Source: a virus | DNA length: 64,000 nucleotides | Strand: one strand, 5' to 3' | IMG/VR virus record: IMGVR_UViG_3300042691_020932 | Coordinates: 1-64,000 of that record | The notes under the pieces: generated by a model | Told to the model about the DNA's origin: nothing | Database searches by the model: none | The model's input: the letters and a program-made list of their open reading frames with translations, nothing else | Shown here: positions 1-64,000 of the stretch, piece after piece | How the letters are laid out: every line of letters begins with the position of its first letter | How positions within the stretch are numbered: position 1 is the stretch's first letter | Made by a program: the position numbers and the translations under genes

Positions 1-967
1 CTTTATAACCAGATTGCAACTCCTTTGCTTTAGATTGAGCGTCGTTAATTCTATTTATTCTGAAGACCTCTTCGATAGACTGAGTGCAGGTGGGGCATAC
101 CGTATTTTCAGTAAAAAACTTATGTTCTTTAGTAATGGTAGATACTTTTTGAGAAATCTTACCTTTTAGATTTCCCAACTTACGAAGTTTTTCTGCATAC
201 CCAACCAGTTTATCTTGCTCTCTAATATACTCATAAAGAGGTTCTTCCAGAGAACAATTTTCATTCATATGTTGGTGAATTTCTTTATCTAAATCGGAAA
301 TTTTTCGATTATTAGTATCAATACTTTCTTTTCCGCGATTCTCAAGTTCCTCAATAAACTCTTGCTGCATCTTAACTTTATCAAGGAGAGATTCTTTTTT
401 CAATTCAAGAACTTTAACTTCTTCTTTTGACTGACGAATCTTTTCCTTGATTACCATATTCATTGAAGAAAAAATCTTAATATCAAGAAGATCCTCAATC
501 ACTTCTCTACGATTAGCAGCAGAAAGTTGCATAAAAGGAACAAAGGTACTTGAACCAAGAATTACAATCTGAGTAAAAGATTTATAATTCATCTTAAGAA
601 CGTTTTGCTCCAACCACTTCTGCTGATCTAAAGCAGCCGCAGATTGATCGAGAGCAGTATCATTTCTCCAAATTTCAAAGAGTGCTGGTTTAATTCCTCT
701 TACAACTTTCCACTCAGTATTTCCAATAGAAAACTCAACCTCTACTCTACAGTCTTTTTCATTAACTGAGTTGATAAGTTGTGGTTTATTAATCTTACGG
801 AAAGGTTTACCAAACAAAGAAAAAGTTAGTGCATCAAGAACTGTACTTTTACCGGCTCCATTTGTACCAACAATTAGATTGGTTTTATTTTTGGTGAAAT
901 CAACTTCAGTATACTGATTACCAGTAGAAAGAAAATTCTTCCATTTAATAGTTTTAAATAAAATCAT
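1..967 (-). CDS. 46: gp46 recombination endonuclease subunit (SbcC/Rad50-like), 3' truncated by window edge
   Basis: ATPase subunit of the phage recombination nuclease that, with gp47, resects DNA ends for recombination-dependent replication. About 322 codons are visible from an ATG at 967; the C-terminal half runs off the window. The Walker A motif GTNGAGKST lies at residues 34-42, followed by a typical ABC/SMC-like N-terminal lobe and a charged coiled-coil stretch (about residues 180-280). A CPTC zinc-hook motif sits at about residues 291-294, as in Rad50/SbcC. The start overlaps the end of the upstream small gene by 14 bases, so translation is probably coupled. Family assignment is secure. 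Confidence 0.95.
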   Translation of the reverse strand, partial: MILFKTIKWKNFLSTGNQYTEVDFTKNKTNLIVGTNGAGKSTVLDALTFSLFGKPFRKINKPQLINSVNEKDCRVEVEFSIGNTEWKVVRGIKPALFEIWRNDTALDQSAAALDQQKWLEQNVLKMNYKSFTQIVILGSSTFVPFMQLSAANRREVIEDLLDIKIFSSMNMVIKEKIRQSKEEVKVLELKKESLLDKVKMQQEFIEELENRGKESIDTNNRKISDLDKEIHQHMNENCSLEEPLYEYIREQDKLVGYAEKLRKLGNLKGKISQKVSTITKEHKFFTENTVCPTCTQSIEEVFRINRINDAQSKAKELQSGYK

Positions 968-1229
968 GACTAGAATTACTTGGAGGTATTACAATATCAT
1001 CAGGTGTAATAAGAGTGTATTGATATCCGTGCATTTCGCATGTTTTTATCATCACCTCATCTTCAATTTCAATCACATGCATTTCAGGATATCCATCCTC
1101 TTCTAGCATCATAGCATATCTTACAGCATCATCCTCTTCTTCAAAAAGATACAGAATATGCTCCCCCTCGTCATCCAACACAGAGTAAGCACCTTCAGTT
1201 TCTCTACCATTGATTGTTAGAATAAACAT
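954..1229 (-). CDS. DUF3110-like small acidic protein between gp46 and gp47
   Basis: A 91-residue protein of unknown function. The central segment, with FEEEDDAVRYAMMLEEDGYP followed by an acidic stretch and a conserved-looking GYQ near the end, resembles from memory the DUF3110 family of cyanobacteria and plants. I chose the ATG at 1229 because its TGATG overlap with the gp47 stop codon makes it a coupled start; a TTG one codon upstream is possible but less likely. It sits between the two nuclease subunits, so it is co-expressed with them. Whether it acts on the nuclease is unknown. Confidence 0.7.
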   Translation of the reverse strand: MFILTINGRETEGAYSVLDDEGEHILYLFEEEDDAVRYAMMLEEDGYPEMHVIEIEDEVMIKTCEMHGYQYTLITPDDIVIPPSNSSHDFI

Positions 1230-2269
1230 CAAACCAGTTCACAAGCCTCTTGATAGATTTCTTGCATCATTTTTTGAATGATTGATTTATCAAGATTAAT
1301 TTCTGCCTCCTGAATATATCTATTCAAAATAGATATAGTATCCTCACTTTCAAATGCTTCAAATTCTACTGGATCTTGAATATCGAAGTTTTCAATAATC
1401 TTGAGTTCTGCGATATTAGAGGAATAAAGTTTATCAATGAACTTTTCAAACTTTTTAGTGTCTGATTTCTTACGAACAACGACCTTTACAATTTTATTCT
1501 CATACTCGCGAGTATCAAATGTTTGATGATTGGTATCCTCATAGTAAATGTTATAGAACATTTTATAAGGATTATCAACTGGAGTATGTTCTAATGTTTC
1601 AGTATCGAAGATAGTAAATCCACGAGTGTCATTTACATCAGTCCAGTAAATTTCATATGGATTACCTAAGTAAAAGACTGTTCCGTTAGTCGATCGAGTG
1701 TGATAGTGTCCCGAGAAGACACGTTCGAACTTGTCAAATAACTTGCCTTCCAAACCATGCTCCATGACGATTTGGCGATTAACTCTAAATCCTTGGAGTT
1801 CAAGGTGCCCCATCGCACACGGGCAAGTTGTCTTTTGAATAAGTTTGAGAGTGCTTTCCTCATTTTCTTGATTAATCCAGGGTATAAAAAGTGTTCTGAG
1901 TTTATCCAGCATCACTTCAGTTGGTTCTGAATATACAGTCACATTATCGTATTCGCGCAAAAGTAAATCAACTGCATTTACATTATTAGTGTTCTTATAG
2001 TAAGCAGTGTGATTTCCTACAATTGTGTGAACCTTTACTCCCATTTCTTGGAGGCGATCGTAGTAATTATTTTTAGCCCACGATAGAGCAGAGAAATCAA
2101 TTCCCTTACGACTATCAAAAGTATCTCCCATATCTACAACAGCAGTAATCCCGTACTGTTCCAGCGTCGGGAAAAATACATCATTATAGAACTTTAGAAA
2201 ATAATCATGAAAGAGTTTAGAATTCTTTCGTGCTCCAAAGTGTTGGTCTGTAATAATTGCTACTTTCAT
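1229..2269 (-). CDS. 47: gp47 recombination endonuclease subunit (SbcD/Mre11-like)
   Basis: Metallophosphoesterase nuclease that partners gp46. The 346-residue length matches T4 gp47 (about 339). The five metal-binding signatures are in order: D8-x-H10, GD at 48-49, GNH at 85-87, H155 in GHLE, and GHYH at 187-190. Its ATG lies directly next to the gp55 stop (2270), giving a gp55-gp47-DUF3110-gp46 transcription unit from the sigma70-type promoter near 2.8 kb. No key residue is missing. Confidence 0.95.
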   Translation of the reverse strand: MKVAIITDQHFGARKNSKLFHDYFLKFYNDVFFPTLEQYGITAVVDMGDTFDSRKGIDFSALSWAKNNYYDRLQEMGVKVHTIVGNHTAYYKNTNNVNAVDLLLREYDNVTVYSEPTEVMLDKLRTLFIPWINQENEESTLKLIQKTTCPCAMGHLELQGFRVNRQIVMEHGLEGKLFDKFERVFSGHYHTRSTNGTVFYLGNPYEIYWTDVNDTRGFTIFDTETLEHTPVDNPYKMFYNIYYEDTNHQTFDTREYENKIVKVVVRKKSDTKKFEKFIDKLYSSNIAELKIIENFDIQDPVEFEAFESEDTISILNRYIQEAEINLDKSIIQKMMQEIYQEACELV

Positions 2270-2764
2270 TCAATAGCGAAGTTTAGAGTGAACGTTATCC
2301 TTAATACTATTGTAATCGCTATAGTTGCTTCCGTCAAGGCTATTGTCATCAAACACTTCAGAGAATCCAGAACGCTCAAGGATTTTGTTTTTGATTTCTA
2401 ACTGACGCTTCTCTCTTTGGATACGACGAAGGAATGCGTAGTGAATGATTTGAGTAAAGTATGCAAAAGGATTTTGTGACTTCTCAGGATTAAAGTTATG
2501 AATATACTGAACGCAATTCTCGATACCGTCAGAAATCATGTCCTCTTTGAACATGTAGTTGACAAAATTTGGTTTAAATGATAGATGATTGGCAATCTTC
2601 AAGAAGCACTCCCCAATGTAGCGAGGAATGGGAGGCTTTGGTTTTCCTTGAATTAATGCAATCTCTTTATCTTCACGATACTTAATCAGTGCAGCAAGAA
2701 ACTCTTTATTGTTAACATAATGCTCTGACCTCTTTCTTTTGGTCATGACTGCTGTGGTTATCAT
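2270..2764 (-). CDS. 55: gp55 sigma factor for late transcription
   Basis: Phage sigma factor that redirects host RNA polymerase to late promoters. It has 164 residues (T4 gp55 is 185). The core segment, with DMISDGIENCV and then a PFAYFTQIIHYAFLRRIQ helix, has the sigma region 2 pattern used for -10 recognition. The first ATG is at 2764; an internal ATG six codons later (2746) is also possible, as neither has a clear Shine-Dalgarno. A host-type promoter lies just upstream, as expected for a gene needed before late transcription. Many NATAAATA late promoters in the window are its likely targets. Confidence 0.92.
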   Translation of the reverse strand: MITTAVMTKRKRSEHYVNNKEFLAALIKYREDKEIALIQGKPKPPIPRYIGECFLKIANHLSFKPNFVNYMFKEDMISDGIENCVQYIHNFNPEKSQNPFAYFTQIIHYAFLRRIQREKRQLEIKNKILERSGFSEVFDDNSLDGSNYSDYNSIKDNVHSKLRY

Positions 2765-2789
2765 AAGTTTTTATCATTATTATGTAGAG

Positions 2790-2818
2790 ATTATAACACT
2801 TTCGAATATAGTTGACAA
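2790..2818 (-). promoter_or_regulatory. Host sigma70-type promoter for gp55-gp47-gp46
   Basis: On the minus strand a -35 box TTGTCA (2813-2818) and a perfect -10 TATAAT (2790-2795) are separated by exactly 17 bases. It lies 26 bases upstream of the gp55 ATG, in the only sizeable gap (about 105 bases) in this region. Confidence 0.75.
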
Positions 2819-2869
2819 GGTATCTAAAAGTTGGTACAATAACCCTTGTCCGGGTTGATAAGATAAGGC

Positions 2870-3265
2870 TTAGCTATTCTTATAAAGCTTCTCTAGAATC
2901 TCTTTAGCATCATTAACATTTGATATGTAACCCATTCTACGATTAATCTTTGATTGCTTCGAAGATTCTTTATTTGCCTGACGTATATAAGATTGATACA
3001 TCATAATCATTTCAATATCAGAAGATTCGGAAAGAGTAAGCACATCTTCTAGATTGATTATAAACATATCTTCTTTGGTTGTTTTTAACCAGGGTTCTAA
3101 TTTATATCCAACAACATTTGTCCTACTCTTTATTTCACAAATAGTAATTGGATTTGAAATAATTAGAATGGTTCTATCTTCTTCCTCAGAAGCTGCAACC
3201 TTGGCAAATATCTCTTCTCCACTTTTTAATTTTATAGTGGCATAAAAGTCTTCTTCAATTCCCAT
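2870..3265 (-). CDS. Conserved hypothetical protein between UvsW and gp55
   Basis: A 131-residue protein I cannot name with confidence. The N-terminal 60 residues read like a small beta barrel: ATIKLKSGEEIFAKV, then a strand ending ISNPITI, and later VGYKLEPWLKTT. That layout is reminiscent of Sm/LSm-like folds described in some phages, but this is an inference from pattern only. The C-terminal third is helical and charged. It overlaps the 3' end of uvsW by 11 bases, so it is expressed with it. It is followed by about 105 noncoding bases before gp55. Confidence 0.8.
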   Translation of the reverse strand: MGIEEDFYATIKLKSGEEIFAKVAASEEEDRTILIISNPITICEIKSRTNVVGYKLEPWLKTTKEDMFIINLEDVLTLSESSDIEMIMMYQSYIRQANKESSKQSKINRRMGYISNVNDAKEILEKLYKNS

Positions 3266-4727
3266 TTTTCTTAAGTTGTACGGTGATTATTTCATAGTTA
3301 AAATTTTCTTCATTATAGATTTTAATTCTTTCGATAAGATGATTTAGAGTATAATTTTTTTTAGAATTTGAAGTGCAGTCATCTGCAATATCATAAAGTG
3401 TTGCTTTTACTTTATTTTTTCCTTTTCTAAGAACTCGTCCAATGCTTTGGAGATTTCTGATTCTTGATTTGCTTGGTGAGGCGAAGATAACATTATGGAG
3501 ATTTTTAATATTGATACCTGTAGAAAAAGTTCCATAGGAAGCAACAATAATTGCATTGTTTTCTCTTTCTGTTATTTCCCTAACCAATTCTCTTTCTTCA
3601 GTATCAACTCCACCGTGAATAAAAAATACTTTTCTATCACTTCGCTTATTGCTATTTATCTTCTCATAAAGAATAGCACCATGAGTTTCCACTCTTGAAA
3701 ATAGAACAAGACTATTTCCTTTCATATCCAAAGAAAGATTTGTAATAAACTTATTTCTTTGTTCGTGAGAAATTAGATATTGAATTTCATCCTCATAAGT
3801 TTCGAATTTTTGAGGAGAATGTTTCAATACTATGCACTGAATATCTAATTGAGAAAGATGACCTTGTTTCATCAATTCATCAGTTCTTGTCACCTTATAA
3901 GAAGGGCCAAACAATCCCTCTAGAACCCATTTGTGAGTTTGAGTTCCGTCTAGAGTTCCTGTAAATCCAAATCTATATTTTGCATGATGAAGTTTAGTCA
4001 TAATTTCAATAAGTGACTTACTCTTGAAAAGATGAGCTTCATCTCCTATAATTACTTCATACTCCTCAAAAAATGAACGTTCAAGTTTATAAACTGATTG
4101 CCATGTAGTAATTGTTACTGGATGCTCGTTTGTTTTTTCTCTACCCGAATAGATACGGTGACAATATGAATCAGCATCCCAACCATAGTCTTGGAAATCC
4201 TTGTACATCTGCTCTACAAGGGATGTCGTTGGAACAACTAGAAGAATTTTTTTCCCTTTATCTACATAATACCTTACAAGGGAATAAATCATTAAGGATT
4301 TACCTGAGGCTGTGGGTGATATCAATAATTTTCTATTATGCCTTAGAGCACCGTATACTCCCTCTATTTGATACTCTCTCGGAGAATGAGAACAAATAGA
4401 TTTCATATAATCCTTTACTCCTTCGTATGAAATACCTTCATTGACTTCAAAAGGCATTCCATAGAATTTATTCTCTTTAAACTCATACGTATACTTATGG
4501 AGAGATAGTTTATCAACAATTTTATCCAACAGACCAGTATAGATCTCTCCAGTATGAGTGCTTAACAGACGAATCTTGCCGTCCCAATGTCTGCTTCTGT
4601 ACTGGGACATAAATTTTGCAGATTCAACCTCAAAAGTAAAGTATGGTTGAAGTTCATATAAAATGTGAGGTTCGCAATTTAGTTTGATGCAAACCTCATT
4701 TTTCTTTTCGATAATTACGTCACTCAT
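3255..4727 (-). CDS. uvsW: UvsW RNA/DNA helicase (superfamily 2)
   Basis: ATP-dependent helicase that unwinds branched DNA and R-loops and ends origin-dependent replication in T4. It has 490 residues (T4 UvsW about 500). Motifs seen: Walker A SPTASGKS at 137-144, DEAH at 229-232, FTGT at 255-258, and QSIGRVLRKG (motif VI) at about 438-447. The start ATG lies inside a perfect 9-bp hairpin directly downstream of a late promoter, which suggests early read-through messages are not translated. In T4, uvsW is known to be expressed only from a late promoter, which fits. Confidence 0.95.
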   Translation of the reverse strand: MSDVIIEKKNEVCIKLNCEPHILYELQPYFTFEVESAKFMSQYRSRHWDGKIRLLSTHTGEIYTGLLDKIVDKLSLHKYTYEFKENKFYGMPFEVNEGISYEGVKDYMKSICSHSPREYQIEGVYGALRHNRKLLISPTASGKSLMIYSLVRYYVDKGKKILLVVPTTSLVEQMYKDFQDYGWDADSYCHRIYSGREKTNEHPVTITTWQSVYKLERSFFEEYEVIIGDEAHLFKSKSLIEIMTKLHHAKYRFGFTGTLDGTQTHKWVLEGLFGPSYKVTRTDELMKQGHLSQLDIQCIVLKHSPQKFETYEDEIQYLISHEQRNKFITNLSLDMKGNSLVLFSRVETHGAILYEKINSNKRSDRKVFFIHGGVDTEERELVREITERENNAIIVASYGTFSTGINIKNLHNVIFASPSKSRIRNLQSIGRVLRKGKNKVKATLYDIADDCTSNSKKNYTLNHLIERIKIYNEENFNYEIITVQLKKNGN

Positions 4728-4748
4728 AGCATCATAATTGCTATGAGT
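4722..4748 (-). promoter_or_regulatory. Hairpin sequestering the uvsW start codon
   Basis: Perfect inverted repeat with 9-base arms (4722-4730 and 4740-4748) and a 9-base loop. On the minus-strand RNA the right arm contains the AUG of uvsW, so read-through RNA would fold the start codon away. The left arm lies directly after the ATAAATA late promoter, so RNA starting there would lose part of the arm and be open. Confidence 0.65.
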
Positions 4749-4755
4749 ATTTATT
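4748..4755 (-). promoter_or_regulatory. Late promoter of uvsW (AATAAATA)
   Basis: Minus-strand AATAAATA about 20 bases upstream of the uvsW ATG, abutting the start-codon hairpin and overlapping the uvsY stop region. It matches the NATAAATA form of late promoters elsewhere in the window. Confidence 0.7.
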
Positions 4756-5192
4756 TACCCTAGTCCAGACTGAAAACGTATAAATTCTATTGCATTTTTA
4801 ATCTGATAAGTTCTATTCTGAATCATTTTCAAAATACTTTCAATGTATGTAAGCATAGTATCGTAGTAGTCTATCTTTAAGCATACGGTAGAAAGACTTT
4901 CATCTGCATCAAGATATTTTTGCATCGTATCTTTATCGCGAATCTTTTTGGGAAAGGGATTTTCTACATATACCTCTGGGTCAGATTTTCCTGAATAATA
5001 CTCATATCTTTCATGACGAATATTTCTTTTTTGTTGCTCTGCTTTTTTTCTTAAAAGAAATATTGTATTATAAAGTTCAAAGTATTTTGCATGAAGACCT
5101 GGGATGTTTGTTGATTCTGTATGAAGATTATCCATATCAATTTTGGAATCTTGCTCCCACATCTTTTGAATCATATCAAGATCAAAACTCAT
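4755..5192 (-). CDS. uvsY: UvsY recombination mediator
   Basis: Loads the UvsX recombinase on gp32-coated single-stranded DNA. It has 145 residues (T4 UvsY 137). The conserved layout is visible: RHERYEYYSGK, a KYLDADESLS segment, then a C-terminal helix (IDYYDTMLTYIESILKMI, QIKNAIEFIRFQSG) matching the T4 oligomerisation end. It overlaps the preceding tail gene by four bases (ATGA) and is followed by uvsW with its own late promoter. Confidence 0.92.
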   Translation of the reverse strand: MSFDLDMIQKMWEQDSKIDMDNLHTESTNIPGLHAKYFELYNTIFLLRKKAEQQKRNIRHERYEYYSGKSDPEVYVENPFPKKIRDKDTMQKYLDADESLSTVCLKIDYYDTMLTYIESILKMIQNRTYQIKNAIEFIRFQSGLG

Positions 5193-5737
5193 AATAGGTT
5201 TCCTTGCAAATCTCTTATATTGTAGATAGTATACTTGAAACTTACGTCAGCCGTAAAGTACTGAATATCGGTATTTGTTGCATCAAACATTATTGTCGAT
5301 AATGAATATGGAAATAAATCTTGGAAAGTTACTTCAAAATTTGGAATTTGGCTGCTTGTTAGTATTTGTAGAGTTCCATCAGAATAGATATTCTGCCTGT
5401 CCTTCACATAGTTTCCTTGAATCAATCCAGATTCCTGAAGTTCTGCAAACTGTTCTAATCTTTCTGGAAATCCAAGACCACGGATCCAATTTTGTATTTC
5501 CATATAATTTTTGAGGTCTTCATCAACCAAAAACCTTAAACTCAAGTCTCCAAATTCTATAATATCGCCTGGAGTTGGCAGTGCCTTTAAGTACGATGGT
5601 TGATTTACCACACCAAGATTTAATTCTGGTATATTTGCCTGATTGCAGAAAAAAGCAACTTGTGGGGTTCTAGTTAGAGTGAATTTAAATCCAGTAGGAG
5701 ATAAAAAATTCCTATTATCAATCTGAGCTCTAGTCAT
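5189..5737 (-). CDS. 3: Tail-tube-family protein, probable tail tube terminator gp3
   Basis: A 182-residue protein (T4 gp3 is 176). The segments GFKFTLTRTPQVAFFCNQA, SLRFLVDEDLKNYMEIQNWI and the C-terminal DVSFKYTIYNIR are typical of the tail-tube fold (gp19/gp54-like). In my memory of cyanophage maps, the gene between gp23 and uvsY is gp3, the tail completion protein; naming here therefore rests on position plus fold impression. It is separated from gp23 by a strong terminator. A minus-strand CTAAATAT at about 5748-5755 may be a degenerate late promoter. Confidence 0.6.
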   Translation of the reverse strand: MTRAQIDNRNFLSPTGFKFTLTRTPQVAFFCNQANIPELNLGVVNQPSYLKALPTPGDIIEFGDLSLRFLVDEDLKNYMEIQNWIRGLGFPERLEQFAELQESGLIQGNYVKDRQNIYSDGTLQILTSSQIPNFEVTFQDLFPYSLSTIMFDATNTDIQYFTADVSFKYTIYNIRDLQGNLL

Positions 5738-5757
5738 CTTTTTTTAAATATTTAGAT

Positions 5758-5784
5758 AAAAAAAGAGGGTCCGAAGACCCTCTT
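5758..5784 (-). terminator. Rho-independent terminator downstream of gp23
   Basis: Perfect 9-bp stem (5763-5771 with 5776-5784) closed by a UUCG tetraloop on the minus-strand RNA and followed by a run of seven T. It sits 20 bases after the gp23 stop codon and insulates the major capsid message from gp3/uvsY. Confidence 0.92.
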
Positions 5785-5803
5785 GGAATTTATGTGAAAT
5801 GGA

Positions 5804-7231
5804 TCACATAAGGTTCTTAACAGCAACTCTACGATAGTAGCGGTTGGTGTTAACATTGAGTCTACCCTCACCTCTGGTGAGACCCTCAGAGAATGGGTTA
5901 GCAACAAGACCATAACGGGTCTTAAAGCCAATCTTAGGCTGGAAGGTGTCTTCGCCAACGGCACGTACCATCTGGAGAGGTACATAGGGGCAATAGAACA
6001 GACCTGCATCATAAGGTGAAGAACCCTTATAACCAACAACGTAGTACTGGTTACCAGGAGTTGCATTACCTGCAGTCAGGTTAGCCGAATATGGGTCAAT
6101 GTATACGCGGAACTTGCCCATCAGAGTACCAGCAAAGGTGTTGCCAGTATCATCAACGTTCAGGTTAGCGTTCAGTGCAGGGGTGTAGTCGAGAACACCA
6201 GCCATGGTTAGTGCTGAAGCAACGTCAGCAGAACACATGATGATGTTGCCCTTTCCGCGACGAGTTCTTTGTGCGATTGCGTTAGCATCACGCTCGATTT
6301 GGAACAGAAGACCCTTGAACTTCTCAACAGACCAACGACCGTTTGAATCAACGTCGAGGTCGAATACGCCAGCGGTAGCAACGTTTTGTGCTGCACCCTT
6401 TTCAGCGGTCATGTAGATGGTACGAATAACTTCGCGGTTGATTTCAGCAAGAATCTCAGTTGAGAGAATGTTTGCTAATTCCGCTTCAGCATTCAGACCG
6501 TGGATTGCCTTAAGGTCTTGAGCGAGCTCGAGTGAGTACTCAGCCTTTAGAGCGCGTGACTTTGCAGTAACAGTGACTTTCTCAATCGAGAATGCCATCT
6601 GGTTGAACTGGTTGCCTGCAGCATCGCCAAGTGCTTCCGAATCGCCAGTTGGCATACCCTGACCGACGTTATAATCGGTAGCAGCAACTGAAGCAGCGTT
6701 CAGAAGAGCTGGGTTGCTACCAGACTGTGCGGTAGTACCAATACCAGAACCTACTTGCGAATGAGCGCCAGTAAGAGTGGTATCGAAACCTGAGTCTGTA
6801 CCAGAGAAAGCAGTATCTACTTCATTATAGAATGCTTCTGTACCAGTTTGATTGGTGTAACGTGAACGCATTGCGAAGATGAGTCCAGTAGGACCGCTCA
6901 TTGGTTGAACGCCAGCGAGGTCATATGCGACCAGGTTAGGCATTGAACGACGAATGAGTGAAATCAGAACTGGATCAAAACCAGCAACGCTTTGGCTACC
7001 ACCACTACCAAAAGCGCCGCTAGCGCCAGCGGCATTGCCACTGTTGGTTGGTGATTCCATGAGCATACTCATGGAGCCATTGTCGAAAGCAGATTGCTCT
7101 CTAACAAATCTTTCTTGGTTTTCGAGCAGGACAGCGGTTACAGCTCTACGATGAGAATCTTTGATTGGATCAAGACCCTGATAGTCTAAGAGAGGAGCCC
7201 ACTTTTCCTGCAGATGCTCGGAATGGAACAT
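5804..7231 (-). CDS. 23: gp23 major capsid protein precursor
   Basis: Forms the hexamers of the head shell. It has 475 residues (T4 gp23 is 521), with the T4-like N-terminus (WAPLLDYQGL, HRRAVTAVLLENQE) and the conserved RRSMPNLVAYDLAGVQPMSG segment at about residues 93-112. A LME motif at residues 57-59 fits the L-x-E / I-x-E rule of the gp21 protease, so the mature protein would begin at about residue 60. Base composition is richer in G+C than in neighbouring genes, as usual for highly expressed phage genes. No obvious late promoter motif lies in the 57-base gap upstream; an AAAGG ribosome site precedes the ATG. Confidence 0.96.
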   Translation of the reverse strand: MFHSEHLQEKWAPLLDYQGLDPIKDSHRRAVTAVLLENQERFVREQSAFDNGSMSMLMESPTNSGNAAGASGAFGSGGSQSVAGFDPVLISLIRRSMPNLVAYDLAGVQPMSGPTGLIFAMRSRYTNQTGTEAFYNEVDTAFSGTDSGFDTTLTGAHSQVGSGIGTTAQSGSNPALLNAASVAATDYNVGQGMPTGDSEALGDAAGNQFNQMAFSIEKVTVTAKSRALKAEYSLELAQDLKAIHGLNAEAELANILSTEILAEINREVIRTIYMTAEKGAAQNVATAGVFDLDVDSNGRWSVEKFKGLLFQIERDANAIAQRTRRGKGNIIMCSADVASALTMAGVLDYTPALNANLNVDDTGNTFAGTLMGKFRVYIDPYSANLTAGNATPGNQYYVVGYKGSSPYDAGLFYCPYVPLQMVRAVGEDTFQPKIGFKTRYGLVANPFSEGLTRGEGRLNVNTNRYYRRVAVKNLM

Positions 7232-7288
7232 TTGCTTTTACCTTTTACTAAGTGTTTGTTTTTTGGGTTTGAATTATATTAAATTCAA

Positions 7289-8428
7289 TTATTTGCTGAA
7301 TGCTGAAAGAGTCTTCAGATATGCAGCCATTGGACCCGAAATTGATTCAGGTGCATTGTCTACACCTTCTGACAGAGATTCAGTTCTTGCCTTTGGAGAA
7401 ACTGCTCTTGAGGGAAAATATGATTCTCTCAGAGTCTCCAGTTTTTCACGATATTCTTCTTCACTTTCAAACTCAACACTTTCGGCAAGTGAAGCGAGCT
7501 TGTCTTTCTGAGTGTCTGCAAGACCATCAGCGACCTGTTCAAAGATTCCATCAGCAACCGACTCTGCGAGACGCTTGTTAAGGGAAACATTCTTCTCAAT
7601 TTGCTCGTTGAGTTTTGTCTCCATTTCATCAAGTTTTTCTACCATGCTCTCAAGCACATCATATTTATCTTCAGGGATTGATACATAATGTTCTTCAAAA
7701 AGACCTCTCATTCCTTGGAGGAATGATTCAGTCATTTCGGTCTTAAGACCTTGTTCGATAACGAGTGCATTTTCTTCCATCCACTCGCCAGCAACATACT
7801 CAAGGTATGCATCTACACGCTCAGAAAGTGATTCTTTAATTTCTTCAACTTCCTCTGCAAGTGCAACTGCATACTGCTCTTCAAGTGCTTCTTGAATAGA
7901 AGCAACTTTTGAACGAAGAGCAGCTTCGAAGATGGTGCGTGCTTTCTCTTGGAATTCCTCAGAAAGCTCTTCACCCTCTAGAAGAGCATTGACATCTTCA
8001 TCGATATCAAACTCTTCTTTCATATCTTCTTCGTCATCTTCCTCTTCGTCATCTTCCTCTTCGTCCTCTTCTTCAGCAGCCTCTTCGATTACATCTTCAT
8101 CAGCCTCTTCTTCAATCATATCCTCATCATCAAGTTCTTCTTCCTCTTTATGAAGACCTTTCATGGAATCAGCAGCACCGGCGCCTTTATTTACAACATC
8201 TCTAACTTGCTTGAGTGTTGCACCAGGAGTTTTCAGTTTTGCTGAATCATCCGTTGAACGATAATTTGAAGGATCAGGTCCACCAAGATCTTCCCAACCT
8301 GCAGTTTGACCGTCAGGAATACCTGTAGTTAGTTTTGGCATCGGATCCGCCGCTTTAGCATTTGCATTAACAGCGGTTCTGGATGGTTTAGTGCCTACTT
8401 CCATTTCTTGTAAATCTCCACGAGACAT
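7289..8428 (-). CDS. 22: gp22 prohead core scaffolding protein
   Basis: Internal scaffold of the prohead, removed by gp21 proteolysis. It has 379 residues, longer than T4 gp22 (269) mainly because of an extremely acidic tract of Glu/Asp at about residues 95-150. After this comes a long helical region (EEFQEKARTIFEAALRSKV onward) typical of the family. Several L/I-x-E sites are present for gp21 cleavage. It has a TATAAATA late promoter and a GGAGAG ribosome site. It lies between gp21 and gp23, the standard order. Confidence 0.92.
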   Translation of the reverse strand: MSRGDLQEMEVGTKPSRTAVNANAKAADPMPKLTTGIPDGQTAGWEDLGGPDPSNYRSTDDSAKLKTPGATLKQVRDVVNKGAGAADSMKGLHKEEEELDDEDMIEEEADEDVIEEAAEEEDEEEDDEEEDDEEDMKEEFDIDEDVNALLEGEELSEEFQEKARTIFEAALRSKVASIQEALEEQYAVALAEEVEEIKESLSERVDAYLEYVAGEWMEENALVIEQGLKTEMTESFLQGMRGLFEEHYVSIPEDKYDVLESMVEKLDEMETKLNEQIEKNVSLNKRLAESVADGIFEQVADGLADTQKDKLASLAESVEFESEEEYREKLETLRESYFPSRAVSPKARTESLSEGVDNAPESISGPMAAYLKTLSAFSK

Positions 8429-8466
8429 TTGAACTCTCCGTTTAACCTTTAGTTATAAACTATATT

Positions 8467-8474
8467 TATTTATA
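8467..8474 (-). promoter_or_regulatory. Late promoter of gp22 (TATAAATA)
   Basis: Perfect T4-type TATAAATA on the minus strand, 39 bases upstream of the gp22 ATG, followed by a second overlapping ATAAATA. Confidence 0.8.
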
Positions 8475-8484
8475 ATTTAATAAA

Positions 8485-9135
8485 TTACAATGAGTTTAAG
8501 AACTCATTGAATAATGATAACTTATAGTCTTCAAGAATACCTTGATCTACAAGGGTATTAATTTTATTCTTAGTATTTTCAGCCATTTTTTCTCTAAGGA
8601 TGCCACCATCCCAAATCCACTCCTTTCCTTCCATAATTCCTTGAACGAATGCGTCTGGAGCTGAGGGATCGGCAACAATATCAGCAGCAGTTGCGAGCAT
8701 GAAGTCTTCACCGACTTCTTTATAACCTTTATTGTTCTCTCTTAAAGAACCAATACCGCGAGAAGAAACGCCAAGACAAACTCCATCCTTTAAGAGAGAC
8801 TCTGCAATCTTTCCCATTGGTGTGGATAGAATTTGCGCTTTCCCAATAAAATTATTTCCACTACGATAGAGTTCTGTGATTTTATGAGAAACTCTATCTA
8901 AGTTAACTGTAGGTCCATCTGGATGGCCTAGTTCTCCAAGAGCACGTCCTTTTTGAACGTATTGTTCGTTATAACGATTTACTTCACGCTCCATAATCTG
9001 CATTGGATACATTCTTCCATTGCGATTAACGCACTCTGCTTGTAAGAATGGTCCTTTAATATAAAGTTTTTGTTGCTTACCGGTTCCTTCTGTAATAACT
9101 TCAACTTTTTCGATTTCTTCTCTAATTAGTTTCAT
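8485..9135 (-). CDS. 21: gp21 prohead maturation protease
   Basis: Serine protease of the prohead core that cleaves gp22, gp23, gp67 and internal proteins after L/I-x-E sites. Length 216 (T4 212). Candidate catalytic residues are H71 in GHPDGPT, a serine at 124 or 125 in GVSSRGIG, and an aspartate in AADIVADP (152 or 156). The ATG overlaps the stop codon of the upstream gene (TAATG), indicating coupled translation. Confidence 0.93.
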   Translation of the reverse strand: MKLIREEIEKVEVITEGTGKQQKLYIKGPFLQAECVNRNGRMYPMQIMEREVNRYNEQYVQKGRALGELGHPDGPTVNLDRVSHKITELYRSGNNFIGKAQILSTPMGKIAESLLKDGVCLGVSSRGIGSLRENNKGYKEVGEDFMLATAADIVADPSAPDAFVQGIMEGKEWIWDGGILREKMAENTKNKINTLVDQGILEDYKLSLFNEFLNSL

Positions 9136-9686
9136 TAGGCATCTCCTGAAATTTGTACTTGTTGGTAATACAGAGTTCCTGCACCTACACCATATGCAGA
9201 AACTTTATTTGAATTAATTACAGTAGCATCTGTTGAAGAGAATGCTGTGACAATTCCACTTGAATTATAATTAACAGTCATTCGTGTCTGATAGTAACCA
9301 CCTACCCCAGAAGAAATATCTACAGATAAAACTTGCTGGTGTGTGAAGTTGTAATATGATTGTCCTGTTGCAGTTAGTGTAACATAATCACCGACTCCAA
9401 ATGGTACTTGTGTTCCTTCTGGAACTGTAACAATTGTTGTTGTGCCGGTAGTTACGCCTACAACTTTATTTGAAGCTTTTGTTAAACCCAGAGTGGCAGA
9501 TTCTCCAGATGAAACATAGTAATCTGCAGAAGTTGCCGATGGATTTCCGCCTACAGAAATATGCGCTGCACCACCAACTGCAACCACTCTCAAAACACTA
9601 GATTGTACTGAAAAAGCAGATGAAGTTGATGCAGCACCTGCAGTAAATGTAAATGAGGAACCCGCCCCAACTGGTCTATGAGCCAT
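9135..9686 (-). CDS. Unknown beta-rich protein in the head gene cluster
   Basis: A 183-residue protein rich in Ser, Gly, Thr and Val, with no charged helices, repeated short strands and the look of a virion surface or fibre-like protein. I do not recognise a family. It is transcribed from its own late promoter and translationally coupled to gp21. Candidate roles are head decoration or a minor capsid component; this is inference from position and composition only. Confidence 0.82.
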   Translation of the reverse strand: MAHRPVGAGSSFTFTAGAASTSSAFSVQSSVLRVVAVGGAAHISVGGNPSATSADYYVSSGESATLGLTKASNKVVGVTTGTTTIVTVPEGTQVPFGVGDYVTLTATGQSYYNFTHQQVLSVDISSGVGGYYQTRMTVNYNSSGIVTAFSSTDATVINSNKVSAYGVGAGTLYYQQVQISGDA

Positions 9687-9710
9687 TATTTTTAATAATA
9701 CACTTTTAGT

Positions 9711-9718
9711 TATTTATT
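9711..9718 (-). promoter_or_regulatory. Late promoter (AATAAATA) for the 183-residue gene and gp21
   Basis: Minus-strand AATAAATA 25 bases upstream of the ATG at 9686, in the gap after the 425-residue gene. Confidence 0.7.
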
Positions 9719-9721
9719 AAT

Positions 9722-10999
9722 TTATCTTTGTTCAATCCAGTTCAGAACTGCAAGTGCCTTTTTGTTAGTATTAGGACTTGCACAAACAAGAGTGTAAGTA
9801 TCACTGATTGTTCCAATACCACTTCTACCTAACTGAAGTGCTGCTCTAACATCAAGATCAACTAGAGTCCCACCACTACCACCAATCACAAAACCACTCA
9901 AAAGATCACTTCCACCAGATACTGCTGTTTGAGTAATATTATACTGCATAAAAGAGTTTGGATCGGGATGATCTACCCAAGTTCCTCCAGTCAATGTTGC
10001 ATTTTGTAAAAGTTGCCAATAAACATTCGTATTATCATTAGTTGCTGCCTGTAATGATCTCAAAAGCATCACACCAGTTAGGTTATTAGACTTTAGACGA
10101 ATGCTTATAATTGGATAGAATGTATCTGAAGATGGCATCGTTGTCCCTGTGATGGGATTTGATATACTCAAAAGAGTTCCAAGTTTCTCTGGTTCTCCTT
10201 CCTGAATCAGAGAATTAGAACCCTGATACATGTAATGAGTTCCTGCAACACCTGTTATATTTTCTATCTCAAGTCTAATCGGTAAGAATGGAGTAGAACA
10301 CCACACTCCTGGATTTGTATTTGAGTTCTCAAAAGTATGGGATGCAATAGTCTCATTCTTCATCAACCAAGCAAATTCTATAATGCCAGCACCATACCAT
10401 TCATAATTGATGGAAATCATTTGTTGTTTTGTTGGATCTGCAGTCACTCCAGTCCAACCATTTCCATCAAACTTTTCACCATTCCAATCATCCCTGTATA
10501 CTCTAGTTTCTGTAACAATTCCAGTTACACTACTGCGAATTACATAAGAATATGTTCCTCCATCATCCTCAAAATAAACACCGTTGTTTTCATCAAACAA
10601 TCCAAATCTTCTGCGAATACCTACCTGTGGAGTATCAAGACGAATTGCAAATGCAAGAGTTGCTCCTCTACCAGGAATGTATCTCATTACATTCTTGGTT
10701 TGACGAACAATTTTACTACCAGCAGTAGAACCAACTTGCATGATTACATTACTGGCATTTGCATTAAATGTTGCAGTTCCAACTCCAACTATTCTTTCAT
10801 CCCATACATCAGTCTCTTTACCATACTGGAAGGTGTTAAAAAATACTGTTTGATATGGAGATATTTTAAATCTGTTGTTGTTAGTGAATTGAGGTCTCCA
10901 GTCCGTCTGGTTTCCCCAGTGATCTGCGATGTTGAAAACCTCAAAGAGACTTCTTTCTTGATTTAGAAAGTCTTGTGTATTCTTATTCCACTGAGCCAT
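9722..10999 (-). CDS. Unknown structural-type protein (425 aa)
   Basis: A 425-residue protein with no family that I can name. It opens with MAQWNKNTQDFLNQERSLFEV and has aromatic, beta-rich sequence (WGNQTDWRPQF, YFEDDGGTYSYVIRSS, INYEWYGAGIIEFAWLM). It lies three bases downstream of the capsid-targeted 106-residue gene in the late head cluster, so it is probably virion-associated. A lectin-like or capsid-fibre role is possible but not shown. Confidence 0.85.
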   Translation of the reverse strand: MAQWNKNTQDFLNQERSLFEVFNIADHWGNQTDWRPQFTNNNRFKISPYQTVFFNTFQYGKETDVWDERIVGVGTATFNANASNVIMQVGSTAGSKIVRQTKNVMRYIPGRGATLAFAIRLDTPQVGIRRRFGLFDENNGVYFEDDGGTYSYVIRSSVTGIVTETRVYRDDWNGEKFDGNGWTGVTADPTKQQMISINYEWYGAGIIEFAWLMKNETIASHTFENSNTNPGVWCSTPFLPIRLEIENITGVAGTHYMYQGSNSLIQEGEPEKLGTLLSISNPITGTTMPSSDTFYPIISIRLKSNNLTGVMLLRSLQAATNDNTNVYWQLLQNATLTGGTWVDHPDPNSFMQYNITQTAVSGGSDLLSGFVIGGSGGTLVDLDVRAALQLGRSGIGTISDTYTLVCASPNTNKKALAVLNWIEQR

Positions 11000-11001
11000 T
11001 A

Positions 11002-11322
11002 TTAATCAATCCATTCCAACTTTGATGGGTGATATCTTTTTGCGTTTCTAATATTGAAATTCTTTTCAGTTACGGGATAAATCTGATGAACAACTGCTCC
11101 TGGATAATCTCCCTGAAGTTGTTCTCCTAAATCTCTTTTAGATGGAATTCCACTTTTAGTAACTAATTCCATTCTATATAAACTTCCTTGCCACAAAACA
11201 TCTGCAACATACTCTTCTCCAACCTGTTGTGGTGTTTCTGATTGGGAGTTAATGTAAAGATTTCCGTTAAAGTCTCCGGAAATATTTACAGATTCTGAGA
11301 TGAATTGTTTGAAGGATTTCAT
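11002..11322 (-). CDS. Putative internal head protein with capsid-targeting leader
   Basis: A 106-residue protein beginning MKSFKQFISES. This closely parallels the T4 capsid-targeting sequence of internal proteins and Alt (MKTYQEFIAE), which is removed by gp21 after the Glu; cleavage here would fall after E10. The body (residues about 35-95) has VADVLWQGSLYRMELV followed by PSKRDLGEQLQGDYPGAVV. A related domain occurs in the 570-residue protein between gp16 and gp17. It overlaps the gp67-like gene by ATGA, placing it in the prohead operon. Confidence 0.75.
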   Translation of the reverse strand: MKSFKQFISESVNISGDFNGNLYINSQSETPQQVGEEYVADVLWQGSLYRMELVTKSGIPSKRDLGEQLQGDYPGAVVHQIYPVTEKNFNIRNAKRYHPSKLEWID

Positions 11323-11489
11323 TCTTCTTCTATTTCCTCTTCTGGTTCGCTATTAAACATTGAGTTCGCCACTTCGGGTCTAAATTCATCAACCTTTTCT
11401 GCAGCTTTAGCGAATAGAAGGTCTTTGATTTTGTCACTAATTTGTGAAGGTGCCTCATCTGAGACAATCATATCCATTAAATCATCCAT
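11319..11489 (-). CDS. 67: gp67-like small prohead core protein
   Basis: A 56-residue acidic reading frame that fills the gap after gp20. It starts MDDLMDMIVSDEAPSQISDK and ends in a run of Glu. T4 gp67 (80 residues) is likewise a small acidic core protein encoded directly after gp20. Identity is inferred from position, size and composition; cyanophage homologues at this site are annotated this way as far as I recall. It has a perfect late promoter 29 bases upstream and an ATGA overlap with the next gene. Confidence 0.65.
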   Translation of the reverse strand: MDDLMDMIVSDEAPSQISDKIKDLLFAKAAEKVDEFRPEVANSMFNSEPEEEIEEE

Positions 11490-11517
11490 AGTTATAAATG
11501 TAATCAGTAATCGTTTT

Positions 11518-11525
11518 TATTTATA
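11518..11525 (-). promoter_or_regulatory. Late promoter (TATAAATA) for the gp67-like operon
   Basis: Perfect minus-strand TATAAATA that overlaps the gp20 stop codon, upstream of the gp67-like ATG at 11489. Confidence 0.78.
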
Positions 11526-13218
11526 TCTCCCCACCCTTAGGCATTTCTGCAATTTTTCCACTTGCTTCAGTTGCTTTTCCTTGGGCGTCCAAGTTTGGTT
11601 CCATTACTGGTTGACCCAAATCCATTCCCGATGCTTGTTGTCCCGAATCCAGTGGCATACCTGTCATTGGATCTACGGGAGCATTTGGATCTGGAATAAC
11701 TCCATCCTTAATTTCTTTCTTGATGATTTTATCCTGCTCTAGAATTTCCTCATCGGTTTGGCGAAGAATTTTACGTCTTACATAATCTTGAGAGAAATAT
11801 TTTCCAACGTATGGCTCAGCAATTTGTACCATACCAAGTCTTTCATTCAGCAACTCTGCATCCTTAAGTTCCGCAAAATGATTATCATACAAGAAGTCAT
11901 ATTGGATATGTTCGTCCATTCTATTCCAATCTTCTGGGGTAATGATATTTTTTAGGATTAATTGAGTCCTCAACATATCACTAAACATATAAGAAAATCT
12001 TTTTCTTAAACGAGAAACAAATTTGCTGAACTTAACTTCATCTCTTAGAATTTCTGAAGAACGACCAAGATTAAATCCACCCTCTCCATCCATTCTTGAA
12101 GGAGGAACATTTAGAGAACGATAAAGTTTCTTTTTAAAATATTCAATATCAGTAATCTCTCCAAGATTCTGACCTCCAGGAAGTGTAGAAATTTCTGTAC
12201 CTCTACCCCCTTCCCTTCTTGGAAGCCAAAAATCTTCAAGCATTGCCATGAATTTCTTATCATCACGAATTTCTCCAGTGTTTGCATCATATACTTGTTT
12301 GTTACGATAACGCATCATTACATCACGGAGATATTGTTCTGCCTTAACTTTTGGAAGATTGCCTACATCAATATAGAAAATTCTACGTTCTGGAGCACGA
12401 GATAAACGATAAATTACCAAAGAGTCTTCAATCATTCTTAGTTGATTGAGTGACTTGATTGCCTTATGGAGATATGAAAGAGTTGATCCTTTATTTCTAT
12501 CAACAAGACCAGAAGTGCAATATGTTACGGAATCTTTTGTCATTTTGATTCCAGCATTTGAACCACCAAGAGTTCCAGGTGCTGGAGTTCCTGTTGGATA
12601 TGTCATCTTTGGTTGATAGACGAAATACTCATCAATTTCTGGAAAATCGAAATCCATTGGATTATCGATATTTCTATTTGAAATTCTTAATCTATCATCT
12701 TCCTTTTTCTTTGCCTGACGTACATAACGCATTTTCATTGCGTCAATGTATCTTAGTTCTTGAATTCCTTCGTGAGGATTTTTTAGATCTATTACTTTAT
12801 GGTAGTATAATCTACCATCAACATACCAATTCCTATAGATTTCGTGGGATTTCTTATCAAAATCTAAAAGTTCTAAAATATACTTAAATTCTTCTCTAAT
12901 TTTTTTCTTAATGCCATCGCTAGCATTGAGATTATCCAAGTCAATCTGAACTGGACTATCGTTAGTATCTGATACAATAGCCTCATTTACAATATCTTCA
13001 ATGGCACTATCGCACTCTGGATGAAGTGCCATTTCGCGATACCTTTTAATAAGGTCAAACTCTGTTCTATATACTCCCTCAATATCTACATATGAACCAA
13101 AAAATCCACTAGTTAAATAGTGGTCAACCCCGTCCTCCTTATTGGGAGGAACGGGGGATACTGAAGTTGGCGATAATGGTTCATTATCTTCAATAGAAAA
13201 ACCAAAAAGTTTTGCCAT
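11521..13218 (-). CDS. 20: gp20 portal vertex protein
   Basis: Dodecameric portal at the unique head vertex; DNA enters through it and the neck attaches to it. It has 565 residues (T4 524). The central region is strongly family-like: LIKRYREMALHPECDSAIEDIVNEA early on, APERRIFYIDVGNLPKVKAEQYL in the middle, and GGFNLGRSSEILRDEVKFSKF later. The C-terminus is extended by a Pro/Gly/Met-rich tail. It has its own late promoter, which overlaps the gp19 stop. Confidence 0.96.
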   Translation of the reverse strand: MAKLFGFSIEDNEPLSPTSVSPVPPNKEDGVDHYLTSGFFGSYVDIEGVYRTEFDLIKRYREMALHPECDSAIEDIVNEAIVSDTNDSPVQIDLDNLNASDGIKKKIREEFKYILELLDFDKKSHEIYRNWYVDGRLYYHKVIDLKNPHEGIQELRYIDAMKMRYVRQAKKKEDDRLRISNRNIDNPMDFDFPEIDEYFVYQPKMTYPTGTPAPGTLGGSNAGIKMTKDSVTYCTSGLVDRNKGSTLSYLHKAIKSLNQLRMIEDSLVIYRLSRAPERRIFYIDVGNLPKVKAEQYLRDVMMRYRNKQVYDANTGEIRDDKKFMAMLEDFWLPRREGGRGTEISTLPGGQNLGEITDIEYFKKKLYRSLNVPPSRMDGEGGFNLGRSSEILRDEVKFSKFVSRLRKRFSYMFSDMLRTQLILKNIITPEDWNRMDEHIQYDFLYDNHFAELKDAELLNERLGMVQIAEPYVGKYFSQDYVRRKILRQTDEEILEQDKIIKKEIKDGVIPDPNAPVDPMTGMPLDSGQQASGMDLGQPVMEPNLDAQGKATEASGKIAEMPKGGEI

Positions 13219-13246
13219 AATTTATTTGATACTTTTAACTTTAGAC

Positions 13247-13254
13247 TATTTATT
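13247..13254 (-). promoter_or_regulatory. Late promoter of gp20 (AATAAATA)
   Basis: Minus-strand AATAAATA 29 bases upstream of the gp20 ATG, overlapping the gp19 stop codon. Confidence 0.7.
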
Positions 13255-13819
13255 ATGCTTCTTCAGTACTAGGAGTCCAGTATTGAACTTGGAAGTCAAC
13301 GGTGAACTCTTCAATAGTATCGGAACTATCATAAGAAAGATCAATTGCAGAAACGCTAGTTGGGAAAATATCAAAGAATTTATAAGTTGCTGCAACTTGA
13401 AGACCACTTCCAAAAGGAGTATTCTTTCCAGTGGTGCTCTTAGATCTCTTAAATTGCTTTACGAATGCATCACACATGTAGTTTGCTGGGTTTGAAAAAC
13501 CACTGGCGTCACCATACTGTCCGATAGACTGCATCCACTTTTCCATAGCATCACGGATTTCAAATTTCTCATCATTAATAATGGTAACAGTCCAAACATC
13601 AAATGTTCTATCACCTGCAACCTTAAAGATTCTTCCTCTAAAAGGTACATCAATTGAACCAATATTGGATGCTGGAAGTGCAGCAGCTTTACATAGAATT
13701 GGGAAGTTGTTAGTTAAATTGATTCCAGAAGGCGGAGTTGGAATAGTTACCTCAAATAGATTGGGCCTAGCGCCTCCGCCAATGAGTGCTGATTTGAAGT
13801 CCTGAATGTTGTGTGCCAT
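13253..13819 (-). CDS. 19: gp19 tail tube protein
   Basis: Polymerises into the inner tail tube. It has 188 residues (T4 163). Family features include the N-terminal FKSALIGGGARPNLFEV, the VPFRGRIFKVAGDRTFDVWTVTIINDE segment and the C-terminal FTVDFQVQYW. It has a strong ribosome site (TAGGAGGAAC) in the 34-base gap after gp18. Adjacent to gp18 and gp20 in the standard order. Confidence 0.94.
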   Translation of the reverse strand: MAHNIQDFKSALIGGGARPNLFEVTIPTPPSGINLTNNFPILCKAAALPASNIGSIDVPFRGRIFKVAGDRTFDVWTVTIINDEKFEIRDAMEKWMQSIGQYGDASGFSNPANYMCDAFVKQFKRSKSTTGKNTPFGSGLQVAATYKFFDIFPTSVSAIDLSYDSSDTIEEFTVDFQVQYWTPSTEEA

Positions 13820-13853
13820 TTTTTAGTTCCTCCTAGGTTTTGTTCTATTTAAA

Positions 13854-16055
13854 TCAAACTGTACCAGCTACTTCTTCAAAACTTACTCCAGTTCTGGTTG
13901 CAACAAAAGTAAGAGTTACATAGTTAATTGATTTTGCAGGTTTCAGGAAAATATCTGCTCTAAATTCATTGTTATCAATAACGTCAGGAGTATTGTTAGA
14001 AGCATCACAGACAACTAGGAATCCATACAGACCTCTCTTTGCCTGAACATCGCGGAGATATGGTTCAACGATGTTTCTAAAGTTAGCTCTAGTGATCTCA
14101 TCGTTCAGTTCAAAGAGTTGAGCCTCTGCACTTCTTTGGAGTGCTTGCTCGATCGTTAGGAATAGACGGCGAACATTGATTCTATCAAATGCTGATGCAT
14201 ACCCCAAGGCAGTCTTATCACCAAAGAGAAGAATGCCTAATCCAGGTTGATTAATAACAGCATTAATTCTTTGTGGATATAGTTGATCTCTTTGAGCTTT
14301 ATTTGGATTGTATGCTAACTTAATCGCATTATTAAGAATACCACGTTGTTGTCCTGCGGGGGAGAACCAAGGATATGCAACAATACTAGTTCTAACCATC
14401 AATCCAGCAATATCTGGGTTACAGGGAATATAGCGGAACTTATTGTTGAATCTATCGTAAGTATACTTATATCCAGAATCAAACACTGCATAAGATGAAG
14501 AAGAAAGTGGGGAGAAGAACTCAAGAACGTTGTCTGTCTGAGTATCTGCATTTGTAATATCAACAACATCTGCACGATGTGGTGAAATTACGGCAACACA
14601 ATCTTTTCTAGAATTTGCGATTGAAATCAGATGATTTGCTTTTGCTTGAGATTCAAACTTGTTAGGCATTCCAGGACCCATGATCAAGTAATCAACTTGA
14701 ATCTCATCTCTGTTTGAGAACAGATTGTAAGCAGTAAACAGGTCTCCCAGAGTTGCTTGCATTCCAGTTCCATTATCACCATAGTCCTTACCACCGCTTA
14801 GATTGTAAGTAACATTTCCAAGAGCACTGAAAGTTATGTCTTGAGTTGGTTTGTTCCAAAGACCTTCAGAATTGGTGAATTCAGTGAATGCAGTAGAGAA
14901 TCCTGTTGCAACAACTGGTTCGTTTACATTTAACTCATCGGATGGATTGTCTCCAACATAAACATAGTTTGAGTATGTTGCAAGATACTCTTTCCACCAA
15001 ATTCTCTGTGGAGCACTGATTGCAGACACTGCATCAGATGCTTTAGAAAGTCCAACGTGCTTTTCTACTAGATTTCCTTGAATTCCAGTAACGGTTCCAG
15101 TGTCATCAACAATAACTACGTGAATTTCGTCACTCTTACCATTTCTGTTTGCTGCATACTGTGATGTACCTGGTTTTGGTGCAATTGAGCTCCAATAAAT
15201 TGCAGTGTTTGTTAGAGATAGTGTTTGCTCGTTGTACCAGTCCTTAATTGGTGCGGTTCCGGTATTAATAGTAGCAAAAGTTGTTCCAACACCCGCATTA
15301 GTAATTAAGTTTACAACTAAATTTCCACCACCAGTTGCTGGCTTAAATGATCTCAGGCGTGAGTTTGGAGCGTATGTGATGGTGGTTGTTGTATTATTTG
15401 TTGAAACTAAGGAAATGACTTTTACATCAACCGTATCTGTTCCAATACCAGTAATAATTCCCTTCAGATATCCATTAAAGACTGAAGTTGTACCAACACC
15501 TGCTGATGGAACATCAACAAGCGTTGTTGTGATACCCATACCTACAGTTGCCAAACTTGCAAAAGTTGGACCAACTTTTAGGATTTGGTCTGCTTTGTCG
15601 TCAATAACACAAACTTTTAAATTATTAGCCCAACGACCTGGGTTTTTTGCTGCAAAGATATAATTAGCAATATCGTCTGCATAATTCGCCTCATAATCAT
15701 CGAAGTTCTTGATTTTGAGGGTTGGTTCACCTGCAGTAGAAACTCCAGCAGCGTTACGGATTGCATTAGCATTTGCCAGATTTGCACCATCTACTCTTGC
15801 AACCTTTAGAACACCACCGTATGACAAGAAGGATGATGCACTCATCCAATACTCATATTGAGCGTCTGTTGAGATTGGCTTACCAAATGTCTTGATTAGT
15901 TCGTTCTCTGTTGTAATATCAATTGCATCCTCAACGGGACCAATTGCAAAAGGACCAGCAATCGCTCCAATATTATCTAATACATTATCAGCTCTTCCTA
16001 CAGTTAGATCAACCTCCCTTACAAGTACACCGGGAGATAATTGAGGAGTCGCCAT
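13854..16055 (-). CDS. 18: gp18 contractile tail sheath protein
   Basis: Contractile outer tail. It has 733 residues (T4 659). The N-terminal SPGVLVREVDLTVG is the classic sheath start, and the C-terminal half has the conserved RRLFLTIEQALQRSAEAQLFELN stretch followed by ALGYASAFDRINVRRL-like elements. The extra length lies in a variable Thr/Val-rich insertion at about residues 150-330 that in T4 would be the outward domain. It has a late promoter and a GGAG site upstream. Confidence 0.96.
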   Translation of the reverse strand: MATPQLSPGVLVREVDLTVGRADNVLDNIGAIAGPFAIGPVEDAIDITTENELIKTFGKPISTDAQYEYWMSASSFLSYGGVLKVARVDGANLANANAIRNAAGVSTAGEPTLKIKNFDDYEANYADDIANYIFAAKNPGRWANNLKVCVIDDKADQILKVGPTFASLATVGMGITTTLVDVPSAGVGTTSVFNGYLKGIITGIGTDTVDVKVISLVSTNNTTTTITYAPNSRLRSFKPATGGGNLVVNLITNAGVGTTFATINTGTAPIKDWYNEQTLSLTNTAIYWSSIAPKPGTSQYAANRNGKSDEIHVVIVDDTGTVTGIQGNLVEKHVGLSKASDAVSAISAPQRIWWKEYLATYSNYVYVGDNPSDELNVNEPVVATGFSTAFTEFTNSEGLWNKPTQDITFSALGNVTYNLSGGKDYGDNGTGMQATLGDLFTAYNLFSNRDEIQVDYLIMGPGMPNKFESQAKANHLISIANSRKDCVAVISPHRADVVDITNADTQTDNVLEFFSPLSSSSYAVFDSGYKYTYDRFNNKFRYIPCNPDIAGLMVRTSIVAYPWFSPAGQQRGILNNAIKLAYNPNKAQRDQLYPQRINAVINQPGLGILLFGDKTALGYASAFDRINVRRLFLTIEQALQRSAEAQLFELNDEITRANFRNIVEPYLRDVQAKRGLYGFLVVCDASNNTPDVIDNNEFRADIFLKPAKSINYVTLTFVATRTGVSFEEVAGTV

Positions 16056-16087
16056 GTTTTTCTCCGTAATCTCAGTTAACTAAAAAT

Positions 16088-16095
16088 TATTTATT
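16088..16095 (-). promoter_or_regulatory. Late promoter of gp18 (AATAAATA)
   Basis: Minus-strand AATAAATA 33 bases upstream of the gp18 ATG, between the zinc-finger gene and gp18. Confidence 0.72.
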
Positions 16096-16138
16096 AAAAA
16101 CTTACTTTACGTGGGAGGAAACATGACGTGAATGCAAT

Positions 16139-16369
16139 TTACCAGTCAGGATAATCAAACTCAGAGAAATTCTTTACTGTCTTTCTTCCTTCAGTGATTC
16201 TTTTTATCGTACATTCCTTACACTCATATGAATATGAAGATGCTACAGGACCTCTATCTTTGCGGGTTCTATAAAACTCTCCAATTAAGTTTTTAATCTC
16301 CCCACATACTCTGCATTTTCTATCAGCAAGTAAAAGATGACCTAACCTTATTTGTTTATCTAGTTCCAT
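16139..16369 (-). CDS. Small zinc-finger protein coupled to terminase gp17
   Basis: A 76-residue protein with two CxxC pairs (C19/C22 in CRVCGEIK and C50/C53 in YECKECTIKR) around a basic stretch with EFYRTRKDRG. The pattern resembles the zinc-binding part of treble-clef proteins such as phage endonuclease VII relatives, but no HNH catalytic residues are seen, so I do not call it a nuclease. The ATG at 16369 shares its first base with the gp17 stop (TAATG). A GTG six codons upstream would also be open but lacks that coupling. Confidence 0.75.
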   Translation of the reverse strand: MELDKQIRLGHLLLADRKCRVCGEIKNLIGEFYRTRKDRGPVASSYSYECKECTIKRITEGRKTVKNFSEFDYPDW

Positions 16370-18018
16370 TAGGATAAGTATTCCCACATATAAGCACGAT
16401 CTCCATATTCATCCACATACCATCTATCCCCATCACTATCAGTAAAACTTGTCTCATCTATACCATCATTAATAAAACCAAATGGAGACATATCCTGTTC
16501 TATTTGGTTTTTTTGTTCTTCGTATAATCTTTTTCTTACATCCTGATCGGTAAGTTCTTTAAAATAATCTTGCGCCACCAACCATGCATATATTACTAAA
16601 CACATTGCAAGGTCGTCATTACATCCTTCTTCAGCCTCAAAGGAGTTATGTTTTTGAATGAATGTTGTAAGTTCTGAAATGATTTCATAATCATTGAGAA
16701 AGAGTTTACTTTCTTCAATCATTGTCTTGAGATTTAAGCATCCAACTTTTTTCACAGTCTTAGACATCTTAACGCCAAGTTGGGTTTTCTTTCCTGAAAA
16801 TCCCTGACCGACAATCTGACCTGCTCTACCTCTCATAGAACACATGAGAAGATTATTATATTCCAAGTCATATTGAAGAATACTTGCTACTTGATCTCCA
16901 ACATCATTTACCTCACATAAAATATAAGCATTATTGTATGCTGTTGCTGCCTCATGAATTATGCTTGGAAAAAGCATAGGTTTAATTTCATTGTTTCTAT
17001 ACTTCGCAACTACTCTATGTGGGAATTGTGTTATATCAATAATAGTAAATGCGGAGTAATCATTCCCAACACCTCTAGCAACGTCTACAGTGATGAGGTA
17101 ATCATGATTCTCCTCAGGATCCACATAAACGTCCAAACCCGCGCTACGGGTCTTGGGGGCATCGTATACGAGGGTTCTGAGTTTAGATGGTGCAATAAGA
17201 GTATCAACAGAACCTAAGAATTCACATTCAAACTCAACCTTGAATTGTTGATCGGAAGTGTTTGCAATTGTTTGCTTTTTCCACTCCTCATCTCTTCCTG
17301 GTACTTCACTCCAATGAACGTCCGTGAAGACGTATTCATTTTTACCTTTTTCTGCATCGTGCCACATTCGGTAGAAATGATTCATACCGTGTGGAGTAGA
17401 AACAATTATAACTTTGGTTTGTTTACCTGAAGTAATTGTTGGATAAACTGATGCAAAGAATGAGTCTGCAATGTGATTGGGAACGAACGCAAATTCGTCC
17501 AAAAATAGAATATTGAATGACATACCACGAACTGCAGAAGCAGAAGTAGAAGCAGCCAAGATTTTACTTCCATTCTCCAATTCCAAGGAACCTTTGTTCC
17601 AGGATATGATTCCTTGTTGCATCCACTTCGGTAGATTTTCATAAGCAGTTTGCAGTCTGTCTAAGAGCTCTCTTGCTGTTGCTGCTTTGTTTGCAAGAAT
17701 ACCAATATTCACATTATCATTAAAAACTGCATAATGTAATAGAAAAGATACGACAGTTGTTGATTTGCCAGTCTGTCGTGGCATCTTGCAGATATTAAAT
17801 CTATGATTGTGGAAATTATTAATTAACTTCTCTTGAAAATGATATGGTTTGAATGTTTGAAGACCATGATCCAAGGTTACAATTTTTACATAATTATTTG
17901 CAAAGTAAACTGGGTCGTCTTTACATCTTACAAATTCAAGAATCTGTTCTTGAGTAAATTCGATAGGTGTATTCGCTTTTTTTAAAAGCGGATTACCAAG
18001 ATAAACATCATTTGACAT
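16369..18018 (-). CDS. 17: gp17 terminase large subunit
   Basis: ATP-driven packaging motor and headful nuclease docking on the gp20 portal. It has 549 residues (T4 610). Walker A RQTGKST is at 81-87; the Walker B ILFLDE is at about 170-175. The C-terminal RNase H-like nuclease shows D311 in TVDVARG, an acidic pair in CEVNDVGD (368-372) and NDDLAM near the end. It is 15 bases downstream of the 570-residue gene. Confidence 0.96.
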   Translation of the reverse strand: MSNDVYLGNPLLKKANTPIEFTQEQILEFVRCKDDPVYFANNYVKIVTLDHGLQTFKPYHFQEKLINNFHNHRFNICKMPRQTGKSTTVVSFLLHYAVFNDNVNIGILANKAATARELLDRLQTAYENLPKWMQQGIISWNKGSLELENGSKILAASTSASAVRGMSFNILFLDEFAFVPNHIADSFFASVYPTITSGKQTKVIIVSTPHGMNHFYRMWHDAEKGKNEYVFTDVHWSEVPGRDEEWKKQTIANTSDQQFKVEFECEFLGSVDTLIAPSKLRTLVYDAPKTRSAGLDVYVDPEENHDYLITVDVARGVGNDYSAFTIIDITQFPHRVVAKYRNNEIKPMLFPSIIHEAATAYNNAYILCEVNDVGDQVASILQYDLEYNNLLMCSMRGRAGQIVGQGFSGKKTQLGVKMSKTVKKVGCLNLKTMIEESKLFLNDYEIISELTTFIQKHNSFEAEEGCNDDLAMCLVIYAWLVAQDYFKELTDQDVRKRLYEEQKNQIEQDMSPFGFINDGIDETSFTDSDGDRWYVDEYGDRAYMWEYLS

Positions 18019-18033
18019 AATAAAACCTACTTA

Positions 18034-19746
18034 TTAATTACAGTTCCAACGACGAAGTGCTTTATTAATTCTTGAATCAGGATCTCTTGCAGTTTCTGCG
18101 GATGTGAGTCTTTTTTTCATTCCAGACATACGACTACAAAAAGACTTGCGGCGGTTTGCTCTTTTACCCTCTGGATTTTTTTCTGTTACTGCAGTTTGAA
18201 GTTTTGAACCTGGATTTTCCCTACGATATGCTTTAACTGCCGCTGGACTTAATCCATCAGTTTTATCTTTGCGATTTACTTTCTGCCAATCTTCATCAAT
18301 TTCAACTTCTTCGCCCATTGGTCTTACATAATTTCTATTTGGTCCTAGTTTGGCGACACTGCCCCCCTGAGGTCCAAAAGTCTGAATAAGTGGTTGTCCT
18401 GGTTGAATTTCTGAAACAGCATGATGTACAACTATCGAACCTGGATAAACTTTTTGAATTTCATCATTGATTTCTTTTCTGGATGGGGTCTTCACTTGGG
18501 GGAAAAACATTTTAAGTGAATAATATTTTCCTCTCCAGGAAAGAGTTGCTGCAATGACATTCCCAGTTTGAGATTGGAGTCTTGTTGCCTCATTCATTTG
18601 AGATTTAAATCCTTTGATTGGATCTGGTTTAATTACATCCATAACTTCAATGAAAGTTTTCCCATTTAAGTCTTCTATTGTTTGTTCTGGTACACAATTT
18701 GGAACTGCTTTTTTACCCTTCTTTTTCATTCCAACTTGCTTATACCCAGACCAACAATCCTCATCAACTTCATGCTCTCCACTATCAAGGTAATCTGCTG
18801 CAGTGTCAATATAATCTGCTGCCTTTGTAATCTTTGATTGGACCCATGCCTCAATATTTCCCTCACCCTTTCCAACTTTTGCTTGCAATCTTTTCACAGC
18901 ATTCGTAATAGTTTGGAGTTCTCCACGAGCCATAGAGTATTCTTCATCCTTAACAGAAACCTTGTCCCATGCCTTCTCTCCATATGAACACTGAGATCTT
19001 GACTCTCTTTTATCGCACAGTGGGCAATATCTTTCTTCTTCTTTCACGATTTCCTCCGATTTGGTTCCCCAGTTTGCAGCACCAACTTTGCGACATTTCA
19101 CAAGTGCCCCAGATGCATATGCACTAGGCCAGACGGAGTATCTTGACTTTACTTTATTGTAGCAAGCATCCTTTTCGCCACTACCTTTACCTGGTTTGTC
19201 CTTTACTTCTTGTAAGTCCATTTCTTCAGTTCTAACATTTGTTGGTTTTGCCCCACTAGATTTCTGTGGTTGATTTGGGTCTTGAATATTCTTTCTACGT
19301 CTTGCTGCTTCTTCCTCACCTGCCGAAAGTGACCTTTTCATTTTAGAACTTCCGCACTTTGGAGTGGAAGTTTGTCCGGGTTGGCGAGCGCATGGTTTAC
19401 CTGCCCATTTTCCGCCAAGTTGAACCCACCCCTTTTTATTGTCAGATGACTTTGACTTGCCAAACCAATCATGCAAACCTTCATCACCGGATTTAGTTTC
19501 TTCCTTTACATCTTTAAATTTTTTATGATGCTTTTTAGCATCTGCCTCCATTTTTTTCAGACGAGTGTAATAGTCTGGTATTTCATCTAGATGTTGAAGA
19601 GCAATATCCATTGCAAGTTCATGATCTCTTGTATGTTCATGCTCAATAGGTTCTCCCATATCAAGTTGCTTCTGTATGAAAGAAACATCAAGACGATGCT
19701 TCTTTGCAATTTGTTCAACCGTTTTATAGGACTTCAATTTTGGCAT
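18034..19746 (-). CDS. Mosaic Cys/Lys-rich protein of several small domains (570 aa)
   Basis: An unusual 570-residue protein between gp16 and gp17. Visible modules: an N-terminal helical part (about 1-80) with HEHTRDHELAMDIALQHLDE, like DUF5661 as I remember it; GGKWAGKPCARQPG with further Cys (about 105-150); KDACYNKVKSRYSVWPSAYA (about 190-215); a CPLC pair (about 238); ARGELQTITNAVKRLQ (about 270-290); a domain shared with the capsid-targeted 106-residue protein (about 385-450); and a C-terminal DGLSPAAVKAYRRENPG ... RRKSFCSRM module resembling DUF6321. It looks like a string of independent, basic, metal- or nucleic-acid-binding modules. Function unknown; a packaged internal protein or polyprotein is possible. 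Confidence 0.85.
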   Translation of the reverse strand: MPKLKSYKTVEQIAKKHRLDVSFIQKQLDMGEPIEHEHTRDHELAMDIALQHLDEIPDYYTRLKKMEADAKKHHKKFKDVKEETKSGDEGLHDWFGKSKSSDNKKGWVQLGGKWAGKPCARQPGQTSTPKCGSSKMKRSLSAGEEEAARRRKNIQDPNQPQKSSGAKPTNVRTEEMDLQEVKDKPGKGSGEKDACYNKVKSRYSVWPSAYASGALVKCRKVGAANWGTKSEEIVKEEERYCPLCDKRESRSQCSYGEKAWDKVSVKDEEYSMARGELQTITNAVKRLQAKVGKGEGNIEAWVQSKITKAADYIDTAADYLDSGEHEVDEDCWSGYKQVGMKKKGKKAVPNCVPEQTIEDLNGKTFIEVMDVIKPDPIKGFKSQMNEATRLQSQTGNVIAATLSWRGKYYSLKMFFPQVKTPSRKEINDEIQKVYPGSIVVHHAVSEIQPGQPLIQTFGPQGGSVAKLGPNRNYVRPMGEEVEIDEDWQKVNRKDKTDGLSPAAVKAYRRENPGSKLQTAVTEKNPEGKRANRRKSFCSRMSGMKKRLTSAETARDPDSRINKALRRWNCN

Positions 19747-19768
19747 TTAACTGCAGAACATCTTTTTA

Positions 19769-19776
19769 TATTTATT
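19769..19776 (-). promoter_or_regulatory. Late promoter (AATAAATA) for the 570-residue gene and gp17
   Basis: Minus-strand AATAAATA followed by TAAAAAG, 23 bases upstream of the ATG at 19746. Confidence 0.7.
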
Positions 19777-19777
19777 A

Positions 19778-20209
19778 TTATAAATCTCCCTGAGTCTGCT
19801 GCTTCAATAGTTTCGCTAGTTCTGCAGTTGAACCTACAAAAAGAGCATTATTTACTGTAGTTGGACCTTTACCAATCTTTTCCTCTTCAATATCTTTAAG
19901 TTTCTTTTGAAGATCCATTAACTTATCGGTAGCATCTGCAACATTCTTAATCAACTGACCCGCAACTTCATATGCCCTTGGCATTTCACTTTCTTGTGCT
20001 AATTCTAAAATTCCGTTGATTGCCTCTTGACCTTTTTCTATGATTGAATATAAGTTTCCTCTCGTATATTCATAATCCTTTTTAACATCATCCATTGCTG
20101 AAGATATTTTTTCAAACTTCTCTACTTCGGATTTATTGTCAATAGGTACTATTTCACTATCAACATTGAAAGCATCGTTCAACTTGTCGAATTTTTTTGT
20201 CATTTTCAT
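19778..20209 (-). CDS. 16: gp16 terminase small subunit
   Basis: Recognises DNA and stimulates the gp17 motor. It has 143 residues (T4 164). The central helices DYEYTRGNLYSIIEKGQEAI and SEMPRAYEVAGQLIKNV are the family core. It overlaps the gp15 stop by four bases (ATGA). A second in-frame ATG two codons downstream is equally usable. Confidence 0.9.
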   Translation of the reverse strand: MKMTKKFDKLNDAFNVDSEIVPIDNKSEVEKFEKISSAMDDVKKDYEYTRGNLYSIIEKGQEAINGILELAQESEMPRAYEVAGQLIKNVADATDKLMDLQKKLKDIEEEKIGKGPTTVNNALFVGSTAELAKLLKQQTQGDL

Positions 20210-21207
20210 GCTACACTACCACTGAATCCAAAATCATCTCCTTCTTCTACTAGAGCATTATCTGCATCAGTAATTGATTTAATAGGAGCTCCTGCTAGAT
20301 GTGAAGTTATAGTTGTATTATCTTTTCCTCTTTCCACCGTTATTGTATTGCCAGATTTTGCTTTGACATACAACTCTTCTCCTTCCAAGTCAATATAAGT
20401 ATCGACCGAGATTGAAGATGCATTATTTACTTCAATTACAAAATCTCCAGTTCCAATATCATTAGTTAAGTTTGTTAAAATAGTTCCAGTATAATTTCTA
20501 ATAGCTCTAGGTTCCGCAGAATATACAATATCTCTAGATGGAGTTGTTGTATAATCTCCAGCAATATATCCAACAGAAGACTTTTTGATAATATCCTTGG
20601 TTGCGGAGGAAAGTGGTCCAAATAGATATGTTTTTGCAGTAAATCTTAGTGTATAAATCAAAACCCTTCTTGTATTAAAATCACCCTCATAATCATCCTG
20701 CATCGTAATATTCTCAAGAATTACAGGAATATCTCTTTTTTCATTAATCGTATCAACCAGATTAACTGTCATAGTGTATGCTGGTTGAAAGTATGGTAAA
20801 ATTTGCTCTACAATTTGAAGTGCATCGTCATTGAGTTTTGACATAATACTTAATTCAAATTGCATATTATATGGGACGGGTAAATATGCCTTTTTAATTT
20901 CAGTCCCATCTTGTGCTGATTTTTCAGTAAAATATTGAGTAGTTGTGGATTTTCTAGTCGAATCATATGTTAATCCAGTAAATTCAAATGACATTCTTGG
21001 TAATGTAATTTGAACTGGTTTATTGAGATTTGGTGATTGGTTTAATCTTGCAAGGAATTTTTGAGTTGGCCCATATGCCAAAGGAACTTTAATTACACTA
21101 ACTACCTGGTCTGAATTATTTGTATGTCTAATTTCTATATTATTAAATAAAGAACCAAAAGAAATTACAGTCCTTCTTAATATTTCGTTGTAAAAATATT
21201 CAAACAT
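20206..21207 (-). CDS. 15: gp15 tail completion / sheath terminator protein
   Basis: Hexameric cap of the tail that joins it to the neck. The N-terminus MFEYFYNEILRRTVISFGSL and the central QIVEQILPYFQPAYTMTVNL match T4 gp15 closely. The protein has 333 residues against 272 in T4; the extra part is a C-terminal beta-rich domain (about residues 225-310) with a short STDTYIDLEGEELYV-like segment resembling those in the giant 4028-residue protein. It has a late promoter 43 bases upstream. Confidence 0.93.
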   Translation of the reverse strand: MFEYFYNEILRRTVISFGSLFNNIEIRHTNNSDQVVSVIKVPLAYGPTQKFLARLNQSPNLNKPVQITLPRMSFEFTGLTYDSTRKSTTTQYFTEKSAQDGTEIKKAYLPVPYNMQFELSIMSKLNDDALQIVEQILPYFQPAYTMTVNLVDTINEKRDIPVILENITMQDDYEGDFNTRRVLIYTLRFTAKTYLFGPLSSATKDIIKKSSVGYIAGDYTTTPSRDIVYSAEPRAIRNYTGTILTNLTNDIGTGDFVIEVNNASSISVDTYIDLEGEELYVKAKSGNTITVERGKDNTTITSHLAGAPIKSITDADNALVEEGDDFGFSGSVA

Positions 21208-21250
21208 GATACTGAGTTGTGGTATTACTATTTAACAATCTGTTGAAGAC

Positions 21251-21258
21251 TATTTATC
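21251..21258 (-). promoter_or_regulatory. Late promoter of gp15 (GATAAATA)
   Basis: Minus-strand GATAAATA in the 54-base gap between gp14 and gp15, 44 bases upstream of the gp15 ATG. Confidence 0.68.
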
Positions 21259-21261
21259 TCT

Positions 21262-22680
21262 TTATGGCATTCCAAATGGATTAACTTCACTGAAGTCTAT
21301 AATTTGATCTGCCTCGTCCTCAATCTCATTATTTGCAGCATACCCATCATCTGCAATTCTAACATAATCATCAACTGTCTTTAAATAGTACGATGCACTA
21401 GATGCAGATCCTACTATGTTCTCTCCGACAGTGAACTTACCGGTAATTTGAGATACTTGAAGAACTCTGGTCGTAGAGTTCCAAGATTTTACTCTTGCAG
21501 TTGTACTACTTGATGAACCAACAACAACTTCATTTAAAACAAAGTTTCCTGTAGACGTTAGGATTGGATTTCCTATCGTGATTGTAGGAGCAATTGTATA
21601 TCCTGCACCTGCGTTAGTGATGCGAATGGAAGTAATTGAGCCTCCTGTAGAAACAACTGCTGTCGCTGCCGCAGATACTGTAGAAACTCCAGTGAACGTA
21701 ATCGTTGGTGGAGTTATATAACCAGAACCACCATTAGTTACTGTAATTATTCCAACAACACCACTTCCTATGGAAGCGATACCAGTAGCTCCTTTTCCAC
21801 CACCACCTATAAATCTTACTCCAGGGGCAACTGTATATCCAAATCCGGGGTTTGTAATCTCTACACTTTGTACCGAAGATGCATTTGGTGAAACATTTTG
21901 GTTACATACAACAATATCATCAATCATTAATGCAACTGCAACTGCAGTTTTTCCTCCTGGCGGTGAGGATGATATTCCAACAGTTGGGGTAATAGTGTAT
22001 CCCCCACCTCTATTAGTAACTTGAATATATCTAACTCCACCATTAACTACTGATGCCAATGCGGTTGCAGTGACTCCCGCACCAACCATTGTTAAATTAA
22101 ACACATTTCCAATAGGATTTTTATCTCCATCAACTGAATCAGTACCACTAACAAGACCATCTATTTCATCAATATCAGTGTCAATAAGTTCATCCTCATA
22201 TCTAAACAGTTCGCACTTAAGTTGATATGTATAAAGACCTTGAAGTTGATAAAATGGTTTTTCGTGCTCTACAAATTTAATTTCAAATAATCTATTACCC
22301 AATGGAAAATAAATTAAATCACCTTCTTTTGGTCTTGATGATAATTTGATATTTGTTTGGTTTTGAATAAGTGGTGAAATATAGTTTTTAAATCTTTCTC
22401 TTGAAATTATCAAATTGACTTCATTTAAAGCCTGAATTCCAAACTTTGAAAGGATTGTTGTGTTGTCACCATATCCTTCATAGTTGTCTATGTAAGCTTC
22501 TATTGGATATGCATTATTAAATTCAGATTCAATAACTTCTCTAATAACTGTTTTTTCTGTAATAAAACTTCTTGGAATATAATGCACGTCAATGCCATAC
22601 ATCCTAAGTTGTTCGTTAATCAAGTCCTGGATAAGCCCTTGTTCTGATTTTGAACCTTGCTGAAAAAATGGATTTAACAT
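21262..22680 (-). CDS. 14: gp14 neck protein with inserted GGxGY repeat domain
   Basis: Neck protein linking head and tail. Residues 1-176 (FFQQGSKSEQGLIQDLINEQ onward, with a RSFITEKTVIREV segment) and a short C-terminal tail carry the gp14 family. Total length is 472 against 256 in T4. The added part, about residues 195-385, is built from three or four repeats of the form V-x-I-T-N-x-G-x-G-Y-T-x-x-P-T-x-x-I. The same repeat occurs in gp8, the 834-residue protein and the 4028-residue protein. It starts four bases after the gp13 stop. Confidence 0.9.
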   Translation of the reverse strand: MLNPFFQQGSKSEQGLIQDLINEQLRMYGIDVHYIPRSFITEKTVIREVIESEFNNAYPIEAYIDNYEGYGDNTTILSKFGIQALNEVNLIISRERFKNYISPLIQNQTNIKLSSRPKEGDLIYFPLGNRLFEIKFVEHEKPFYQLQGLYTYQLKCELFRYEDELIDTDIDEIDGLVSGTDSVDGDKNPIGNVFNLTMVGAGVTATALASVVNGGVRYIQVTNRGGGYTITPTVGISSSPPGGKTAVAVALMIDDIVVCNQNVSPNASSVQSVEITNPGFGYTVAPGVRFIGGGGKGATGIASIGSGVVGIITVTNGGSGYITPPTITFTGVSTVSAAATAVVSTGGSITSIRITNAGAGYTIAPTITIGNPILTSTGNFVLNEVVVGSSSSTTARVKSWNSTTRVLQVSQITGKFTVGENIVGSASSASYYLKTVDDYVRIADDGYAANNEIEDEADQIIDFSEVNPFGMP

Positions 22681-22683
22681 ATC

Positions 22684-23538
22684 TTACCCAATCATGTCGA
22701 ATGGTGGAAGTTCGTATGTATTCGACATCTTTTCCATCAAAATATCAATTTCTTTCTGGGCGTCTTCATACATTTGTCTTCCATTTAATTCAACTCCACC
22801 TGGAAGTTTAACACCAGTAAATTTCATCATATTTTGCCCCCACTGTCTCTTAATTAGTGAGGTTAGATATGGTTTTAAGAAAGAATCGTTCCAGACCCTT
22901 GAATAATCATTTGGGTCTAAAGTTGAGTAACAATCAATGATGATAAACTCACCTTCTCTAACCGAAGACCAATCAATATCCAAATATAGTCTATCTTGTC
23001 TTTTGTTGAATCTGATTTGCTTCTGAGTGTTTAGTAAAAAATCCAAGTCTTCCAAGTAAGTTTTAACCATTGCATAACTTAATAACTCAACTGCACCCCA
23101 ATAGTAAACATCATTCAAAAATAGTTGATATTTTACACTAAACATATTATGTGTTATAGTGTTTGCTCCATCAAAAGTAAAAATTTTATTAATTCCAATT
23201 ATATTAGGTGGAACTTGAAGATAGTTACTATTCTCATAGTAATTGAAAGTCGTTGAAGTTCCTGAAATATTTGTTGTTACGCTAGTGCTTGCTATACCAA
23301 CACCATTTTCTATTCCACCAGAGTGCCCTGCTCTTCCTCTATCAATATCACTCTGAGTTAGTTTGTACTTATAGAATGTTGGATATACCCCATCAAAATG
23401 CCTTTCTTGAAAAAACTGAATAGCATCATCTACCAAATCTTCAATTTGCTCGTCAGCAACGTTTATTTCTAAAACTGGCGCTCCCAGTTTTCTTTTACAA
23501 TAATCTATTAATTCTTGTCTAGTAGATGGTTGCGCCAT
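22684..23538 (-). CDS. 13: gp13 neck protein
   Basis: Head completion/neck protein with gp14. It has 284 residues (T4 309). Family segments: TRQELIDYCKRKLGAPVLEINVA at the start, DDAIQFFQERHFDG, and the central YLQVPPNIIGINKIF. It is preceded by a CATAAATA late promoter shared with gp14. Confidence 0.93.
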   Translation of the reverse strand: MAQPSTRQELIDYCKRKLGAPVLEINVADEQIEDLVDDAIQFFQERHFDGVYPTFYKYKLTQSDIDRGRAGHSGGIENGVGIASTSVTTNISGTSTTFNYYENSNYLQVPPNIIGINKIFTFDGANTITHNMFSVKYQLFLNDVYYWGAVELLSYAMVKTYLEDLDFLLNTQKQIRFNKRQDRLYLDIDWSSVREGEFIIIDCYSTLDPNDYSRVWNDSFLKPYLTSLIKRQWGQNMMKFTGVKLPGGVELNGRQMYEDAQKEIDILMEKMSNTYELPPFDMIG

Positions 23539-23555
23539 TATTCAGTCTTTTTAAA

Positions 23556-23563
23556 TATTTATG
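23556..23563 (-). promoter_or_regulatory. Late promoter of gp13-gp14 (CATAAATA)
   Basis: Minus-strand CATAAATA 18 bases upstream of the gp13 ATG, just after the stop of a 55-codon gene. Confidence 0.7.
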
Positions 23564-23569
23564 AATATG

Positions 23570-23737
23570 CTAAACCCATTTTGAAACAACTTCTTGTTGC
23601 TTCAAATATAACTTTATGTACGATTTTGAATATTCTTTAAGAGTTTCTAAATCATTAATACTATCAATATCTCTAGCAAGTTTTTCATATTCAAACATTT
23701 TATTGATGTCCTCTAAGACTATTTTATTTGGATCCAT
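23570..23737 (-). CDS. Small hypothetical protein (55 aa)
   Basis: A 55-residue open frame starting MDPNKIVLEDINKMFEYEKL and ending in VVSKWV. It is mostly helical and has no family that I recognise. It overlaps the end of the 75-residue gene by 14 bases and fills the gap before the gp13 late promoter, the arrangement of a genuine coupled gene. Confidence 0.55.
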   Translation of the reverse strand: MDPNKIVLEDINKMFEYEKLARDIDSINDLETLKEYSKSYIKLYLKQQEVVSKWV

Positions 23738-23951
23738 CAATTAAACTCCTTAGTAAATTTTTAATGTCAGTTAAATCATCTTTCATATCACTCACATCAG
23801 ATTCTAACTTTTTTACGCGATTTGCCTCATTTTCTTTTATCTGTTTCAATTTCATATAATTATTGTATTCTTTCATATCAATGTTTAAAATTGCTTGTGT
23901 ATTTTGATCTCTAACCAAATTATTATAATCTTTTACTTTAAGGTAGTCCAT
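23724..23951 (-). CDS. Small coiled-coil hypothetical protein (75 aa)
   Basis: A 75-residue charged protein whose second half (VKKLESDVSDMKDDLTDIKNLL) has a clear heptad pattern, predicting a coiled coil. It lies two bases after the stop of the 834-residue structural gene and upstream of the 55-residue gene and gp13. Function unknown; a small scaffold or chaperone for tail assembly would fit the context. Confidence 0.7.
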   Translation of the reverse strand: MDYLKVKDYNNLVRDQNTQAILNIDMKEYNNYMKLKQIKENEANRVKKLESDVSDMKDDLTDIKNLLRSLIDGSK

Positions 23952-23952
23952 A

Positions 23953-26457
23953 TCATGCTAAACAAATAACTCTCAAATCTTTTACTCTTGGGGGGAAAGC
24001 TTGATTTGTGCCAGCACCTATTAATTTAATGCTAACATATTTAAAAGAAGGTAATTTTGAAATACTGAATTCATGATCTTTAAAAACAAGTTCATGACTT
24101 TCATATCCAAGAACATCTGTTTTTTGAACTTTTTCATCTGAAGTTCCATCACTGGATGCTCTAAAAAGATCGATATCAGAGGCAAATCTGTTAGAATAAC
24201 CTGGGAAAGGATAATAAATCAATTCTTCATTAGGATTATTTTTGATAGCATATAAACATCTTAAATCACTGTACTCATTAATATATGCAGAAACTAGAAC
24301 TTTTATAGAAGTTGCTGGAATTTCTAGTTGAATAGGATTTGTAGCATATACAAATGATGATGGGTCATCATTTAGATTTGAAACTCTATCATCAGCTGCG
24401 TAGTTTTGGATAGGGTTATTAATTCTATTAGTCACAAAAATCATTGAAGTTCTATCTAAGTCAATAACAGGAGAAATAAATCTATTTGTTGTTTCTAAAA
24501 ATAAATTAACTGTTAATGATTTATTTCCGAAAAAGTCGCTACTCGTTTCTAGGAACTGAGTTTCATTTTCTTTAGAACAAATTAATCTTGGTGAATCGAA
24601 ATAATTATTTTTATTCAAGTCAATTTCTTCAAATCCCTGGTCTAAGAATGAAGATTCTAAACCATCCACACTTGTTCCGGATACTGTTCTAACTCTAGCA
24701 GAAACATCAGTTCCATTTAAAGTAAGTGCCTGAATTAGTGGTCTTGCAACTTCAAATTGAATATTTTGAGTTGCTGTTATTTTATTTCCACCAGTTAGTT
24801 TTGTATCATTAATGAATAATTTTGGAAATGAAACTCCTACGCTTCTATCGACTTGTCCTTGTGGTAACGCTGCCGTTTTTCCTGATGAAGATGTGTCAAT
24901 CTTTATTGTATAATAATCAAAATCTATAGAATCTGTAATCGTAGAATCCTGAAGTGTATGTGTTTTATTGATTCTTCGCAGAGAGATTCCATTTAATTCA
25001 TATTTAAATACTTGAGTTCCTGCAGTATAACTAAAAGCATTAGTTTGATCTATTTCTCTTGTTATTCCTGTTAATCTATTTCCAACTATTCCTTGATATG
25101 CAAGAATTTCCCTACCGATCATCAAATATCCAGGATTTGTGCTACTAATACCAACATTCTCAAATATTCCAAAGTTAGTGGTTGAATCTACAATAAGATC
25201 TGCTGTAGAAGTTTTATCATAATTTCCTTGCAACTTGACTGGTTTAATGTCTGGCAAAACGTCCCTTATTACTACGTTATTTTCTTCAGCGTGCATTCCA
25301 TGATTTCTGTGATTTACTTTTATATGTAAACCATCAGATTCGATTTCAATTCCATCAGTTTGAATAAAGACTCCTCCACTATTTAAGAAGGTCGTTATTC
25401 CTGAACTATTAATATACTGGACCGTATTTCCCACACCAGTTACAAAGTCGCCTTGAACGTTATCTAGGATTAATTCGTTTATTCCCGATAACGTTTGAAC
25501 TGACAAGAGCATATTTACACCAATATCATTTTGTCCGAGTTGTGATATTGTAAGTACATCTCCGTCACTATATCCAGTTCCTCCGTTAGATATTGTCGCA
25601 GCAACTGCTACTCCATCAGTTATTGTTATATCTACAGTTGCATTTTTTCCTTGTCCGGTGATGCTTGTCAAAGCAATGCCAGTATAAACTAAACTACCTG
25701 CAGATGGAGTGTATCCAATTCCTGGATTAATGATCGTTAAGTTTCCAGAAGCAATACCGGCAGAATCTACATAATTGCCTGACGCATTACTCCCCAACTG
25801 AATAATAGTATTTCCTAATTTTAAATTATTATCTTGAACTGTGCTTCCCAAACCAACTCTAATTCTTTTTGAGTTGAATTCGAGTGGATTTGGAATCAAA
25901 GTTGCAATTTGACCGTTTGCTCTACTTAAATCTGGATTATAAAAATTAAAATCTCCGAAAGCAGTTGTAAAATTAGCTCTATAAAGAGTAAATTTTAAAT
26001 CCTCATATCCACTTTCTGTCCAAGTAGATCCATTTTGAGATTTAAACAATCCGCCGGATAATGGTTGTTTAGTAACTAAAACTTGCTTGGATTCTAGACC
26101 ATTTAAACTAGTAACATCAACTTCATTTAATCTAGAAACCCAAAGACTATAAGTTGGTAGATTCGCTAAAACAACTAGTGCATGAAATTTTTTTCCAGGC
26201 AAATATACTGGAGATGGAAAAGTGACTCTAGTTGGTATAGATGCATCGGCGGAAACTTGAATATTTTTGGGGTTAAGTACAACCTCACTAAAAGGAAAAA
26301 CTTTTTGTGTTGGTAGACCAAGTTCCATTGGTCTAAGTTGAACTGTAACTGGAAGTTTTTTATCTTTCTCTGCAAAATACAAGTCTACTGAAGTAACAAA
26401 AACTCCGGCATCGTTATCAACATAAAATGATTGAGCTAATGGATCTACAACTTTCAT
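23953..26457 (-). CDS. Large virion structural protein, baseplate/fibre module (834 aa)
   Basis: The N-terminus (MKVVDPLAQSFYVDNDAGVF, then SVDLYFAEKDKKLPVTVQLR and PLSGGLFKSQNGSTW) is a layout that I associate with conserved cyanophage virion structural proteins near gp8. Residues about 225-300 hold two GxGY-type repeats (IINPGIGYTPSAG, ISNGGTGYSDGD). The C-terminal part has LRCLYAIKNNPNEELIYYPFPGY. Its place, after the S74 protein and before the neck genes, suggests a baseplate or fibre-attachment role, but the exact T4 counterpart is not clear. Confidence 0.85.
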   Translation of the reverse strand: MKVVDPLAQSFYVDNDAGVFVTSVDLYFAEKDKKLPVTVQLRPMELGLPTQKVFPFSEVVLNPKNIQVSADASIPTRVTFPSPVYLPGKKFHALVVLANLPTYSLWVSRLNEVDVTSLNGLESKQVLVTKQPLSGGLFKSQNGSTWTESGYEDLKFTLYRANFTTAFGDFNFYNPDLSRANGQIATLIPNPLEFNSKRIRVGLGSTVQDNNLKLGNTIIQLGSNASGNYVDSAGIASGNLTIINPGIGYTPSAGSLVYTGIALTSITGQGKNATVDITITDGVAVAATISNGGTGYSDGDVLTISQLGQNDIGVNMLLSVQTLSGINELILDNVQGDFVTGVGNTVQYINSSGITTFLNSGGVFIQTDGIEIESDGLHIKVNHRNHGMHAEENNVVIRDVLPDIKPVKLQGNYDKTSTADLIVDSTTNFGIFENVGISSTNPGYLMIGREILAYQGIVGNRLTGITREIDQTNAFSYTAGTQVFKYELNGISLRRINKTHTLQDSTITDSIDFDYYTIKIDTSSSGKTAALPQGQVDRSVGVSFPKLFINDTKLTGGNKITATQNIQFEVARPLIQALTLNGTDVSARVRTVSGTSVDGLESSFLDQGFEEIDLNKNNYFDSPRLICSKENETQFLETSSDFFGNKSLTVNLFLETTNRFISPVIDLDRTSMIFVTNRINNPIQNYAADDRVSNLNDDPSSFVYATNPIQLEIPATSIKVLVSAYINEYSDLRCLYAIKNNPNEELIYYPFPGYSNRFASDIDLFRASSDGTSDEKVQKTDVLGYESHELVFKDHEFSISKLPSFKYVSIKLIGAGTNQAFPPRVKDLRVICLA

Positions 26458-26477
26458 TTTCTTGTGATTTTTTTTTA

Positions 26478-26732
26478 TTATTTATTTTGCTTAAGCAAAT
26501 CTATTTCCATTTTCAATTCTTTAACCGCCTCTATCAAAACAGGAATCAATTGTTTATAGTCAACTGACAAATATCCACTCTCTTCTACATTTACCATCTC
26601 AGGAAATTCTTTTTGAAGTTCCTGAGCTATGACACCATATTCAAAACCAGTTTTTCCTGTCAAATCTTTCATTTTGTCGTTCCATTCATAATATTTGCCA
26701 TTGATATTGGATAATTTATTTAAATACTTCAT
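26478..26732 (-). CDS. C-terminal part of an S74 intramolecular chaperone domain as a separate frame (84 aa)
   Basis: The 84 residues (NGKYYEWNDKM, GFEYGVIAQELQKEFPEMV, GYLSVDYKQLIPVLIEAVKE) are the C-terminal two thirds of a peptidase S74 (endosialidase-type) chaperone domain, which trimerises tail fibres and then cleaves itself off. The N-terminal part (SDVRLKQNIVSI) ends the upstream 575-residue protein. The two frames are separated by one base (TAA A ATG), in the +1 relation. Either this is a genuine split gene, helped by its own TATAAATA promoter inside the upstream gene, or one base is gained or lost in a T6 run. Confidence 0.75.
   Translation of the reverse strand: MKYLNKLSNINGKYYEWNDKMKDLTGKTGFEYGVIAQELQKEFPEMVNVEESGYLSVDYKQLIPVLIEAVKELKMEIDLLKQNK
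26479..26486 (-). promoter_or_regulatory. Late promoter (AATAAATA) of the 834-residue gene
   Basis: Minus-strand AATAAATA 22 bases upstream of the ATG at 26457, overlapping the stop of the S74 fragment. Confidence 0.68.
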
Positions 26733-26733
26733 T

Positions 26734-28461
26734 TTAAAAAATAAGATTCATCAACTTACTTAATGCACTATTTATAGAAACAATATTCTGCTTAAGACGA
26801 ACATCACTCATACCACCCATTCCACCACCACCACCGCCGCCACCGCCCATTCCACCACCGCCACCGCCACCGCCGCCGCCACCGCCGCCACCACCGCCGC
26901 CACCGCCCATTCCACCACCGCCACCACCACCGCCGCCGCCACCACCGCCACCGCCGCCGCCACCGCCGCCACCACCGCCGCCACCGCCCATTCCACCACC
27001 GCCACCACCGCCGCCGCCGCCACCACCGCCGCCGCCACCGCCCATTCCACCACCGCCACCACCGCCGCCGCCACCGCCCATTCCACCACCGCCACCACCT
27101 CCAGATGGTGCTGGACCACCCATCGCACCACCGCCGCCGCCACCGCCCATTCCACCACCGCCAGACGGTGCTCCTCCCATTTGACCAGCAGTGCCAGTAC
27201 TGACTCTGCTATCACTATCCCGCACTGCCACTTTATTATCCTTACCTATTACTGTTTTTTCACCATGTTTGATATTGCCGGTACTGACTTGAATATTTGC
27301 ATTCTTTGCATACTCACTTTTGTTAATTTGATTAACAACTTTCTGTTGTTGTTTTGCAGTCATATCTGCATCAATTATTTTTCTCAGGTCTTTGGAAAGA
27401 CCAGCATCTTTTGCAATTTCTTTTAGTCTGTTTGCACCACCATCATATAGTTGCTTAGTATTATAATTATAATAAACTGTAGTAGGTGGTGGTGGTGGTG
27501 ATGGTTGGTTTGGAGAACTTACTGGTGGAGCTGGTGGTTGAGGAATAAACGATCCACCGCCACCACCGCCACCGCCACCACCGCCACCGCCACCACCGCC
27601 GCCATCATCAGATGGTGGAAACCCTGGGTTAAATGGATAATCTGGTTCGTTACCAGGTCCACCTATAACATTAATTACCTGAGTAATATTAGTTTCAACT
27701 CTTACTGGTCTTGTAACAATAACATTCTCCTGAACCATATTAACTTTACCTTCGGCATAATAATTCTCTTCTGCCGCCGTTGTATATGTACCAACAACTA
27801 GAGAATTATTTCTGCTACTTGTTAATCTAAAAGGTCTAGTTCCTGCTTGGAAAACGGGATTAACATCAACGTTTGGGTTTGGAATAAAAAATGAACCAAT
27901 AACAACACCTTCATCATTAGTTACCAACTTAACATCAGTAACAACAGCCTCTGCTTTACTGGTAGAACCTCTTAATTTCATACCATTGGCAATGTATCCA
28001 AGAAAATCTGATGTTCTGTCGGATAAACTAAAAGTATCTACATTTAAAATAGTTGAGGTTGATGAATAATTTTCGGGAATTATTAAATTGGAATTATATG
28101 GATTTACATCAAAAATATCTTGGGGATTTGTATAATCCCCATACTTATGATTTTGTTTTGCCACTCTAAATCTAATAGTTGGCAAACTTGGGGAATCAAA
28201 AGAACCAATAACAGTTTCTGAAACTTGAAAGACTCCACTCGTCATTCTAATTTCAATTAGTTTTGGGACAACAAATGAATTAACATCAACTCCATTAAAA
28301 AATGCAAAAACCCTTGTCAAAGGTTTCATTCTTTTTGAAATAAATTCAATATTCCTGGACCTCATATAAGGTAGGATTTTAGTATCTAAAACCCTATCTC
28401 CAAAAGATACTGTTTTAGATACTGGTTCTTTATTAGGTGTTGGTGGTTTTACTATCGACAT
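26734..28461 (-). CDS. Polyglycine structural protein with truncated S74 domain (575 aa)
   Basis: Residues 1-240 (SVSFGDRVLDTKILPYMRSRNIEF, NYSSTSTILNVDTFSLSDRTS, GSFFIPNPNVDVNP) correspond to a module that, as I recall, usually follows the DUF4815 part in cyanophage structural proteins. After a Pro-rich linker there is a first run of about 18 Gly and then, from about residue 420, more than 120 residues that are almost all Gly interrupted by single Met. The end, SDVRLKQNIVSINSALSKL, is the start of an S74 chaperone domain that stops after 25 residues. Probably a tail fibre or adhesin whose chaperone half is encoded by the next frame. Confidence 0.82.
   Translation of the reverse strand: MSIVKPPTPNKEPVSKTVSFGDRVLDTKILPYMRSRNIEFISKRMKPLTRVFAFFNGVDVNSFVVPKLIEIRMTSGVFQVSETVIGSFDSPSLPTIRFRVAKQNHKYGDYTNPQDIFDVNPYNSNLIIPENYSSTSTILNVDTFSLSDRTSDFLGYIANGMKLRGSTSKAEAVVTDVKLVTNDEGVVIGSFFIPNPNVDVNPVFQAGTRPFRLTSSRNNSLVVGTYTTAAEENYYAEGKVNMVQENVIVTRPVRVETNITQVINVIGGPGNEPDYPFNPGFPPSDDGGGGGGGGGGGGGGGGGSFIPQPPAPPVSSPNQPSPPPPPTTVYYNYNTKQLYDGGANRLKEIAKDAGLSKDLRKIIDADMTAKQQQKVVNQINKSEYAKNANIQVSTGNIKHGEKTVIGKDNKVAVRDSDSRVSTGTAGQMGGAPSGGGGMGGGGGGGAMGGPAPSGGGGGGGMGGGGGGGGGGGMGGGGGGGGGGGGGGGGGMGGGGGGGGGGGGGGGGGGGGGGGGGGMGGGGGGGGGGGGGGGGGGGMGGGGGGGGGMGGMSDVRLKQNIVSINSALSKLMNLIF
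26769..26776 (-). promoter_or_regulatory. Internal late promoter (TATAAATA) upstream of the S74 fragment
   Basis: Perfect minus-strand TATAAATA inside the last codons of the 575-residue gene, 37 bases upstream of the ATG of the 84-residue S74 fragment. It could allow the fragment to be made alone; chance use of Ile-Asn codons is the alternative. Confidence 0.5.
26811..27176 (-). repeat. Low-complexity polyglycine-coding repeat
   Basis: About 365 bases made of GGT/GGC/GGG codons on the minus strand, with unit blocks ending in ATG (Met). A second shorter run lies at about 27558-27605. The G+C content is far above that of the surrounding genes. Such tracts are prone to slippage, so the length may vary between isolates or be misassembled. 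Confidence 0.85.
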
Positions 28462-28515
28462 ATTTTTTATTACCTACAATTTTACTATTAAGTAAATCGT
28501 TTATCTAAGATATTT

Positions 28516-28523
28516 TATTTATG
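28516..28523 (-). promoter_or_regulatory. Late promoter (CATAAATA) of the polyglycine gene
   Basis: Minus-strand CATAAATA in the 75-base gap after the DUF4815 gene, 55 bases upstream of the ATG at 28461. Confidence 0.68.
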
Positions 28524-28536
28524 ATGGATGAACCTC

Positions 28537-31500
28537 TCAACGAATAGTACCCATTCTTGGACCCTTTATACCAAGTCCCATACCAGCACCCATGACTGAA
28601 CCAGTATTGTTTGTTGGTTTACTGAGAATATTTGGATCCTTAATTTGTGGTTTTCCTCTTTCATCCCGTTTATTTCTGCCAGTTAATGGATCTTTTGTTC
28701 TATCAACCAAACCTTTTTTACCTTTTTCTATTTGTGTCCCAACTGTATTTCTAACTTTAATACCTTTTGCATATTCATATTCAAGAACTTGTCTATCTTC
28801 CTCAGTAAATACCGCTGGTCTCATTACTCCTGGTTTATACTTGCCCTTTAATTCTGCATATTTTGCGTCAGATATTATCGCACTACCCATGCTGCCACCG
28901 CCACCGAAGCCACCGCCCATTCCACCACCCATATTTCCACCAGTCTTGTCCTTAGATGGCAATATTACTGGGCCAGCTGGTAGAATTCTTTCTTTGGGAA
29001 ATGGTTTTGCTGCAAGAGGTGGTGCTGCGGGTTGCTTAACTGGTCTTGGATTCACTGGTGAAGATATCGAATTTGCAGGGGATTGTGTCGCAGGTGTTGT
29101 TTTTGGTGGAGCCCAAGTCTCATGAGAATTCCAAGTAACTGGAGCAAGACCTGTTTGTTGGTCTGACTGTGTACTTTGTGTCTGCAGACTAGTTTCTGTA
29201 TATGCGTCACCAATCTCCACAGTGTTTGCTTTCACCCTAACTTGATCTACCCATACGTCAGAAGATGGATATAAATCAATTGTTCCCGTATAAAAATCTT
29301 CGGCAAAGGGATTTACGCTAACTGCCCTAGTTGCATATGGTTGATTTAATAGTCTAACTTCTGTATAATCCAGAGTTACAAGTTGTCCTGTTTTTCTTAC
29401 ACCGGAGCCTATGATATTATTATCAACTCTAGCGTCAGCATTTGGTCTTAATGCTGGACTATTTCTATTTAATTTTATTCTAGATGTTGTTCCTAATTGC
29501 AAATCAAGTGAAGTCGTATAGTGAGTTGGTCTTAATTCCAAATTCTTAGTGTCTATGGAATTTTTAACAATTGTTGATTTATTTTGAGCGATTGTAGTTG
29601 AAAAATTATCAACAAAAAATCCAGATTTAAATCTATTTAAACCATTCTCATCAGTCACTGTAAAATTAGAAGCCTCAATTTCCAAAGCAGAAAGAGAAGT
29701 ATAATACTCTAAATTTTCTATCCTACTTTCAAGTCTTCCAATATCTGCCATAGTATATCTTCTATGTTCTTTCAACTCAACTTCTGCAGTTTCGGCATTG
29801 CAAAGATAAGGTGGAAGATATACCGTCGCTAATTCTAGGGCATCGTCATTTGAAGTTGGAACCTGTGGAATTTCTGCAGGAATTCCATATTTTACATAAA
29901 ATAAACCATTTTTATCCAAAAGTATCTTATCAATTCTTGGTAGGTAAAACGAATAAGTTAATAATATTGATTCGTCTGAAGCCAAAACATCTGATGCGGA
30001 ACTACCTAAAGCGGTAATGTCTCTTCCCAAAAACTCAAATGGCGATCTTGTACCTTCTGTTGCTACTATTGATGACACTCTAGGTCTTATGTCAATAGTA
30101 TCTGTACTTCTTATTTCACCATCTACTAGTTCAACCTCACAAAAATCAAACTGATCGTAAGAATTTGCTGTTGTTATATCTCCAGTATCTGAGAAAGAAA
30201 AACTTGCAGACTCAAAGACTACTTTTAATTTTCTTGTCAGTGTTTTTGTTGTATTTTCCCTGACCAATTTGGAATAATCATAAATCGTTGGTTTTTGATT
30301 ACTATCAAGACGGAACAGAGTAGTTACATTTCTATCACCAACATCAACTGAAGAAACAGTCGCAGTAATTCCACTTTCTCTGAAAGTTATAGTTTCTCCC
30401 TCAATAAAAGTGTTTGAGTTTATATAAACAAACCCTAATTTCAAATCATTTATTTTTTCTACATAAATTCCAATTGCTTTGCTTGTACTACCTATAAACT
30501 CTTCCCCTACTAGTAGATCTCCAACTTTATTTGTTGGGCCATTTAGAGCAGTTAGTACTACGGAAGGTAAATCCGGAGTGTTTGTGTCATTTGACTCAAA
30601 AATTCCATATACTTTTGTAACATCTGGTTCAAGTAAACAAATTTCATTATCTTGCACTCTAGTTCCATATGGATAATTTCCATACACTAGTCCATCATTT
30701 AAGGTGGTTGATCCAATTCCAGAAGCAGATGAACTTGATTTGTCTATTACTAGAACTTTAGCTCTATTTTTATTTTTAATTTTAGACTTTACATTAATTT
30801 TTCTAAGGGTTGCAATTAGTTTAGCATTTCCATTTTCAGTAAGTCCTGTTACAACTAAAGACTTTGACCCATTTGAATAAACAAAATTTTCCTGTCTTAA
30901 TGATTGTGTAGTACCATTCTCTGTTATTAAAACATATCTTTCCTCATCAAATGGTAAAAATGTTTCGTCCGTGTCTGCAGTTAAAGTCTGTGTTGACCCC
31001 TGGGTTATAAGAACATTAAATTGTTTTCTTATAGTTAAGTTTGTTTCGCTTAAATCGACACTTTCTACATTTTTTTTAGGAAGAACAGTGTATAAAGTAT
31101 TATCAATAGAATTTTGAACGTTTGATGATAATACTTTAAAGTCTGATGGATTTATAGCAGTTGTTGGGAGAGCACCATCACATATTCCAATAACTGTTGT
31201 TACACCAACAATGGTTAGTGTTTTTCCAGAAACCGATTGAACTACAGCTAAAGTAGTTGTAGTTAATCCTGGGTTTGAAAATGCAACTAGATTTCCGGTA
31301 GTGACTATTCCAGTAAAAAAGTTTTCTGTGGAAGTTACTATTGAAGTTCCTCCGGATCTTGCTGATATGTTTACCTGATCTAGCTGCAGTGATACGACGG
31401 GAAGAGTGTCGCCTGAGAAAGTATATGCACTTCCTACAGTTCCATATACTGACTGAACCTCATTTATGTTATAACTTCTTGTTTTTTTAATTATTCTGTT

Positions 31501-33132
31501 GTTGTTTTCTCCATTAAAAATTAATTTTTCTCCAATAGAAAAAGTTCCTTTCGTATCATAAACCGTTAAACCCACACCAGCGGCAACAGAATATCGCAAA
31601 AATCCTGATGCACCACTTTGTCTACCTTTTACATGAACCGGTGCAGTTAGTGTTATGGGCTCATTCAAAGTTAACTCAGTATACATCTGAGTATCGTATA
31701 AAGATATATCCCACCTATTTTCTTGTGGTCTTGATGTAGAATATGAACCAGATTCTAGTGCGAAATCATAGACCCTAGATATGCCAATTTCTTTTCCTGC
31801 AGCGGTTGTTGGTGATACCCCCACCCTAGAATCTCTAAGTGTTATATAATAACTTGTACCAAGACCTATAGAAGGAGATCCATGCACCCTATTTAAGGTA
31901 AATGTTGCTCCAGTGGTATAATTTATACTCTGATCAGCTAATGTTTTTGTAGTTCTTGGTTTTTCTATATCAAAAAACCCAGGACTTATTGATTCAATTT
32001 CAAATCCTTTAACATAGGCTTTTGTTGGAGAAATTACATATGTCGCAAGACTTTCGCTTGGTTGATTATTTTCATAAGTTAGTTGATTTTCATTGAAAAT
32101 ACCATCATTACCCTTTAAATTATTTAAACTTTCTTGTAACGTAATTACTGGCGTATTAATATAATAATCGCCAGATTCATCATAAGTTCTTCTTGCAATT
32201 TCTTGTGCTAAGATATTATATTCTGGTTTACGGTTTAATTTGAGAAGTTTTCCATCTTCAATTTCCATTAAAACAATAAAATTACTTAAATCGGTACTGT
32301 CTGATGGAATTTGCTCTAATTTTACAAAAATTGATAATCTGTCAGCGCCTGGGGCGGCAAAATTGGAAAATCCTTGAGAGTTATCATTTAAAGTCTCATC
32401 ATCATACGAATCTAGTATTCTTTCGTATATTCTAAGTCCAACTTTGCAAGTTGGTGTCGTCGTGTAAGGAGATACATATAATATACTCGTAGGAACTGAT
32501 ACAAAAAATCCTCTAATAAAGTAAATACCTTCTTCTAGGTATACAGCAGATCCCTTAAAAGTGCTTCCACCGGATAATGTTGTTGCAAATCCTTGTCCTC
32601 TTAATAGATTTAATTCTTCAATATCTTCTTCGTCATCATTTTCTATTGTTTCTGGATTTATTACAATAGTATCATCATCATCTACTAATAAATTTTCTCC
32701 GTCTAGAAATCTAGCTTGACCTACGGTAGATCCTGAAGCAAGGTATTTTACAAATAGTGTAGTATTAACTACGCCGTTTCCTTTTGCAATAAATTCCTGA
32801 ATTACTGCAGTTACTCCACTCGTTTGTCCCTTTATCTGAGTTCCTACAAGGGTATCGAGGTAATAAGTGGAAGGTTTTCCCTGAAAATCATCTTCTAAAA
32901 TTACGGCATTTAAATCATTTTTATATGTTATATTTCCCGGAATAACTACAGAACCTTCTTTGAAAAAATGATTTCCAAATTGTTCGATTTGATTTTGTAG
33001 AATAGACTGTAGAGTAGTTAATTCTCTTGCTTGTACTGGATATCCTGGTTTAAATAATACTCTAAAGAAGTTTTTTTGACTATCATAGTCATCATAATAT
33101 GGTGATATGTTTAAATTAAGCTCTTGTGCCAT
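28537..33132 (-). CDS. DUF4815-type virion structural protein (1531 aa)
   Basis: The N-terminus (LNLNISPYYDDYDSQKNFFR, then VLFKPGYPVQARELTTLQSI) is the DUF4815 signature of large cyanophage baseplate or fibre proteins. The protein has 1531 residues, mostly beta-rich, with a C-terminal Gly/Met patch (about 1405-1425) and a basic tail with LTGRNKRDERGKPQI. It sits directly after gp8 in the order where T4 has gp9/gp10, so a baseplate wedge or short-fibre-connecting role is likely. The following gene carries what is often the C-terminal continuation in related phages, suggesting an ancestral longer protein was divided. Confidence 0.88.
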   Translation of the reverse strand: MAQELNLNISPYYDDYDSQKNFFRVLFKPGYPVQARELTTLQSILQNQIEQFGNHFFKEGSVVIPGNITYKNDLNAVILEDDFQGKPSTYYLDTLVGTQIKGQTSGVTAVIQEFIAKGNGVVNTTLFVKYLASGSTVGQARFLDGENLLVDDDDTIVINPETIENDDEEDIEELNLLRGQGFATTLSGGSTFKGSAVYLEEGIYFIRGFFVSVPTSILYVSPYTTTPTCKVGLRIYERILDSYDDETLNDNSQGFSNFAAPGADRLSIFVKLEQIPSDSTDLSNFIVLMEIEDGKLLKLNRKPEYNILAQEIARRTYDESGDYYINTPVITLQESLNNLKGNDGIFNENQLTYENNQPSESLATYVISPTKAYVKGFEIESISPGFFDIEKPRTTKTLADQSINYTTGATFTLNRVHGSPSIGLGTSYYITLRDSRVGVSPTTAAGKEIGISRVYDFALESGSYSTSRPQENRWDISLYDTQMYTELTLNEPITLTAPVHVKGRQSGASGFLRYSVAAGVGLTVYDTKGTFSIGEKLIFNGENNNRIIKKTRSYNINEVQSVYGTVGSAYTFSGDTLPVVSLQLDQVNISARSGGTSIVTSTENFFTGIVTTGNLVAFSNPGLTTTTLAVVQSVSGKTLTIVGVTTVIGICDGALPTTAINPSDFKVLSSNVQNSIDNTLYTVLPKKNVESVDLSETNLTIRKQFNVLITQGSTQTLTADTDETFLPFDEERYVLITENGTTQSLRQENFVYSNGSKSLVVTGLTENGNAKLIATLRKINVKSKIKNKNRAKVLVIDKSSSSASGIGSTTLNDGLVYGNYPYGTRVQDNEICLLEPDVTKVYGIFESNDTNTPDLPSVVLTALNGPTNKVGDLLVGEEFIGSTSKAIGIYVEKINDLKLGFVYINSNTFIEGETITFRESGITATVSSVDVGDRNVTTLFRLDSNQKPTIYDYSKLVRENTTKTLTRKLKVVFESASFSFSDTGDITTANSYDQFDFCEVELVDGEIRSTDTIDIRPRVSSIVATEGTRSPFEFLGRDITALGSSASDVLASDESILLTYSFYLPRIDKILLDKNGLFYVKYGIPAEIPQVPTSNDDALELATVYLPPYLCNAETAEVELKEHRRYTMADIGRLESRIENLEYYTSLSALEIEASNFTVTDENGLNRFKSGFFVDNFSTTIAQNKSTIVKNSIDTKNLELRPTHYTTSLDLQLGTTSRIKLNRNSPALRPNADARVDNNIIGSGVRKTGQLVTLDYTEVRLLNQPYATRAVSVNPFAEDFYTGTIDLYPSSDVWVDQVRVKANTVEIGDAYTETSLQTQSTQSDQQTGLAPVTWNSHETWAPPKTTPATQSPANSISSPVNPRPVKQPAAPPLAAKPFPKERILPAGPVILPSKDKTGGNMGGGMGGGFGGGGSMGSAIISDAKYAELKGKYKPGVMRPAVFTEEDRQVLEYEYAKGIKVRNTVGTQIEKGKKGLVDRTKDPLTGRNKRDERGKPQIKDPNILSKPTNNTGSVMGAGMGLGIKGPRMGTIR

Positions 33133-33138
33133 AATTTT

Positions 33139-34692
33139 TTAAAACTGCAAAACAACTTTAATGTCTTCTCTTTGATTAATCGACCTAGTTATTGATGGTC
33201 TATTATCAATATAAATTATATCTCCAGAGTATTTCTTTACGTCTGGTTTTGATACACCATTAGTAAATACTTGACCAAGATAATATGTCCTACTATTTAT
33301 GACTGTAGATATACCACTAAAACTTGTATCTATTCCCAAAGTAACGGATCCACCATCTATAATTAGTGATCCACCAGATGCGGGTGAAGAAGTAAATTTA
33401 TTTAACTTAAACCCATATGTTGAGGAGGAAGTTCGTGAACCATCTGTATTAAATCCAACCAAAGACTTATCTTGCCAATATTTTAATACTCCAGTGATCT
33501 TATCATATGAGACCACTCTTCCAACTGCAGTTGATCCAATACCAATTGTTTGTCTAACTTGAGTATCTGGAAGAAAAACTGCTGTACTATATCCTATTCC
33601 AGTTAATCTTAATGCATAAATACCACTTGCTTTATCTGCAGTAAGATTAGAATCCGAATCTATATTTTTTGGATTTCTAACCAAACCAATCCTAGCGATT
33701 TGATTTCCTGTGGTAAAAACCGTGTTCTGGTCGCTATTCTCTATTCTAGAATGTAACAATACCTGATATGCACCCAATTCTCTATATATATCTGCTCCAT
33801 GACCGCCATCTGGAGGAATGATTACATCAAAAGATGGAGTAATAGTTGCAGTTGGAACACCCCCCGCTACTAAATCTACAGTGCCATAAGTATATCCAGA
33901 ACCACCATCTGAAACTGTTACAGAAGAAACTTTGGAATCACCATCAACAACAATAGTTACCTTCGCATCTGAACCATCTCCGTTAATTGGAATATTTGTA
34001 TAAACCGCATTAGCAGTTCCAACACCAACACCACGGTTTTTAATCGTTACGATTTTTATTTGCCCACTTGTTGCGGCATTATTTCTTATGGATGCATTTT
34101 CCGTATTTGTTAACCAGTTTCTTGGTACTGGTATAAAATTTGCAGAATCAAATTTTAATATCTCATTTGGTTTTATTGTAAAAAGATATTTCCATATGTA
34201 CCCATCTCCACTATCGCCCGCTATTCTTGGTTCTAAGTCGGTAAATGTTGGTTGATCCAAAGAAGGCCTACCAAGAAGATTTTCTGGATCTGTCCCATTA
34301 TGTAAACATATATAAACTTTATAATCTTCGTTGACAACATAATAATTTGCGCCGTATAGATGAGTTGCTTCAGATGGTTTTGATGTGTTAGTTCTACTTA
34401 TATCATGTCTATACATATCATAAGTTGTTCCAGACGACCAGACATTCTTTTTTACCACCTGTCTAGCGTCTTCACTAAATATTCTCTTCAATGCAATTAT
34501 AGTATCCCAACAATCATCCTCCTGCTCGAAACTATCTTTTGGCGCAGGGGGACTAAAATCCCAGTTTTCGTTATAATTTGTTGGATTTGGTAGTCCAACA
34601 AATGAATAATAACTATTTTCTCCAGAGTCTAAATCTGAGATAAAATTGTTTGCATTTAAAACTCTAAACTGATTTGTTATAATCGCAGCCAT
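33139..34692 (-). CDS. 8: gp8 baseplate wedge protein
   Basis: Wedge component of the baseplate. It has 517 residues, longer than T4 gp8 (334). The N-terminal part (NQFRVLNANNFISDLDSG, YMYRHD-like region, DLEPRIAGDSGDGYIWKYLF, SANFIPVPRNW) follows the cyanophage gp8 pattern. It contains one GGSGY repeat (VSDGGSGYTYGTVDLVAGG, about residues 250-270). It is downstream of a CATAAATA promoter and ends six bases before the DUF4815 start. Confidence 0.82.
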   Translation of the reverse strand: MAAIITNQFRVLNANNFISDLDSGENSYYSFVGLPNPTNYNENWDFSPPAPKDSFEQEDDCWDTIIALKRIFSEDARQVVKKNVWSSGTTYDMYRHDISRTNTSKPSEATHLYGANYYVVNEDYKVYICLHNGTDPENLLGRPSLDQPTFTDLEPRIAGDSGDGYIWKYLFTIKPNEILKFDSANFIPVPRNWLTNTENASIRNNAATSGQIKIVTIKNRGVGVGTANAVYTNIPINGDGSDAKVTIVVDGDSKVSSVTVSDGGSGYTYGTVDLVAGGVPTATITPSFDVIIPPDGGHGADIYRELGAYQVLLHSRIENSDQNTVFTTGNQIARIGLVRNPKNIDSDSNLTADKASGIYALRLTGIGYSTAVFLPDTQVRQTIGIGSTAVGRVVSYDKITGVLKYWQDKSLVGFNTDGSRTSSSTYGFKLNKFTSSPASGGSLIIDGGSVTLGIDTSFSGISTVINSRTYYLGQVFTNGVSKPDVKKYSGDIIYIDNRPSITRSINQREDIKVVLQF

Positions 34693-34708
34693 TTTTAAGT
34701 TTTTTATT

Positions 34709-34716
34709 TATTTATG
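34709..34716 (-). promoter_or_regulatory. Late promoter of gp8 (CATAAATA)
   Basis: Minus-strand CATAAATA followed by a second AATA, 17 bases upstream of the gp8 ATG. Confidence 0.7.
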
Positions 34717-34718
34717 AG

Positions 34719-36653
34719 TTATACTGCAACCGTACTTAAGGTGCCAGCATCATCTACAATTAAACGGTATTGCGTACCATTGGGCGATGTAAGAATAATA
34801 CCCTGAGATGTATTAATACCAACCTTTACATCACCTATAACATCAAGTGTTTTGCTTGGCGATGTTGAATTAATTCCAACTAAACCATTTGATGTTGTAG
34901 TAATTACAGTTCCACCAGTTCCAACATTAAAAGTAGAAGTTGATGTAACTATACCAGAAACATTTAGATTCTGATAAATTTCTACACCTGCACTATTAAA
35001 TGTGGAATAATTAATCAATCCAGTTTCATCAGTTATTCTTACTTGCTTAGCACCCACTATGACTGGAAAATTACCAGAAATATCTCTTACATGACTGCTT
35101 CTACCACCAACCCATTCATTAGAAGCGTGATAAACTTTAAATGAATTTGAATTACCTAAATTTAATTCTTTGTCATCTATGAAAAATGCGTGATCGGAAA
35201 AATTGACATCATTGTTGAGATATAATGGTTGACTAAAAGTAGAAACCCCAGATACGCTAAGTTGGTTTGCAAAAAATGTAGATCCACTTATCGTATTAAC
35301 AGTAGATAAAGTTGAAACTCCAGAAACATTGAGTTGATCTGAAGATAAATTTGTTACGGTGCAAGCAACTCCAGTGAAATTCGTAATAATACCACTGATA
35401 ATAGACGCATTTGTAATATTTGAATTGGTTAAAGTACTGATGCCACTTGAGTTTATATTGGAAATTGTTAATTGGTTTGAGGTTAATACTTCAGTATCAC
35501 CTATCTTATACGATTTATTCGATGGAATATTTATATTTTCGCTAGATTTTAATGATTCACTGCTGTAGTTCCAAAGGAATGTTTTTCTAATGTTAGTTGA
35601 ACCAATACCAATACCTGAACCATCTAAAAGTAGATCTGTTTCTACAATTGTAGCAATTCCAACTGTAAAATCTCCAATAGTAATCTCTCCAGTAGAAACA
35701 CTAAATTGAGATCCATCAACATAAAGATCTCCCTTTATTCTTAGAGATCCTGTATTATTACCAACTCCAGATGGATCAATAATAATTTCAGAAGGTCCGC
35801 TAATTGTGTTTTGGTTTATATTAATTGCAGAACCTTCGGAACCAACTGAAAATTGGGTTGATGTTATAATACCAGAAGAGATAATATTTGTATTTGAAAT
35901 TGTTACTAGTGTAGATATGCCACTATAATTTAGATTTGATCCATCTAGATTGGATATAGATGCGTTTGTACTAGTTAAACTAGTTACTACTCCACTTCCA
36001 ACATTTAGTGTGGTTAAAGTAGCCGCTATTCCTATTATATTAGCGATATTTCCATTTGTTATCGTAGCAGCAGACCCTGTTACTGTTAAATTTCCAAGAG
36101 TGCAATTTATAATATTTGCATCGGTACTATTAAGGGTTGTTATTGTCGCTGCAGTTCCTGTTAAATTCGTTACTGTTCCACTAGAACTATTAAGCCTTGT
36201 TATAGTACCGGCAGCACTTACTAAATTAGTTACATTATTATTTGTACTGGTTGAATTTGTGACAGTTAAATCCGTTCCAAAATAAGTTGTAATAGTAGCT
36301 GCAGTTCCGGTTAAATTGGTAATGGTGCTATTTGTATTAATAATATTTGCAATTGTACCAAAACCAGAGTTAACTTGACCGTTAAAAGTTACTGATGTCA
36401 CAACACCAGTAAAACTTCCATCACCAGATACAGTCAAAGAACTGCTTGCATTTGTAGTTCCAATACCAACACTTAGTGTGGTGTTAATTCCGGTGGAATT
36501 TTTATTCCAAATACCAACGTTTAAAGTTGCACCATTTCCAAGAAAACTATACAACTCATTAAAATTACTATTAATTTTAATAGCACCAACTAATAGTGTA
36601 TCACCATCACCAACATTGGGAGCAGAACCAGTATTTATCCCTAATTTTGCCAT
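34719..36653 (-). CDS. Repetitive fibre-like structural protein (644 aa)
   Basis: The N-terminal MAKLGINTGSAPNVGDGDTL followed by INSNFNELYSFLG is a common cyanophage fibre or structural-protein start. Residues about 60-260 are made of degenerate 15-20 residue repeats with the motif T-N-L-T-G-T-A-A-T-I-T or close variants, which suggests a beta-solenoid or a triple-stranded fibre. The C-terminus (TTTSNGLVGINSTSPSKTLD) is of the kind seen ahead of S74-like domains, but no S74 domain follows. It lies between the gp7-position giant and gp8. Confidence 0.82.
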   Translation of the reverse strand: MAKLGINTGSAPNVGDGDTLLVGAIKINSNFNELYSFLGNGATLNVGIWNKNSTGINTTLSVGIGTTNASSSLTVSGDGSFTGVVTSVTFNGQVNSGFGTIANIINTNSTITNLTGTAATITTYFGTDLTVTNSTSTNNNVTNLVSAAGTITRLNSSSGTVTNLTGTAATITTLNSTDANIINCTLGNLTVTGSAATITNGNIANIIGIAATLTTLNVGSGVVTSLTSTNASISNLDGSNLNYSGISTLVTISNTNIISSGIITSTQFSVGSEGSAININQNTISGPSEIIIDPSGVGNNTGSLRIKGDLYVDGSQFSVSTGEITIGDFTVGIATIVETDLLLDGSGIGIGSTNIRKTFLWNYSSESLKSSENINIPSNKSYKIGDTEVLTSNQLTISNINSSGISTLTNSNITNASIISGIITNFTGVACTVTNLSSDQLNVSGVSTLSTVNTISGSTFFANQLSVSGVSTFSQPLYLNNDVNFSDHAFFIDDKELNLGNSNSFKVYHASNEWVGGRSSHVRDISGNFPVIVGAKQVRITDETGLINYSTFNSAGVEIYQNLNVSGIVTSTSTFNVGTGGTVITTTSNGLVGINSTSPSKTLDVIGDVKVGINTSQGIILTSPNGTQYRLIVDDAGTLSTVAV

Positions 36654-36675
36654 TGATAGATATACCTTTTTTAGA

Positions 36676-36683
36676 TATTTATG
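36676..36683 (-). promoter_or_regulatory. Late promoter (CATAAATA) of the fibre-like gene
   Basis: Minus-strand CATAAATA 22 bases upstream of the ATG at 36653, directly after the stop of the giant gene. Confidence 0.7.
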
Positions 36684-36685
36684 AG

Positions 36686-39600
36686 TTAATTGTAGTCATT
36701 ATATTTCAATGGATTAAATCTAATAACAGATGCGGAAGTGCTAATTCCACCAATTCCATAAGAGTTAAATTCATTTGGCGATGTTCGATTAAGATTGGAA
36801 ATTTTTCCCCATGTAAAATTACCACCATAGTAAACAGTATTGTATGGAATTAGTGAAGATGTGTCGAAATAATCAAAAGTATAACTAGTAGAGTCAAAAG
36901 TGATTGCAGGAGATCCGAATCCAATAGTGCTAAGTCCGACAGATGAATCGTCATCAGATTTTGTAACTACTCTTTTAACAGAAGTTGTTCCAATTCCAAC
37001 TATTTCAGAAGTAATAGTTTGTATATTACTTACTTGATATATTCCATCAATGTATTGTGTAGAAACTCCAATTACTGAGTCATCATTTCTATAATTTGTA
37101 TAAGTTTCTGTTGTTAGACTTACATTTGAATTTTGTATGACAAAATAATCTCCAATTTCTATCTGACTAATTGTGACGGCAGTTCCAACAATATCCTCAT
37201 CTCTTAGTATAGAATTATTTGGAATATGGAAATCGAATATTTTATATTTACTAATACCAATCATAGTTTTTCCATATCCAACCACAGCTCCAAAATCACC
37301 AGAATAACTAATATTATCAATTACTTCAGACTTGGGTGTTGGTGGTTCAACTAAAACAACAGGAGAACTCAACGTTGTATATCCAGACCCTACAAAATCT
37401 ATATTAATTGATGAGACTGTACCTGCAACAGAAACATTTGTTGTCGCTCTTGCTGCATACTCGCTTCCAAATCCTATTGGATTTTGAATGGTAATTGAAG
37501 GTGGGTTTATTGGATCATATCCAATACCACCATCAGTAATTAATATCGAAGAAACAATGCCCGCAGAAGAAATAATTGCTGTTACTGATGCCGAAACAAT
37601 CACATCTTGAGATGCGACCAATATCTTATTTTGGGGTTCTTGTGCTACAAGATATTCTTTTTTGCTGTCAAAAAATGTCTTTACACTTTCAACGTATATT
37701 TCAGTAGAACCAACACTAACACTTTGAATTATATTTGTTGTTGGTTGAATAATTGGTTCATTTATAATTCTATCTTTTGTGAATAATTTATTGTCAATAA
37801 ACAAATCATCTGTCTGTCGATATAAATTAATAGTTCTTAACAGCGATTGATTCTGTGATATTCCTGGACCTGGATAATTATTGGTATTAACTGAGTCAAC
37901 AGAGTTTATTCTAGTTATTATTCTATCATTTTGACTTAAAGCGGGAGATTCATTCGTTATTCTTACAAAATCTCCAATCTTAATTTTTTGTTGTGGAGTT
38001 ACATTTGCAATATCAACACTCGATGTTCCTTGATAGAAAATAATTCTGCAAGTATCTCCATACTTTGGAGCCTCAGTGAATAGTATTGTACTTCCTCCAT
38101 CAAATATGTAACTTCTATTTGGAACTTGTAAGATGTCATTTAAAAATACTAACAATGTTGCCTGAACTTCAATCAACGATCCGAGTCTTGATTTTATGGA
38201 AACAGCAGATTCGTTATACGTTAATGGGAATAAAGTTCTAATTCCATCAAACAAATCATCTAGAGGATCGAAAATTTGTAAGTCACCAAAGAACAATCCT
38301 GAGAATGTGTCGGATGTTGTTCTATCAATTTCTAAAGAAAACTCTGAGAAAGTTAAACTATTATCTGTTGGTATACCGACAATTCCACCAATATCAACTG
38401 TCAATACTTCCCCTTGTCCGTATCCATATCCAAAGTTTTTAATATCAAAGTTAATTACACTTGATCCGTTGCCGACAACAATATCAACTTTTGCACCAGT
38501 TCCAAATCCAGTTGAAGATGATTGGCTATAAACTAATGGAATATTTGAATATGGTAGAGGATTATCAAAGACAACTTTTGGTGGATTTGATCTTGTATAT
38601 CCAATACCAGGATTAGTGACAGCAACACTTACAATTCTTCCATTACTTACTGCAGCTGTTCCAATGAATTGAATATTCGGAGTACCAGTTGATGAAGTAT
38701 AAACTCCAACATTGACAAAAGTTTGAATTCCTGCTCTATATCCAGAACCGCTATTTCCAATACTAATCGAAGATATTGTACCTGCAGCAGAAACTATCGC
38801 AGTTCCACCTGCAGCAACCAGAGGTTGATATCCAAATCCACCTGTTGAAGCAACCGATACAATTATTCCACCTTTAGGAACATTTGTTGAATTGATGTCA
38901 TAAGATGAAGTTGGAGTAGATCCTGTAAATGTTATTGTTGTAATTCCCGCACTTTCTTCAAGTAAATAATCTCCAATAATTGTTTTAGGTATAGTTAATC
39001 TCTGTGGACTTTGTGCTACCTGATTGATTAATAAAATTCCATTGCTAGTAACAATTCCTGATAGATTATTTTTATTTGATTTTAAGATAAAATCTGTTTT
39101 AATACCATTGAAAGAATCTGAAATATCATCGAGAATGTAATTTGTAGAATATGCTTCACTTGCAGTATTTTTAAATCCGGATCTTAAAAAGATTCTTCCA
39201 CTAAAAGTAGAATGAGTTGTTATTCCAGTCCAATCAGTTTCATTATTTGCTGATGTCGGAACTGGTGTTGGTCCATATGGTGGATTAATAAAGTTGATCT
39301 TGTTATTTGTTATGTTATAAGATCCAAAAAGTTTTGTAACCAAAGAGTTCTGGGAGTGTGTTGATATACCAGTACCCATCCAGGATCTATCAACCAAAAT
39401 TGAGTTTGTTTGGCCGTATCCAACACTCCTAACCTTCATTATTTCGTCATCAATCTTCAGAAGATCACCACCAAAAATAGAAGTTATTCCGGATAGACGA
39501 ACAACGTCGTCAGATATTAATAACGGTGCTGCAAGAGTTGAAGTGACCGCTGTAGAAACAATAGGAGATTGGATAACATTGTCAATTGTTATCAATGATT

Positions 39601-42600
39601 TTGAATTTTGATTTGTAGATGTTAATTTGTGTATAGAACCTATTCCAACTGATGTAATATTTAAAACTTGAGGGACTTCTTTTAGAGCATTCTGAGCCGT
39701 AGAAGCAAGTTTAATTGTCGAATCGTTTATTTTAACAACGTATAAATTAGAATGTAACTTATCAGTAACTCCAATTCCAGCAAAAGAAGTTTCTGCAATT
39801 CCTATTGGACGGGCAAGTTCCCCTTCATAACTATAGGTTACTCTTTCTCCAGTGACAAAGAAATGATTTGGTAGTCTGATGGTGCTATCTGTTATATTAA
39901 CAATACTTGGATTGTTTCCATCAAATGTTCTTTGGAATATCGGAAGTTGTTTATATAGTAGATCAAATTCTCTCCTAACTTCGGATGAAGTAGAATTATA
40001 AATTGCATTCCCAGTTTCAACTGAACCACTAAGTAAATCTATTCTAGAAGCGCCTGGATCTGTTATTCCAACTCCTAAAATATTTTCAAATACTCTAACT
40101 TCCAATTCAGTATTTTGAATTGGAATAAAGCAAAGTTGAACATTATCTCCAGTAATTTTTGCACTAACTTCACCGAGATTTAAATCTGTATAAATTTTTC
40201 CAAACTCCAGTATGTTTGCATCCACATTTGTGCTTGCAACAACAACTTCAGACATTTGATGTCTATTGTTTACTTTATCGGAAATAGAAATAATATAATA
40301 TGAAGAATTAAAGTCTCTCTTATCGTATTCGCAAATTACATTTTCTCCAGGAATTGCAGTTGCTCCTACTGATACATAATTAGACTTTAATCTATTTGTA
40401 GATACATTCAAATAACCGGAATTAATAGAGGTAGAGTCATTTGCTAATGAATATACGACAGAATTGACGGTGCATGAAGTGTTAAACCCTACATTTGGGG
40501 TAAAACTTATATTTAAGGTAGATCCAGAAAGATAAGCTCCATAAGTTCCAAAACCTGATGAAGATGATGTTATATTGTTATTAAAAGATCCATATTCTAA
40601 AAACACAACATCTGTTCCATCATGAATGACACTTATTTCATTATATTCATAGAATGTATTATTATCTGAAGAAATTTGTACTAAAATTTTTGATGCTCGA
40701 TAAGATGATGCAATAGAAACTATATTAGTCGCATTTGTATCATTTTCTGAAATTGTATAATTTGAGGTTTTAATCTCAACAATATTACCTAAGAAAATAG
40801 TTGATATTCCAGATGCATCATTCTCTAAATCATATGAAATATAATTTATGTTGAAATTATTTGTTTTATATTGGTTTGGATAAAATAGGAGATTAGCTTC
40901 GTTTCCAATGAAAGATACATCAAATGACCCCAAATCTCCAACAGTTTCTACCCTAGCATATTGGTTTATATGAGCGTAATTGCCATCATGTAATATAGTT
41001 ACCAAAGAGATTTGTTTCTCGCTAGAAAATCTTCTATCAAAAACATCAATAATATATTTTTTACTTCTATTAGTATTTCTCTTGAAACTATTAACTGCCA
41101 CAGATCTTGAAGATCTCTCTTCACTATTAAATTGATTGCTTATATCATCAACAATTAATACTCTATTGTTTAAAACTTGTGTATAATTGGATACTTCAGT
41201 ATTTTGGAATATAATTTCGTTAGATAAAATTTCGGAATCTATAGTTATTGTTTTTTCTTTTACAAAATCAAAATCATTAACACAATTGAATCCAACAACT
41301 TGGGGAGAAAATGACTCTACATCAATTTCGCCAAAGTCTTGTGTGGTAGATATTCCAGTGAAACTATCAATTCCGGACTCAACAACTAAATCGCCAAATT
41401 TTTTAAATCCTAAAGTATGATTTTGTGAAGTAACTACTTCATCCCATTTATTATACTCTACTTTCGATTTAATAGAGTACGAGAAGAACTGATAATAATC
41501 ACTATCATGAATTTTTTGATAATCATTATTTAAAAATCCACTTTGAGTTTGAAATCCCTTTTTAACTATTGAATTTGATGATACTGAATAGTCTGCCTCA
41601 TATTTTTCTACAGACAATATAATTGCATGAGTATTTGATGAAGAACCTCTTATTGTTTCTCCAACAATGAAAGTTTCATCGCTAAAAATTTTTAATGATT
41701 TTGAAATAGAATCCCACTCATCAACAATTCCTATAGAATTTTTAGATTTTACTTCTTCTTTGTTGAAAAAGTTATTATATAGTAGATCCGCTTCAAATAT
41801 TGGGAAAAACTTTTTGGGAACTATTTTTGCCGATAAATTTTGATTTACAAAAACTCCTGGATTTTCATTGCCATTTAAATATTCTGATAAATTATAAGTT
41901 ACGTATGGATATCCTCCAATATTAACATTTGCAGAGGTTAGGGAGAATAAACTATATCCGTAAGATGATGAATTGTATCCTCTAAGAGTAGTTCCAATCC
42001 CAACACTTGTTCCTTCAATTAAAACCTCATCTCCGACAGAAAATGGAAAATCTTCAGAATTTGAGTATGTACTAGCTAATGAAACGATTACATCTTTAGT
42101 TGCTGGATTAAAAGTGATTGAATTAATTCCTATTCCATTAGAATTATTAATTGGGAGAATTATTGGTTGTTGGTCGCTTAGTTTTGCAGTGTCTCTTATG
42201 ACAGTAACTACCCTATCACCCAAATCGAAAGTTAAATCAACATCATCAATAACTTCATTTCTAGTGGAGTCTATTAGTATTAAGTCTGGTGCTATGTTAT
42301 AATTCTTTCCTACAGATGTTATTCCAATTCTGTTGATAGAAAGTAAAGGATCTACTCTTACAATATACGGTAGTTTGATAGTTGGTCTTATAGTATTATC
42401 TGCAGAATACTCAAAACCAATGTCTTCAATCTCCGTTGCAACAATTTTACCAACACTTGATGATTTCGGAACTACTAAAGCAAATTTACCTTCGGATGAT
42501 GCAATTGATGTGATCTTAGGTAAAAACTTATATTGATTTCCGCCCGAAATAAATTTAAAGTTATCAATCTCACCATCAGCGAAGAATGAATCTGTTGTGT

Positions 42601-45600
42601 ATGATAATTTAGCTTCAGATGACAAATATGAAACTCTTTCTGGTTTATCCTTTGTATTATATGAGAAAGTTGTTGATGTAATTCCAGAAATTAAATGACT
42701 TCCAGAATAAACACTATCTTTGATCTCTATTTTATTATTTTCTATAATATCTTCAAAGTCTCTGATTATTTCATTATTTTCTGCATAGTTTGTATTTGTA
42801 TTAATTGGTTCTAATCCATAATACAGAACTTTTGGTAAAGTATTGGAGACAGATAAAGTAACTTTAGCATCTGTAGTTATACCAACAGTTCCTGATTTTA
42901 CAATCTCAAATGAATTTTGAACTCCAGATGATTCGATAGTGTTTTTTAATTTTTGATCTGTATATAATTTAAAATCAAAAGATGGATATGGAATGGAATT
43001 TATAAGATGACTCAAAGAACTATCTGATAAATCAAAAATAACACTTTGATTTCTGAATACTTCAATTTTTGGATTTATTAATGATAGAGTACCGTTTCCA
43101 GTACTAGTTAAATTTATGTAATTTGGTTCTGATAGTGTAGTTTCATGGTATGTCGTTGTTAGTTTAATTTTATTTTCATCGATAACTAAAATGAAATATA
43201 TTTGGTTGTTTTCTAGCCCACCAACTGGAGAATTTGATGTGTAAATTGCCTTTTGCCCCGTTTTATATCCATGAGAAACTATGGTAATAGTATCCTTAAT
43301 TGTGTCAACATCTGATGTAAGAAAATCTTTTGGATTGACTACCATCCTACGATGGTAACCATTATATTTGATAGCGTAATTTACACTCAATTGGGAAAGG
43401 GTCAGCATTGTAACTCTATCATTCACCTGAAGACCATGAGAAGATGCTGTAGATACAGTAACTAAGTTTTTGTCAACTTTTCCTACAATTATATCTTTAT
43501 AATCGGTTTTAAAACTATGTACGACTCCGGTGCCAATACCAGTAAAGAATAAAGTATTTGTAAATATTTCGGTGTTTATTCCTACAAAATTTCCAGCAGA
43601 ACCAATTCCAATAGGATTCGTTGCAATTCCGATTAAATTATTTTTTGTTACGGCTGCATAAACTATTTGGTTATTTAATAATTCAAAAGATGATTGTCCG
43701 TCAGTTGATACTGAAATTGATGTTCCACCATTATTTGAATAGATTAAAGAATCTCCTGTGAGTAAATTATGATCTGGTAAGAAAATTGATTTAGTTGGAA
43801 TAAACAAAGTTGTTCTTCCGAATCCAGGATTGGAAAAAACTAAAGTGTGTCCTATACCAATTCCATTTATAGTTCCGAGACCAACAGAATCTGATGGATT
43901 AAAGTAAATTTCTTGATTTAAAGATCTACTGTATATTGATGTGATTACTCCTGAAGTAATTTCAAATTTTCTAGATCTTTGCGATAGCAGTGAAGATATT
44001 GAATGGGATGACCCAACAGTATTTTCATAACCTCTAACAACTCTTATTCTTTTTAGTTCTGGTTCAATATTTAAAACTTTTACTTTTTCCGTTTCAATTT
44101 CTAAAATATCATTTTCCCTTATATAAGGATATCCTAAAAATCCAGCAACTTCAAAATAAGTAACAATACCAGTTGATGTTATTGAATCTGCTGCAGAAAC
44201 TAAAACTAAAGTATCAGTTCTTACACCAACTCTGTATGATCCATTTAAACCACTTCCAAATGTACTTATCCCACTGACATTTATTATGTCAAAATCTGAA
44301 AGATTGTGTGGAGAATAAGAAAAACCTATGAATGTATTGCCTCCAAAGTTACTTGGATAAAATTCTACATTTAAAATGGAGGTTGTGCTCGAAGAAACTT
44401 GATTTACGACTTTGCCCTTTAATTGAGAAACTTCAAATGATGCTTCTTGTCCTCCAGTTCCTTGATTATTGAAGATAATACGATCTCCAATTTTATAATT
44501 TTTTCCAGAAGAAGTTATTCCAACAGAGTCAATAAAACCAACACTAGTTTTTTTAACTATTGAATTTTGCGATTTTATTTTTTCTGGTTGAGTTAAGAAG
44601 TAATAACCACTTCTATTATTTTGTAATTTGTAAGGTTTTGTATTTCTAAAAAATTCCGTTTTATTTAAATCTACCTCATCTTGATTTGAGGTAAGTTTAA
44701 AATTATAATCTATAGGGATAGATTTAAATTTATTACCTATTAAATATGGAAATACTGGTTTTCTATAATTTCTAAATGATCCAGATTGTTCGTTATTATT
44801 TGTATCTATTGTTGCAAAGTATGCATAAGTTCCTTTTGGATATTCTGGAGTAACTCCAAATCTACCATTAAACTCATCAAGATCTCCAGAATTTGTATAT
44901 TCGTAATCTTCAACAAAAAATCCTGCTGAATACGTAGATGTACTTGGTCTCTCAGATTTTAAAGATAATGTATATCCAGACTTTAAGAGTTTTATTGGTC
45001 CTCCACTAGAGGTTGAGTGTCCATATGGACCATAAATTGGATTACCATCATAAGCCCACCCAATTATTGGAGAATGTGTGTTTGAAAGTAATTCTACACC
45101 AGCATCTAATCTAAGATCTGGAGTGAAAATTTCGGTATCGTTAAGATTTGATATTCTACCCAGTATCCTTCTTAGATATCTTGGAGCATATGCATGAGTA
45201 TATGCTAATCCATACTTAGAACCAATCTCTGGGTGAATAATACCATCATCATCGGAAATTATATTATCTGTAAGATTTTTTTGTACTAAATTAATTTTCC
45301 AAGTCTTTGGAACAGATTGGAATGCTGCCCCAGACCCAGATGGAATAACATTAATCGCAGTGGTTGCAGTTGTAAATCCTTGTCCCCCATTAATTACTTT
45401 AATTTCTGAGATAGAACCATTAGAAATAACAGGAGATAATATCGCACCAAAACCTTTACCAACAATTTCTAAAGATGGTGGAGAATTGTACTCAGAACCA
45501 CCCTTAATGATTATTACTTGGGATATTTTATCTCCAGAAACAATTGGCAATAGTTGTGCATTTTTTCCAGTTTTTAATGTAAATGTTGCTTGTCTGTTGA

Positions 45601-48600
45601 AATTTAATATATCTTCAGAACCATACCCAAATCCTCCAGTTTCTATGAATACTGATTTAATTTCTCCACGCACAATTGGTTGAACAATTGCGTTAAAATT
45701 TTGATTTGTTCTTGAAGATACCCCTATTATTCCATCTAATTTTACTGTAATTGGTTCATAATTGAAATTGTGAATTCCAGATCCTTTTGTTTTGAAATTT
45801 ACAAATTGTTTTGTTTTATAATAAAAATCTTGCGTAGTAGTTACACCGACAACAGCAGAACCAATACCAACTGTTAATGCAGTACCGACCCTAGATAATT
45901 TAAAATAATTTTCATCGATTGATGTTACGTAATAAGATTTTCCTGAAGATAAACCAACTATTTCTTGTCCCGTTGTTGAATATACTACAATTTCGCCTGT
46001 CTTATAATTATGATTTGGTGCAAAAACTGAATTAGAACTAGTGCTAATTCCTGATGGAAATACAGAAATTTTTCTATTTCGGTATCCTTTTCCAGGATTT
46101 GTAATTTTAATTGAACTTACTTTCTTTTTTATTATTTGTGAAGAAAAGTTGTGTATTCCCACACCATAAGAAGTTAAGTCCACGGTGTTAATACCAACAA
46201 GAGCATCTTCATATGTCTTATGAAGTGTTATTGTATTTGAATCAATTACATAAGTATAATAAGTAGAATCTGTTGATAATCCACCAATAGATTGCTGACC
46301 CTTTGTTTTATAAATAATGCCTTCAGCATCTCTAAATTTATGATACGTTGTGAACCCTATAGTATTATTTGCTAGATTTACAAGTCCAATCGATTCAGTA
46401 GAGTTAAAAGAAACTGTATGTTCGACTGGGAATAAATCTACTTCTGCTATTGCACCACTTCCACTTCCGCCTGTTATAGAAACAGTTGGAGGTTTTAAAT
46501 AATCAAAACCGCCATCTATGACAACAATATTTTCAAATAAACCTTCAACTTCACAATATGCACTAGCGCCAGTGCCTACAGAATCTGATATTGAAAGAAC
46601 TGGTGGTGTGATTACATCATAATCCTCCCCAGAAGCTAAAACATTTATCTTTTCTAATGGACCATAAAAAACAGTGTCATCTGATTTATAATTTAAAATT
46701 TCTACACCGTTTGCAAGTATGCCAATAGTTCCCGTTTTAGTTTCATTTACTTCAGATACTTCTTGTGGTTTTTTTAATTTTTTTACTAATTTTTGAGACT
46801 GCAAGTACTTATTTGCCTGATCTGACATAACAATCTCATTATCCGTTACAGTCCCTGTAAGAGATATGTAAATATTTTTATATAAATTTTCTCTACTTCT
46901 AGATAATTTTATAGTAGATGAGTCAACTTTTTTTACAAAATAAATTCCTTCTGATATATTCAGTGAATTTTCTGTGGATTTTGGTTTATAAAAGATGGAA
47001 TCTCCCGTTAAAAAGTTGTGCTGCCCTACATTGATATTTTCAGAATAGTCAAAAGTTCCACTAAAAGTTACTGATCTTTTTTTAGTTTCTAGTTGAGAAT
47101 TGAAATAATTAGGTATCGATGAAGATGTTACGAGATAATTTCCTAAATTATCAACGTAAACATTCTGAACATTTGCAGTATAAACACTTGCTTCGGGAAA
47201 ATTTTGAAATTTTCCTTTTGATAAAACCCTATGAACCCAATCTTTCTTAGTCGTATCTATTTCGCCCTGACCACTTATATTAAATGATTTTGGATTCGAA
47301 ATTGATATTATGGTAGACTCAATTTTTGTACCATCTGTCAAAAATACTGAGATCCTATCTCCAATATGAAAATCGTTAGCATCAAAGGTCTTTACTTGAT
47401 ACGTGAAATTCTGAGTATCAATCAAAACTAAAGAATCTATCTGATATCTTGTTGCAACGTTAAACATCCAATTGTTTGCAACAATATCTTCACTATATTT
47501 TCCTAGCGTCTTAATTTTTATATTATTTCCTTCAGAAAAAAGTTTTGTATCAGAACCTAGATTAATATCAGATAAAACACCAGTAACTCTAACTTTTACG
47601 ATATTATTTGTTCCTATTCCAGAATATGCATAAGCATAAGAGTCAATTCTAATGTCTTGAGTCTGTGGAATAACTTGTGAAATTCCAGAGCATTCATAAA
47701 ATTGAGTATATGATTTTGATTTATAACTTATGGAAATGGAAGTTCCGTTATTCAAATCTGCAATTAAAGTTCCTGAATTTGGAAATCCTAGTGTGGAATC
47801 AACATCTATAACACTAGAACCAATTGAAACTGGGGTAATAGTTTTTGTGATTGGATGTATAGAAAATTCTCCGGAATTACTATTACTTTCATTTGGATTA
47901 TAATCTAGACTAAGAACATAATATTCTTTTTCTCCTCTAATAATTCTTTCAACATTGTTTATAGAACCAAATGCTTTTTGAAAAAAGTCAGTTTTGTCTT
48001 GGAATAAAGTTCTATTTACAATTTTTTCAGGATCTCCCTCAATAGCTTCAACGACTAAATCTTTTACAATCCGATATTGAGCATTTGATGGGATTAGTAA
48101 ATAATCGCGAGGTTTAATTACCTCAATCTCATCTCCATATAATGCTTTGAATAAAATTTTAAAAGATTGATCTGTACCTTTAGATGAATAAAAATCCTTT
48201 GACTGCTTAATAAATATATCCTGATTTAAATCAGAATAGAGTTTTCTATCCTCAAAACCAGGAGCAAACTGTTTTTTTATTTTTATAAAAAATTCTTTTA
48301 AAAATAAAATGCTAAGGTTAGTAACTGTTGAGCCTTCAAGATGTTCGTTAATTTGCGATGTAGAAAATACTAAATGATCTTTGCGACTTGGATTTTCATA
48401 CGAGGTTACTCCACTAAAGCCTCTTACACAACCATTAAAAGATGTATTTGTCTTTGATGTATATGTGATAATTTCATTATCAATCTGGATAAGTCCATAA
48501 GAATTGGGAAATCCTCCGGTAGATACTACATTAATAGTATCATCTGTTAAAGAAATACTAGATGTAGTTTTTGTCGAACTAGTTAATTTAGTTAAGTTAT

Positions 48601-48772
48601 CTATTTTTACATACTCATCAATATTATTGAGAATATCTAAAGCACCACTTTGATATTCCAGTGATGAATAATATGTAGATAAAAATTCTTCAACTAATGG
48701 AAATTCTTCCTTTACAAAATCTGGAAGTTGATTTTCAATAACTGAACTAATTTTAACTCGTGTGTTTCCCAT
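36686..48772 (-). CDS. Giant baseplate-region protein with YHYH motif (4028 aa), gp7 position
   Basis: One uninterrupted 12 kb frame, 19% of the window. It lies between gp6 and gp8, where T4 has the wedge protein gp7 (1032 residues); homology to gp7 is not visible to me, so the role is by position. The N-terminus (VIENQLPDFVKEEFPLVEEF, LSTYYSSLEYQSGA) is typical of cyanophage structural giants. A YHYH-like motif, IIGWAYDGNPIYGPYGHS, sits at about residues 1235-1253. Many copies of G-G-x-G-Y-x-x-x-P-x-V-x-I repeats and of a TGDSIFY/TGERVTYS type segment recur along the chain, so it looks built by repeat expansion. Probably a baseplate wedge arm or host-contacting part. Confidence 0.88.
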   Translation of the reverse strand: MGNTRVKISSVIENQLPDFVKEEFPLVEEFLSTYYSSLEYQSGALDILNNIDEYVKIDNLTKLTSSTKTTSSISLTDDTINVVSTGGFPNSYGLIQIDNEIITYTSKTNTSFNGCVRGFSGVTSYENPSRKDHLVFSTSQINEHLEGSTVTNLSILFLKEFFIKIKKQFAPGFEDRKLYSDLNQDIFIKQSKDFYSSKGTDQSFKILFKALYGDEIEVIKPRDYLLIPSNAQYRIVKDLVVEAIEGDPEKIVNRTLFQDKTDFFQKAFGSINNVERIIRGEKEYYVLSLDYNPNESNSNSGEFSIHPITKTITPVSIGSSVIDVDSTLGFPNSGTLIADLNNGTSISISYKSKSYTQFYECSGISQVIPQTQDIRIDSYAYAYSGIGTNNIVKVRVTGVLSDINLGSDTKLFSEGNNIKIKTLGKYSEDIVANNWMFNVATRYQIDSLVLIDTQNFTYQVKTFDANDFHIGDRISVFLTDGTKIESTIISISNPKSFNISGQGEIDTTKKDWVHRVLSKGKFQNFPEASVYTANVQNVYVDNLGNYLVTSSSIPNYFNSQLETKKRSVTFSGTFDYSENINVGQHNFLTGDSIFYKPKSTENSLNISEGIYFVKKVDSSTIKLSRSRENLYKNIYISLTGTVTDNEIVMSDQANKYLQSQKLVKKLKKPQEVSEVNETKTGTIGILANGVEILNYKSDDTVFYGPLEKINVLASGEDYDVITPPVLSISDSVGTGASAYCEVEGLFENIVVIDGGFDYLKPPTVSITGGSGSGAIAEVDLFPVEHTVSFNSTESIGLVNLANNTIGFTTYHKFRDAEGIIYKTKGQQSIGGLSTDSTYYTYVIDSNTITLHKTYEDALVGINTVDLTSYGVGIHNFSSQIIKKKVSSIKITNPGKGYRNRKISVFPSGISTSSNSVFAPNHNYKTGEIVVYSTTGQEIVGLSSGKSYYVTSIDENYFKLSRVGTALTVGIGSAVVGVTTTQDFYYKTKQFVNFKTKGSGIHNFNYEPITVKLDGIIGVSSRTNQNFNAIVQPIVRGEIKSVFIETGGFGYGSEDILNFNRQATFTLKTGKNAQLLPIVSGDKISQVIIIKGGSEYNSPPSLEIVGKGFGAILSPVISNGSISEIKVINGGQGFTTATTAINVIPSGSGAAFQSVPKTWKINLVQKNLTDNIISDDDGIIHPEIGSKYGLAYTHAYAPRYLRRILGRISNLNDTEIFTPDLRLDAGVELLSNTHSPIIGWAYDGNPIYGPYGHSTSSGGPIKLLKSGYTLSLKSERPSTSTYSAGFFVEDYEYTNSGDLDEFNGRFGVTPEYPKGTYAYFATIDTNNNEQSGSFRNYRKPVFPYLIGNKFKSIPIDYNFKLTSNQDEVDLNKTEFFRNTKPYKLQNNRSGYYFLTQPEKIKSQNSIVKKTSVGFIDSVGITSSGKNYKIGDRIIFNNQGTGGQEASFEVSQLKGKVVNQVSSSTTSILNVEFYPSNFGGNTFIGFSYSPHNLSDFDIINVSGISTFGSGLNGSYRVGVRTDTLVLVSAADSITSTGIVTYFEVAGFLGYPYIRENDILEIETEKVKVLNIEPELKRIRVVRGYENTVGSSHSISSLLSQRSRKFEITSGVITSIYSRSLNQEIYFNPSDSVGLGTINGIGIGHTLVFSNPGFGRTTLFIPTKSIFLPDHNLLTGDSLIYSNNGGTSISVSTDGQSSFELLNNQIVYAAVTKNNLIGIATNPIGIGSAGNFVGINTEIFTNTLFFTGIGTGVVHSFKTDYKDIIVGKVDKNLVTVSTASSHGLQVNDRVTMLTLSQLSVNYAIKYNGYHRRMVVNPKDFLTSDVDTIKDTITIVSHGYKTGQKAIYTSNSPVGGLENNQIYFILVIDENKIKLTTTYHETTLSEPNYINLTSTGNGTLSLINPKIEVFRNQSVIFDLSDSSLSHLINSIPYPSFDFKLYTDQKLKNTIESSGVQNSFEIVKSGTVGITTDAKVTLSVSNTLPKVLYYGLEPINTNTNYAENNEIIRDFEDIIENNKIEIKDSVYSGSHLISGITSTTFSYNTKDKPERVSYLSSEAKLSYTTDSFFADGEIDNFKFISGGNQYKFLPKITSIASSEGKFALVVPKSSSVGKIVATEIEDIGFEYSADNTIRPTIKLPYIVRVDPLLSINRIGITSVGKNYNIAPDLILIDSTRNEVIDDVDLTFDLGDRVVTVIRDTAKLSDQQPIILPINNSNGIGINSITFNPATKDVIVSLASTYSNSEDFPFSVGDEVLIEGTSVGIGTTLRGYNSSSYGYSLFSLTSANVNIGGYPYVTYNLSEYLNGNENPGVFVNQNLSAKIVPKKFFPIFEADLLYNNFFNKEEVKSKNSIGIVDEWDSISKSLKIFSDETFIVGETIRGSSSNTHAIILSVEKYEADYSVSSNSIVKKGFQTQSGFLNNDYQKIHDSDYYQFFSYSIKSKVEYNKWDEVVTSQNHTLGFKKFGDLVVESGIDSFTGISTTQDFGEIDVESFSPQVVGFNCVNDFDFVKEKTITIDSEILSNEIIFQNTEVSNYTQVLNNRVLIVDDISNQFNSEERSSRSVAVNSFKRNTNRSKKYIIDVFDRRFSSEKQISLVTILHDGNYAHINQYARVETVGDLGSFDVSFIGNEANLLFYPNQYKTNNFNINYISYDLENDASGISTIFLGNIVEIKTSNYTISENDTNATNIVSIASSYRASKILVQISSDNNTFYEYNEISVIHDGTDVVFLEYGSFNNNITSSSSGFGTYGAYLSGSTLNISFTPNVGFNTSCTVNSVVYSLANDSTSINSGYLNVSTNRLKSNYVSVGATAIPGENVICEYDKRDFNSSYYIISISDKVNNRHQMSEVVVASTNVDANILEFGKIYTDLNLGEVSAKITGDNVQLCFIPIQNTELEVRVFENILGVGITDPGASRIDLLSGSVETGNAIYNSTSSEVRREFDLLYKQLPIFQRTFDGNNPSIVNITDSTIRLPNHFFVTGERVTYSYEGELARPIGIAETSFAGIGVTDKLHSNLYVVKINDSTIKLASTAQNALKEVPQVLNITSVGIGSIHKLTSTNQNSKSLITIDNVIQSPIVSTAVTSTLAAPLLISDDVVRLSGITSIFGGDLLKIDDEIMKVRSVGYGQTNSILVDRSWMGTGISTHSQNSLVTKLFGSYNITNNKINFINPPYGPTPVPTSANNETDWTGITTHSTFSGRIFLRSGFKNTASEAYSTNYILDDISDSFNGIKTDFILKSNKNNLSGIVTSNGILLINQVAQSPQRLTIPKTIIGDYLLEESAGITTITFTGSTPTSSYDINSTNVPKGGIIVSVASTGGFGYQPLVAAGGTAIVSAAGTISSISIGNSGSGYRAGIQTFVNVGVYTSSTGTPNIQFIGTAAVSNGRIVSVAVTNPGIGYTRSNPPKVVFDNPLPYSNIPLVYSQSSSTGFGTGAKVDIVVGNGSSVINFDIKNFGYGYGQGEVLTVDIGGIVGIPTDNSLTFSEFSLEIDRTTSDTFSGLFFGDLQIFDPLDDLFDGIRTLFPLTYNESAVSIKSRLGSLIEVQATLLVFLNDILQVPNRSYIFDGGSTILFTEAPKYGDTCRIIFYQGTSSVDIANVTPQQKIKIGDFVRITNESPALSQNDRIITRINSVDSVNTNNYPGPGISQNQSLLRTINLYRQTDDLFIDNKLFTKDRIINEPIIQPTTNIIQSVSVGSTEIYVESVKTFFDSKKEYLVAQEPQNKILVASQDVIVSASVTAIISSAGIVSSILITDGGIGYDPINPPSITIQNPIGFGSEYAARATTNVSVAGTVSSINIDFVGSGYTTLSSPVVLVEPPTPKSEVIDNISYSGDFGAVVGYGKTMIGISKYKIFDFHIPNNSILRDEDIVGTAVTISQIEIGDYFVIQNSNVSLTTETYTNYRNDDSVIGVSTQYIDGIYQVSNIQTITSEIVGIGTTSVKRVVTKSDDDSSVGLSTIGFGSPAITFDSTSYTFDYFDTSSLIPYNTVYYGGNFTWGKISNLNRTSPNEFNSYGIGGISTSASVIRFNPLKYNDYN

Positions 48773-48775
48773 TTT

Positions 48776-50683
48776 TTACTTTCTTATAAGACTTCCGTTT
48801 GTGTAACTTGTAGTTGCCGTATAGAATGAAGCAGAACTGTCATAACCAGTTTCAATTTCATCCAACTTCATTTTTAAATCACTGCTATTAATATCTAGTT
48901 GCAAATAAAGATCCTGTTTTCCAATGACATCATTCGAAAGTGGTATTGCAGAAATTTCAATTATTGAATTTCCATTAGATTTTTTAACTGTTGAAGCTAT
49001 ATTGATAGGAGACAAATTAATTTCTCCCTTAACATAATCAATGACACCTACAGACTGTTTAACAATTATGGCATCACTGCCTGTTCTTGTTGCAAAAATA
49101 AAAAGAGTTCCTGTTTGCTTATCGGCGTTTGGTATATCTCCAAGATAAACGGTGTCTTGTATGCCGACAATATTAAATCCGGAAGATTTAATATTGTATC
49201 CACTGGCACTTTTTACATAAAAACTATTTCCATAGCAAATTTCGTATTCTGCTAACTGGTTTACCAAAACATTCAAATCCCTTCTTATATTGACTAATGT
49301 AATATTTGAAGTTATTGATTGATGACTATCATCAATAATTTTCTGAAATTTGCTATACTTAAATTTAGCTCCGTACTTATTAATCTCAGTGGAGTTTGCA
49401 TAAGTATTAATATTATTGTAGATGATAGATCTTATAGAATCTGCATCTGGAGCTAAGTTTCCATTATAGTTTGCAGTAACATCAACTTCAACGTATATGT
49501 ACTTCAGATCTATAAAGTCTACAACTATCCCAGCAACGCTATAATCTCTCAGTTTAACTTTTAGGTTTTCTTTTATAGTTTGTGGAATAAAAGTACCATT
49601 ATATGGTTTTACGCTAACGAAGATTCTCCCAAATTCGGGTGGATCTAGAGTTTCTCCTCCATAAACAGAAACTGATTGAGCTTCTGGATAAATTCTGGGT
49701 ATAATAACCTCATAGTCTGAGGCAGTAACTGCTCTGTTTTGGGTCGAATAAAATCTTGGAGCGTACTTTTTAATTGAATTGATTGATTCAATTTCTTGCC
49801 CGCCACTTGATGTAATATTAGTTGTCAGTAAAGAAATGCCAGAAGTTATTGATAACCCAGAATTATCTAATATTCTTCCATTAAAAACAAATGAATTAAC
49901 GCCATTTGCTGATTCTCCATTTGTCACCAAATAAGATGCCTCAATATAATTCAGAGAATCTAATTTTTCTCCAAATACACCATCTCCAAAAATAAGTTCA
50001 TATCTTTCATCTTCAACTTCTTGGAGGAAAAAAATCTTTGAAGATGATGTTATAGAAAATAAATTATTTGACTGTACGAACTTTCTTGATACTGAACTTG
50101 ATTGATTATCTCTTACCGTAACAGTAATAAGTGAACTATCAATATTTGGGTTTGATAGAATAAATCTTTGATTTGCAATTTCTGAAGAAACTGTAAAATT
50201 GTCGGTTACATAGTTTCCTTCATAAATGGCAATATCTTCAAACAATGCAATTCCATTTACAACAGGAACTGTCACATCACTTAAAATAGCAAAAGAATAT
50301 CCTTGATCTCCTATTGTTGGTGTCGTAGCCACTACACCTTTCTTTAATGTTAAAGTGAGGGGATTTGTTGCGAGATCTGTTGTGTCTACAAAGAATGAGA
50401 TATTTGCTCTAGATGCGGTTCTAGACTTAGGAATATAACCAATATTTCTTGCAAGAGAAACCACATTTTCTCTTAGGGTTGCACTATCAATAAAAACCTC
50501 ATTGCTAAGCATGTTAGCATTATATGAGGAAATATATGTGTTATACGCTAAGGTATCAATTAAAACTGATAGATTTGATCCTTCGAAGTCATAATCAGTA
50601 AAATTTGAATTCGATCTAAGGTACTCCTTAATCGAACTTTTTATTTGGTCGAAATCTAGATTTGTAAAATTAACTAATGGCAT
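48776..50683 (-). CDS. 6: gp6 baseplate wedge protein
   Basis: Wedge protein forming the inner baseplate ring. It has 635 residues (T4 660). The gp6/J-family features are visible: the N-terminal DFDQIKSSIKEYLRSNSNFTD, then NTYISSYNANMLSNEVFIDS and ASDYEVIIPRIYPEAQSVSV. The ATG shares its first base with the gp25 stop (TAATG-type junction). It ends three bases before the giant gene. Confidence 0.93.
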   Translation of the reverse strand: MPLVNFTNLDFDQIKSSIKEYLRSNSNFTDYDFEGSNLSVLIDTLAYNTYISSYNANMLSNEVFIDSATLRENVVSLARNIGYIPKSRTASRANISFFVDTTDLATNPLTLTLKKGVVATTPTIGDQGYSFAILSDVTVPVVNGIALFEDIAIYEGNYVTDNFTVSSEIANQRFILSNPNIDSSLITVTVRDNQSSSVSRKFVQSNNLFSITSSSKIFFLQEVEDERYELIFGDGVFGEKLDSLNYIEASYLVTNGESANGVNSFVFNGRILDNSGLSITSGISLLTTNITSSGGQEIESINSIKKYAPRFYSTQNRAVTASDYEVIIPRIYPEAQSVSVYGGETLDPPEFGRIFVSVKPYNGTFIPQTIKENLKVKLRDYSVAGIVVDFIDLKYIYVEVDVTANYNGNLAPDADSIRSIIYNNINTYANSTEINKYGAKFKYSKFQKIIDDSHQSITSNITLVNIRRDLNVLVNQLAEYEICYGNSFYVKSASGYNIKSSGFNIVGIQDTVYLGDIPNADKQTGTLFIFATRTGSDAIIVKQSVGVIDYVKGEINLSPINIASTVKKSNGNSIIEISAIPLSNDVIGKQDLYLQLDINSSDLKMKLDEIETGYDSSASFYTATTSYTNGSLIRK

Positions 50684-51084
50684 TATCGTGTTGGTTCTAA
50701 TGCGAACGAGAGTTGTTGTGCGGGAACATCGATCCCAACAATGTTATAAATGACAGTAACGTTAAACTCATTACTGTCATAATTTGGTACTACATTTACT
50801 TCAATTAAATCAACTCTTGGTTCATAGTTTACAATTGTAAATTCAATCTCATCTTTAATAGCAATTGCAGTATTATCATCTAAGTTTTCAAATAAAAATC
50901 TAGAAATCCTTGATCCAATATTTTCATTAAAAAATCTTTCTCCAGGAGAAGTAAATACAAGATTTCTAATTGAACGAGATATAGCCGTTTCATTTTTAAG
51001 TGCGATTAAGTCATAATTTAAAGGGCTGACCAAAAAGGACATACTTAAGTCTTTAAATCCTATGCTTGTCCTTTCTAAAGGCAT
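50683..51084 (-). CDS. 25: gp25 baseplate wedge protein (lysozyme-like fold)
   Basis: Small wedge core protein conserved in contractile machines. It has 133 residues (T4 132). The family core is clear: AISRSIRNLVFTSPGERFFN, then IGSRISRFLFENLDD and NYEPRVDLIEVNV. It is the first gene of the late baseplate operon, with a late promoter 23 bases upstream. Confidence 0.93.
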   Translation of the reverse strand: MPLERTSIGFKDLSMSFLVSPLNYDLIALKNETAISRSIRNLVFTSPGERFFNENIGSRISRFLFENLDDNTAIAIKDEIEFTIVNYEPRVDLIEVNVVPNYDSNEFNVTVIYNIVGIDVPAQQLSFALEPTR

Positions 51085-51106
51085 GAAATCGCACTTAAAT
51101 CTATCT

Positions 51107-51114
51107 TATTTATT
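51107..51114 (-). promoter_or_regulatory. Late promoter of gp25-gp6 (AATAAATA)
   Basis: Minus-strand AATAAATA 23 bases upstream of the gp25 ATG, overlapping the stop of the 83-residue gene. Confidence 0.72.
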
Positions 51115-51364
51115 AGGGTTTTACCTCATATAGGGGTTCCGTACCATAACCCCAGTCATCATAATCCTCATCATTTCTGATTTTAGAGTGAATTTCATTT
51201 TGATGAAAAAAATCGTGTTTTTTGGGAGTTATTTCATCATTTGCAATCTCACGAAGCATCTTTTGCTTCTGAATTTGTTGCTCCCAACCATATTCTGAAG
51301 ACAAATATTGGGTCCCCCACTGGTTTTTCATAAAATTTTGGTCTTTATCAACTTGTTTTGTCAT
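51113..51364 (-). CDS. Hypothetical protein (83 aa)
   Basis: An 83-residue hydrophilic protein with WGTQYLSSEYGWEQQIQK and an acidic, tyrosine-rich end (DEDYDDWGYGTEPLY). No family recognised. It overlaps the upstream 230-residue gene by 17 bases and precedes the late promoter of gp25. Confidence 0.7.
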   Translation of the reverse strand: MTKQVDKDQNFMKNQWGTQYLSSEYGWEQQIQKQKMLREIANDEITPKKHDFFHQNEIHSKIRNDEDYDDWGYGTEPLYEVKP

Positions 51365-52040
51365 TTTTTGCTCCTGATTCGTTAAAATCAGAACTTTTTA
51401 CGGGGTTGCTATCCCGAATTTTTGTAATTTCGTACATAAAATCGTCAGATGTTTCAATTTTTCTACGATTTTCGACAGAATATTCGGTTAAATCAATTTC
51501 ATACCCTGGATTTTTGGTAATTCTGTTCTTAGTCCATGCATCATCGTACCATAAAATCTTATTATTTGGGTATGCATAGAAATTTCCATTATCCATCTTA
51601 AAAAAGTGAGCACATTTATGCTCAGGAGTTTCACTAAAGTTAGTATTCAGTGTAGATTTTGATTCCCACGACCAATCAAGAGTAAAAAGATAAGTTCCTT
51701 CATTCTTTTCTCCGCGATAATTGATTAATTCGGCCCGTAAGTTAGCAAGTCTCGAACGAATTTGAATGTCAATATAGGGAGAAAAACAATCCCACCACAT
51801 ACACTCTTCTAATTCGGGTGCTGGTGCATTTGGTTTCCAACAAAATGCATGAATTGGTCTACGAGTCCAGTTGACTCCATTCTCTAGAAACGCCTCAAAG
51901 AGGGGTACATGCTTCTCTAAGGACGCTACGGAGTGTACGTCACATAAAGTTACCTCACCATGACCTTTTTTGTGATTGTAGAGGAACTCATTACGAATAT
52001 AACAGGTAATCGTTGGAAGATTATGATTTAGATATGCCAT
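51348..52040 (-). CDS. Conserved cyanophage hypothetical protein (230 aa)
   Basis: A 230-residue protein rich in Trp and Cys (WTRRPIHAFCWK, MWWDCFSPY, FTLDWSWES, HKCAHFFKMDNGNFYAYPNN). I recall related hypothetical proteins in other cyanophages but no function. The ATG at 52040 is preferred over an in-frame TTG four codons upstream. It begins only 10 bases after the T-run of a strong terminator, so its message depends on read-through or on an unseen promoter. Confidence 0.8.
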   Translation of the reverse strand: MAYLNHNLPTITCYIRNEFLYNHKKGHGEVTLCDVHSVASLEKHVPLFEAFLENGVNWTRRPIHAFCWKPNAPAPELEECMWWDCFSPYIDIQIRSRLANLRAELINYRGEKNEGTYLFTLDWSWESKSTLNTNFSETPEHKCAHFFKMDNGNFYAYPNNKILWYDDAWTKNRITKNPGYEIDLTEYSVENRRKIETSDDFMYEITKIRDSNPVKSSDFNESGAKNDKTS

Positions 52041-52050
52041 ATTATGATAC

Positions 52051-52076
52051 AAAAAAAGCAGGAGTAAATCCTGCTC
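52051..52076 (-). terminator. Rho-independent terminator after the small basic gene
   Basis: Perfect 7-bp stem (52057-52063 with 52069-52075), a 5-base loop and a run of seven T on the minus strand, 12 bases after the stop of the 47-residue gene. Confidence 0.9.
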
Positions 52077-52087
52077 TATCTATAATA

Positions 52088-52231
52088 TTAACCTCTACCT
52101 TGACCGCGATACCTTTTCTTACGCCCATTACGAGAGGTTGCACTGAGTAGTGTGCGAGCAGAACGTCCTTGACGAGTCTTCTTCGGTGCTCCGGGTTCGA
52201 ACACAGTCTTATTACTTCCACCTTTAGCCAT
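52088..52231 (-). CDS. Small basic conserved protein (47 aa)
   Basis: A 47-residue, Lys/Arg/Gly-rich protein (MAKGGSNKTVFEPGAPKKTR to KKRYRGQGRG) with a strong GGAGG ribosome site. Very similar small basic proteins occur in other cyanophages as far as I recall, function unknown; nucleic-acid binding is plausible from charge. It overlaps the upstream gene by eight bases and is followed by a terminator, so it ends the operon that begins with the glycosyltransferase-like gene. Confidence 0.7.
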   Translation of the reverse strand: MAKGGSNKTVFEPGAPKKTRQGRSARTLLSATSRNGRKKRYRGQGRG

Positions 52232-52379
52232 CGTTAATTTCCTCCAGTTCAATTAAATTAGGATCAACATCTTCATCCGAGTAAAAACGCTCAGCGAAGT
52301 CTTGAAGAACCTCACTACATTCTTCGGCAGTGAGGTTCATATAAATTTTACGTCCTTTATAAAGTACGTTATAACTCAT
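52224..52379 (-). CDS. Small acidic hypothetical protein (51 aa)
   Basis: A 51-residue frame, MSYNVLYKGRKIYMNLTAEE onward, with the helix ECSEVLQDFAERFY and an acidic end. It is coupled at both sides: its ATG overlaps the glycosyltransferase stop (TAATG) and its 3' end contains the ribosome site and start of the basic 47-residue gene. Function unknown. Confidence 0.7.
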   Translation of the reverse strand: MSYNVLYKGRKIYMNLTAEECSEVLQDFAERFYSDEDVDPNLIELEEINDG

Positions 52380-53146
52380 TAGATTACGCGAGTTTTTTCA
52401 TGTCCGACTCTAATACGAGGATCGCACCAGATTTCGAAGCCCTCTTCCTTTGCATCAAGACAGAATGAAACATCTTCTCCACACATATCTTGAACTGCTC
52501 CAGACTCAAAGACTTGCATCTTAGGCGCAAACCAAGGATATTCAAGTCTCTCAAAAACTCCATTCTTAATCATAACCCATCCAAAACCTGTATAATCTAC
52601 AGTGAATGGCTTACGACGCTTTGAAATTGATTCCACAGTTTCATGATTCATCACTCCACCATTCTTACGGAAATCATCCTCTTCTAACCAGTGTGCGACA
52701 GAAGTTGTGTGACCGTCCTCAGTTGCATACCAACCTGCAACGATCTCTTTTTCCTCACCCTCTTCATTGAGAGCAACATCACAGAGTTGCCAGAACTTTT
52801 CACTTGTAAAAACAATATCACTATCAATCCATAGTTGATAATCATATTGTAGTTTTCCATCCCAAGGAACCTGCTTTGGTCCCCTTAGAACATTTGCTCC
52901 GAGTACTTTACAACGTGCAAAGTTAACCATTGATGAGTAATCTTGCGAAATCTGAATACTCATTCCATTCTGTACTAGATCAAAACAAAGTTGTACGAAT
53001 GCTTTGAGAAAAATAAAAGAACATCCTCTACCAGGAAGACAGAAGACAATTGATTTACCTTTCATTCGTTCTTTAATTGCATCATAATCCCATTCTTGTT
53101 CTTTGGGTTTAGGTGCAGTAGCTTTAACAGTGAATCCTTTTGCCAT
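52379..53146 (-). CDS. Glycosyltransferase-like protein, GT-A fold (255 aa)
   Basis: The segment YDYQLWIDSDIVFTS holds a D-x-D pair (D108/D110) typical of the metal and nucleotide-sugar site of GT-A glycosyltransferases, preceded by an SIVFCLPGRGCSF-type N-terminus. The later VDYTGFGWVMIKNGVFE and GEDVSFCLDAKEEG segments fit the acceptor side and second acidic motif. Similar genes are common in T4-like cyanophages; substrate unknown (DNA base, virion protein or host surface sugar). It is driven by a TTGACA-17-TAAAAT promoter. Confidence 0.75.
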   Translation of the reverse strand: MAKGFTVKATAPKPKEQEWDYDAIKERMKGKSIVFCLPGRGCSFIFLKAFVQLCFDLVQNGMSIQISQDYSSMVNFARCKVLGANVLRGPKQVPWDGKLQYDYQLWIDSDIVFTSEKFWQLCDVALNEEGEEKEIVAGWYATEDGHTTSVAHWLEEDDFRKNGGVMNHETVESISKRRKPFTVDYTGFGWVMIKNGVFERLEYPWFAPKMQVFESGAVQDMCGEDVSFCLDAKEEGFEIWCDPRIRVGHEKTRVI

Positions 53147-53170
53147 AAGTTAAAATAACCTTCAACATCA

Positions 53171-53199
53171 ATTTTAACAGTCTATATATGCGTTGTCAA
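53171..53199 (-). promoter_or_regulatory. Host sigma70-type promoter for the glycosyltransferase-like operon
   Basis: On the minus strand TTGACA (53194-53199), a 17-base spacer and TAAAAT (53171-53176), 25 bases upstream of the ATG at 53146. Confidence 0.78.
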
Positions 53200-53204
53200 T
53201 TTTT

Positions 53205-53405
53205 CTAGTGTGATGAATTTAGAACCACTTCCTTATTCATAACTAACTCCTCATACTGCAAATCCTCCTTCTGAATATTCATATCAAGAAACTCAATCAT
53301 TCTGTGTAACATCTCCCATGTTTCAGAAAATTTATCCTCTGAAAGGCTGTGATATATGCACCTGTCCTTTGCGTATATGTGATATATCTTCTCTTCTTTT
53401 CTCAT
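53205..53405 (-). CDS. Small conserved cyanophage hypothetical protein (66 aa)
   Basis: A 66-residue protein (KIYHIYAKDRCIYHSLSEDK, then EDLQYEELVM). I recall the KIYHIYAK pattern from other cyanophages, without known function. It follows the small membrane protein gene and precedes the TTGACA promoter at 53.2 kb. Confidence 0.72.
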   Translation of the reverse strand: MRKEEKIYHIYAKDRCIYHSLSEDKFSETWEMLHRMIEFLDMNIQKEDLQYEELVMNKEVVLNSSH

Positions 53406-53427
53406 AAAAAATTTTTTCGGAATTTTT

Positions 53428-53592
53428 TTATCTAGTCATTGCATTATATATCATGACTATCAGTATTCCAAGGGGCACTCCAATAATTCGGAATACCTTC
53501 CCTGGATACCGTATTAACCATCCTGCAAAGACAACCTTCCAGAATCCCCAGTGGGGACCCCTATTCCAATATGGGGTTTTTGCTCTTCTCAT
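53428..53592 (-). CDS. Small membrane protein candidate (54 aa)
   Basis: A 54-residue frame starting MRRAKTPYWNRGPHWGFWKV, then two hydrophobic stretches (VVFAGWLIRY and IIGVPLGILIVMIY) with basic residues between them, suggesting one or two membrane segments. An in-frame stop precedes the next gene by 22 bases. No family recognised. Expression would come from the promoter at 53741-53769 after a leader of about 140 bases. Confidence 0.6.
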   Translation of the reverse strand: MRRAKTPYWNRGPHWGFWKVVFAGWLIRYPGKVFRIIGVPLGILIVMIYNAMTR

Positions 53593-53740
53593 ACCTTCCG
53601 GAAAATTTTTAAGAGATTGATATAACTTGGTCGATTTGTCACCTCTGTAGGTTAGGGTAGTTTGGGTTTTTTATAACCGCAACGCCGCCGCGACGATATA
53701 AACAATCGGCGCAAAACGCTGCCGATCACTGTTATCACCA
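53593..53740 (-). other. Untranslated leader, locally G+C rich
   Basis: About 148 bases between a host-type promoter and the small membrane gene. It has a G+C-rich core (about 53680-53730) with self-complementary CGGC/GCCG segments. Tiny frames of 24 and 32 codons are open but unconvincing. A structured 5' leader or small RNA is possible. Confidence 0.4.
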
Positions 53741-53769
53741 AGCATAACATAAGTGCCCCTCAGTGTCAA
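53741..53769 (-). promoter_or_regulatory. Host sigma70-type promoter (TTGACA-17-TATGCT)
   Basis: Minus-strand TTGACA (53764-53769), 17-base spacer and TATGCT (53741-53746). The -35 box lies in the loop of an inverted repeat (53753-53780). Confidence 0.6.
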
Positions 53770-53780
53770 CCAAGGGGCAC
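53753..53780. repeat. 8-bp inverted repeat around a promoter
   Basis: Perfect arms GTGCCCCT and AGGGGCAC separated by 12 bases that contain the -35 box. It lies 12 bases downstream of the 46-residue gene stop and could be a weak terminator or an operator. Confidence 0.5.
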
Positions 53781-53791
53781 ACAGTAGACTA

Positions 53792-53932
53792 TCAGAACTC
53801 GATCGTATTCAGTGTCCCCAGACTATCAGTATCCTCAGCAACATTGTCACTGGTGAGATAGTCAAGAATCGACAGAATCTCAGTGCCGTTATCACATTCA
53901 GCCAGCATCGAGATCATCACAGACTTAGACAT
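53792..53932 (-). CDS. Small paralogue A, MSKxV family (46 aa)
   Basis: A 46-residue protein (MSKSVMISMLAECDNGTEIL, then SILDYLTSDN). It is a paralogue of the next gene upstream (45 residues), sharing MSK-S/T-V, SMLA, a Gly-x-EILSILD core and an acidic middle. The ATG at 53932 is chosen because the paralogue starts at the same residue. Function unknown. Confidence 0.72.
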   Translation of the reverse strand: MSKSVMISMLAECDNGTEILSILDYLTSDNVAEDTDSLGTLNTIEF

Positions 53933-54025
53933 GTTGAGTGTTTGAGTGTTAGTTAGTGTGTGGTGAGTTGGGTATATTTTATGACCCCCCAATTCATAGG
54001 GTCACTGATGCTAACTGTACTGTAC

Positions 54026-54163
54026 TCAGTTAACTGCGAAGACTTCAGCGCAACTATCAATGCCCTCTTGCTCAATGTCAGAGACGATAACATCGAGGAT
54101 GGAGAGAATCTCATCACCAGTGTTACCTTGTGCCAGCATCGAAAGGATAACGGTCTTGGACAT
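54026..54163 (-). CDS. Small paralogue B, MSKxV family (45 aa)
   Basis: A 45-residue protein (MSKTVILSMLAQGNTGDEIL, then SILDVIVSDI) matching paralogue A over most of its length. I recall similar very small proteins in cyanophages, function unknown. The two copies are separated by 93 bases with a short hairpin (TGACCC/GGGTCA at 53982-54004). Confidence 0.7.
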   Translation of the reverse strand: MSKTVILSMLAQGNTGDEILSILDVIVSDIEQEGIDSCAEVFAVN

Positions 54164-54232
54164 AATAACGAAGAAAAGTGTAGTGAACTGTGAGTGCCTA
54201 GTTTATACTCATGCGACAGGAGTTGGTGTTAC

Positions 54233-54478
54233 TTAGAAGTCGAACACGTCGCTATTCAGTTGGATCACATTCACCCTAGGGTCAGAGAACTTAACACCGT
54301 CAGGAGTAGAGTATCCAACACCGATCTCTTTTACGAAGGTTTGGTAATCACCACACTCACGAGCGAGGTTATACAAACCCTCATCATTGTTGATCCAGAG
54401 AGCAACATTCCAGGTCTCATAATTCTCCCAACCGTTATAGGAAATGTCGAGAGCATTGCGTTGGAAAGTGTTAGTCAT
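54233..54478 (-). CDS. NYETW-motif small protein, DUF7249-like (81 aa)
   Basis: An 81-residue protein with SYNGWENYETWNVALWINND followed by EGLYNLAREC. The NGW-x-NYETW motif is shared by small phage and plasmid proteins that I remember as DUF7249; function unknown. It is the first gene after repeat copy 1. Confidence 0.75.
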   Translation of the reverse strand: MTNTFQRNALDISYNGWENYETWNVALWINNDEGLYNLARECGDYQTFVKEIGVGYSTPDGVKFSDPRVNVIQLNSDVFDF

Positions 54479-54523
54479 TTGGTAAGTCTTGAGTGTTAGC
54501 GGGGCGGTGAACTTGTGCCCCTC

Positions 54524-54551
54524 ATACTATTAGGACACTTTACGGGGCCCA
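54524..54551 (-). repeat. Intergenic 28-bp element, copy 1
   Basis: Minus strand: TGGGCC, four variable bases (CCGT), then AAAGTGTCCTAATAGTAT. It is the only copy with A in place of G in CTAGTAG. Located between the 48-residue gene and the NYETW gene; no gene starts at its ATG (the frame is eight codons). Confidence 0.9.
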
Positions 54552-54554
54552 GTA

Positions 54555-54701
54555 TTAGTCACTCACCCTACTTTGAATATCACTGAGAATCTCAGCTATC
54601 ACCTCTACGCTATCCCTATCGTTCTGCTCTAGTTGTTGCATAACGTCTTGCAGTTGTGGTAGGATACTGATGACTAGTTGCGGCACCCTGATAATACTCA
54701 T
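54555..54701 (-). CDS. Small hypothetical protein (48 aa)
   Basis: A 48-residue frame (MSIIRVPQLVISILPQLQDV, then a charged helix QQLEQNDRDSVEVIAEIL) that ends three bases before repeat copy 1. No family recognised. It lies directly after the 17-bp inverted repeat. Confidence 0.55.
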   Translation of the reverse strand: MSIIRVPQLVISILPQLQDVMQQLEQNDRDSVEVIAEILSDIQSRVSD

Positions 54702-54734
54702 TTCACCCAAATTCTTATACTTTAGTGGTCTCAT

Positions 54735-54786
54735 AGTTTTGTTAACATAACTGGGGGTATTTAGGGGGGGTTATGTTAACAAAACT
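54735..54786. repeat. Perfect 17-bp inverted repeat with C-rich loop
   Basis: Arms AGTTTTGTTAACATAAC (54735-54751) and its exact complement (54770-54786) around an 18-base loop. Each arm holds a GTTAAC palindrome. On the minus strand the loop reads CCCCCCTAAATACCCCCA, almost the same as the late-promoter segment at 55.04 kb. It lies between two small genes: terminator, operator or origin element are all possible. Confidence 0.9.
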
Positions 54787-54798
54787 CACATCACTAAA

Positions 54799-54972
54799 TC
54801 ACCACTTATCAGGACGGCTGAGGTCTTCCACGTATGCCGAAACCTTCTCAGCTGGTTCCAATTTGAATACCTTCTCCCACTCTAATTGATGAGGGTCGAA
54901 GTCCTCAAAGACTTCAAGTTCCAGAGTGACCCTATAACGCTGCTTCTGGGCTTGACGATATGCAACCGACAT
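54799..54972 (-). CDS. Small hypothetical protein (57 aa)
   Basis: A 57-residue frame (MSVAYRQAQKQRYRVTLELE, then HQLEWEKVFKLEP and SAYVEDLSRPDKW). It has a GGAG ribosome site 8 bases before the ATG and strong host-type and late promoter motifs upstream, so it is very likely real. I recall similar cyanophage proteins, function unknown. Confidence 0.72.
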   Translation of the reverse strand: MSVAYRQAQKQRYRVTLELEVFEDFDPHQLEWEKVFKLEPAEKVSAYVEDLSRPDKW

Positions 54973-55001
54973 AAGTGTGCTCCGTGAGTGTTACTGAGGA
55001 C

Positions 55002-55030
55002 AGTATAAGATGCTGAGGGCATTGTGTCAA
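55002..55030 (-). promoter_or_regulatory. Strong host sigma70-type promoter (TTGACA-17-TATACT)
   Basis: Minus-strand perfect TTGACA (55025-55030), 17-base spacer and TATACT (55002-55007), 30 bases upstream of the ATG at 54972. Confidence 0.82.
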
Positions 55031-55040
55031 GGTCTGGGGG

Positions 55041-55048
55041 TATTTATG
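55041..55048 (-). promoter_or_regulatory. Late-type promoter (CATAAATA)
   Basis: Minus-strand CATAAATA flanked by C-runs on both sides, 69 bases upstream of the ATG at 54972 and just upstream of the host-type promoter. Would give the same genes a late supply. Confidence 0.5.
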
Positions 55049-55320
55049 AGGGGGTTTATATGTGGCGGAGGATGTGTGGGGATTTGATGACGCGGGGGTG
55101 CTTGACATTTCTGGGAGTTTGTGATAGCTTGCGCGCAAAGATAACAAGACTCTGAGGCATTTAAAGGGCATTAAAAGGGTCTCTAATTGATACGAATTCT
55201 TATCATTATCACCTCTTAATAACAATAATTATCGCACAAATAAATCACTCAGCTATAATTAAAAAAGGCTTTTTCAAACGTTTTAATACATTTTTGACAC
55301 TAAATCACGTTTTTAGGCAT

Positions 55321-55346
55321 AAAAAAAGACCTCACGAATGAGGTCT
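55321..55346 (-). terminator. Rho-independent terminator of the small-gene operon
   Basis: Perfect 8-bp stem (55327-55334 with 55339-55346), UUCG tetraloop on the minus-strand RNA and seven T. It is 10 bases after the stop of the 78-residue gene. Confidence 0.92.
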
Positions 55347-55356
55347 CTATGTATAT

Positions 55357-55593
55357 TCAATCAAGTGCTAATCGGTAACGAGCATAATCCTCTGCATCGC
55401 TACGTTTGCGGAATCGTGCTTCTTCTCCTTCAAATCGTAGAGGCAAATACCTATACTTCTTACCTTCCTTAGTCATAACAATTCGGGAGAATAGGTGCAG
55501 TGAGTAACTACCATCCTCACTTCTTTCCTTCTCTTTCTTGACAATGAAAGGGAGAACTTGTTGATCGTTGAATGACTGTTTAGAGAGTAACAT
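55357..55593 (-). CDS. Hypothetical protein (78 aa), last gene of the operon
   Basis: A 78-residue basic protein (LPFIVKKEKERSEDGSYSLH, KKYRYLPLRFEGEEARFRKR, YARYRLALD). No family recognised. It is followed at once by a strong terminator. Confidence 0.72.
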   Translation of the reverse strand: MLLSKQSFNDQQVLPFIVKKEKERSEDGSYSLHLFSRIVMTKEGKKYRYLPLRFEGEEARFRKRSDAEDYARYRLALD

Positions 55594-55607
55594 GACGGAA
55601 TTGATTA

Positions 55608-55793
55608 TCAGAAACGAATGATAAGTTGATCTAGACCAAAGACATCAGAATCATATGGAGCAGACACTAACTCTACACCTGACTGATAATACATTGGCAA
55701 ATCATCAAATCCAGAATCACAAATGACGACATCTTGATTGAGTTGATCTTCGGTGAGAGATTGCAGTTGTGAGAGAAGTTCTTTGTAAGTCAT
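55608..55793 (-). CDS. Hypothetical protein (61 aa)
   Basis: A 61-residue protein (MTYKELLSQLQSLTEDQLNQ, DVVICDSGFDDLPMYYQSG). The N-terminal helix followed by a DVxxxDxxxDDxxP segment is a pattern common in small phage proteins; function unknown. It overlaps the upstream gene by four bases. Confidence 0.7.
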   Translation of the reverse strand: MTYKELLSQLQSLTEDQLNQDVVICDSGFDDLPMYYQSGVELVSAPYDSDVFGLDQLIIRF

Positions 55794-55972
55794 TTGGTAT
55801 AATCAATAATGAGTTGTTCGAGTGTATGAAGCGTCTTTACATTCCAGTTCTTAATATCACCATGAGGAGCATACAGTTTGCTATACCATCGACCATAAAG
55901 TTCAGGATTTAGATGTTGAACTTTCTCTAGAGTGTCAGCAATGAGAAAGTCAATTTGTTCTTGGTAATTCAC
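55790..55972 (-). CDS. Hypothetical protein with GTG start (60 aa)
   Basis: A 60-residue protein (NYQEQIDFLIADTLEKVQHL, KTLHTLEQLIIDY). The start codon is GTG at 55972, which overlaps the stop of the upstream gene (GTGA), supporting a coupled non-ATG start. Function unknown. Confidence 0.65.
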   Translation of the reverse strand: MNYQEQIDFLIADTLEKVQHLNPELYGRWYSKLYAPHGDIKNWNVKTLHTLEQLIIDYTK

Positions 55973-56100
55973 TGTACTAATTCAGCAGGACTTCCACAGG
56001 AGAGATAGAATTGAACCATCCTTTGTGCTTCATCAAGTGTAGGAAAGCTTTGCGTTCTCCATTGTTGTTGATAAGGCGTAAAGTATCGGATTGTGAACAT
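55969..56100 (-). CDS. Small hypothetical protein (43 aa)
   Basis: A 43-residue frame (MFTIRYFTPYQQQWRTQSFP, DEAQRMVQFYLSCGSPAEL). Its stop overlaps the GTG start of the next gene. The strand-helix pattern resembles other small proteins of this block. Function unknown. Confidence 0.6.
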   Translation of the reverse strand: MFTIRYFTPYQQQWRTQSFPTLDEAQRMVQFYLSCGSPAELVQ

Positions 56101-56101
56101 T

Positions 56102-56278
56102 TTAGTTTTGATTGTTGGAATAAAGAATGTCTAGCATTTGTTGGTAGTAGTTATCTGCTTCTACCTCACATTGATGAGACTGAGTTGCATCTTCAATCTC
56201 ATATTGTTTCATATTAAGAGAGTGAATCACGTTGTCTAGAAGATTAGTCAGTGCTTCAATCTTTTGTTCGTTAGTCAT
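56102..56278 (-). CDS. Hypothetical protein (58 aa)
   Basis: A 58-residue helical protein (MTNEQKIEALTNLLDNVIHS, EADNYYQQMLDILY). The ATG at 56278 shares its A with the stop of the upstream gene (TAATG). Function unknown. Confidence 0.65.
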   Translation of the reverse strand: MTNEQKIEALTNLLDNVIHSLNMKQYEIEDATQSHQCEVEADNYYQQMLDILYSNNQN

Positions 56279-56433
56279 TACAAACACCAATCAGCTCCTT
56301 CGGGATCGAATAACGTCCAGTTGCTAATATCTTGTGGGATGATATTATCTCGGGCAAAATCTCTTGCTTCTTGTTCAGTCTCAAACTCGTGAAAGTCGAG
56401 AATGTCATCATCGTTTTGGAGAAGATAAGACAT
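56278..56433 (-). CDS. Small acidic hypothetical protein (51 aa)
   Basis: A 51-residue frame (MSYLLQNDDDILDFHEFETE, QEARDFARDNIIPQDISNW) coupled on both sides by overlapping stop and start codons (TGATG upstream, TAATG downstream). Function unknown. Confidence 0.65.
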   Translation of the reverse strand: MSYLLQNDDDILDFHEFETEQEARDFARDNIIPQDISNWTLFDPEGADWCL

Positions 56434-56750
56434 CACTTAAGCACCATACCTTCAGTGAAAGGAATTGTGTTGTCATTATCTACAACAAACCATTCAAAGT
56501 CACGTTGAAAGATACGGGCATCATTTCCGTGAACTTTCAGAATAGCATTGAGACGTGATTTGGTGGTAGGAGTCTTATACCCACAGGTGTAAAGTTCAAG
56601 GAAGGTATCACCAATCGTTGCAATATGATTGCCATGAAGCATAACATATGAAGCATCACGTTCGGGCGAATAAGTTACCTCCGTGTTGTCATTTTTCCAG
56701 TCAGTGCAATCACAGATTGCTTTGTTCATTTGGGATTCGATCTTTCTCAT
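56433..56750 (-). CDS. Conserved phage hypothetical protein (105 aa)
   Basis: A 105-residue protein (MRKIESQMNKAICDCTDWKN, ASYVMLHGNHIATIGDTFLE, GYKTPTTKSRLNAILKVHG). The order WK-x-x-NT ... LHGN-x-IA ... TPTT-x-SR-x-NA is shared, as I remember, by small proteins of many phages; function unknown. The ATG at 56750 follows repeat copy 2 by 19 bases; reading through the repeat adds an implausible KCPSS leader. Confidence 0.75.
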   Translation of the reverse strand: MRKIESQMNKAICDCTDWKNDNTEVTYSPERDASYVMLHGNHIATIGDTFLELYTCGYKTPTTKSRLNAILKVHGNDARIFQRDFEWFVVDNDNTIPFTEGMVLK

Positions 56751-56769
56751 GGTAGGAAGTGTTGTGGTT

Positions 56770-56797
56770 ATACTACTAGGACACTTTGGGTGGCCCA
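56770..56797 (-). repeat. Intergenic 28-bp element, copy 2
   Basis: TGGGCC, ACCC, then AAAGTGTCCTAGTAGTAT on the minus strand, followed by AA instead of G. Upstream flank AACAAATAG is shared with copies 5 and 8. The next gene starts 19 bases downstream. Confidence 0.92.
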
Positions 56798-56808
56798 CTA
56801 TTTGTTAC

Positions 56809-57063
56809 TCAGAACTTTTCGATCCATTGTTGAATCTTTTGCAGTGCAGTTTGTTGATCGTTACACTTACACTTGCGGAACTTGGTAGTGTTTAATCCCT
56901 TGGAAATTAGTTCCAGTTTGCCATCAGCAAGACAGAAGATTCCATAGCGTGAGTTATGAAAAATGTTGTTAATCCATGACTCTTGACTATCAGCACTGAC
57001 CTTAATAAAAGTGGAATTGCGCCCACTTAAAGTGCTATTGTCGATGTGAAGATAAGGGAACAT
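56809..57063 (-). CDS. Hypothetical protein (84 aa)
   Basis: An 84-residue protein (MFPYLHIDNSTLSGRNSTFI, SRYGIFCLADGKLELISKG, FRKCKCNDQQTALQKIQQWI). It ends 11 bases before repeat copy 2. Function unknown. Confidence 0.7.
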   Translation of the reverse strand: MFPYLHIDNSTLSGRNSTFIKVSADSQESWINNIFHNSRYGIFCLADGKLELISKGLNTTKFRKCKCNDQQTALQKIQQWIEKF

Positions 57064-57067
57064 AATT

Positions 57068-57250
57068 TCAGAGAGAGAATACTTTATATGTCACAAGTTG
57101 GGAATCTCGATCATACTTTTCATAGGACCAAGTACCTTCGGTTTGTTCAACATAAGAGTGAACATTGTCATTGGAATCTTCTTTCCAAAAGGCACCAGTT
57201 TCAGGTTGGAAGAAATAACCAGAAGCGATAAGTGCGTCAGTGAATGTCAT
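57068..57250 (-). CDS. MTFT-ALIASGY paralogue 1 (60 aa)
   Basis: A 60-residue protein (MTFTDALIASGYFFQPETGA, FWKEDSNDNVHSY, TWSYEKYD). It is a paralogue of the 73-residue gene at 59.2-59.4 kb: both share MTFT-x-ALIASGY-x-F, a Lys-x-D/G-D-D core, H-x-Y and W-x-Y-x-K. The ATG at 57250 is set by that alignment. Function unknown. Confidence 0.72.
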   Translation of the reverse strand: MTFTDALIASGYFFQPETGAFWKEDSNDNVHSYVEQTEGTWSYEKYDRDSQLVTYKVFSL

Positions 57251-57277
57251 TGTGATTTCAGTGTTAAGTAACAATAA

Positions 57278-57484
57278 TCAGGCAGCGATTGCAGACTCTA
57301 GACATACCTCACGGGTTTCCATGATAGCATAATCAAAACCCTCAACTTCTTCTAGGTGCTTTTGATAAGCAACAGCAGCAGAGAAACAATCAAACAAGCG
57401 GAGAGATTTGAAGTTTTCACCTTCATAATCATAACCACCGATTACAGCGTAGACTTTCATTTCGGACATTTGGGAAGCGTTCAT
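57278..57484 (-). CDS. Hypothetical protein (68 aa), begins in repeat copy 3
   Basis: A 68-residue protein with MKVYAVIGGYDYEGENFKSL, then a helix AVAYQKHLEEVEGFDYAIME. Starts at 57484 (inside the repeat), 57469 or 57460 are all in frame; the last gives the MKVYAVIGG start that looks most like a conserved N-terminus. Function unknown; a small regulator-like strand-helix fold. Confidence 0.68.
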   Translation of the reverse strand: MNASQMSEMKVYAVIGGYDYEGENFKSLRLFDCFSAAVAYQKHLEEVEGFDYAIMETREVCLESAIAA

Positions 57485-57510
57485 ACTACTAGGACACTTT
57501 GGGTGGCCCA
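57483..57510 (-). repeat. Intergenic 28-bp element, copy 3
   Basis: TGGGCC, ACCC, then AAAGTGTCCTAGTAGTAT, followed by G so that it ends in ATG. Upstream flank GATAAACAC is shared with copy 6. Confidence 0.92.
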
Positions 57511-57529
57511 GTGTTTATCATCATCAATA

Positions 57530-57718
57530 TCAAGACTTTTTATAATCTCGATTCATTGCAGCAACTTGATAGGATGAACGTGCCACAATTTCATTCCTAG
57601 AAGTGTGTTGAGATTGTGCGCGATGATTATATCCTACCCACACAAAACCTTGTGTTTTAAGGTCACATGCAACATTGTAAATCATGAGATCAAGAATAGT
57701 AAAGATTTGCAATTTCAT
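57530..57718 (-). CDS. Hypothetical protein (62 aa or shorter)
   Basis: Up to 62 residues (MKLQIFTILDLMIYNVACDL, KTQGFVWVGYNHRAQSQHTS). The first ATG overlaps the upstream gene by 29 bases; an ATG at 57685 (MIYNVACDL) lies five bases after the upstream stop and is equally plausible. Function unknown. Confidence 0.55.
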   Translation of the reverse strand: MKLQIFTILDLMIYNVACDLKTQGFVWVGYNHRAQSQHTSRNEIVARSSYQVAAMNRDYKKS

Positions 57719-57923
57719 TGCGAAGACGATTCAGAGTCTCCCAGTTTGAAATATATCCAACCTCGGAAGAGATGCTATCATCGAAGGTCGCATATCCAAG
57801 GACATCGACAATATCGTTCACATACAATCCTTGGTGAGCATTGAGTTCTTCATCATCAAACTGGTTGAAGTAACGAACCAGAAAGTTGAGTGCTTCAGTG
57901 TAAAGTTCTTGAGTCATTTGCAT
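57690..57923 (-). CDS. Hypothetical protein (77 aa)
   Basis: A 77-residue acidic protein (MTQELYTEALNFLVRYFNQF, GLYVNDIVDVLGYATFDDS). A second ATG two codons in (57917) may be the real start. Function unknown. Confidence 0.65.
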   Translation of the reverse strand: MQMTQELYTEALNFLVRYFNQFDDEELNAHQGLYVNDIVDVLGYATFDDSISSEVGYISNWETLNRLRNEIANLYYS

Positions 57924-57941
57924 TTGATAGTATTTGGCAAT

Positions 57942-58109
57942 TCAGCGAAGTGTCAGAGAGCGAGTATCAATCCAAACACCTTTATCAGTACCCATTCGGA
58001 AACTATGATCCCACACAAAGTGTGTCGCTTCCTGATTGGTAAGAATAAACTGTTTGCAGAGAATCTCTACTGCTTCAAAGATATTTGAGAATCGGAGAGT
58101 TGTAGACAT
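57942..58109 (-). CDS. Hypothetical protein (55 aa)
   Basis: A 55-residue protein (MSTTLRFSNIFEAVEILCKQ, EATHFVWDHSFRMGTDKGVW). The ATG at 58109 is 22 bases after repeat copy 4, which ends in ATAA and offers no start. Function unknown. Confidence 0.65.
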   Translation of the reverse strand: MSTTLRFSNIFEAVEILCKQFILTNQEATHFVWDHSFRMGTDKGVWIDTRSLTLR

Positions 58110-58131
58110 TTTGGGAAGTCTGTAAGGGGTT

Positions 58132-58159
58132 ATACTACTAGGACACTTTGGGTGGCCCA
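58132..58159 (-). repeat. Intergenic 28-bp element, copy 4
   Basis: TGGGCC, ACCC, then AAAGTGTCCTAGTAGTAT, followed by AA. Upstream flank AGTTTCAAATGATTAG, which includes the last codons of the preceding gene, is identical to that of copy 7. Confidence 0.92.
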
Positions 58160-58306
58160 CTAATCATTTGAAACTAAAATCGTCGGACCTTCAACTTGAC
58201 AAAACTCCAACAGATAGTAATCAATAGTGATTCCAAGTTGTGATGCTTCAGTATAAAACTGTTGATATTGTTGACCGTCAAGAATAAAGAAATCAGTTTC
58301 AATCAT
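58160..58306 (-). CDS. Small hypothetical protein (48 aa)
   Basis: A 48-residue protein (MIETDFFILDGQQYQQFYTE, then ITIDYYLLEFC). The ATG at 58306 overlaps the 3' end of the membrane-protein gene. The last residues (VSND) are encoded by the flank shared with repeat copy 7. Function unknown. Confidence 0.62.
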   Translation of the reverse strand: MIETDFFILDGQQYQQFYTEASQLGITIDYYLLEFCQVEGPTILVSND

Positions 58307-58451
58307 GGGGTGCGATAATGTCAGCGACAGTGTGTAATGTGGTTGAAGTTGTGTTACGAACTGCAGGAGAAAGTATAAACGCAACAGCAAAGATCAGGAG
58401 AATTGTCTTCACTTTGTCGGGTGACTTGAATGTTAGACTTTTGCGTGACAT
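58299..58451 (-). CDS. Small single-span membrane protein candidate (50 aa)
   Basis: A 50-residue frame: basic N-terminus (MSRKSLTFKSPDKVK), a hydrophobic span ILLIFAVAFILSPAV, then a Thr-rich tail. Positive residues before the span predict an N-in orientation. It overlaps the next gene by eight bases. Function unknown. Confidence 0.58.
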   Translation of the reverse strand: MSRKSLTFKSPDKVKTILLIFAVAFILSPAVRNTTSTTLHTVADIIAPHD

Positions 58452-58456
58452 TCAAA

Positions 58457-58672
58457 CTAAGATCCACCGTACACATATTCGATTACACCTGCCTCATCAA
58501 GTCCTACAGATTCGATGACAGTGAATCGTGCATAGTTATCAAACTCATCTGCATAGTAATCTCCAACCTCTTTGATAAACAACTCGCGGCATTGTTCTTT
58601 GTTCTCAGCAGCAATAACTACCATTCCAGAGGTATAATCAGAGAGGACATTGTTAATGATAAACAGTTTCAT
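58457..58672 (-). CDS. Conserved small hypothetical protein (71 aa)
   Basis: A 71-residue protein (MKLFIINNVLSDYTSGMVVI, AAENKEQCRELFIKEVGDYY). Strand-helix-strand layout; I recall MKLF-x-DYTSGMVV proteins in other cyanophages. Function unknown. Confidence 0.7.
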   Translation of the reverse strand: MKLFIINNVLSDYTSGMVVIAAENKEQCRELFIKEVGDYYADEFDNYARFTVIESVGLDEAGVIEYVYGGS

Positions 58673-58687
58673 GGTTTTAGTTAAGTT

Positions 58688-58918
58688 TCAGTCGAAGCGA
58701 GAGGATACATCAGGACCAGGATTCTCAAGGTGTGCAACACTATCAGCAACACCTTCAGCAGTTAGTGCAAATTGTACTTTTTTGCCTTCGTGATAGATGT
58801 CAAAGACAGATTGGACGTAAGGTGTTAGGTTGCCTTGCGAATCCCAGGCATTTCGTGTATGCGAAGTCTCAACGATTTCGTAGACTTTAGAGGTGAGAGG
58901 TGAAGTGTAGGTCATCAT
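58688..58918 (-). CDS. Hypothetical protein (76 aa), begins in repeat copy 5
   Basis: A 76-residue protein (MMTYTSPLTSKVYEIVETSH, VFDIYHEGKKVQFALTAEGV). The start is one of two adjacent ATGs (58918 or 58915); the first is formed by the repeat. Function unknown. Confidence 0.68.
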   Translation of the reverse strand: MMTYTSPLTSKVYEIVETSHTRNAWDSQGNLTPYVQSVFDIYHEGKKVQFALTAEGVADSVAHLENPGPDVSSRFD

Positions 58919-58944
58919 ACTACTAGGACACTTTGGGGGGCCCA
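58917..58944 (-). repeat. Intergenic 28-bp element, copy 5
   Basis: TGGGCC, CCCC, then AAAGTGTCCTAGTAGTAT ending in ATG. Upstream flank AACAAATAG as in copies 2 and 8. Confidence 0.92.
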
Positions 58945-59175
58945 CTATTTGTTTCGGGTGGATTCAGTTGTTACACTCTCCACCAATTCTTGCAGTTCAT
59001 CGTCATCATAATAGTGCGACAGTTCTTCCATCAATTCACTCTCTTTATAGTCAATCATACTATCACAAATTGTGTCAATCGCAAATGCACACAAATCGCG
59101 CACATCCATATTGTCAACAACTCGCTCAGCATAGAGTTGAACGATCTTGGAAAGTTGGTCTTGAGAAAGTGTCAT
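58945..59175 (-). CDS. Conserved small acidic protein (76 aa)
   Basis: A 76-residue helical protein (MTLSQDQLSKIVQLYAERVV, MDVRDLCAFAIDTICDSM, ELMEELSHYYDDDELQELVE). The ATG at 59175 is preferred over non-ATG starts upstream. I remember related cyanophage proteins with the LYAERIVDGMD motif; function unknown. Confidence 0.72.
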   Translation of the reverse strand: MTLSQDQLSKIVQLYAERVVDNMDVRDLCAFAIDTICDSMIDYKESELMEELSHYYDDDELQELVESVTTESTRNK

Positions 59176-59201
59176 TTTGTTTGTAGGATTAGGAAGGGAA
59201 A

Positions 59202-59423
59202 TCATTGAATAACAGTGCTAGTATCAGGATTGAAAGTAACTTCGGAGATCACATCAAAATCATCACTCATCTTGACATAATTCCAGAGAGTGTCAGTCTC
59301 ATCATCCACATTTTCCTGATAAAGGTGAATGAAACCGTCATCACCTTGTTTTACATAACAACCATCATAATTCTCATCATCAAATACATAACCAGATGCA
59401 ATCAGTGCTTCAGTAAATGTCAT
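59202..59423 (-). CDS. MTFT-ALIASGY paralogue 2 (73 aa)
   Basis: A 73-residue protein (MTFTEALIASGYVFDDENYD, GCYVKQGDDGFIHLYQENVD, TLWNYVKMSDD), a paralogue of the 60-residue gene at 57.1-57.25 kb. The ATG at 59423 overlaps the stop of the upstream secreted-type gene (TGATG). Function unknown. Confidence 0.72.
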   Translation of the reverse strand: MTFTEALIASGYVFDDENYDGCYVKQGDDGFIHLYQENVDDETDTLWNYVKMSDDFDVISEVTFNPDTSTVIQ

Positions 59424-59557
59424 CATTTGCAGTAGTTAGGGTTAATTTGGCAGAACTGATCTGCTTGGCGTTCTTGATACTCACTGGTCGTTGCGTGTGC
59501 TATCAAACCAAAGCGAAGACCGAGTGCTAGAGTAGCAATCAAAAAAGCAATTCGCAT
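59423..59557 (-). CDS. Small exported protein candidate (44 aa)
   Basis: A 44-residue frame with an N-terminal signal-like segment (MRIAFLIATLALGLRFGLIA, then a possible AHA cleavage site) and a short mature part with two Cys (EYQERQADQFCQINPNYCK). If cleaved, only about 23 residues would reach the periplasm. It overlaps both neighbours by TGATG junctions. Role unknown. Confidence 0.6.
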   Translation of the reverse strand: MRIAFLIATLALGLRFGLIAHATTSEYQERQADQFCQINPNYCK

Positions 59558-59703
59558 CAGACTTCATCCCTCATTTCGGTGAGTTTGTCATACAGAGCAG
59601 GAATATCTGTCTCTGTAAGTTCAGTCAAATAGCACCAATCGCTAGACTCAAGAACTGCAAGAAGAGTATCAATCTCTTCAAAAGTGAGAGTGGTTTGTGT
59701 CAT
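59557..59703 (-). CDS. Small acidic hypothetical protein (48 aa)
   Basis: A 48-residue helical frame (MTQTTLTFEEIDTLLAVLES, ELTETDIPALYDKLTEMRD) coupled to the exported-protein gene by TGATG. Function unknown. Confidence 0.62.
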   Translation of the reverse strand: MTQTTLTFEEIDTLLAVLESSDWCYLTELTETDIPALYDKLTEMRDEV

Positions 59704-59705
59704 AT

Positions 59706-59891
59706 TCAATCAACGACAGAGTAACAAGCAACCCAGGAAGGAATCCCAGAGAGTGATAACGAACCATTGCGGGCATCGCAATAGTCTTGTGCGTCATCTT
59801 CAGTGTAGAAAGGTCCAATATACTCGGGAGAATTGAGTGCATTGGAATCGAAGCGAACTGTGAATGTTTCAGTCATTGTGGTTTGTCTCAT
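59706..59891 (-). CDS. Hypothetical protein (61 aa), begins in repeat copy 6
   Basis: A 61-residue protein (MRQTTMTETFTVRFDSNALN, YTEDDAQDYCDARNGSLSLS). The first ATG is the one inside the repeat; a second ATG five codons later is possible. Function unknown. Confidence 0.65.
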   Translation of the reverse strand: MRQTTMTETFTVRFDSNALNSPEYIGPFYTEDDAQDYCDARNGSLSLSGIPSWVACYSVVD

Positions 59892-59917
59892 ACTACTAGG
59901 ACACTTTGCAGGGCCCA
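59890..59917 (-). repeat. Intergenic 28-bp element, copy 6
   Basis: TGGGCC, CTGC, then AAAGTGTCCTAGTAGTAT ending in ATG. Upstream flank GATAAACAC as in copy 3. Confidence 0.92.
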
Positions 59918-59924
59918 GTGTTTA

Positions 59925-60251
59925 TCAGTTACGCATCAGGGAAAGATAACCATCCTCGGAGAGAGTATCCTCAGACAGGTTGACATTGCGAGCACAAGAG
60001 ATTGCATCAGCAAAGTTATCGAAAGTACCAAAGTTTTTCTGATTACCACACCAGCAACCTTTGTACTCATAAATCATTGCTTCCACAGTAAATACATCGT
60101 TTTTGAAGTTACGATCTACACTGTGCTTGATATAAACTTTCCCGTCATTTCGGGTGTACTTATCGAAGATGGAAGACTTGAAAGTAAGAGTGAAATCAGT
60201 GATGAAATCACCAGTGAGATTGATGCTTTTTTGGAAGAGAGTTTCAGTCAT
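59925..60251 (-). CDS. Hypothetical protein (108 aa)
   Basis: A 108-residue protein (SINLTGDFITDFTLTFKSSI, GKVYIKHSVDRNFKNDVFTV, YKGCWCGNQKNFGTFDNFAD). The ATG is 25 bases after repeat copy 7. Function unknown. Confidence 0.72.
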   Translation of the reverse strand: MTETLFQKSINLTGDFITDFTLTFKSSIFDKYTRNDGKVYIKHSVDRNFKNDVFTVEAMIYEYKGCWCGNQKNFGTFDNFADAISCARNVNLSEDTLSEDGYLSLMRN

Positions 60252-60276
60252 TTAGTGGTTTTTCGTTTGAGTCCTT

Positions 60277-60304
60277 ATACTACTAGGACACTTTAGGTGG
60301 CCCA
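60277..60304 (-). repeat. Intergenic 28-bp element, copy 7
   Basis: TGGGCC, ACCT, then AAAGTGTCCTAGTAGTAT, followed by AAGGA. Upstream flank AGTTTCAAATGATTAG is identical to copy 4, although the preceding genes read it in different frames. Confidence 0.92.
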
Positions 60305-60308
60305 CTAA

Positions 60309-60452
60309 TCATTTGAAACTCACATTCACTCCAACAATTCTAGCAGTAGGATTGCGTACTTTTGCTGTCTCGCGTGCATCTTTTGGAGAGTTAGCATATA
60401 CTTCCTCCTTAAAGACTTTGCCACCAACGTAGAGATCAACGATGTACTTCAT
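60309..60452 (-). CDS. Small conserved hypothetical protein (47 aa)
   Basis: A 47-residue frame (MKYIVDLYVGGKVFKEEVYA, NSPKDARETAKVRNPTARIV). The MKYIVDLY ... DARETAK-x-RNP pattern recurs in small phage proteins that I remember, function unknown. The last residues are encoded by the flank shared with copy 4. Confidence 0.65.
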   Translation of the reverse strand: MKYIVDLYVGGKVFKEEVYANSPKDARETAKVRNPTARIVGVNVSFK

Positions 60453-60483
60453 GTGCTTGTTTGTATTTTAGAAAAAATTGATG

Positions 60484-60526
60484 ATTTCACTGCAGTGGAT
60501 GACCTTTGACCCGTGTGCAGTGAAAT
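60484..60526. repeat. 11-bp inverted repeat in a 137-base noncoding gap
   Basis: Perfect arms ATTTCACTGCA (60484-60494) and TGCAGTGAAAT (60516-60526) with a 21-base loop. No T-run follows, so it may be an operator or RNA processing site rather than a terminator. The rest of the gap (60453-60589) holds no gene. Confidence 0.75.
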
Positions 60527-60589
60527 TGCAGAAAAATCAGGTTTTTGGTTGAGTGGTGGACTGGGTTCTCGGTGAGACTCAAGTGAGAA

Positions 60590-60784
60590 TCACAGGGTCT
60601 GCCAGTCTTGTGCCTCTTTCAAGTTAGAGTTAAAGAACTTTTGCAAGATAGACTCAATTACAGGTTGCCACTGTTTGTCTTTAATTGAGTCACGATTCTG
60701 TGCTTCGACAAGAAACTTAAGGATGCAAGTCTCTTCGTTTGGAGTGAAGTCAACGCGAGTGAAAGTGTAACCGTCAGTCATCAT
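60590..60784 (-). CDS. Hypothetical protein (64 aa)
   Basis: A 64-residue protein (TDGYTFTRVDFTPNEETCIL, QPVIESILQKFFNSNLKEAQ). Two adjacent ATGs (60784 and 60781) overlap the upstream stop. Function unknown. Confidence 0.68.
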   Translation of the reverse strand: MMTDGYTFTRVDFTPNEETCILKFLVEAQNRDSIKDKQWQPVIESILQKFFNSNLKEAQDWQTL

Positions 60785-61008
60785 TTAATCCAGCAACTTT
60801 TGTTTGATTTGTTTTGTGCTCTTGCAAAAGAACCAGCATCGTGGCATAATTTAGAGAGTTTAATTAGAACCTCACGATCTTTCACTGGACGCTCAAATGC
60901 AAGATCATTGTTCATACTTAGAGAGACCAAATCTCTCAACAATCTTTCACATCGAAGTGCCTCATTGATTGTAAAGTTTTCGTTGATAATTGGGCGAAAG
61001 TTCTTCAT
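60781..61008 (-). CDS. Hypothetical protein (75 aa)
   Basis: A 75-residue helical protein (MKNFRPIINENFTINEALRC, ERLLRDLVSLSMNNDLAF). The ATG at 61008 lies two bases after the upstream stop; a TTG two codons earlier is less likely. Function unknown. Confidence 0.68.
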   Translation of the reverse strand: MKNFRPIINENFTINEALRCERLLRDLVSLSMNNDLAFERPVKDREVLIKLSKLCHDAGSFARAQNKSNKSCWIK

Positions 61009-61010
61009 AA

Positions 61011-61178
61011 TCAAACAGGAAAAACTTCTACAGAACGAATAAGATTTGTGCGATCTTGTGCTAGGTAATCATCAGCGATTTTACCACACGATGAACGAGA
61101 TTGAATAATCTTTTCCTCATAAAGATTCTCATCTTCATCAGGAACCCAATACTCAATCAGCATACGATAGGTTTTCAT
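61011..61178 (-). CDS. Small hypothetical protein (55 aa)
   Basis: A 55-residue frame (MKTYRMLIEYWVPDEDENLY, KIADDYLAQDRTNLIRSVEV) starting in a TGATG overlap with the upstream gene. Function unknown. Confidence 0.62.
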   Translation of the reverse strand: MKTYRMLIEYWVPDEDENLYEEKIIQSRSSCGKIADDYLAQDRTNLIRSVEVFPV

Positions 61179-61426
61179 CAGTAGTGTGCCTCAGAGTAGT
61201 CAAGAACTTCGCTGTACTTAGCGATACCATCATAGCAACGCTTTGCCATTTCAGAATCACCTTCAGCGATGTAACCTTTCAGAAACTCAAAGCAGTATTT
61301 GATACGCTGCTCTGGAGTAACTTTAGCGAGTTGTTGTTGCTTACGCTCATAGGCAGCGTTGTAGGCAAACATCTCACGATCTTCGAGGGAGATGTTGTGA
61401 AACTTGCGGTCGGTAGTGTTATTCAT
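61178..61426 (-). CDS. Hypothetical protein (82 aa), begins in repeat copy 8
   Basis: An 82-residue helical protein (REMFAYNAAYERKQQQLAKV, CFEFLKGYIAEGDSEMAKRC). Its ATG is the one inside the repeat. Function unknown. Confidence 0.7.
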   Translation of the reverse strand: MNNTTDRKFHNISLEDREMFAYNAAYERKQQQLAKVTPEQRIKYCFEFLKGYIAEGDSEMAKRCYDGIAKYSEVLDYSEAHY

Positions 61427-61452
61427 ACTACTAGGACACTTTGCAGGGCCCA
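61425..61452 (-). repeat. Intergenic 28-bp element, copy 8
   Basis: TGGGCC, CTGC, then AAAGTGTCCTAGTAGTAT ending in ATG. Upstream flank AACAAATAG as in copies 2 and 5; the TAA of that flank is the stop of the preceding gene. Confidence 0.92.
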
Positions 61453-61459
61453 CTATTTG

Positions 61460-61714
61460 TTACCAGCGGCCTTGTTGTATGAGAATCTTTTTGATTTCAG
61501 TATAAATGAACTGACGAAGTTTAGTGTCGGCAGTGTTATCAAAAGCATAATAAAGACGATTCAAATACTCATTCTGTGTCAGTCCAATGTTACCATCACC
61601 ACCGATTTCATTGAGTGATGAACCTGCCTGCACACGATTCTTTCCAAAGTTGCCAGACACACGCCCAGTTGTTCTCAGTTTGGGCTTTATCTTTGAGAGA
61701 TTAGAGTATGTCAT
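61460..61714 (-). CDS. Hypothetical protein (84 aa)
   Basis: An 84-residue protein (MTYSNLSKIKPKLRTTGRVS, basic, then YLNRLYYAFDNTADTKLRQF). It overlaps the upstream gene by four bases. Function unknown. Confidence 0.7.
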   Translation of the reverse strand: MTYSNLSKIKPKLRTTGRVSGNFGKNRVQAGSSLNEIGGDGNIGLTQNEYLNRLYYAFDNTADTKLRQFIYTEIKKILIQQGRW

Positions 61715-61896
61715 TTGAATTGTTCTAGAACATCAATAAAGTGTTGGATACAATCTTTGGGGATGTGGATGGTTTGGTATCCAGGACCATTACCATCTTC
61801 CACACTCACAGTGCCATACTCATCAGCAGTAAAATCAAAACTCCAACCATCTTCTTCGTGTTCGATTTTGATGTGTTTGGTGATAGTGTAAGTCAT
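61711..61896 (-). CDS. Hypothetical protein (61 aa)
   Basis: A 61-residue protein (MTYTITKHIKIEHEEDGWSF, DFTADEYGTVSVEDGNGPG). Overlaps both neighbours by four bases (ATGA). Function unknown. Confidence 0.68.
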   Translation of the reverse strand: MTYTITKHIKIEHEEDGWSFDFTADEYGTVSVEDGNGPGYQTIHIPKDCIQHFIDVLEQFK

Positions 61897-62066
61897 TCAT
61901 CCTCCTCATAAGGAAACATTTCGTCGTATTCTTCGTCAGTTAGAGTGAGATACTGAACATCAGCATTTTTGTGCTCTTCAGCATACACTAATTGATAGTG
62001 TGCGAAAGAAGATGGGTCACTGCTAGCATACTCTACCAGACCATCAACAATACAAAGGTAGTTCAT
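61893..62066 (-). CDS. Small acidic hypothetical protein (57 aa)
   Basis: A 57-residue frame (MNYLCIVDGLVEYASSDPSS, YLTLTDEEYDEMFPYEEDE) coupled on both sides by ATGA overlaps. Function unknown. Confidence 0.63.
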   Translation of the reverse strand: MNYLCIVDGLVEYASSDPSSFAHYQLVYAEEHKNADVQYLTLTDEEYDEMFPYEEDE

Positions 62067-62287
62067 CGTGCCAAAGATAAGTTGTATTTGATAATCAAAA
62101 GGTCTCGCACTTGTTCTCGGTCGATACTATCACCACAGAACGGCACTTCTTTAATCTTTGCAATCCTGATAATGTCGTTGGTTGCTTTACGAACTAGAGT
62201 ACGATTTGCACCCATCGGATATAATCCATCAGGACCATAGAACGACATCACATAATCAATGAAATCGTTAATAAACTCTTTAGACAT
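62063..62287 (-). CDS. Hypothetical protein (74 aa)
   Basis: A 74-residue protein (MSKEFINDFIDYVMSFYGPD, RKATNDIIRIAKIKE, REQVRDLLIIKY). The ATG at 62287 is preferred over a GTG two codons upstream. Function unknown. Confidence 0.68.
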   Translation of the reverse strand: MSKEFINDFIDYVMSFYGPDGLYPMGANRTLVRKATNDIIRIAKIKEVPFCGDSIDREQVRDLLIIKYNLSLAR

Positions 62288-62289
62288 AA

Positions 62290-62724
62290 TCACTTAGCGT
62301 AGAGATAACCACCAGACCAATCGGCATTCTCCAGCAGATATTCACGATCTTTGATCAATCGCAGATCATAACGAACACCTTTGGCAGGAGATTTCCAAGT
62401 CGCAGACTTATATACTTCGCCAGTGTTCTTGTCAATGAAGCAATGAACGGAGCGGGAACCGCCACCACTCACAAAGATGACTTTGTGATACTTTTTACCA
62501 GTCTCAACAGTATAATCAATGTCACACTTGCCAGACTTGAGTTCATCAACCTTGCGAATGTGATACTCTACATTCTCACCACGCTCAGCAGAAGTCTGAT
62601 GACCGCGAATAGAATACTGACGATAGTTGTCTTTCAGTGCTTCAATCAGCAGGAGAGTGTGCTTATACACATTCTCTGCGATGGTTTGTTTTGCTTGTGC
62701 TTGCATTTCAGTGGTTGTACTCAT
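62290..62724 (-). CDS. Conserved phage hypothetical protein (144 aa), begins in repeat copy 9
   Basis: A 144-residue protein. The C-terminal half (GKKYHKVIFVSGGGSRSVHC, FIDKNTGEVYKSATWKSPAK, ADWSGGYLY) has the SVH-x-FIDK-x-TGEVYK-x-A-x-WK-x-PAKGVRY pattern that I recall as widely conserved among phages, function unknown. It starts at the ATG inside repeat copy 9. Confidence 0.75.
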   Translation of the reverse strand: MSTTTEMQAQAKQTIAENVYKHTLLLIEALKDNYRQYSIRGHQTSAERGENVEYHIRKVDELKSGKCDIDYTVETGKKYHKVIFVSGGGSRSVHCFIDKNTGEVYKSATWKSPAKGVRYDLRLIKDREYLLENADWSGGYLYAK

Positions 62725-62750
62725 ACTACTAGGACACTTTGCAGGGCCCA
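62723..62750 (-). repeat. Intergenic 28-bp element, copy 9
   Basis: TGGGCC, CTGC, then AAAGTGTCCTAGTAGTAT ending in ATG. It directly abuts the stop of the ligase-like gene. Confidence 0.92.
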
Positions 62751-62751
62751 A

Positions 62752-63666
62752 TTACCAACTCTTTGCCATTGTGAAGTTTGCGTGAGAGAATGTCTCGCGA
62801 TCCACTACTTTGAAGATGCCGTAATCGTTTTTGATTACATAACCCTCGTGGAAACTTGCCACATCCCACAGGAAACATTCGATGTCGTCTTCTTCGTGAA
62901 TGAAGAGGAACAAATCATCCTTGATTGTCTTCACCAACTTCCAAAGCCGGATGAGGTTCTTGTCACAATCACATTTTTCTGCAATTTCATCCTCACAGAT
63001 GATACGTTGCTCCCTGATGCAAGCATTGATCTCTTTTTTGATTTGTGATGCCTTGCGATCACTCACAAACTCACACAGAGTTGACATTTGCTTGGCAAAC
63101 TTACACACATCTGCCAAATCCTCACGATAAGGATTCAGGGACACTGCAGGTTGCACGAATAAGCATTTCTTAGTGCTTGCAAACTTGCTGGTGATAGGGT
63201 GTGCTACCATTTCAGGCAGACGCTCACCAGTGTAGTAAGTATGGGGAGCAACGATAATCTCTTGACGAACAACCTCAGGAAACTTATAGGTAATGGTGTT
63301 GGGTTTGAATGTATCAAGACCCTTACCGAAACCAATCCAATCTCCCTGATACACATTGTTAGTGCGAGGCAGGAAATCCAAGCAATAGATGAGGATTTGC
63401 GTTACGCGAGGTTGACCGCCAAAATGGGTAAAGATGTCGTCCTCGTTATAGCACAGGCGAATCTTTTGCTTATTAAATGCTGCTTTGGTGCAGACAAAAA
63501 ACTTACCATTCTCAGGATTAGTGCCCCAAACAATAGCAGGAGCGCCATCCATCTTGACACTGATAGTAGAATCAGCACTGAACCAATCGAGCACCGAAAG
63601 ATCACCATTTAGGATAGAATCTTCGGGATGTTCGATATGTTTGTTTTGCATTGGTTGCTTACTCAT
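62752..63666 (-). CDS. DUF6267-like protein with nucleotidyltransferase (ligase-type) motifs (304 aa)
   Basis: A 304-residue protein starting at the ATG of repeat copy 10 (MSKQPMQNKHIEHPEDSIL). It resembles the DUF6267 family as I remember it. Two features point to the covalent nucleotidyltransferase (DNA/RNA ligase) fold: K38-M-D-G at residues 38-41 in ISVKMDGAPAIVWG (motif I, K-x-D-G) and, near the end, EGYVIKNDYGIFKVVDR, which fits motif IV (EG-x-V) and motif V (K). No DNA-binding or OB domain is recognisable. A role in nucleic-acid end repair is inference. Confidence 0.75.
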   Translation of the reverse strand: MSKQPMQNKHIEHPEDSILNGDLSVLDWFSADSTISVKMDGAPAIVWGTNPENGKFFVCTKAAFNKQKIRLCYNEDDIFTHFGGQPRVTQILIYCLDFLPRTNNVYQGDWIGFGKGLDTFKPNTITYKFPEVVRQEIIVAPHTYYTGERLPEMVAHPITSKFASTKKCLFVQPAVSLNPYREDLADVCKFAKQMSTLCEFVSDRKASQIKKEINACIREQRIICEDEIAEKCDCDKNLIRLWKLVKTIKDDLFLFIHEEDDIECFLWDVASFHEGYVIKNDYGIFKVVDRETFSHANFTMAKSW

Positions 63667-63692
63667 ACTACTAGGACACTTTGCAGGGCCCA
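63665..63692 (-). repeat. Intergenic 28-bp element, copy 10
   Basis: TGGGCC, CTGC, then AAAGTGTCCTAGTAGTAT ending in ATG. First copy of the operon in the direction of transcription. Confidence 0.92.
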
Positions 63693-63695
63693 GAA

Positions 63696-63899
63696 TCAAA
63701 CCTCTGCCAGTTTCTGTAGACGATTGCGAATATCAAAGAGTTCCATATCATCCATATCTACAGCATCCAAATCTACAGGAGCAAACTCCTCCAGATTTAC
63801 ACTACCATCAGAATAAATGGGGGCATAGTACAACTCATCGCCATCTTCTTGCGATAGAGTATAAACGCAACCGTGATTAGTGGAAGTAACGAAAATCAT
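63696..63899 (-). CDS. Conserved small acidic protein (67 aa)
   Basis: A 67-residue protein (MIFVTSTNHGCVYTLSQEDG, APIYSDGSVNLEEFAPVD). The ATG at 63899 is chosen over a GTG inside the upstream hairpin. Similar cyanophage proteins come to mind, function unknown. It is the first complete gene of the operon. Confidence 0.72.
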   Translation of the reverse strand: MIFVTSTNHGCVYTLSQEDGDELYYAPIYSDGSVNLEEFAPVDLDAVDMDDMELFDIRNRLQKLAEV

Positions 63900-63927
63900 T
63901 GGAGTTTCAAGAACAAAGGTACAATAA

Positions 63928-63957
63928 AGGAGCACCTGCTAAATTACAAGTGCTCCT
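63928..63957 (-). terminator. Hairpin terminator between two small genes
   Basis: Perfect 8-bp stem AGGAGCAC/GTGCTCCT (63928-63935 with 63950-63957), 14-base loop, followed by TTTATT on the minus strand, just after the stop of the gene that enters from the right. Confidence 0.7.
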
Positions 63958-63967
63958 GTGCTAATTA

Positions 63968-64000
63968 TCAAACTGCTACACGACGTGCAGACAGTTGTTG
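63968..64000 (-). CDS. C-terminal end of an unknown gene
   Basis: Ten codons (QQLSARRVAV) ending in TGA at 63968-63970, followed by a terminator hairpin. The rest lies outside the window. Existence is inferred from the open frame to the edge plus the terminator. Confidence 0.45.
   Translation of the reverse strand, partial: QQLSARRVAV

Follow-up and report, generated by a model that had tools for sequence, protein, structure and literature searches.

In T4, middle promoters have a MotA box in place of the −35 element, upstream of the −10; the phage protein MotA reads this box, together with AsiA (PMC5780444). T4-like cyanophages abound in aquatic environments, and marine members of the group are reported to lack this route, with MotA and/or AsiA missing (PMC5780444). 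The stoperators of Cluster A phages are many short asymmetric sites, mostly in one orientation, and both motif and cognate repressor differ between phages (PMC6550527). Cluster K mycobacteriophages carry the Start Associated Sequence (SAS), GGGATAGGAGCCC, which contains the Shine-Dalgarno sequence AGGAG 3–7 bp before the ATG (PMC3203893). PeSLs (Arbiol 2010, Comeau 2014), as described in PMC4503421, join an early promoter to a stem-loop in T4-like phages.

Here we describe a repeated element of T4-like cyanophages and an orphan protein, C193, that is its candidate reader. Like a T4 middle promoter, the element has a phage-specific box in the −35 place, here upstream of a −10-like part; it differs in having more than 20 box types, none of them a MotA box (TGCTT core), and in that C193 matches no known DNA-binding fold but bears an apparent capsid-targeting signal. 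As with stoperators, the sites share one orientation and their motif covaries with a cognate protein. Stoperators, however, belong to temperate phages and their immunity repressors, to which C193 is unrelated, whereas the present sites lie at gene starts of a T4-like phage and include a −10-like part. SAS sites are likewise repeated, in one orientation, directly upstream of small non-structural gene starts, but the element has neither GGGATAGGAGCCC nor a Shine-Dalgarno sequence, the lack of the latter having been stated in an earlier note on this DNA, and its start spacing is also unlike that of the SAS, with the ATG inside the element or at an offset of at least 31. PeSLs, so far as that account describes them, likewise recur, as regulatory cassettes, between small genes where the genomes of T4-like phages vary; their stem-loop is absent from the present element across 23 box types.

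An early-gene regulatory element of Syn9 was reportedly described by Doron et al. in 2016. Syn9, a T4-like cyanophage, resembles the present phages in that a module recurs upstream of its small genes, some of which are shared, but the repeated module that we found there, AGTGTCCAC/GTGGCAC...TATAAGAGTCAAAGG, has another layout. We rejected homology between the two, the only clearly shared part being GTGTCC. The T4 internal head proteins IpI and IpIII, and Alt, are anti-restriction or RNA polymerase-modifying proteins, and none of them is known to act as a sequence-specific promoter regulator. C193 resembles this group in its N-terminus (MKTFQEFIAEA, against MKTYQEFIAEA in IpIII) and in a late-type promoter motif upstream.

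The repeated element in the window

The window is a 64-kb stretch of IMGVR_UViG_3300042691_020932, a record of 82,590 bases (82.6 kb) from a T4-like cyanophage, whose host group is aquatic cyanobacteria. The sequence TGGGCC-N4-AAAGTGTCCTAGTAGTAT occurs in it ten times, always on the minus strand and in the direction of the neighbouring genes, against an expectation of zero copies from shuffled sequence. All ten positions and the single orientation given in the earlier note were thereby reproduced. In class 1 copies, the ATG at the element's end opens the next gene; class 2 copies end in TATAA, with the next gene's ATG further downstream.

54524..54551, minus strand: copy 1, TGGGCCCCGT-AAAGTGTCCTAATAGTATGA; TATGA, whose ATG frame soon closes; next gene start at 54478
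56770..56797, minus strand: copy 2, class 2
57483..57510, minus strand: copy 3, class 1; element ATG opens ORF 57278-57484
58132..58159, minus strand: copy 4, class 2
58917..58944, minus strand: copy 5, class 1; element ATG is the sole near start of ORF MMTYTSPLTSKVYEI...
59890..59917, minus strand: copy 6, class 1; ORF 59706-59891, with a second in-frame ATG at offset 31
60277..60304, minus strand: copy 7, class 2; ORF start at 60251
61425..61452, minus strand: copy 8, class 1
62723..62750, minus strand: copy 9, class 1
63665..63692, minus strand: copy 10, class 1; before the DUF6267/phrog_455 gene 62752-63699

Most details reported earlier were seen again: the core is identical in nine of the ten copies (that at 54524 has one change), six copies supply the next ATG (57483, 58917, 59890, 61425, 62723 and 63665), and three end in ATAA (56770, 58132 and 60277). 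The absence of copies among the core genes also held, as the 18-base core had no further match anywhere in the window with up to three mismatches. Across the whole record, an 11th exact copy lies at 68535, and a looser search found five more copies with a GGGCC box at 64227, 65952, 68048, 69592 and 73154; with these six further copies, the element block extends beyond the window.

Recurrence and architecture across phages

Searching for the core beyond the window yielded over 800 copies (857 distinct copies, against 36 on reversed sequence), with recurrence at gene boundaries in relatives. Carriers include S-SM2, SynMITS9220M01, S-B05 and P-TIM68, among them a Prochlorococcus phage. The near-identity of the window copies would fit recent random duplication within one genome, the fallback offered in the earlier note should no recurrence at gene boundaries be seen in relatives. 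That recurrence refutes the fallback; since position-specific conservation is also seen upstream of orthologues in many phages, a Prochlorococcus phage among them, we accord duplication almost no credence.

With the first A of AAAGTGT numbered 0, the layout is a box of 7–8 bp at the −35 position (−12 to −6), CCT, with a fixed C at −5, AAAGTGT at 0–6, a variable patch, and a −10-like TAGTRT at 12–17, all at fixed spacing. The 18-base core noted earlier is thus invariant locally, but in relatives only AAAGTGT and TAGTRT are kept and the patch between them varies; TGGGCC, similarly, belongs to the consensus within this phage and is its phage-specific part rather than a universal feature. Across element copies, T12 is present in 99–100%, A13 in 97% and T17 in at least 98%, so that TAGTRT retains the invariant T1, A2 and T6 of a sigma-70 type −10, with departures from TATAAT at positions 3–4. 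At the −35, nothing close to TTGACA is found and the box occupies the place. A −35 hexamer with a 17-bp spacer upstream of TAGTRT would coincide with the box.

Within one phage the box is near-identical, and between phages it differs, giving more than 20 types (TGGGCC in the window, GGGGGGTC in S-SM2, TTACTCAC in SynMITS9220M01, GTTAGTTA in P-TIM68). Differences per base in the box amount to 0.09 within contigs and 0.62 between contigs, versus 0.27 and 0.45 in the adjoining patch. A few contigs hold a single foreign box among many of their own. A 30-mer with the window's element had no blast match among isolates because its box is phage-specific; a query carrying another box did find matches. 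A literature search with the literal element sequences turned up nothing relevant.

The element is most likely a clade-specific regulatory element of T4-like cyanophages, a putative promoter of small, probably early genes. Among the options listed in the earlier note, a phage-specific promoter fits best, since in element-less relatives the slot before orthologous genes is filled by another promoter-like module and the box lies 17 bp upstream of TAGTRT. Recombination joints of the PeSL kind, shuffling gene cassettes with regulation as a secondary effect, would account for the position of the elements at gene boundaries of a variable small-gene region, and the lone foreign boxes look like imported cassettes. 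Joints are disfavoured, as is duplication, because homogeneity within a phage is confined to the box and does not extend to the adjacent patch or the flanks; the stem-loop is absent, and a covarying protein would not be expected, leaving joints very unlikely.

Covariation of the box with the C193 C-terminus

C193 is a strongly basic protein of about 200 residues, encoded at 68573-69151 of the record. It was present in all nine element-bearing genomes and none of four element-less ones, and eleven additional searches of element-less isolates did not find it. Counting against C193 as the reader, S-B43 has at least eight elements and no detectable C193. The last ~60 residues of C193 track the box, and the remaining parts hardly do so: the AUC was 0.863 for the C-terminus versus 0.617 for the N-terminus, the nearest neighbour agreed in 42/50 versus 23/50 cases, and the Mantel statistic was 0.60 versus 0.23. 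Among 79 ORF families, the C193 C-terminus had the top nearest-neighbour score; judged by AUC only, a handful of other, mostly small families score as high when whole proteins are compared. Part of the association comes from shared ancestry, as the N-terminus is also above chance.

The pairing held out of sample, in P-TIM68, AG-345-E15 and AG-345-O18. New contigs fetched through C193 alone had elements at every locus, and for 45 of the 64 the box was predicted exactly from the C-terminus. For divergent C193 proteins, the exact box was predicted in 19/35 by the C-terminus versus 3/35 by the N-terminus. The box-C193 pairing is well supported. Other candidates for the cognate protein were discarded: the element is accompanied by the small families A66 and B90, which do not track the box, a sugar-epimerase signal is a paralogy artefact, and antisense frames of C193 account for several of the other families that scored high in the scan. 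A search of the record for a single-subunit RNA polymerase (PF00940) gave no match, but is uninformative, as its control gave none either.

C193 had no Pfam or PHROG family above noise, and sequence and fold searches of the PDB returned nothing, with no known DNA-binding fold matched. A helix is predicted with confidence in its C-terminus. At the N-terminus, MKTFQEFIAEA resembles a T4-type capsid-targeting signal (a sequence resemblance only), and TAAATA or a near variant, the late-promoter motif, lies upstream of 44 of 45 C193 genes, against a background of 3.6%.

We consider it somewhat more likely than not that the element is a phage-specific promoter and that C193, probably injected along with the DNA, binds its box. 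The C-terminal helical segment would contact the box, and bound C193 would recruit host RNA polymerase to the −10. Given the capsid-targeting N-terminus and the late-promoter motif, C193 may be a late product that is packaged into the head and injected, and would then be able to act at once in the next infection. The late-promoter motif could also suit a repressor or roadblock, made late to shut genes off late in infection, and sites that are numerous, share one orientation and covary with a cognate protein recall the Cluster A mycobacteriophages (PMC6550527). This reading seems to us improbable: the box sits at the −35 place with no consensus −35, so that a working promoter would need an activator, and a capsid-targeting signal is unexpected in a purely late repressor.

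If C193 does activate the element, a site and a protein controlling a gene block would be named for a whole clade, testable in the described isolates S-SM2, SynMITS9220M01, S-B05 and P-TIM68, and C193 would be injected as a sequence-specific activator, not as a polymerase or an enzyme that modifies one. More tentatively, and with slightly less than an even chance in our estimation, each phage may package into its head an activator that recognises its own early promoters by sequence, the two specificities having been rewritten together (more than 20 box/C-terminus classes) into private, mutually unreadable programmes on a shared −10 core, with a protein-DNA code held in a short helix. This could explain separate programmes of co-infecting phages, and the table of boxes and C-termini is a natural library for a protein-DNA recognition code.

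Start codons and the element

About half of the element copies provide the next gene's ATG with the frame preserved, and this ATG is a genuinely translated start; in 119 class-1 copies there is no second ATG nearby. The in-frame, translated ATG, lying inside the element or replaced by a start at offset 31 or later, would suit an element acting in RNA, with C193, basic enough to bind RNA, contacting the mRNA leader through the box and controlling translation, stability or processing. We regard this as unlikely, though it deserves some weight. The distance from element to start codon is not a single one, whereas that between box and TAGTRT is fixed and is promoter spacing; relatives carry a promoter-like module in the slot; and the element had no Rfam match and no conserved RNA fold or stem-loop across 23 box types. 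A possible hairpin pairing AGTGT with an ACACT further downstream was dropped on inspection, as S-B05 is without it.

For the promoter that we favour, the presumed −10 contains the class-1 ATG, so that a transcript beginning ~7 nt after TAGTRT would miss it; this position argues against such a start in those copies. Before the DUF6267/phrog_455 gene, which follows copy 10 in the window, relatives carry the same core with the box of another phage.

The element and its copies

The virus is a T4-like cyanomyovirus: the window encodes major head, scaffold, portal, sheath and terminase families, and the isolates closest to it are phages of Synechococcus and Prochlorococcus, most of them Kyanoviridae. 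The ten minus-strand copies of an intergenic element that the earlier note had picked out in the window are real and exact and do not represent a chance pattern; an eleventh exact copy lies outside the window, at 68535 of the record, an 82.6-kb virus fragment, and five looser copies with a GGGCC box fall between 64 and 73 kb of the record. The window's longest ORF by far, a single 4028-aa frame (36686-48772, minus), sits in a block of large ORFs.

Scanning IMG/VR with the element's 18-base core gave a first collection, in which the copies aligned, among the matches listed, share the core and carry an upstream part that depends on the phage. A relaxed consensus recovered 857 distinct copies, against 36 on reversed sequence.

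Layout of the element (first A of AAAGTGT = 0)
-12 to -6: box
-5: C, in 98-99% of copies
-4/-3: C or G, then mostly T
0-6: AAAGTGT
7-11: variable patch
12-15: TAGT
16: R
17: T
after 17, up to 23: RAGCAC

Variation per base in the box was 0.09 within contigs versus 0.62 between them, and in the patch at 7-11 it was 0.27 versus 0.45; the flanks showed no such difference. Conversion or duplication of whole repeats would homogenise the patch as well, so the pattern is most naturally explained by a trans-acting factor that reads the box. In S-B05, the middle of the element has been rewritten to AAANGTCCAC, yet the spacing from box to TAGT is kept. If TAGTRT is a -10 sequence, the box stands where a -35 hexamer would be expected at a 17-bp spacing. 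A few contigs (L198, L049, L094, L061 and L006) contain one or two foreign-box copies among many own-box copies, as if a gene and its element had recently been imported.

Start codons and gene context

An ATG occurs at offset 16 in 496 copies, and its frame is open for 120 nt in 93% (0-4% for the other frames). Further ATGs within offsets 31-40 of these copies occur only at 31, 34, 37 and 40, all in frame. Where the element has an internal ATG, this codon is therefore translated. Among the 361 remaining copies, the first open ATG usually lies at offset 31 or beyond, with a peak at 33-34 and no frame rule. A promoter starting about 7 nt past TAGTRT is an awkward fit, since 119 copies with the internal ATG lack another ATG close by; possible explanations are leaderless starts, read-through or a role in RNA. 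The element's genes are probably early, judging from their position and from the case of Syn9.

The placement before genes described in the earlier note extends to the relatives checked, where the core recurs before orthologous genes with other boxes. DUF6267/phrog_455 and other genes have the same core and a different box in S-SM2, SynMITS9220M01 and two further genomes (G001, G003).

Window 62752-63699, minus: DUF6267/phrog_455 protein (Pfam E 4e-79)

This protein is widely conserved among these phages and contains KMDGAPAIVWG, which looks like the nucleotidyltransferase and ligase lysine motif. In the element-less Bellamy, S-SCSM1 and Syn9, orthologous genes have a longer module in the same positions, GTGTCCAC/GTGGCAC ... 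TATAAGAGTCAAAGG or close variants; it is repeated before the same small genes in L257, L302, L320 and L321, sequences from these phages. Element-bearing genomes yielded no convincing copies of this module.

C193 as candidate reader of the box

Comparing nine genomes with the element to four without it (S-PM2, Bellamy, S-SCSM1 and stretches of Syn9), we found three small same-strand families in 9/9 of the former and 0/4 of the latter. Only one of these, the orphan family C193, tracks the box. C193 proteins are basic, about 175-250 residues long, and include S-SM2 locus SSM2_065.

Record 68573-69151, minus, outside the window: C193 gene

In a set of 55 non-redundant members, the last 60 residues told same-box from different-box pairs with an AUC of 0.863, and the nearest neighbour had the right box class in 42/50; the values were 0.617 and 23/50 for the N-terminal part and 0.632 and 24/50 for the middle. 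No label shuffle equalled the C-terminal value. Similarity drops as box distance grows (Mantel 0.60 for the C-terminus, 0.23 for the N-terminus). Common descent accounts for part of the association, and the N-terminus acts as an internal control for it. Of 79 ORF families scanned, C193 reached the top nearest-neighbour score (47/57; median 0.23, chance about 0.10); the few families with a higher whole-protein AUC are mostly small, and one is an antisense frame of C193. Residues past ER in the C193 motif SGxTRxERxxxxRxG differ according to box, which is a lead to a code rather than proof of contacts.

Examples of residues after ER, by box
LKVT: TTGGAT
KALY: GGGGGA
KALT: GGGGGT
xxQQ: TAGTAA

When C193 was compared by tblastn with 50,697 phage records, the matches were, apart from phages whose elements were already known, P-TIM68 and AG-345-E15, both of which then proved to have the element.

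Boxes and C193 C-termini
P-TIM68: boxes GTTAGTTAC/GTTAGTAAC, TAGTAA-class
AG-345-E15: box AACTGAAGC, CTGAAG-class
AG-345-O18: box AGGGGGGTC, GGGGGT-class

Elements were present in 75/75 newly numbered loci retrieved through C193 alone (407 matches versus 64 on reversed sequence). Assigning the box of the nearest training member, with contigs recognised as already used left out, the C-terminus predicted all seven bases of the box correctly in 45 of the remaining 64 (49 within one base) and the N-terminus in 26 (31 within one base). Among proteins with an overall similarity below 0.75, the exact-box counts were 19/35 for the C-terminus and 3/35 for the N-terminus. S-B43 (MN018232) has at least eight elements and no detectable C193, which may reflect gene loss, an assembly gap or a different reader. 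The case for pairing of box and C193 is strong. Systems in which repeated phage sites pair with a cognate protein are already known; we know of no description of the box-C193 pairing, nor of a capsid-signal protein with re-writable specificity for -35-like boxes in a T4-like phage. The element itself may have been described earlier.

A proposed route for C193

The C193 N-terminus, MKTFQEFIAEA, nearly equals MKTYQEFIAEA of T4 IpIII. T4 internal proteins are packed via such a targeting sequence (PMC3012670); judged by sequence, C193 would have a similar signal. Of 45 C193 genes, 44 have TAAATA or a near variant in the 70 nt before them (background 3.6%), and many virion genes of the window also have a TAAATA-type motif upstream. 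AlphaFold2 modelled most of the chain as disordered, with higher confidence in a helical C-terminus, and searches of Pfam, PHROG and PDB gave no match above noise. From the targeting-like start, the upstream motif and the modelled helical C-terminus, we infer that C193 would be made late, packaged in the head and injected, and would then act as a DNA-binding protein. Activation through the box would follow such binding; a late repressor, given the TAAATA motif, or an RNA-binding role, given the internal ATGs, is also possible. Our confidence in the mechanism is moderate.

Capsid-targeting-like starts also occur in a 215-aa protein adjoining C193 (L126:6627-7274, minus; start MLTFREFYEICEG) and in a 408-aa MKSFFQFLSEA protein found in phages both with and without the element.
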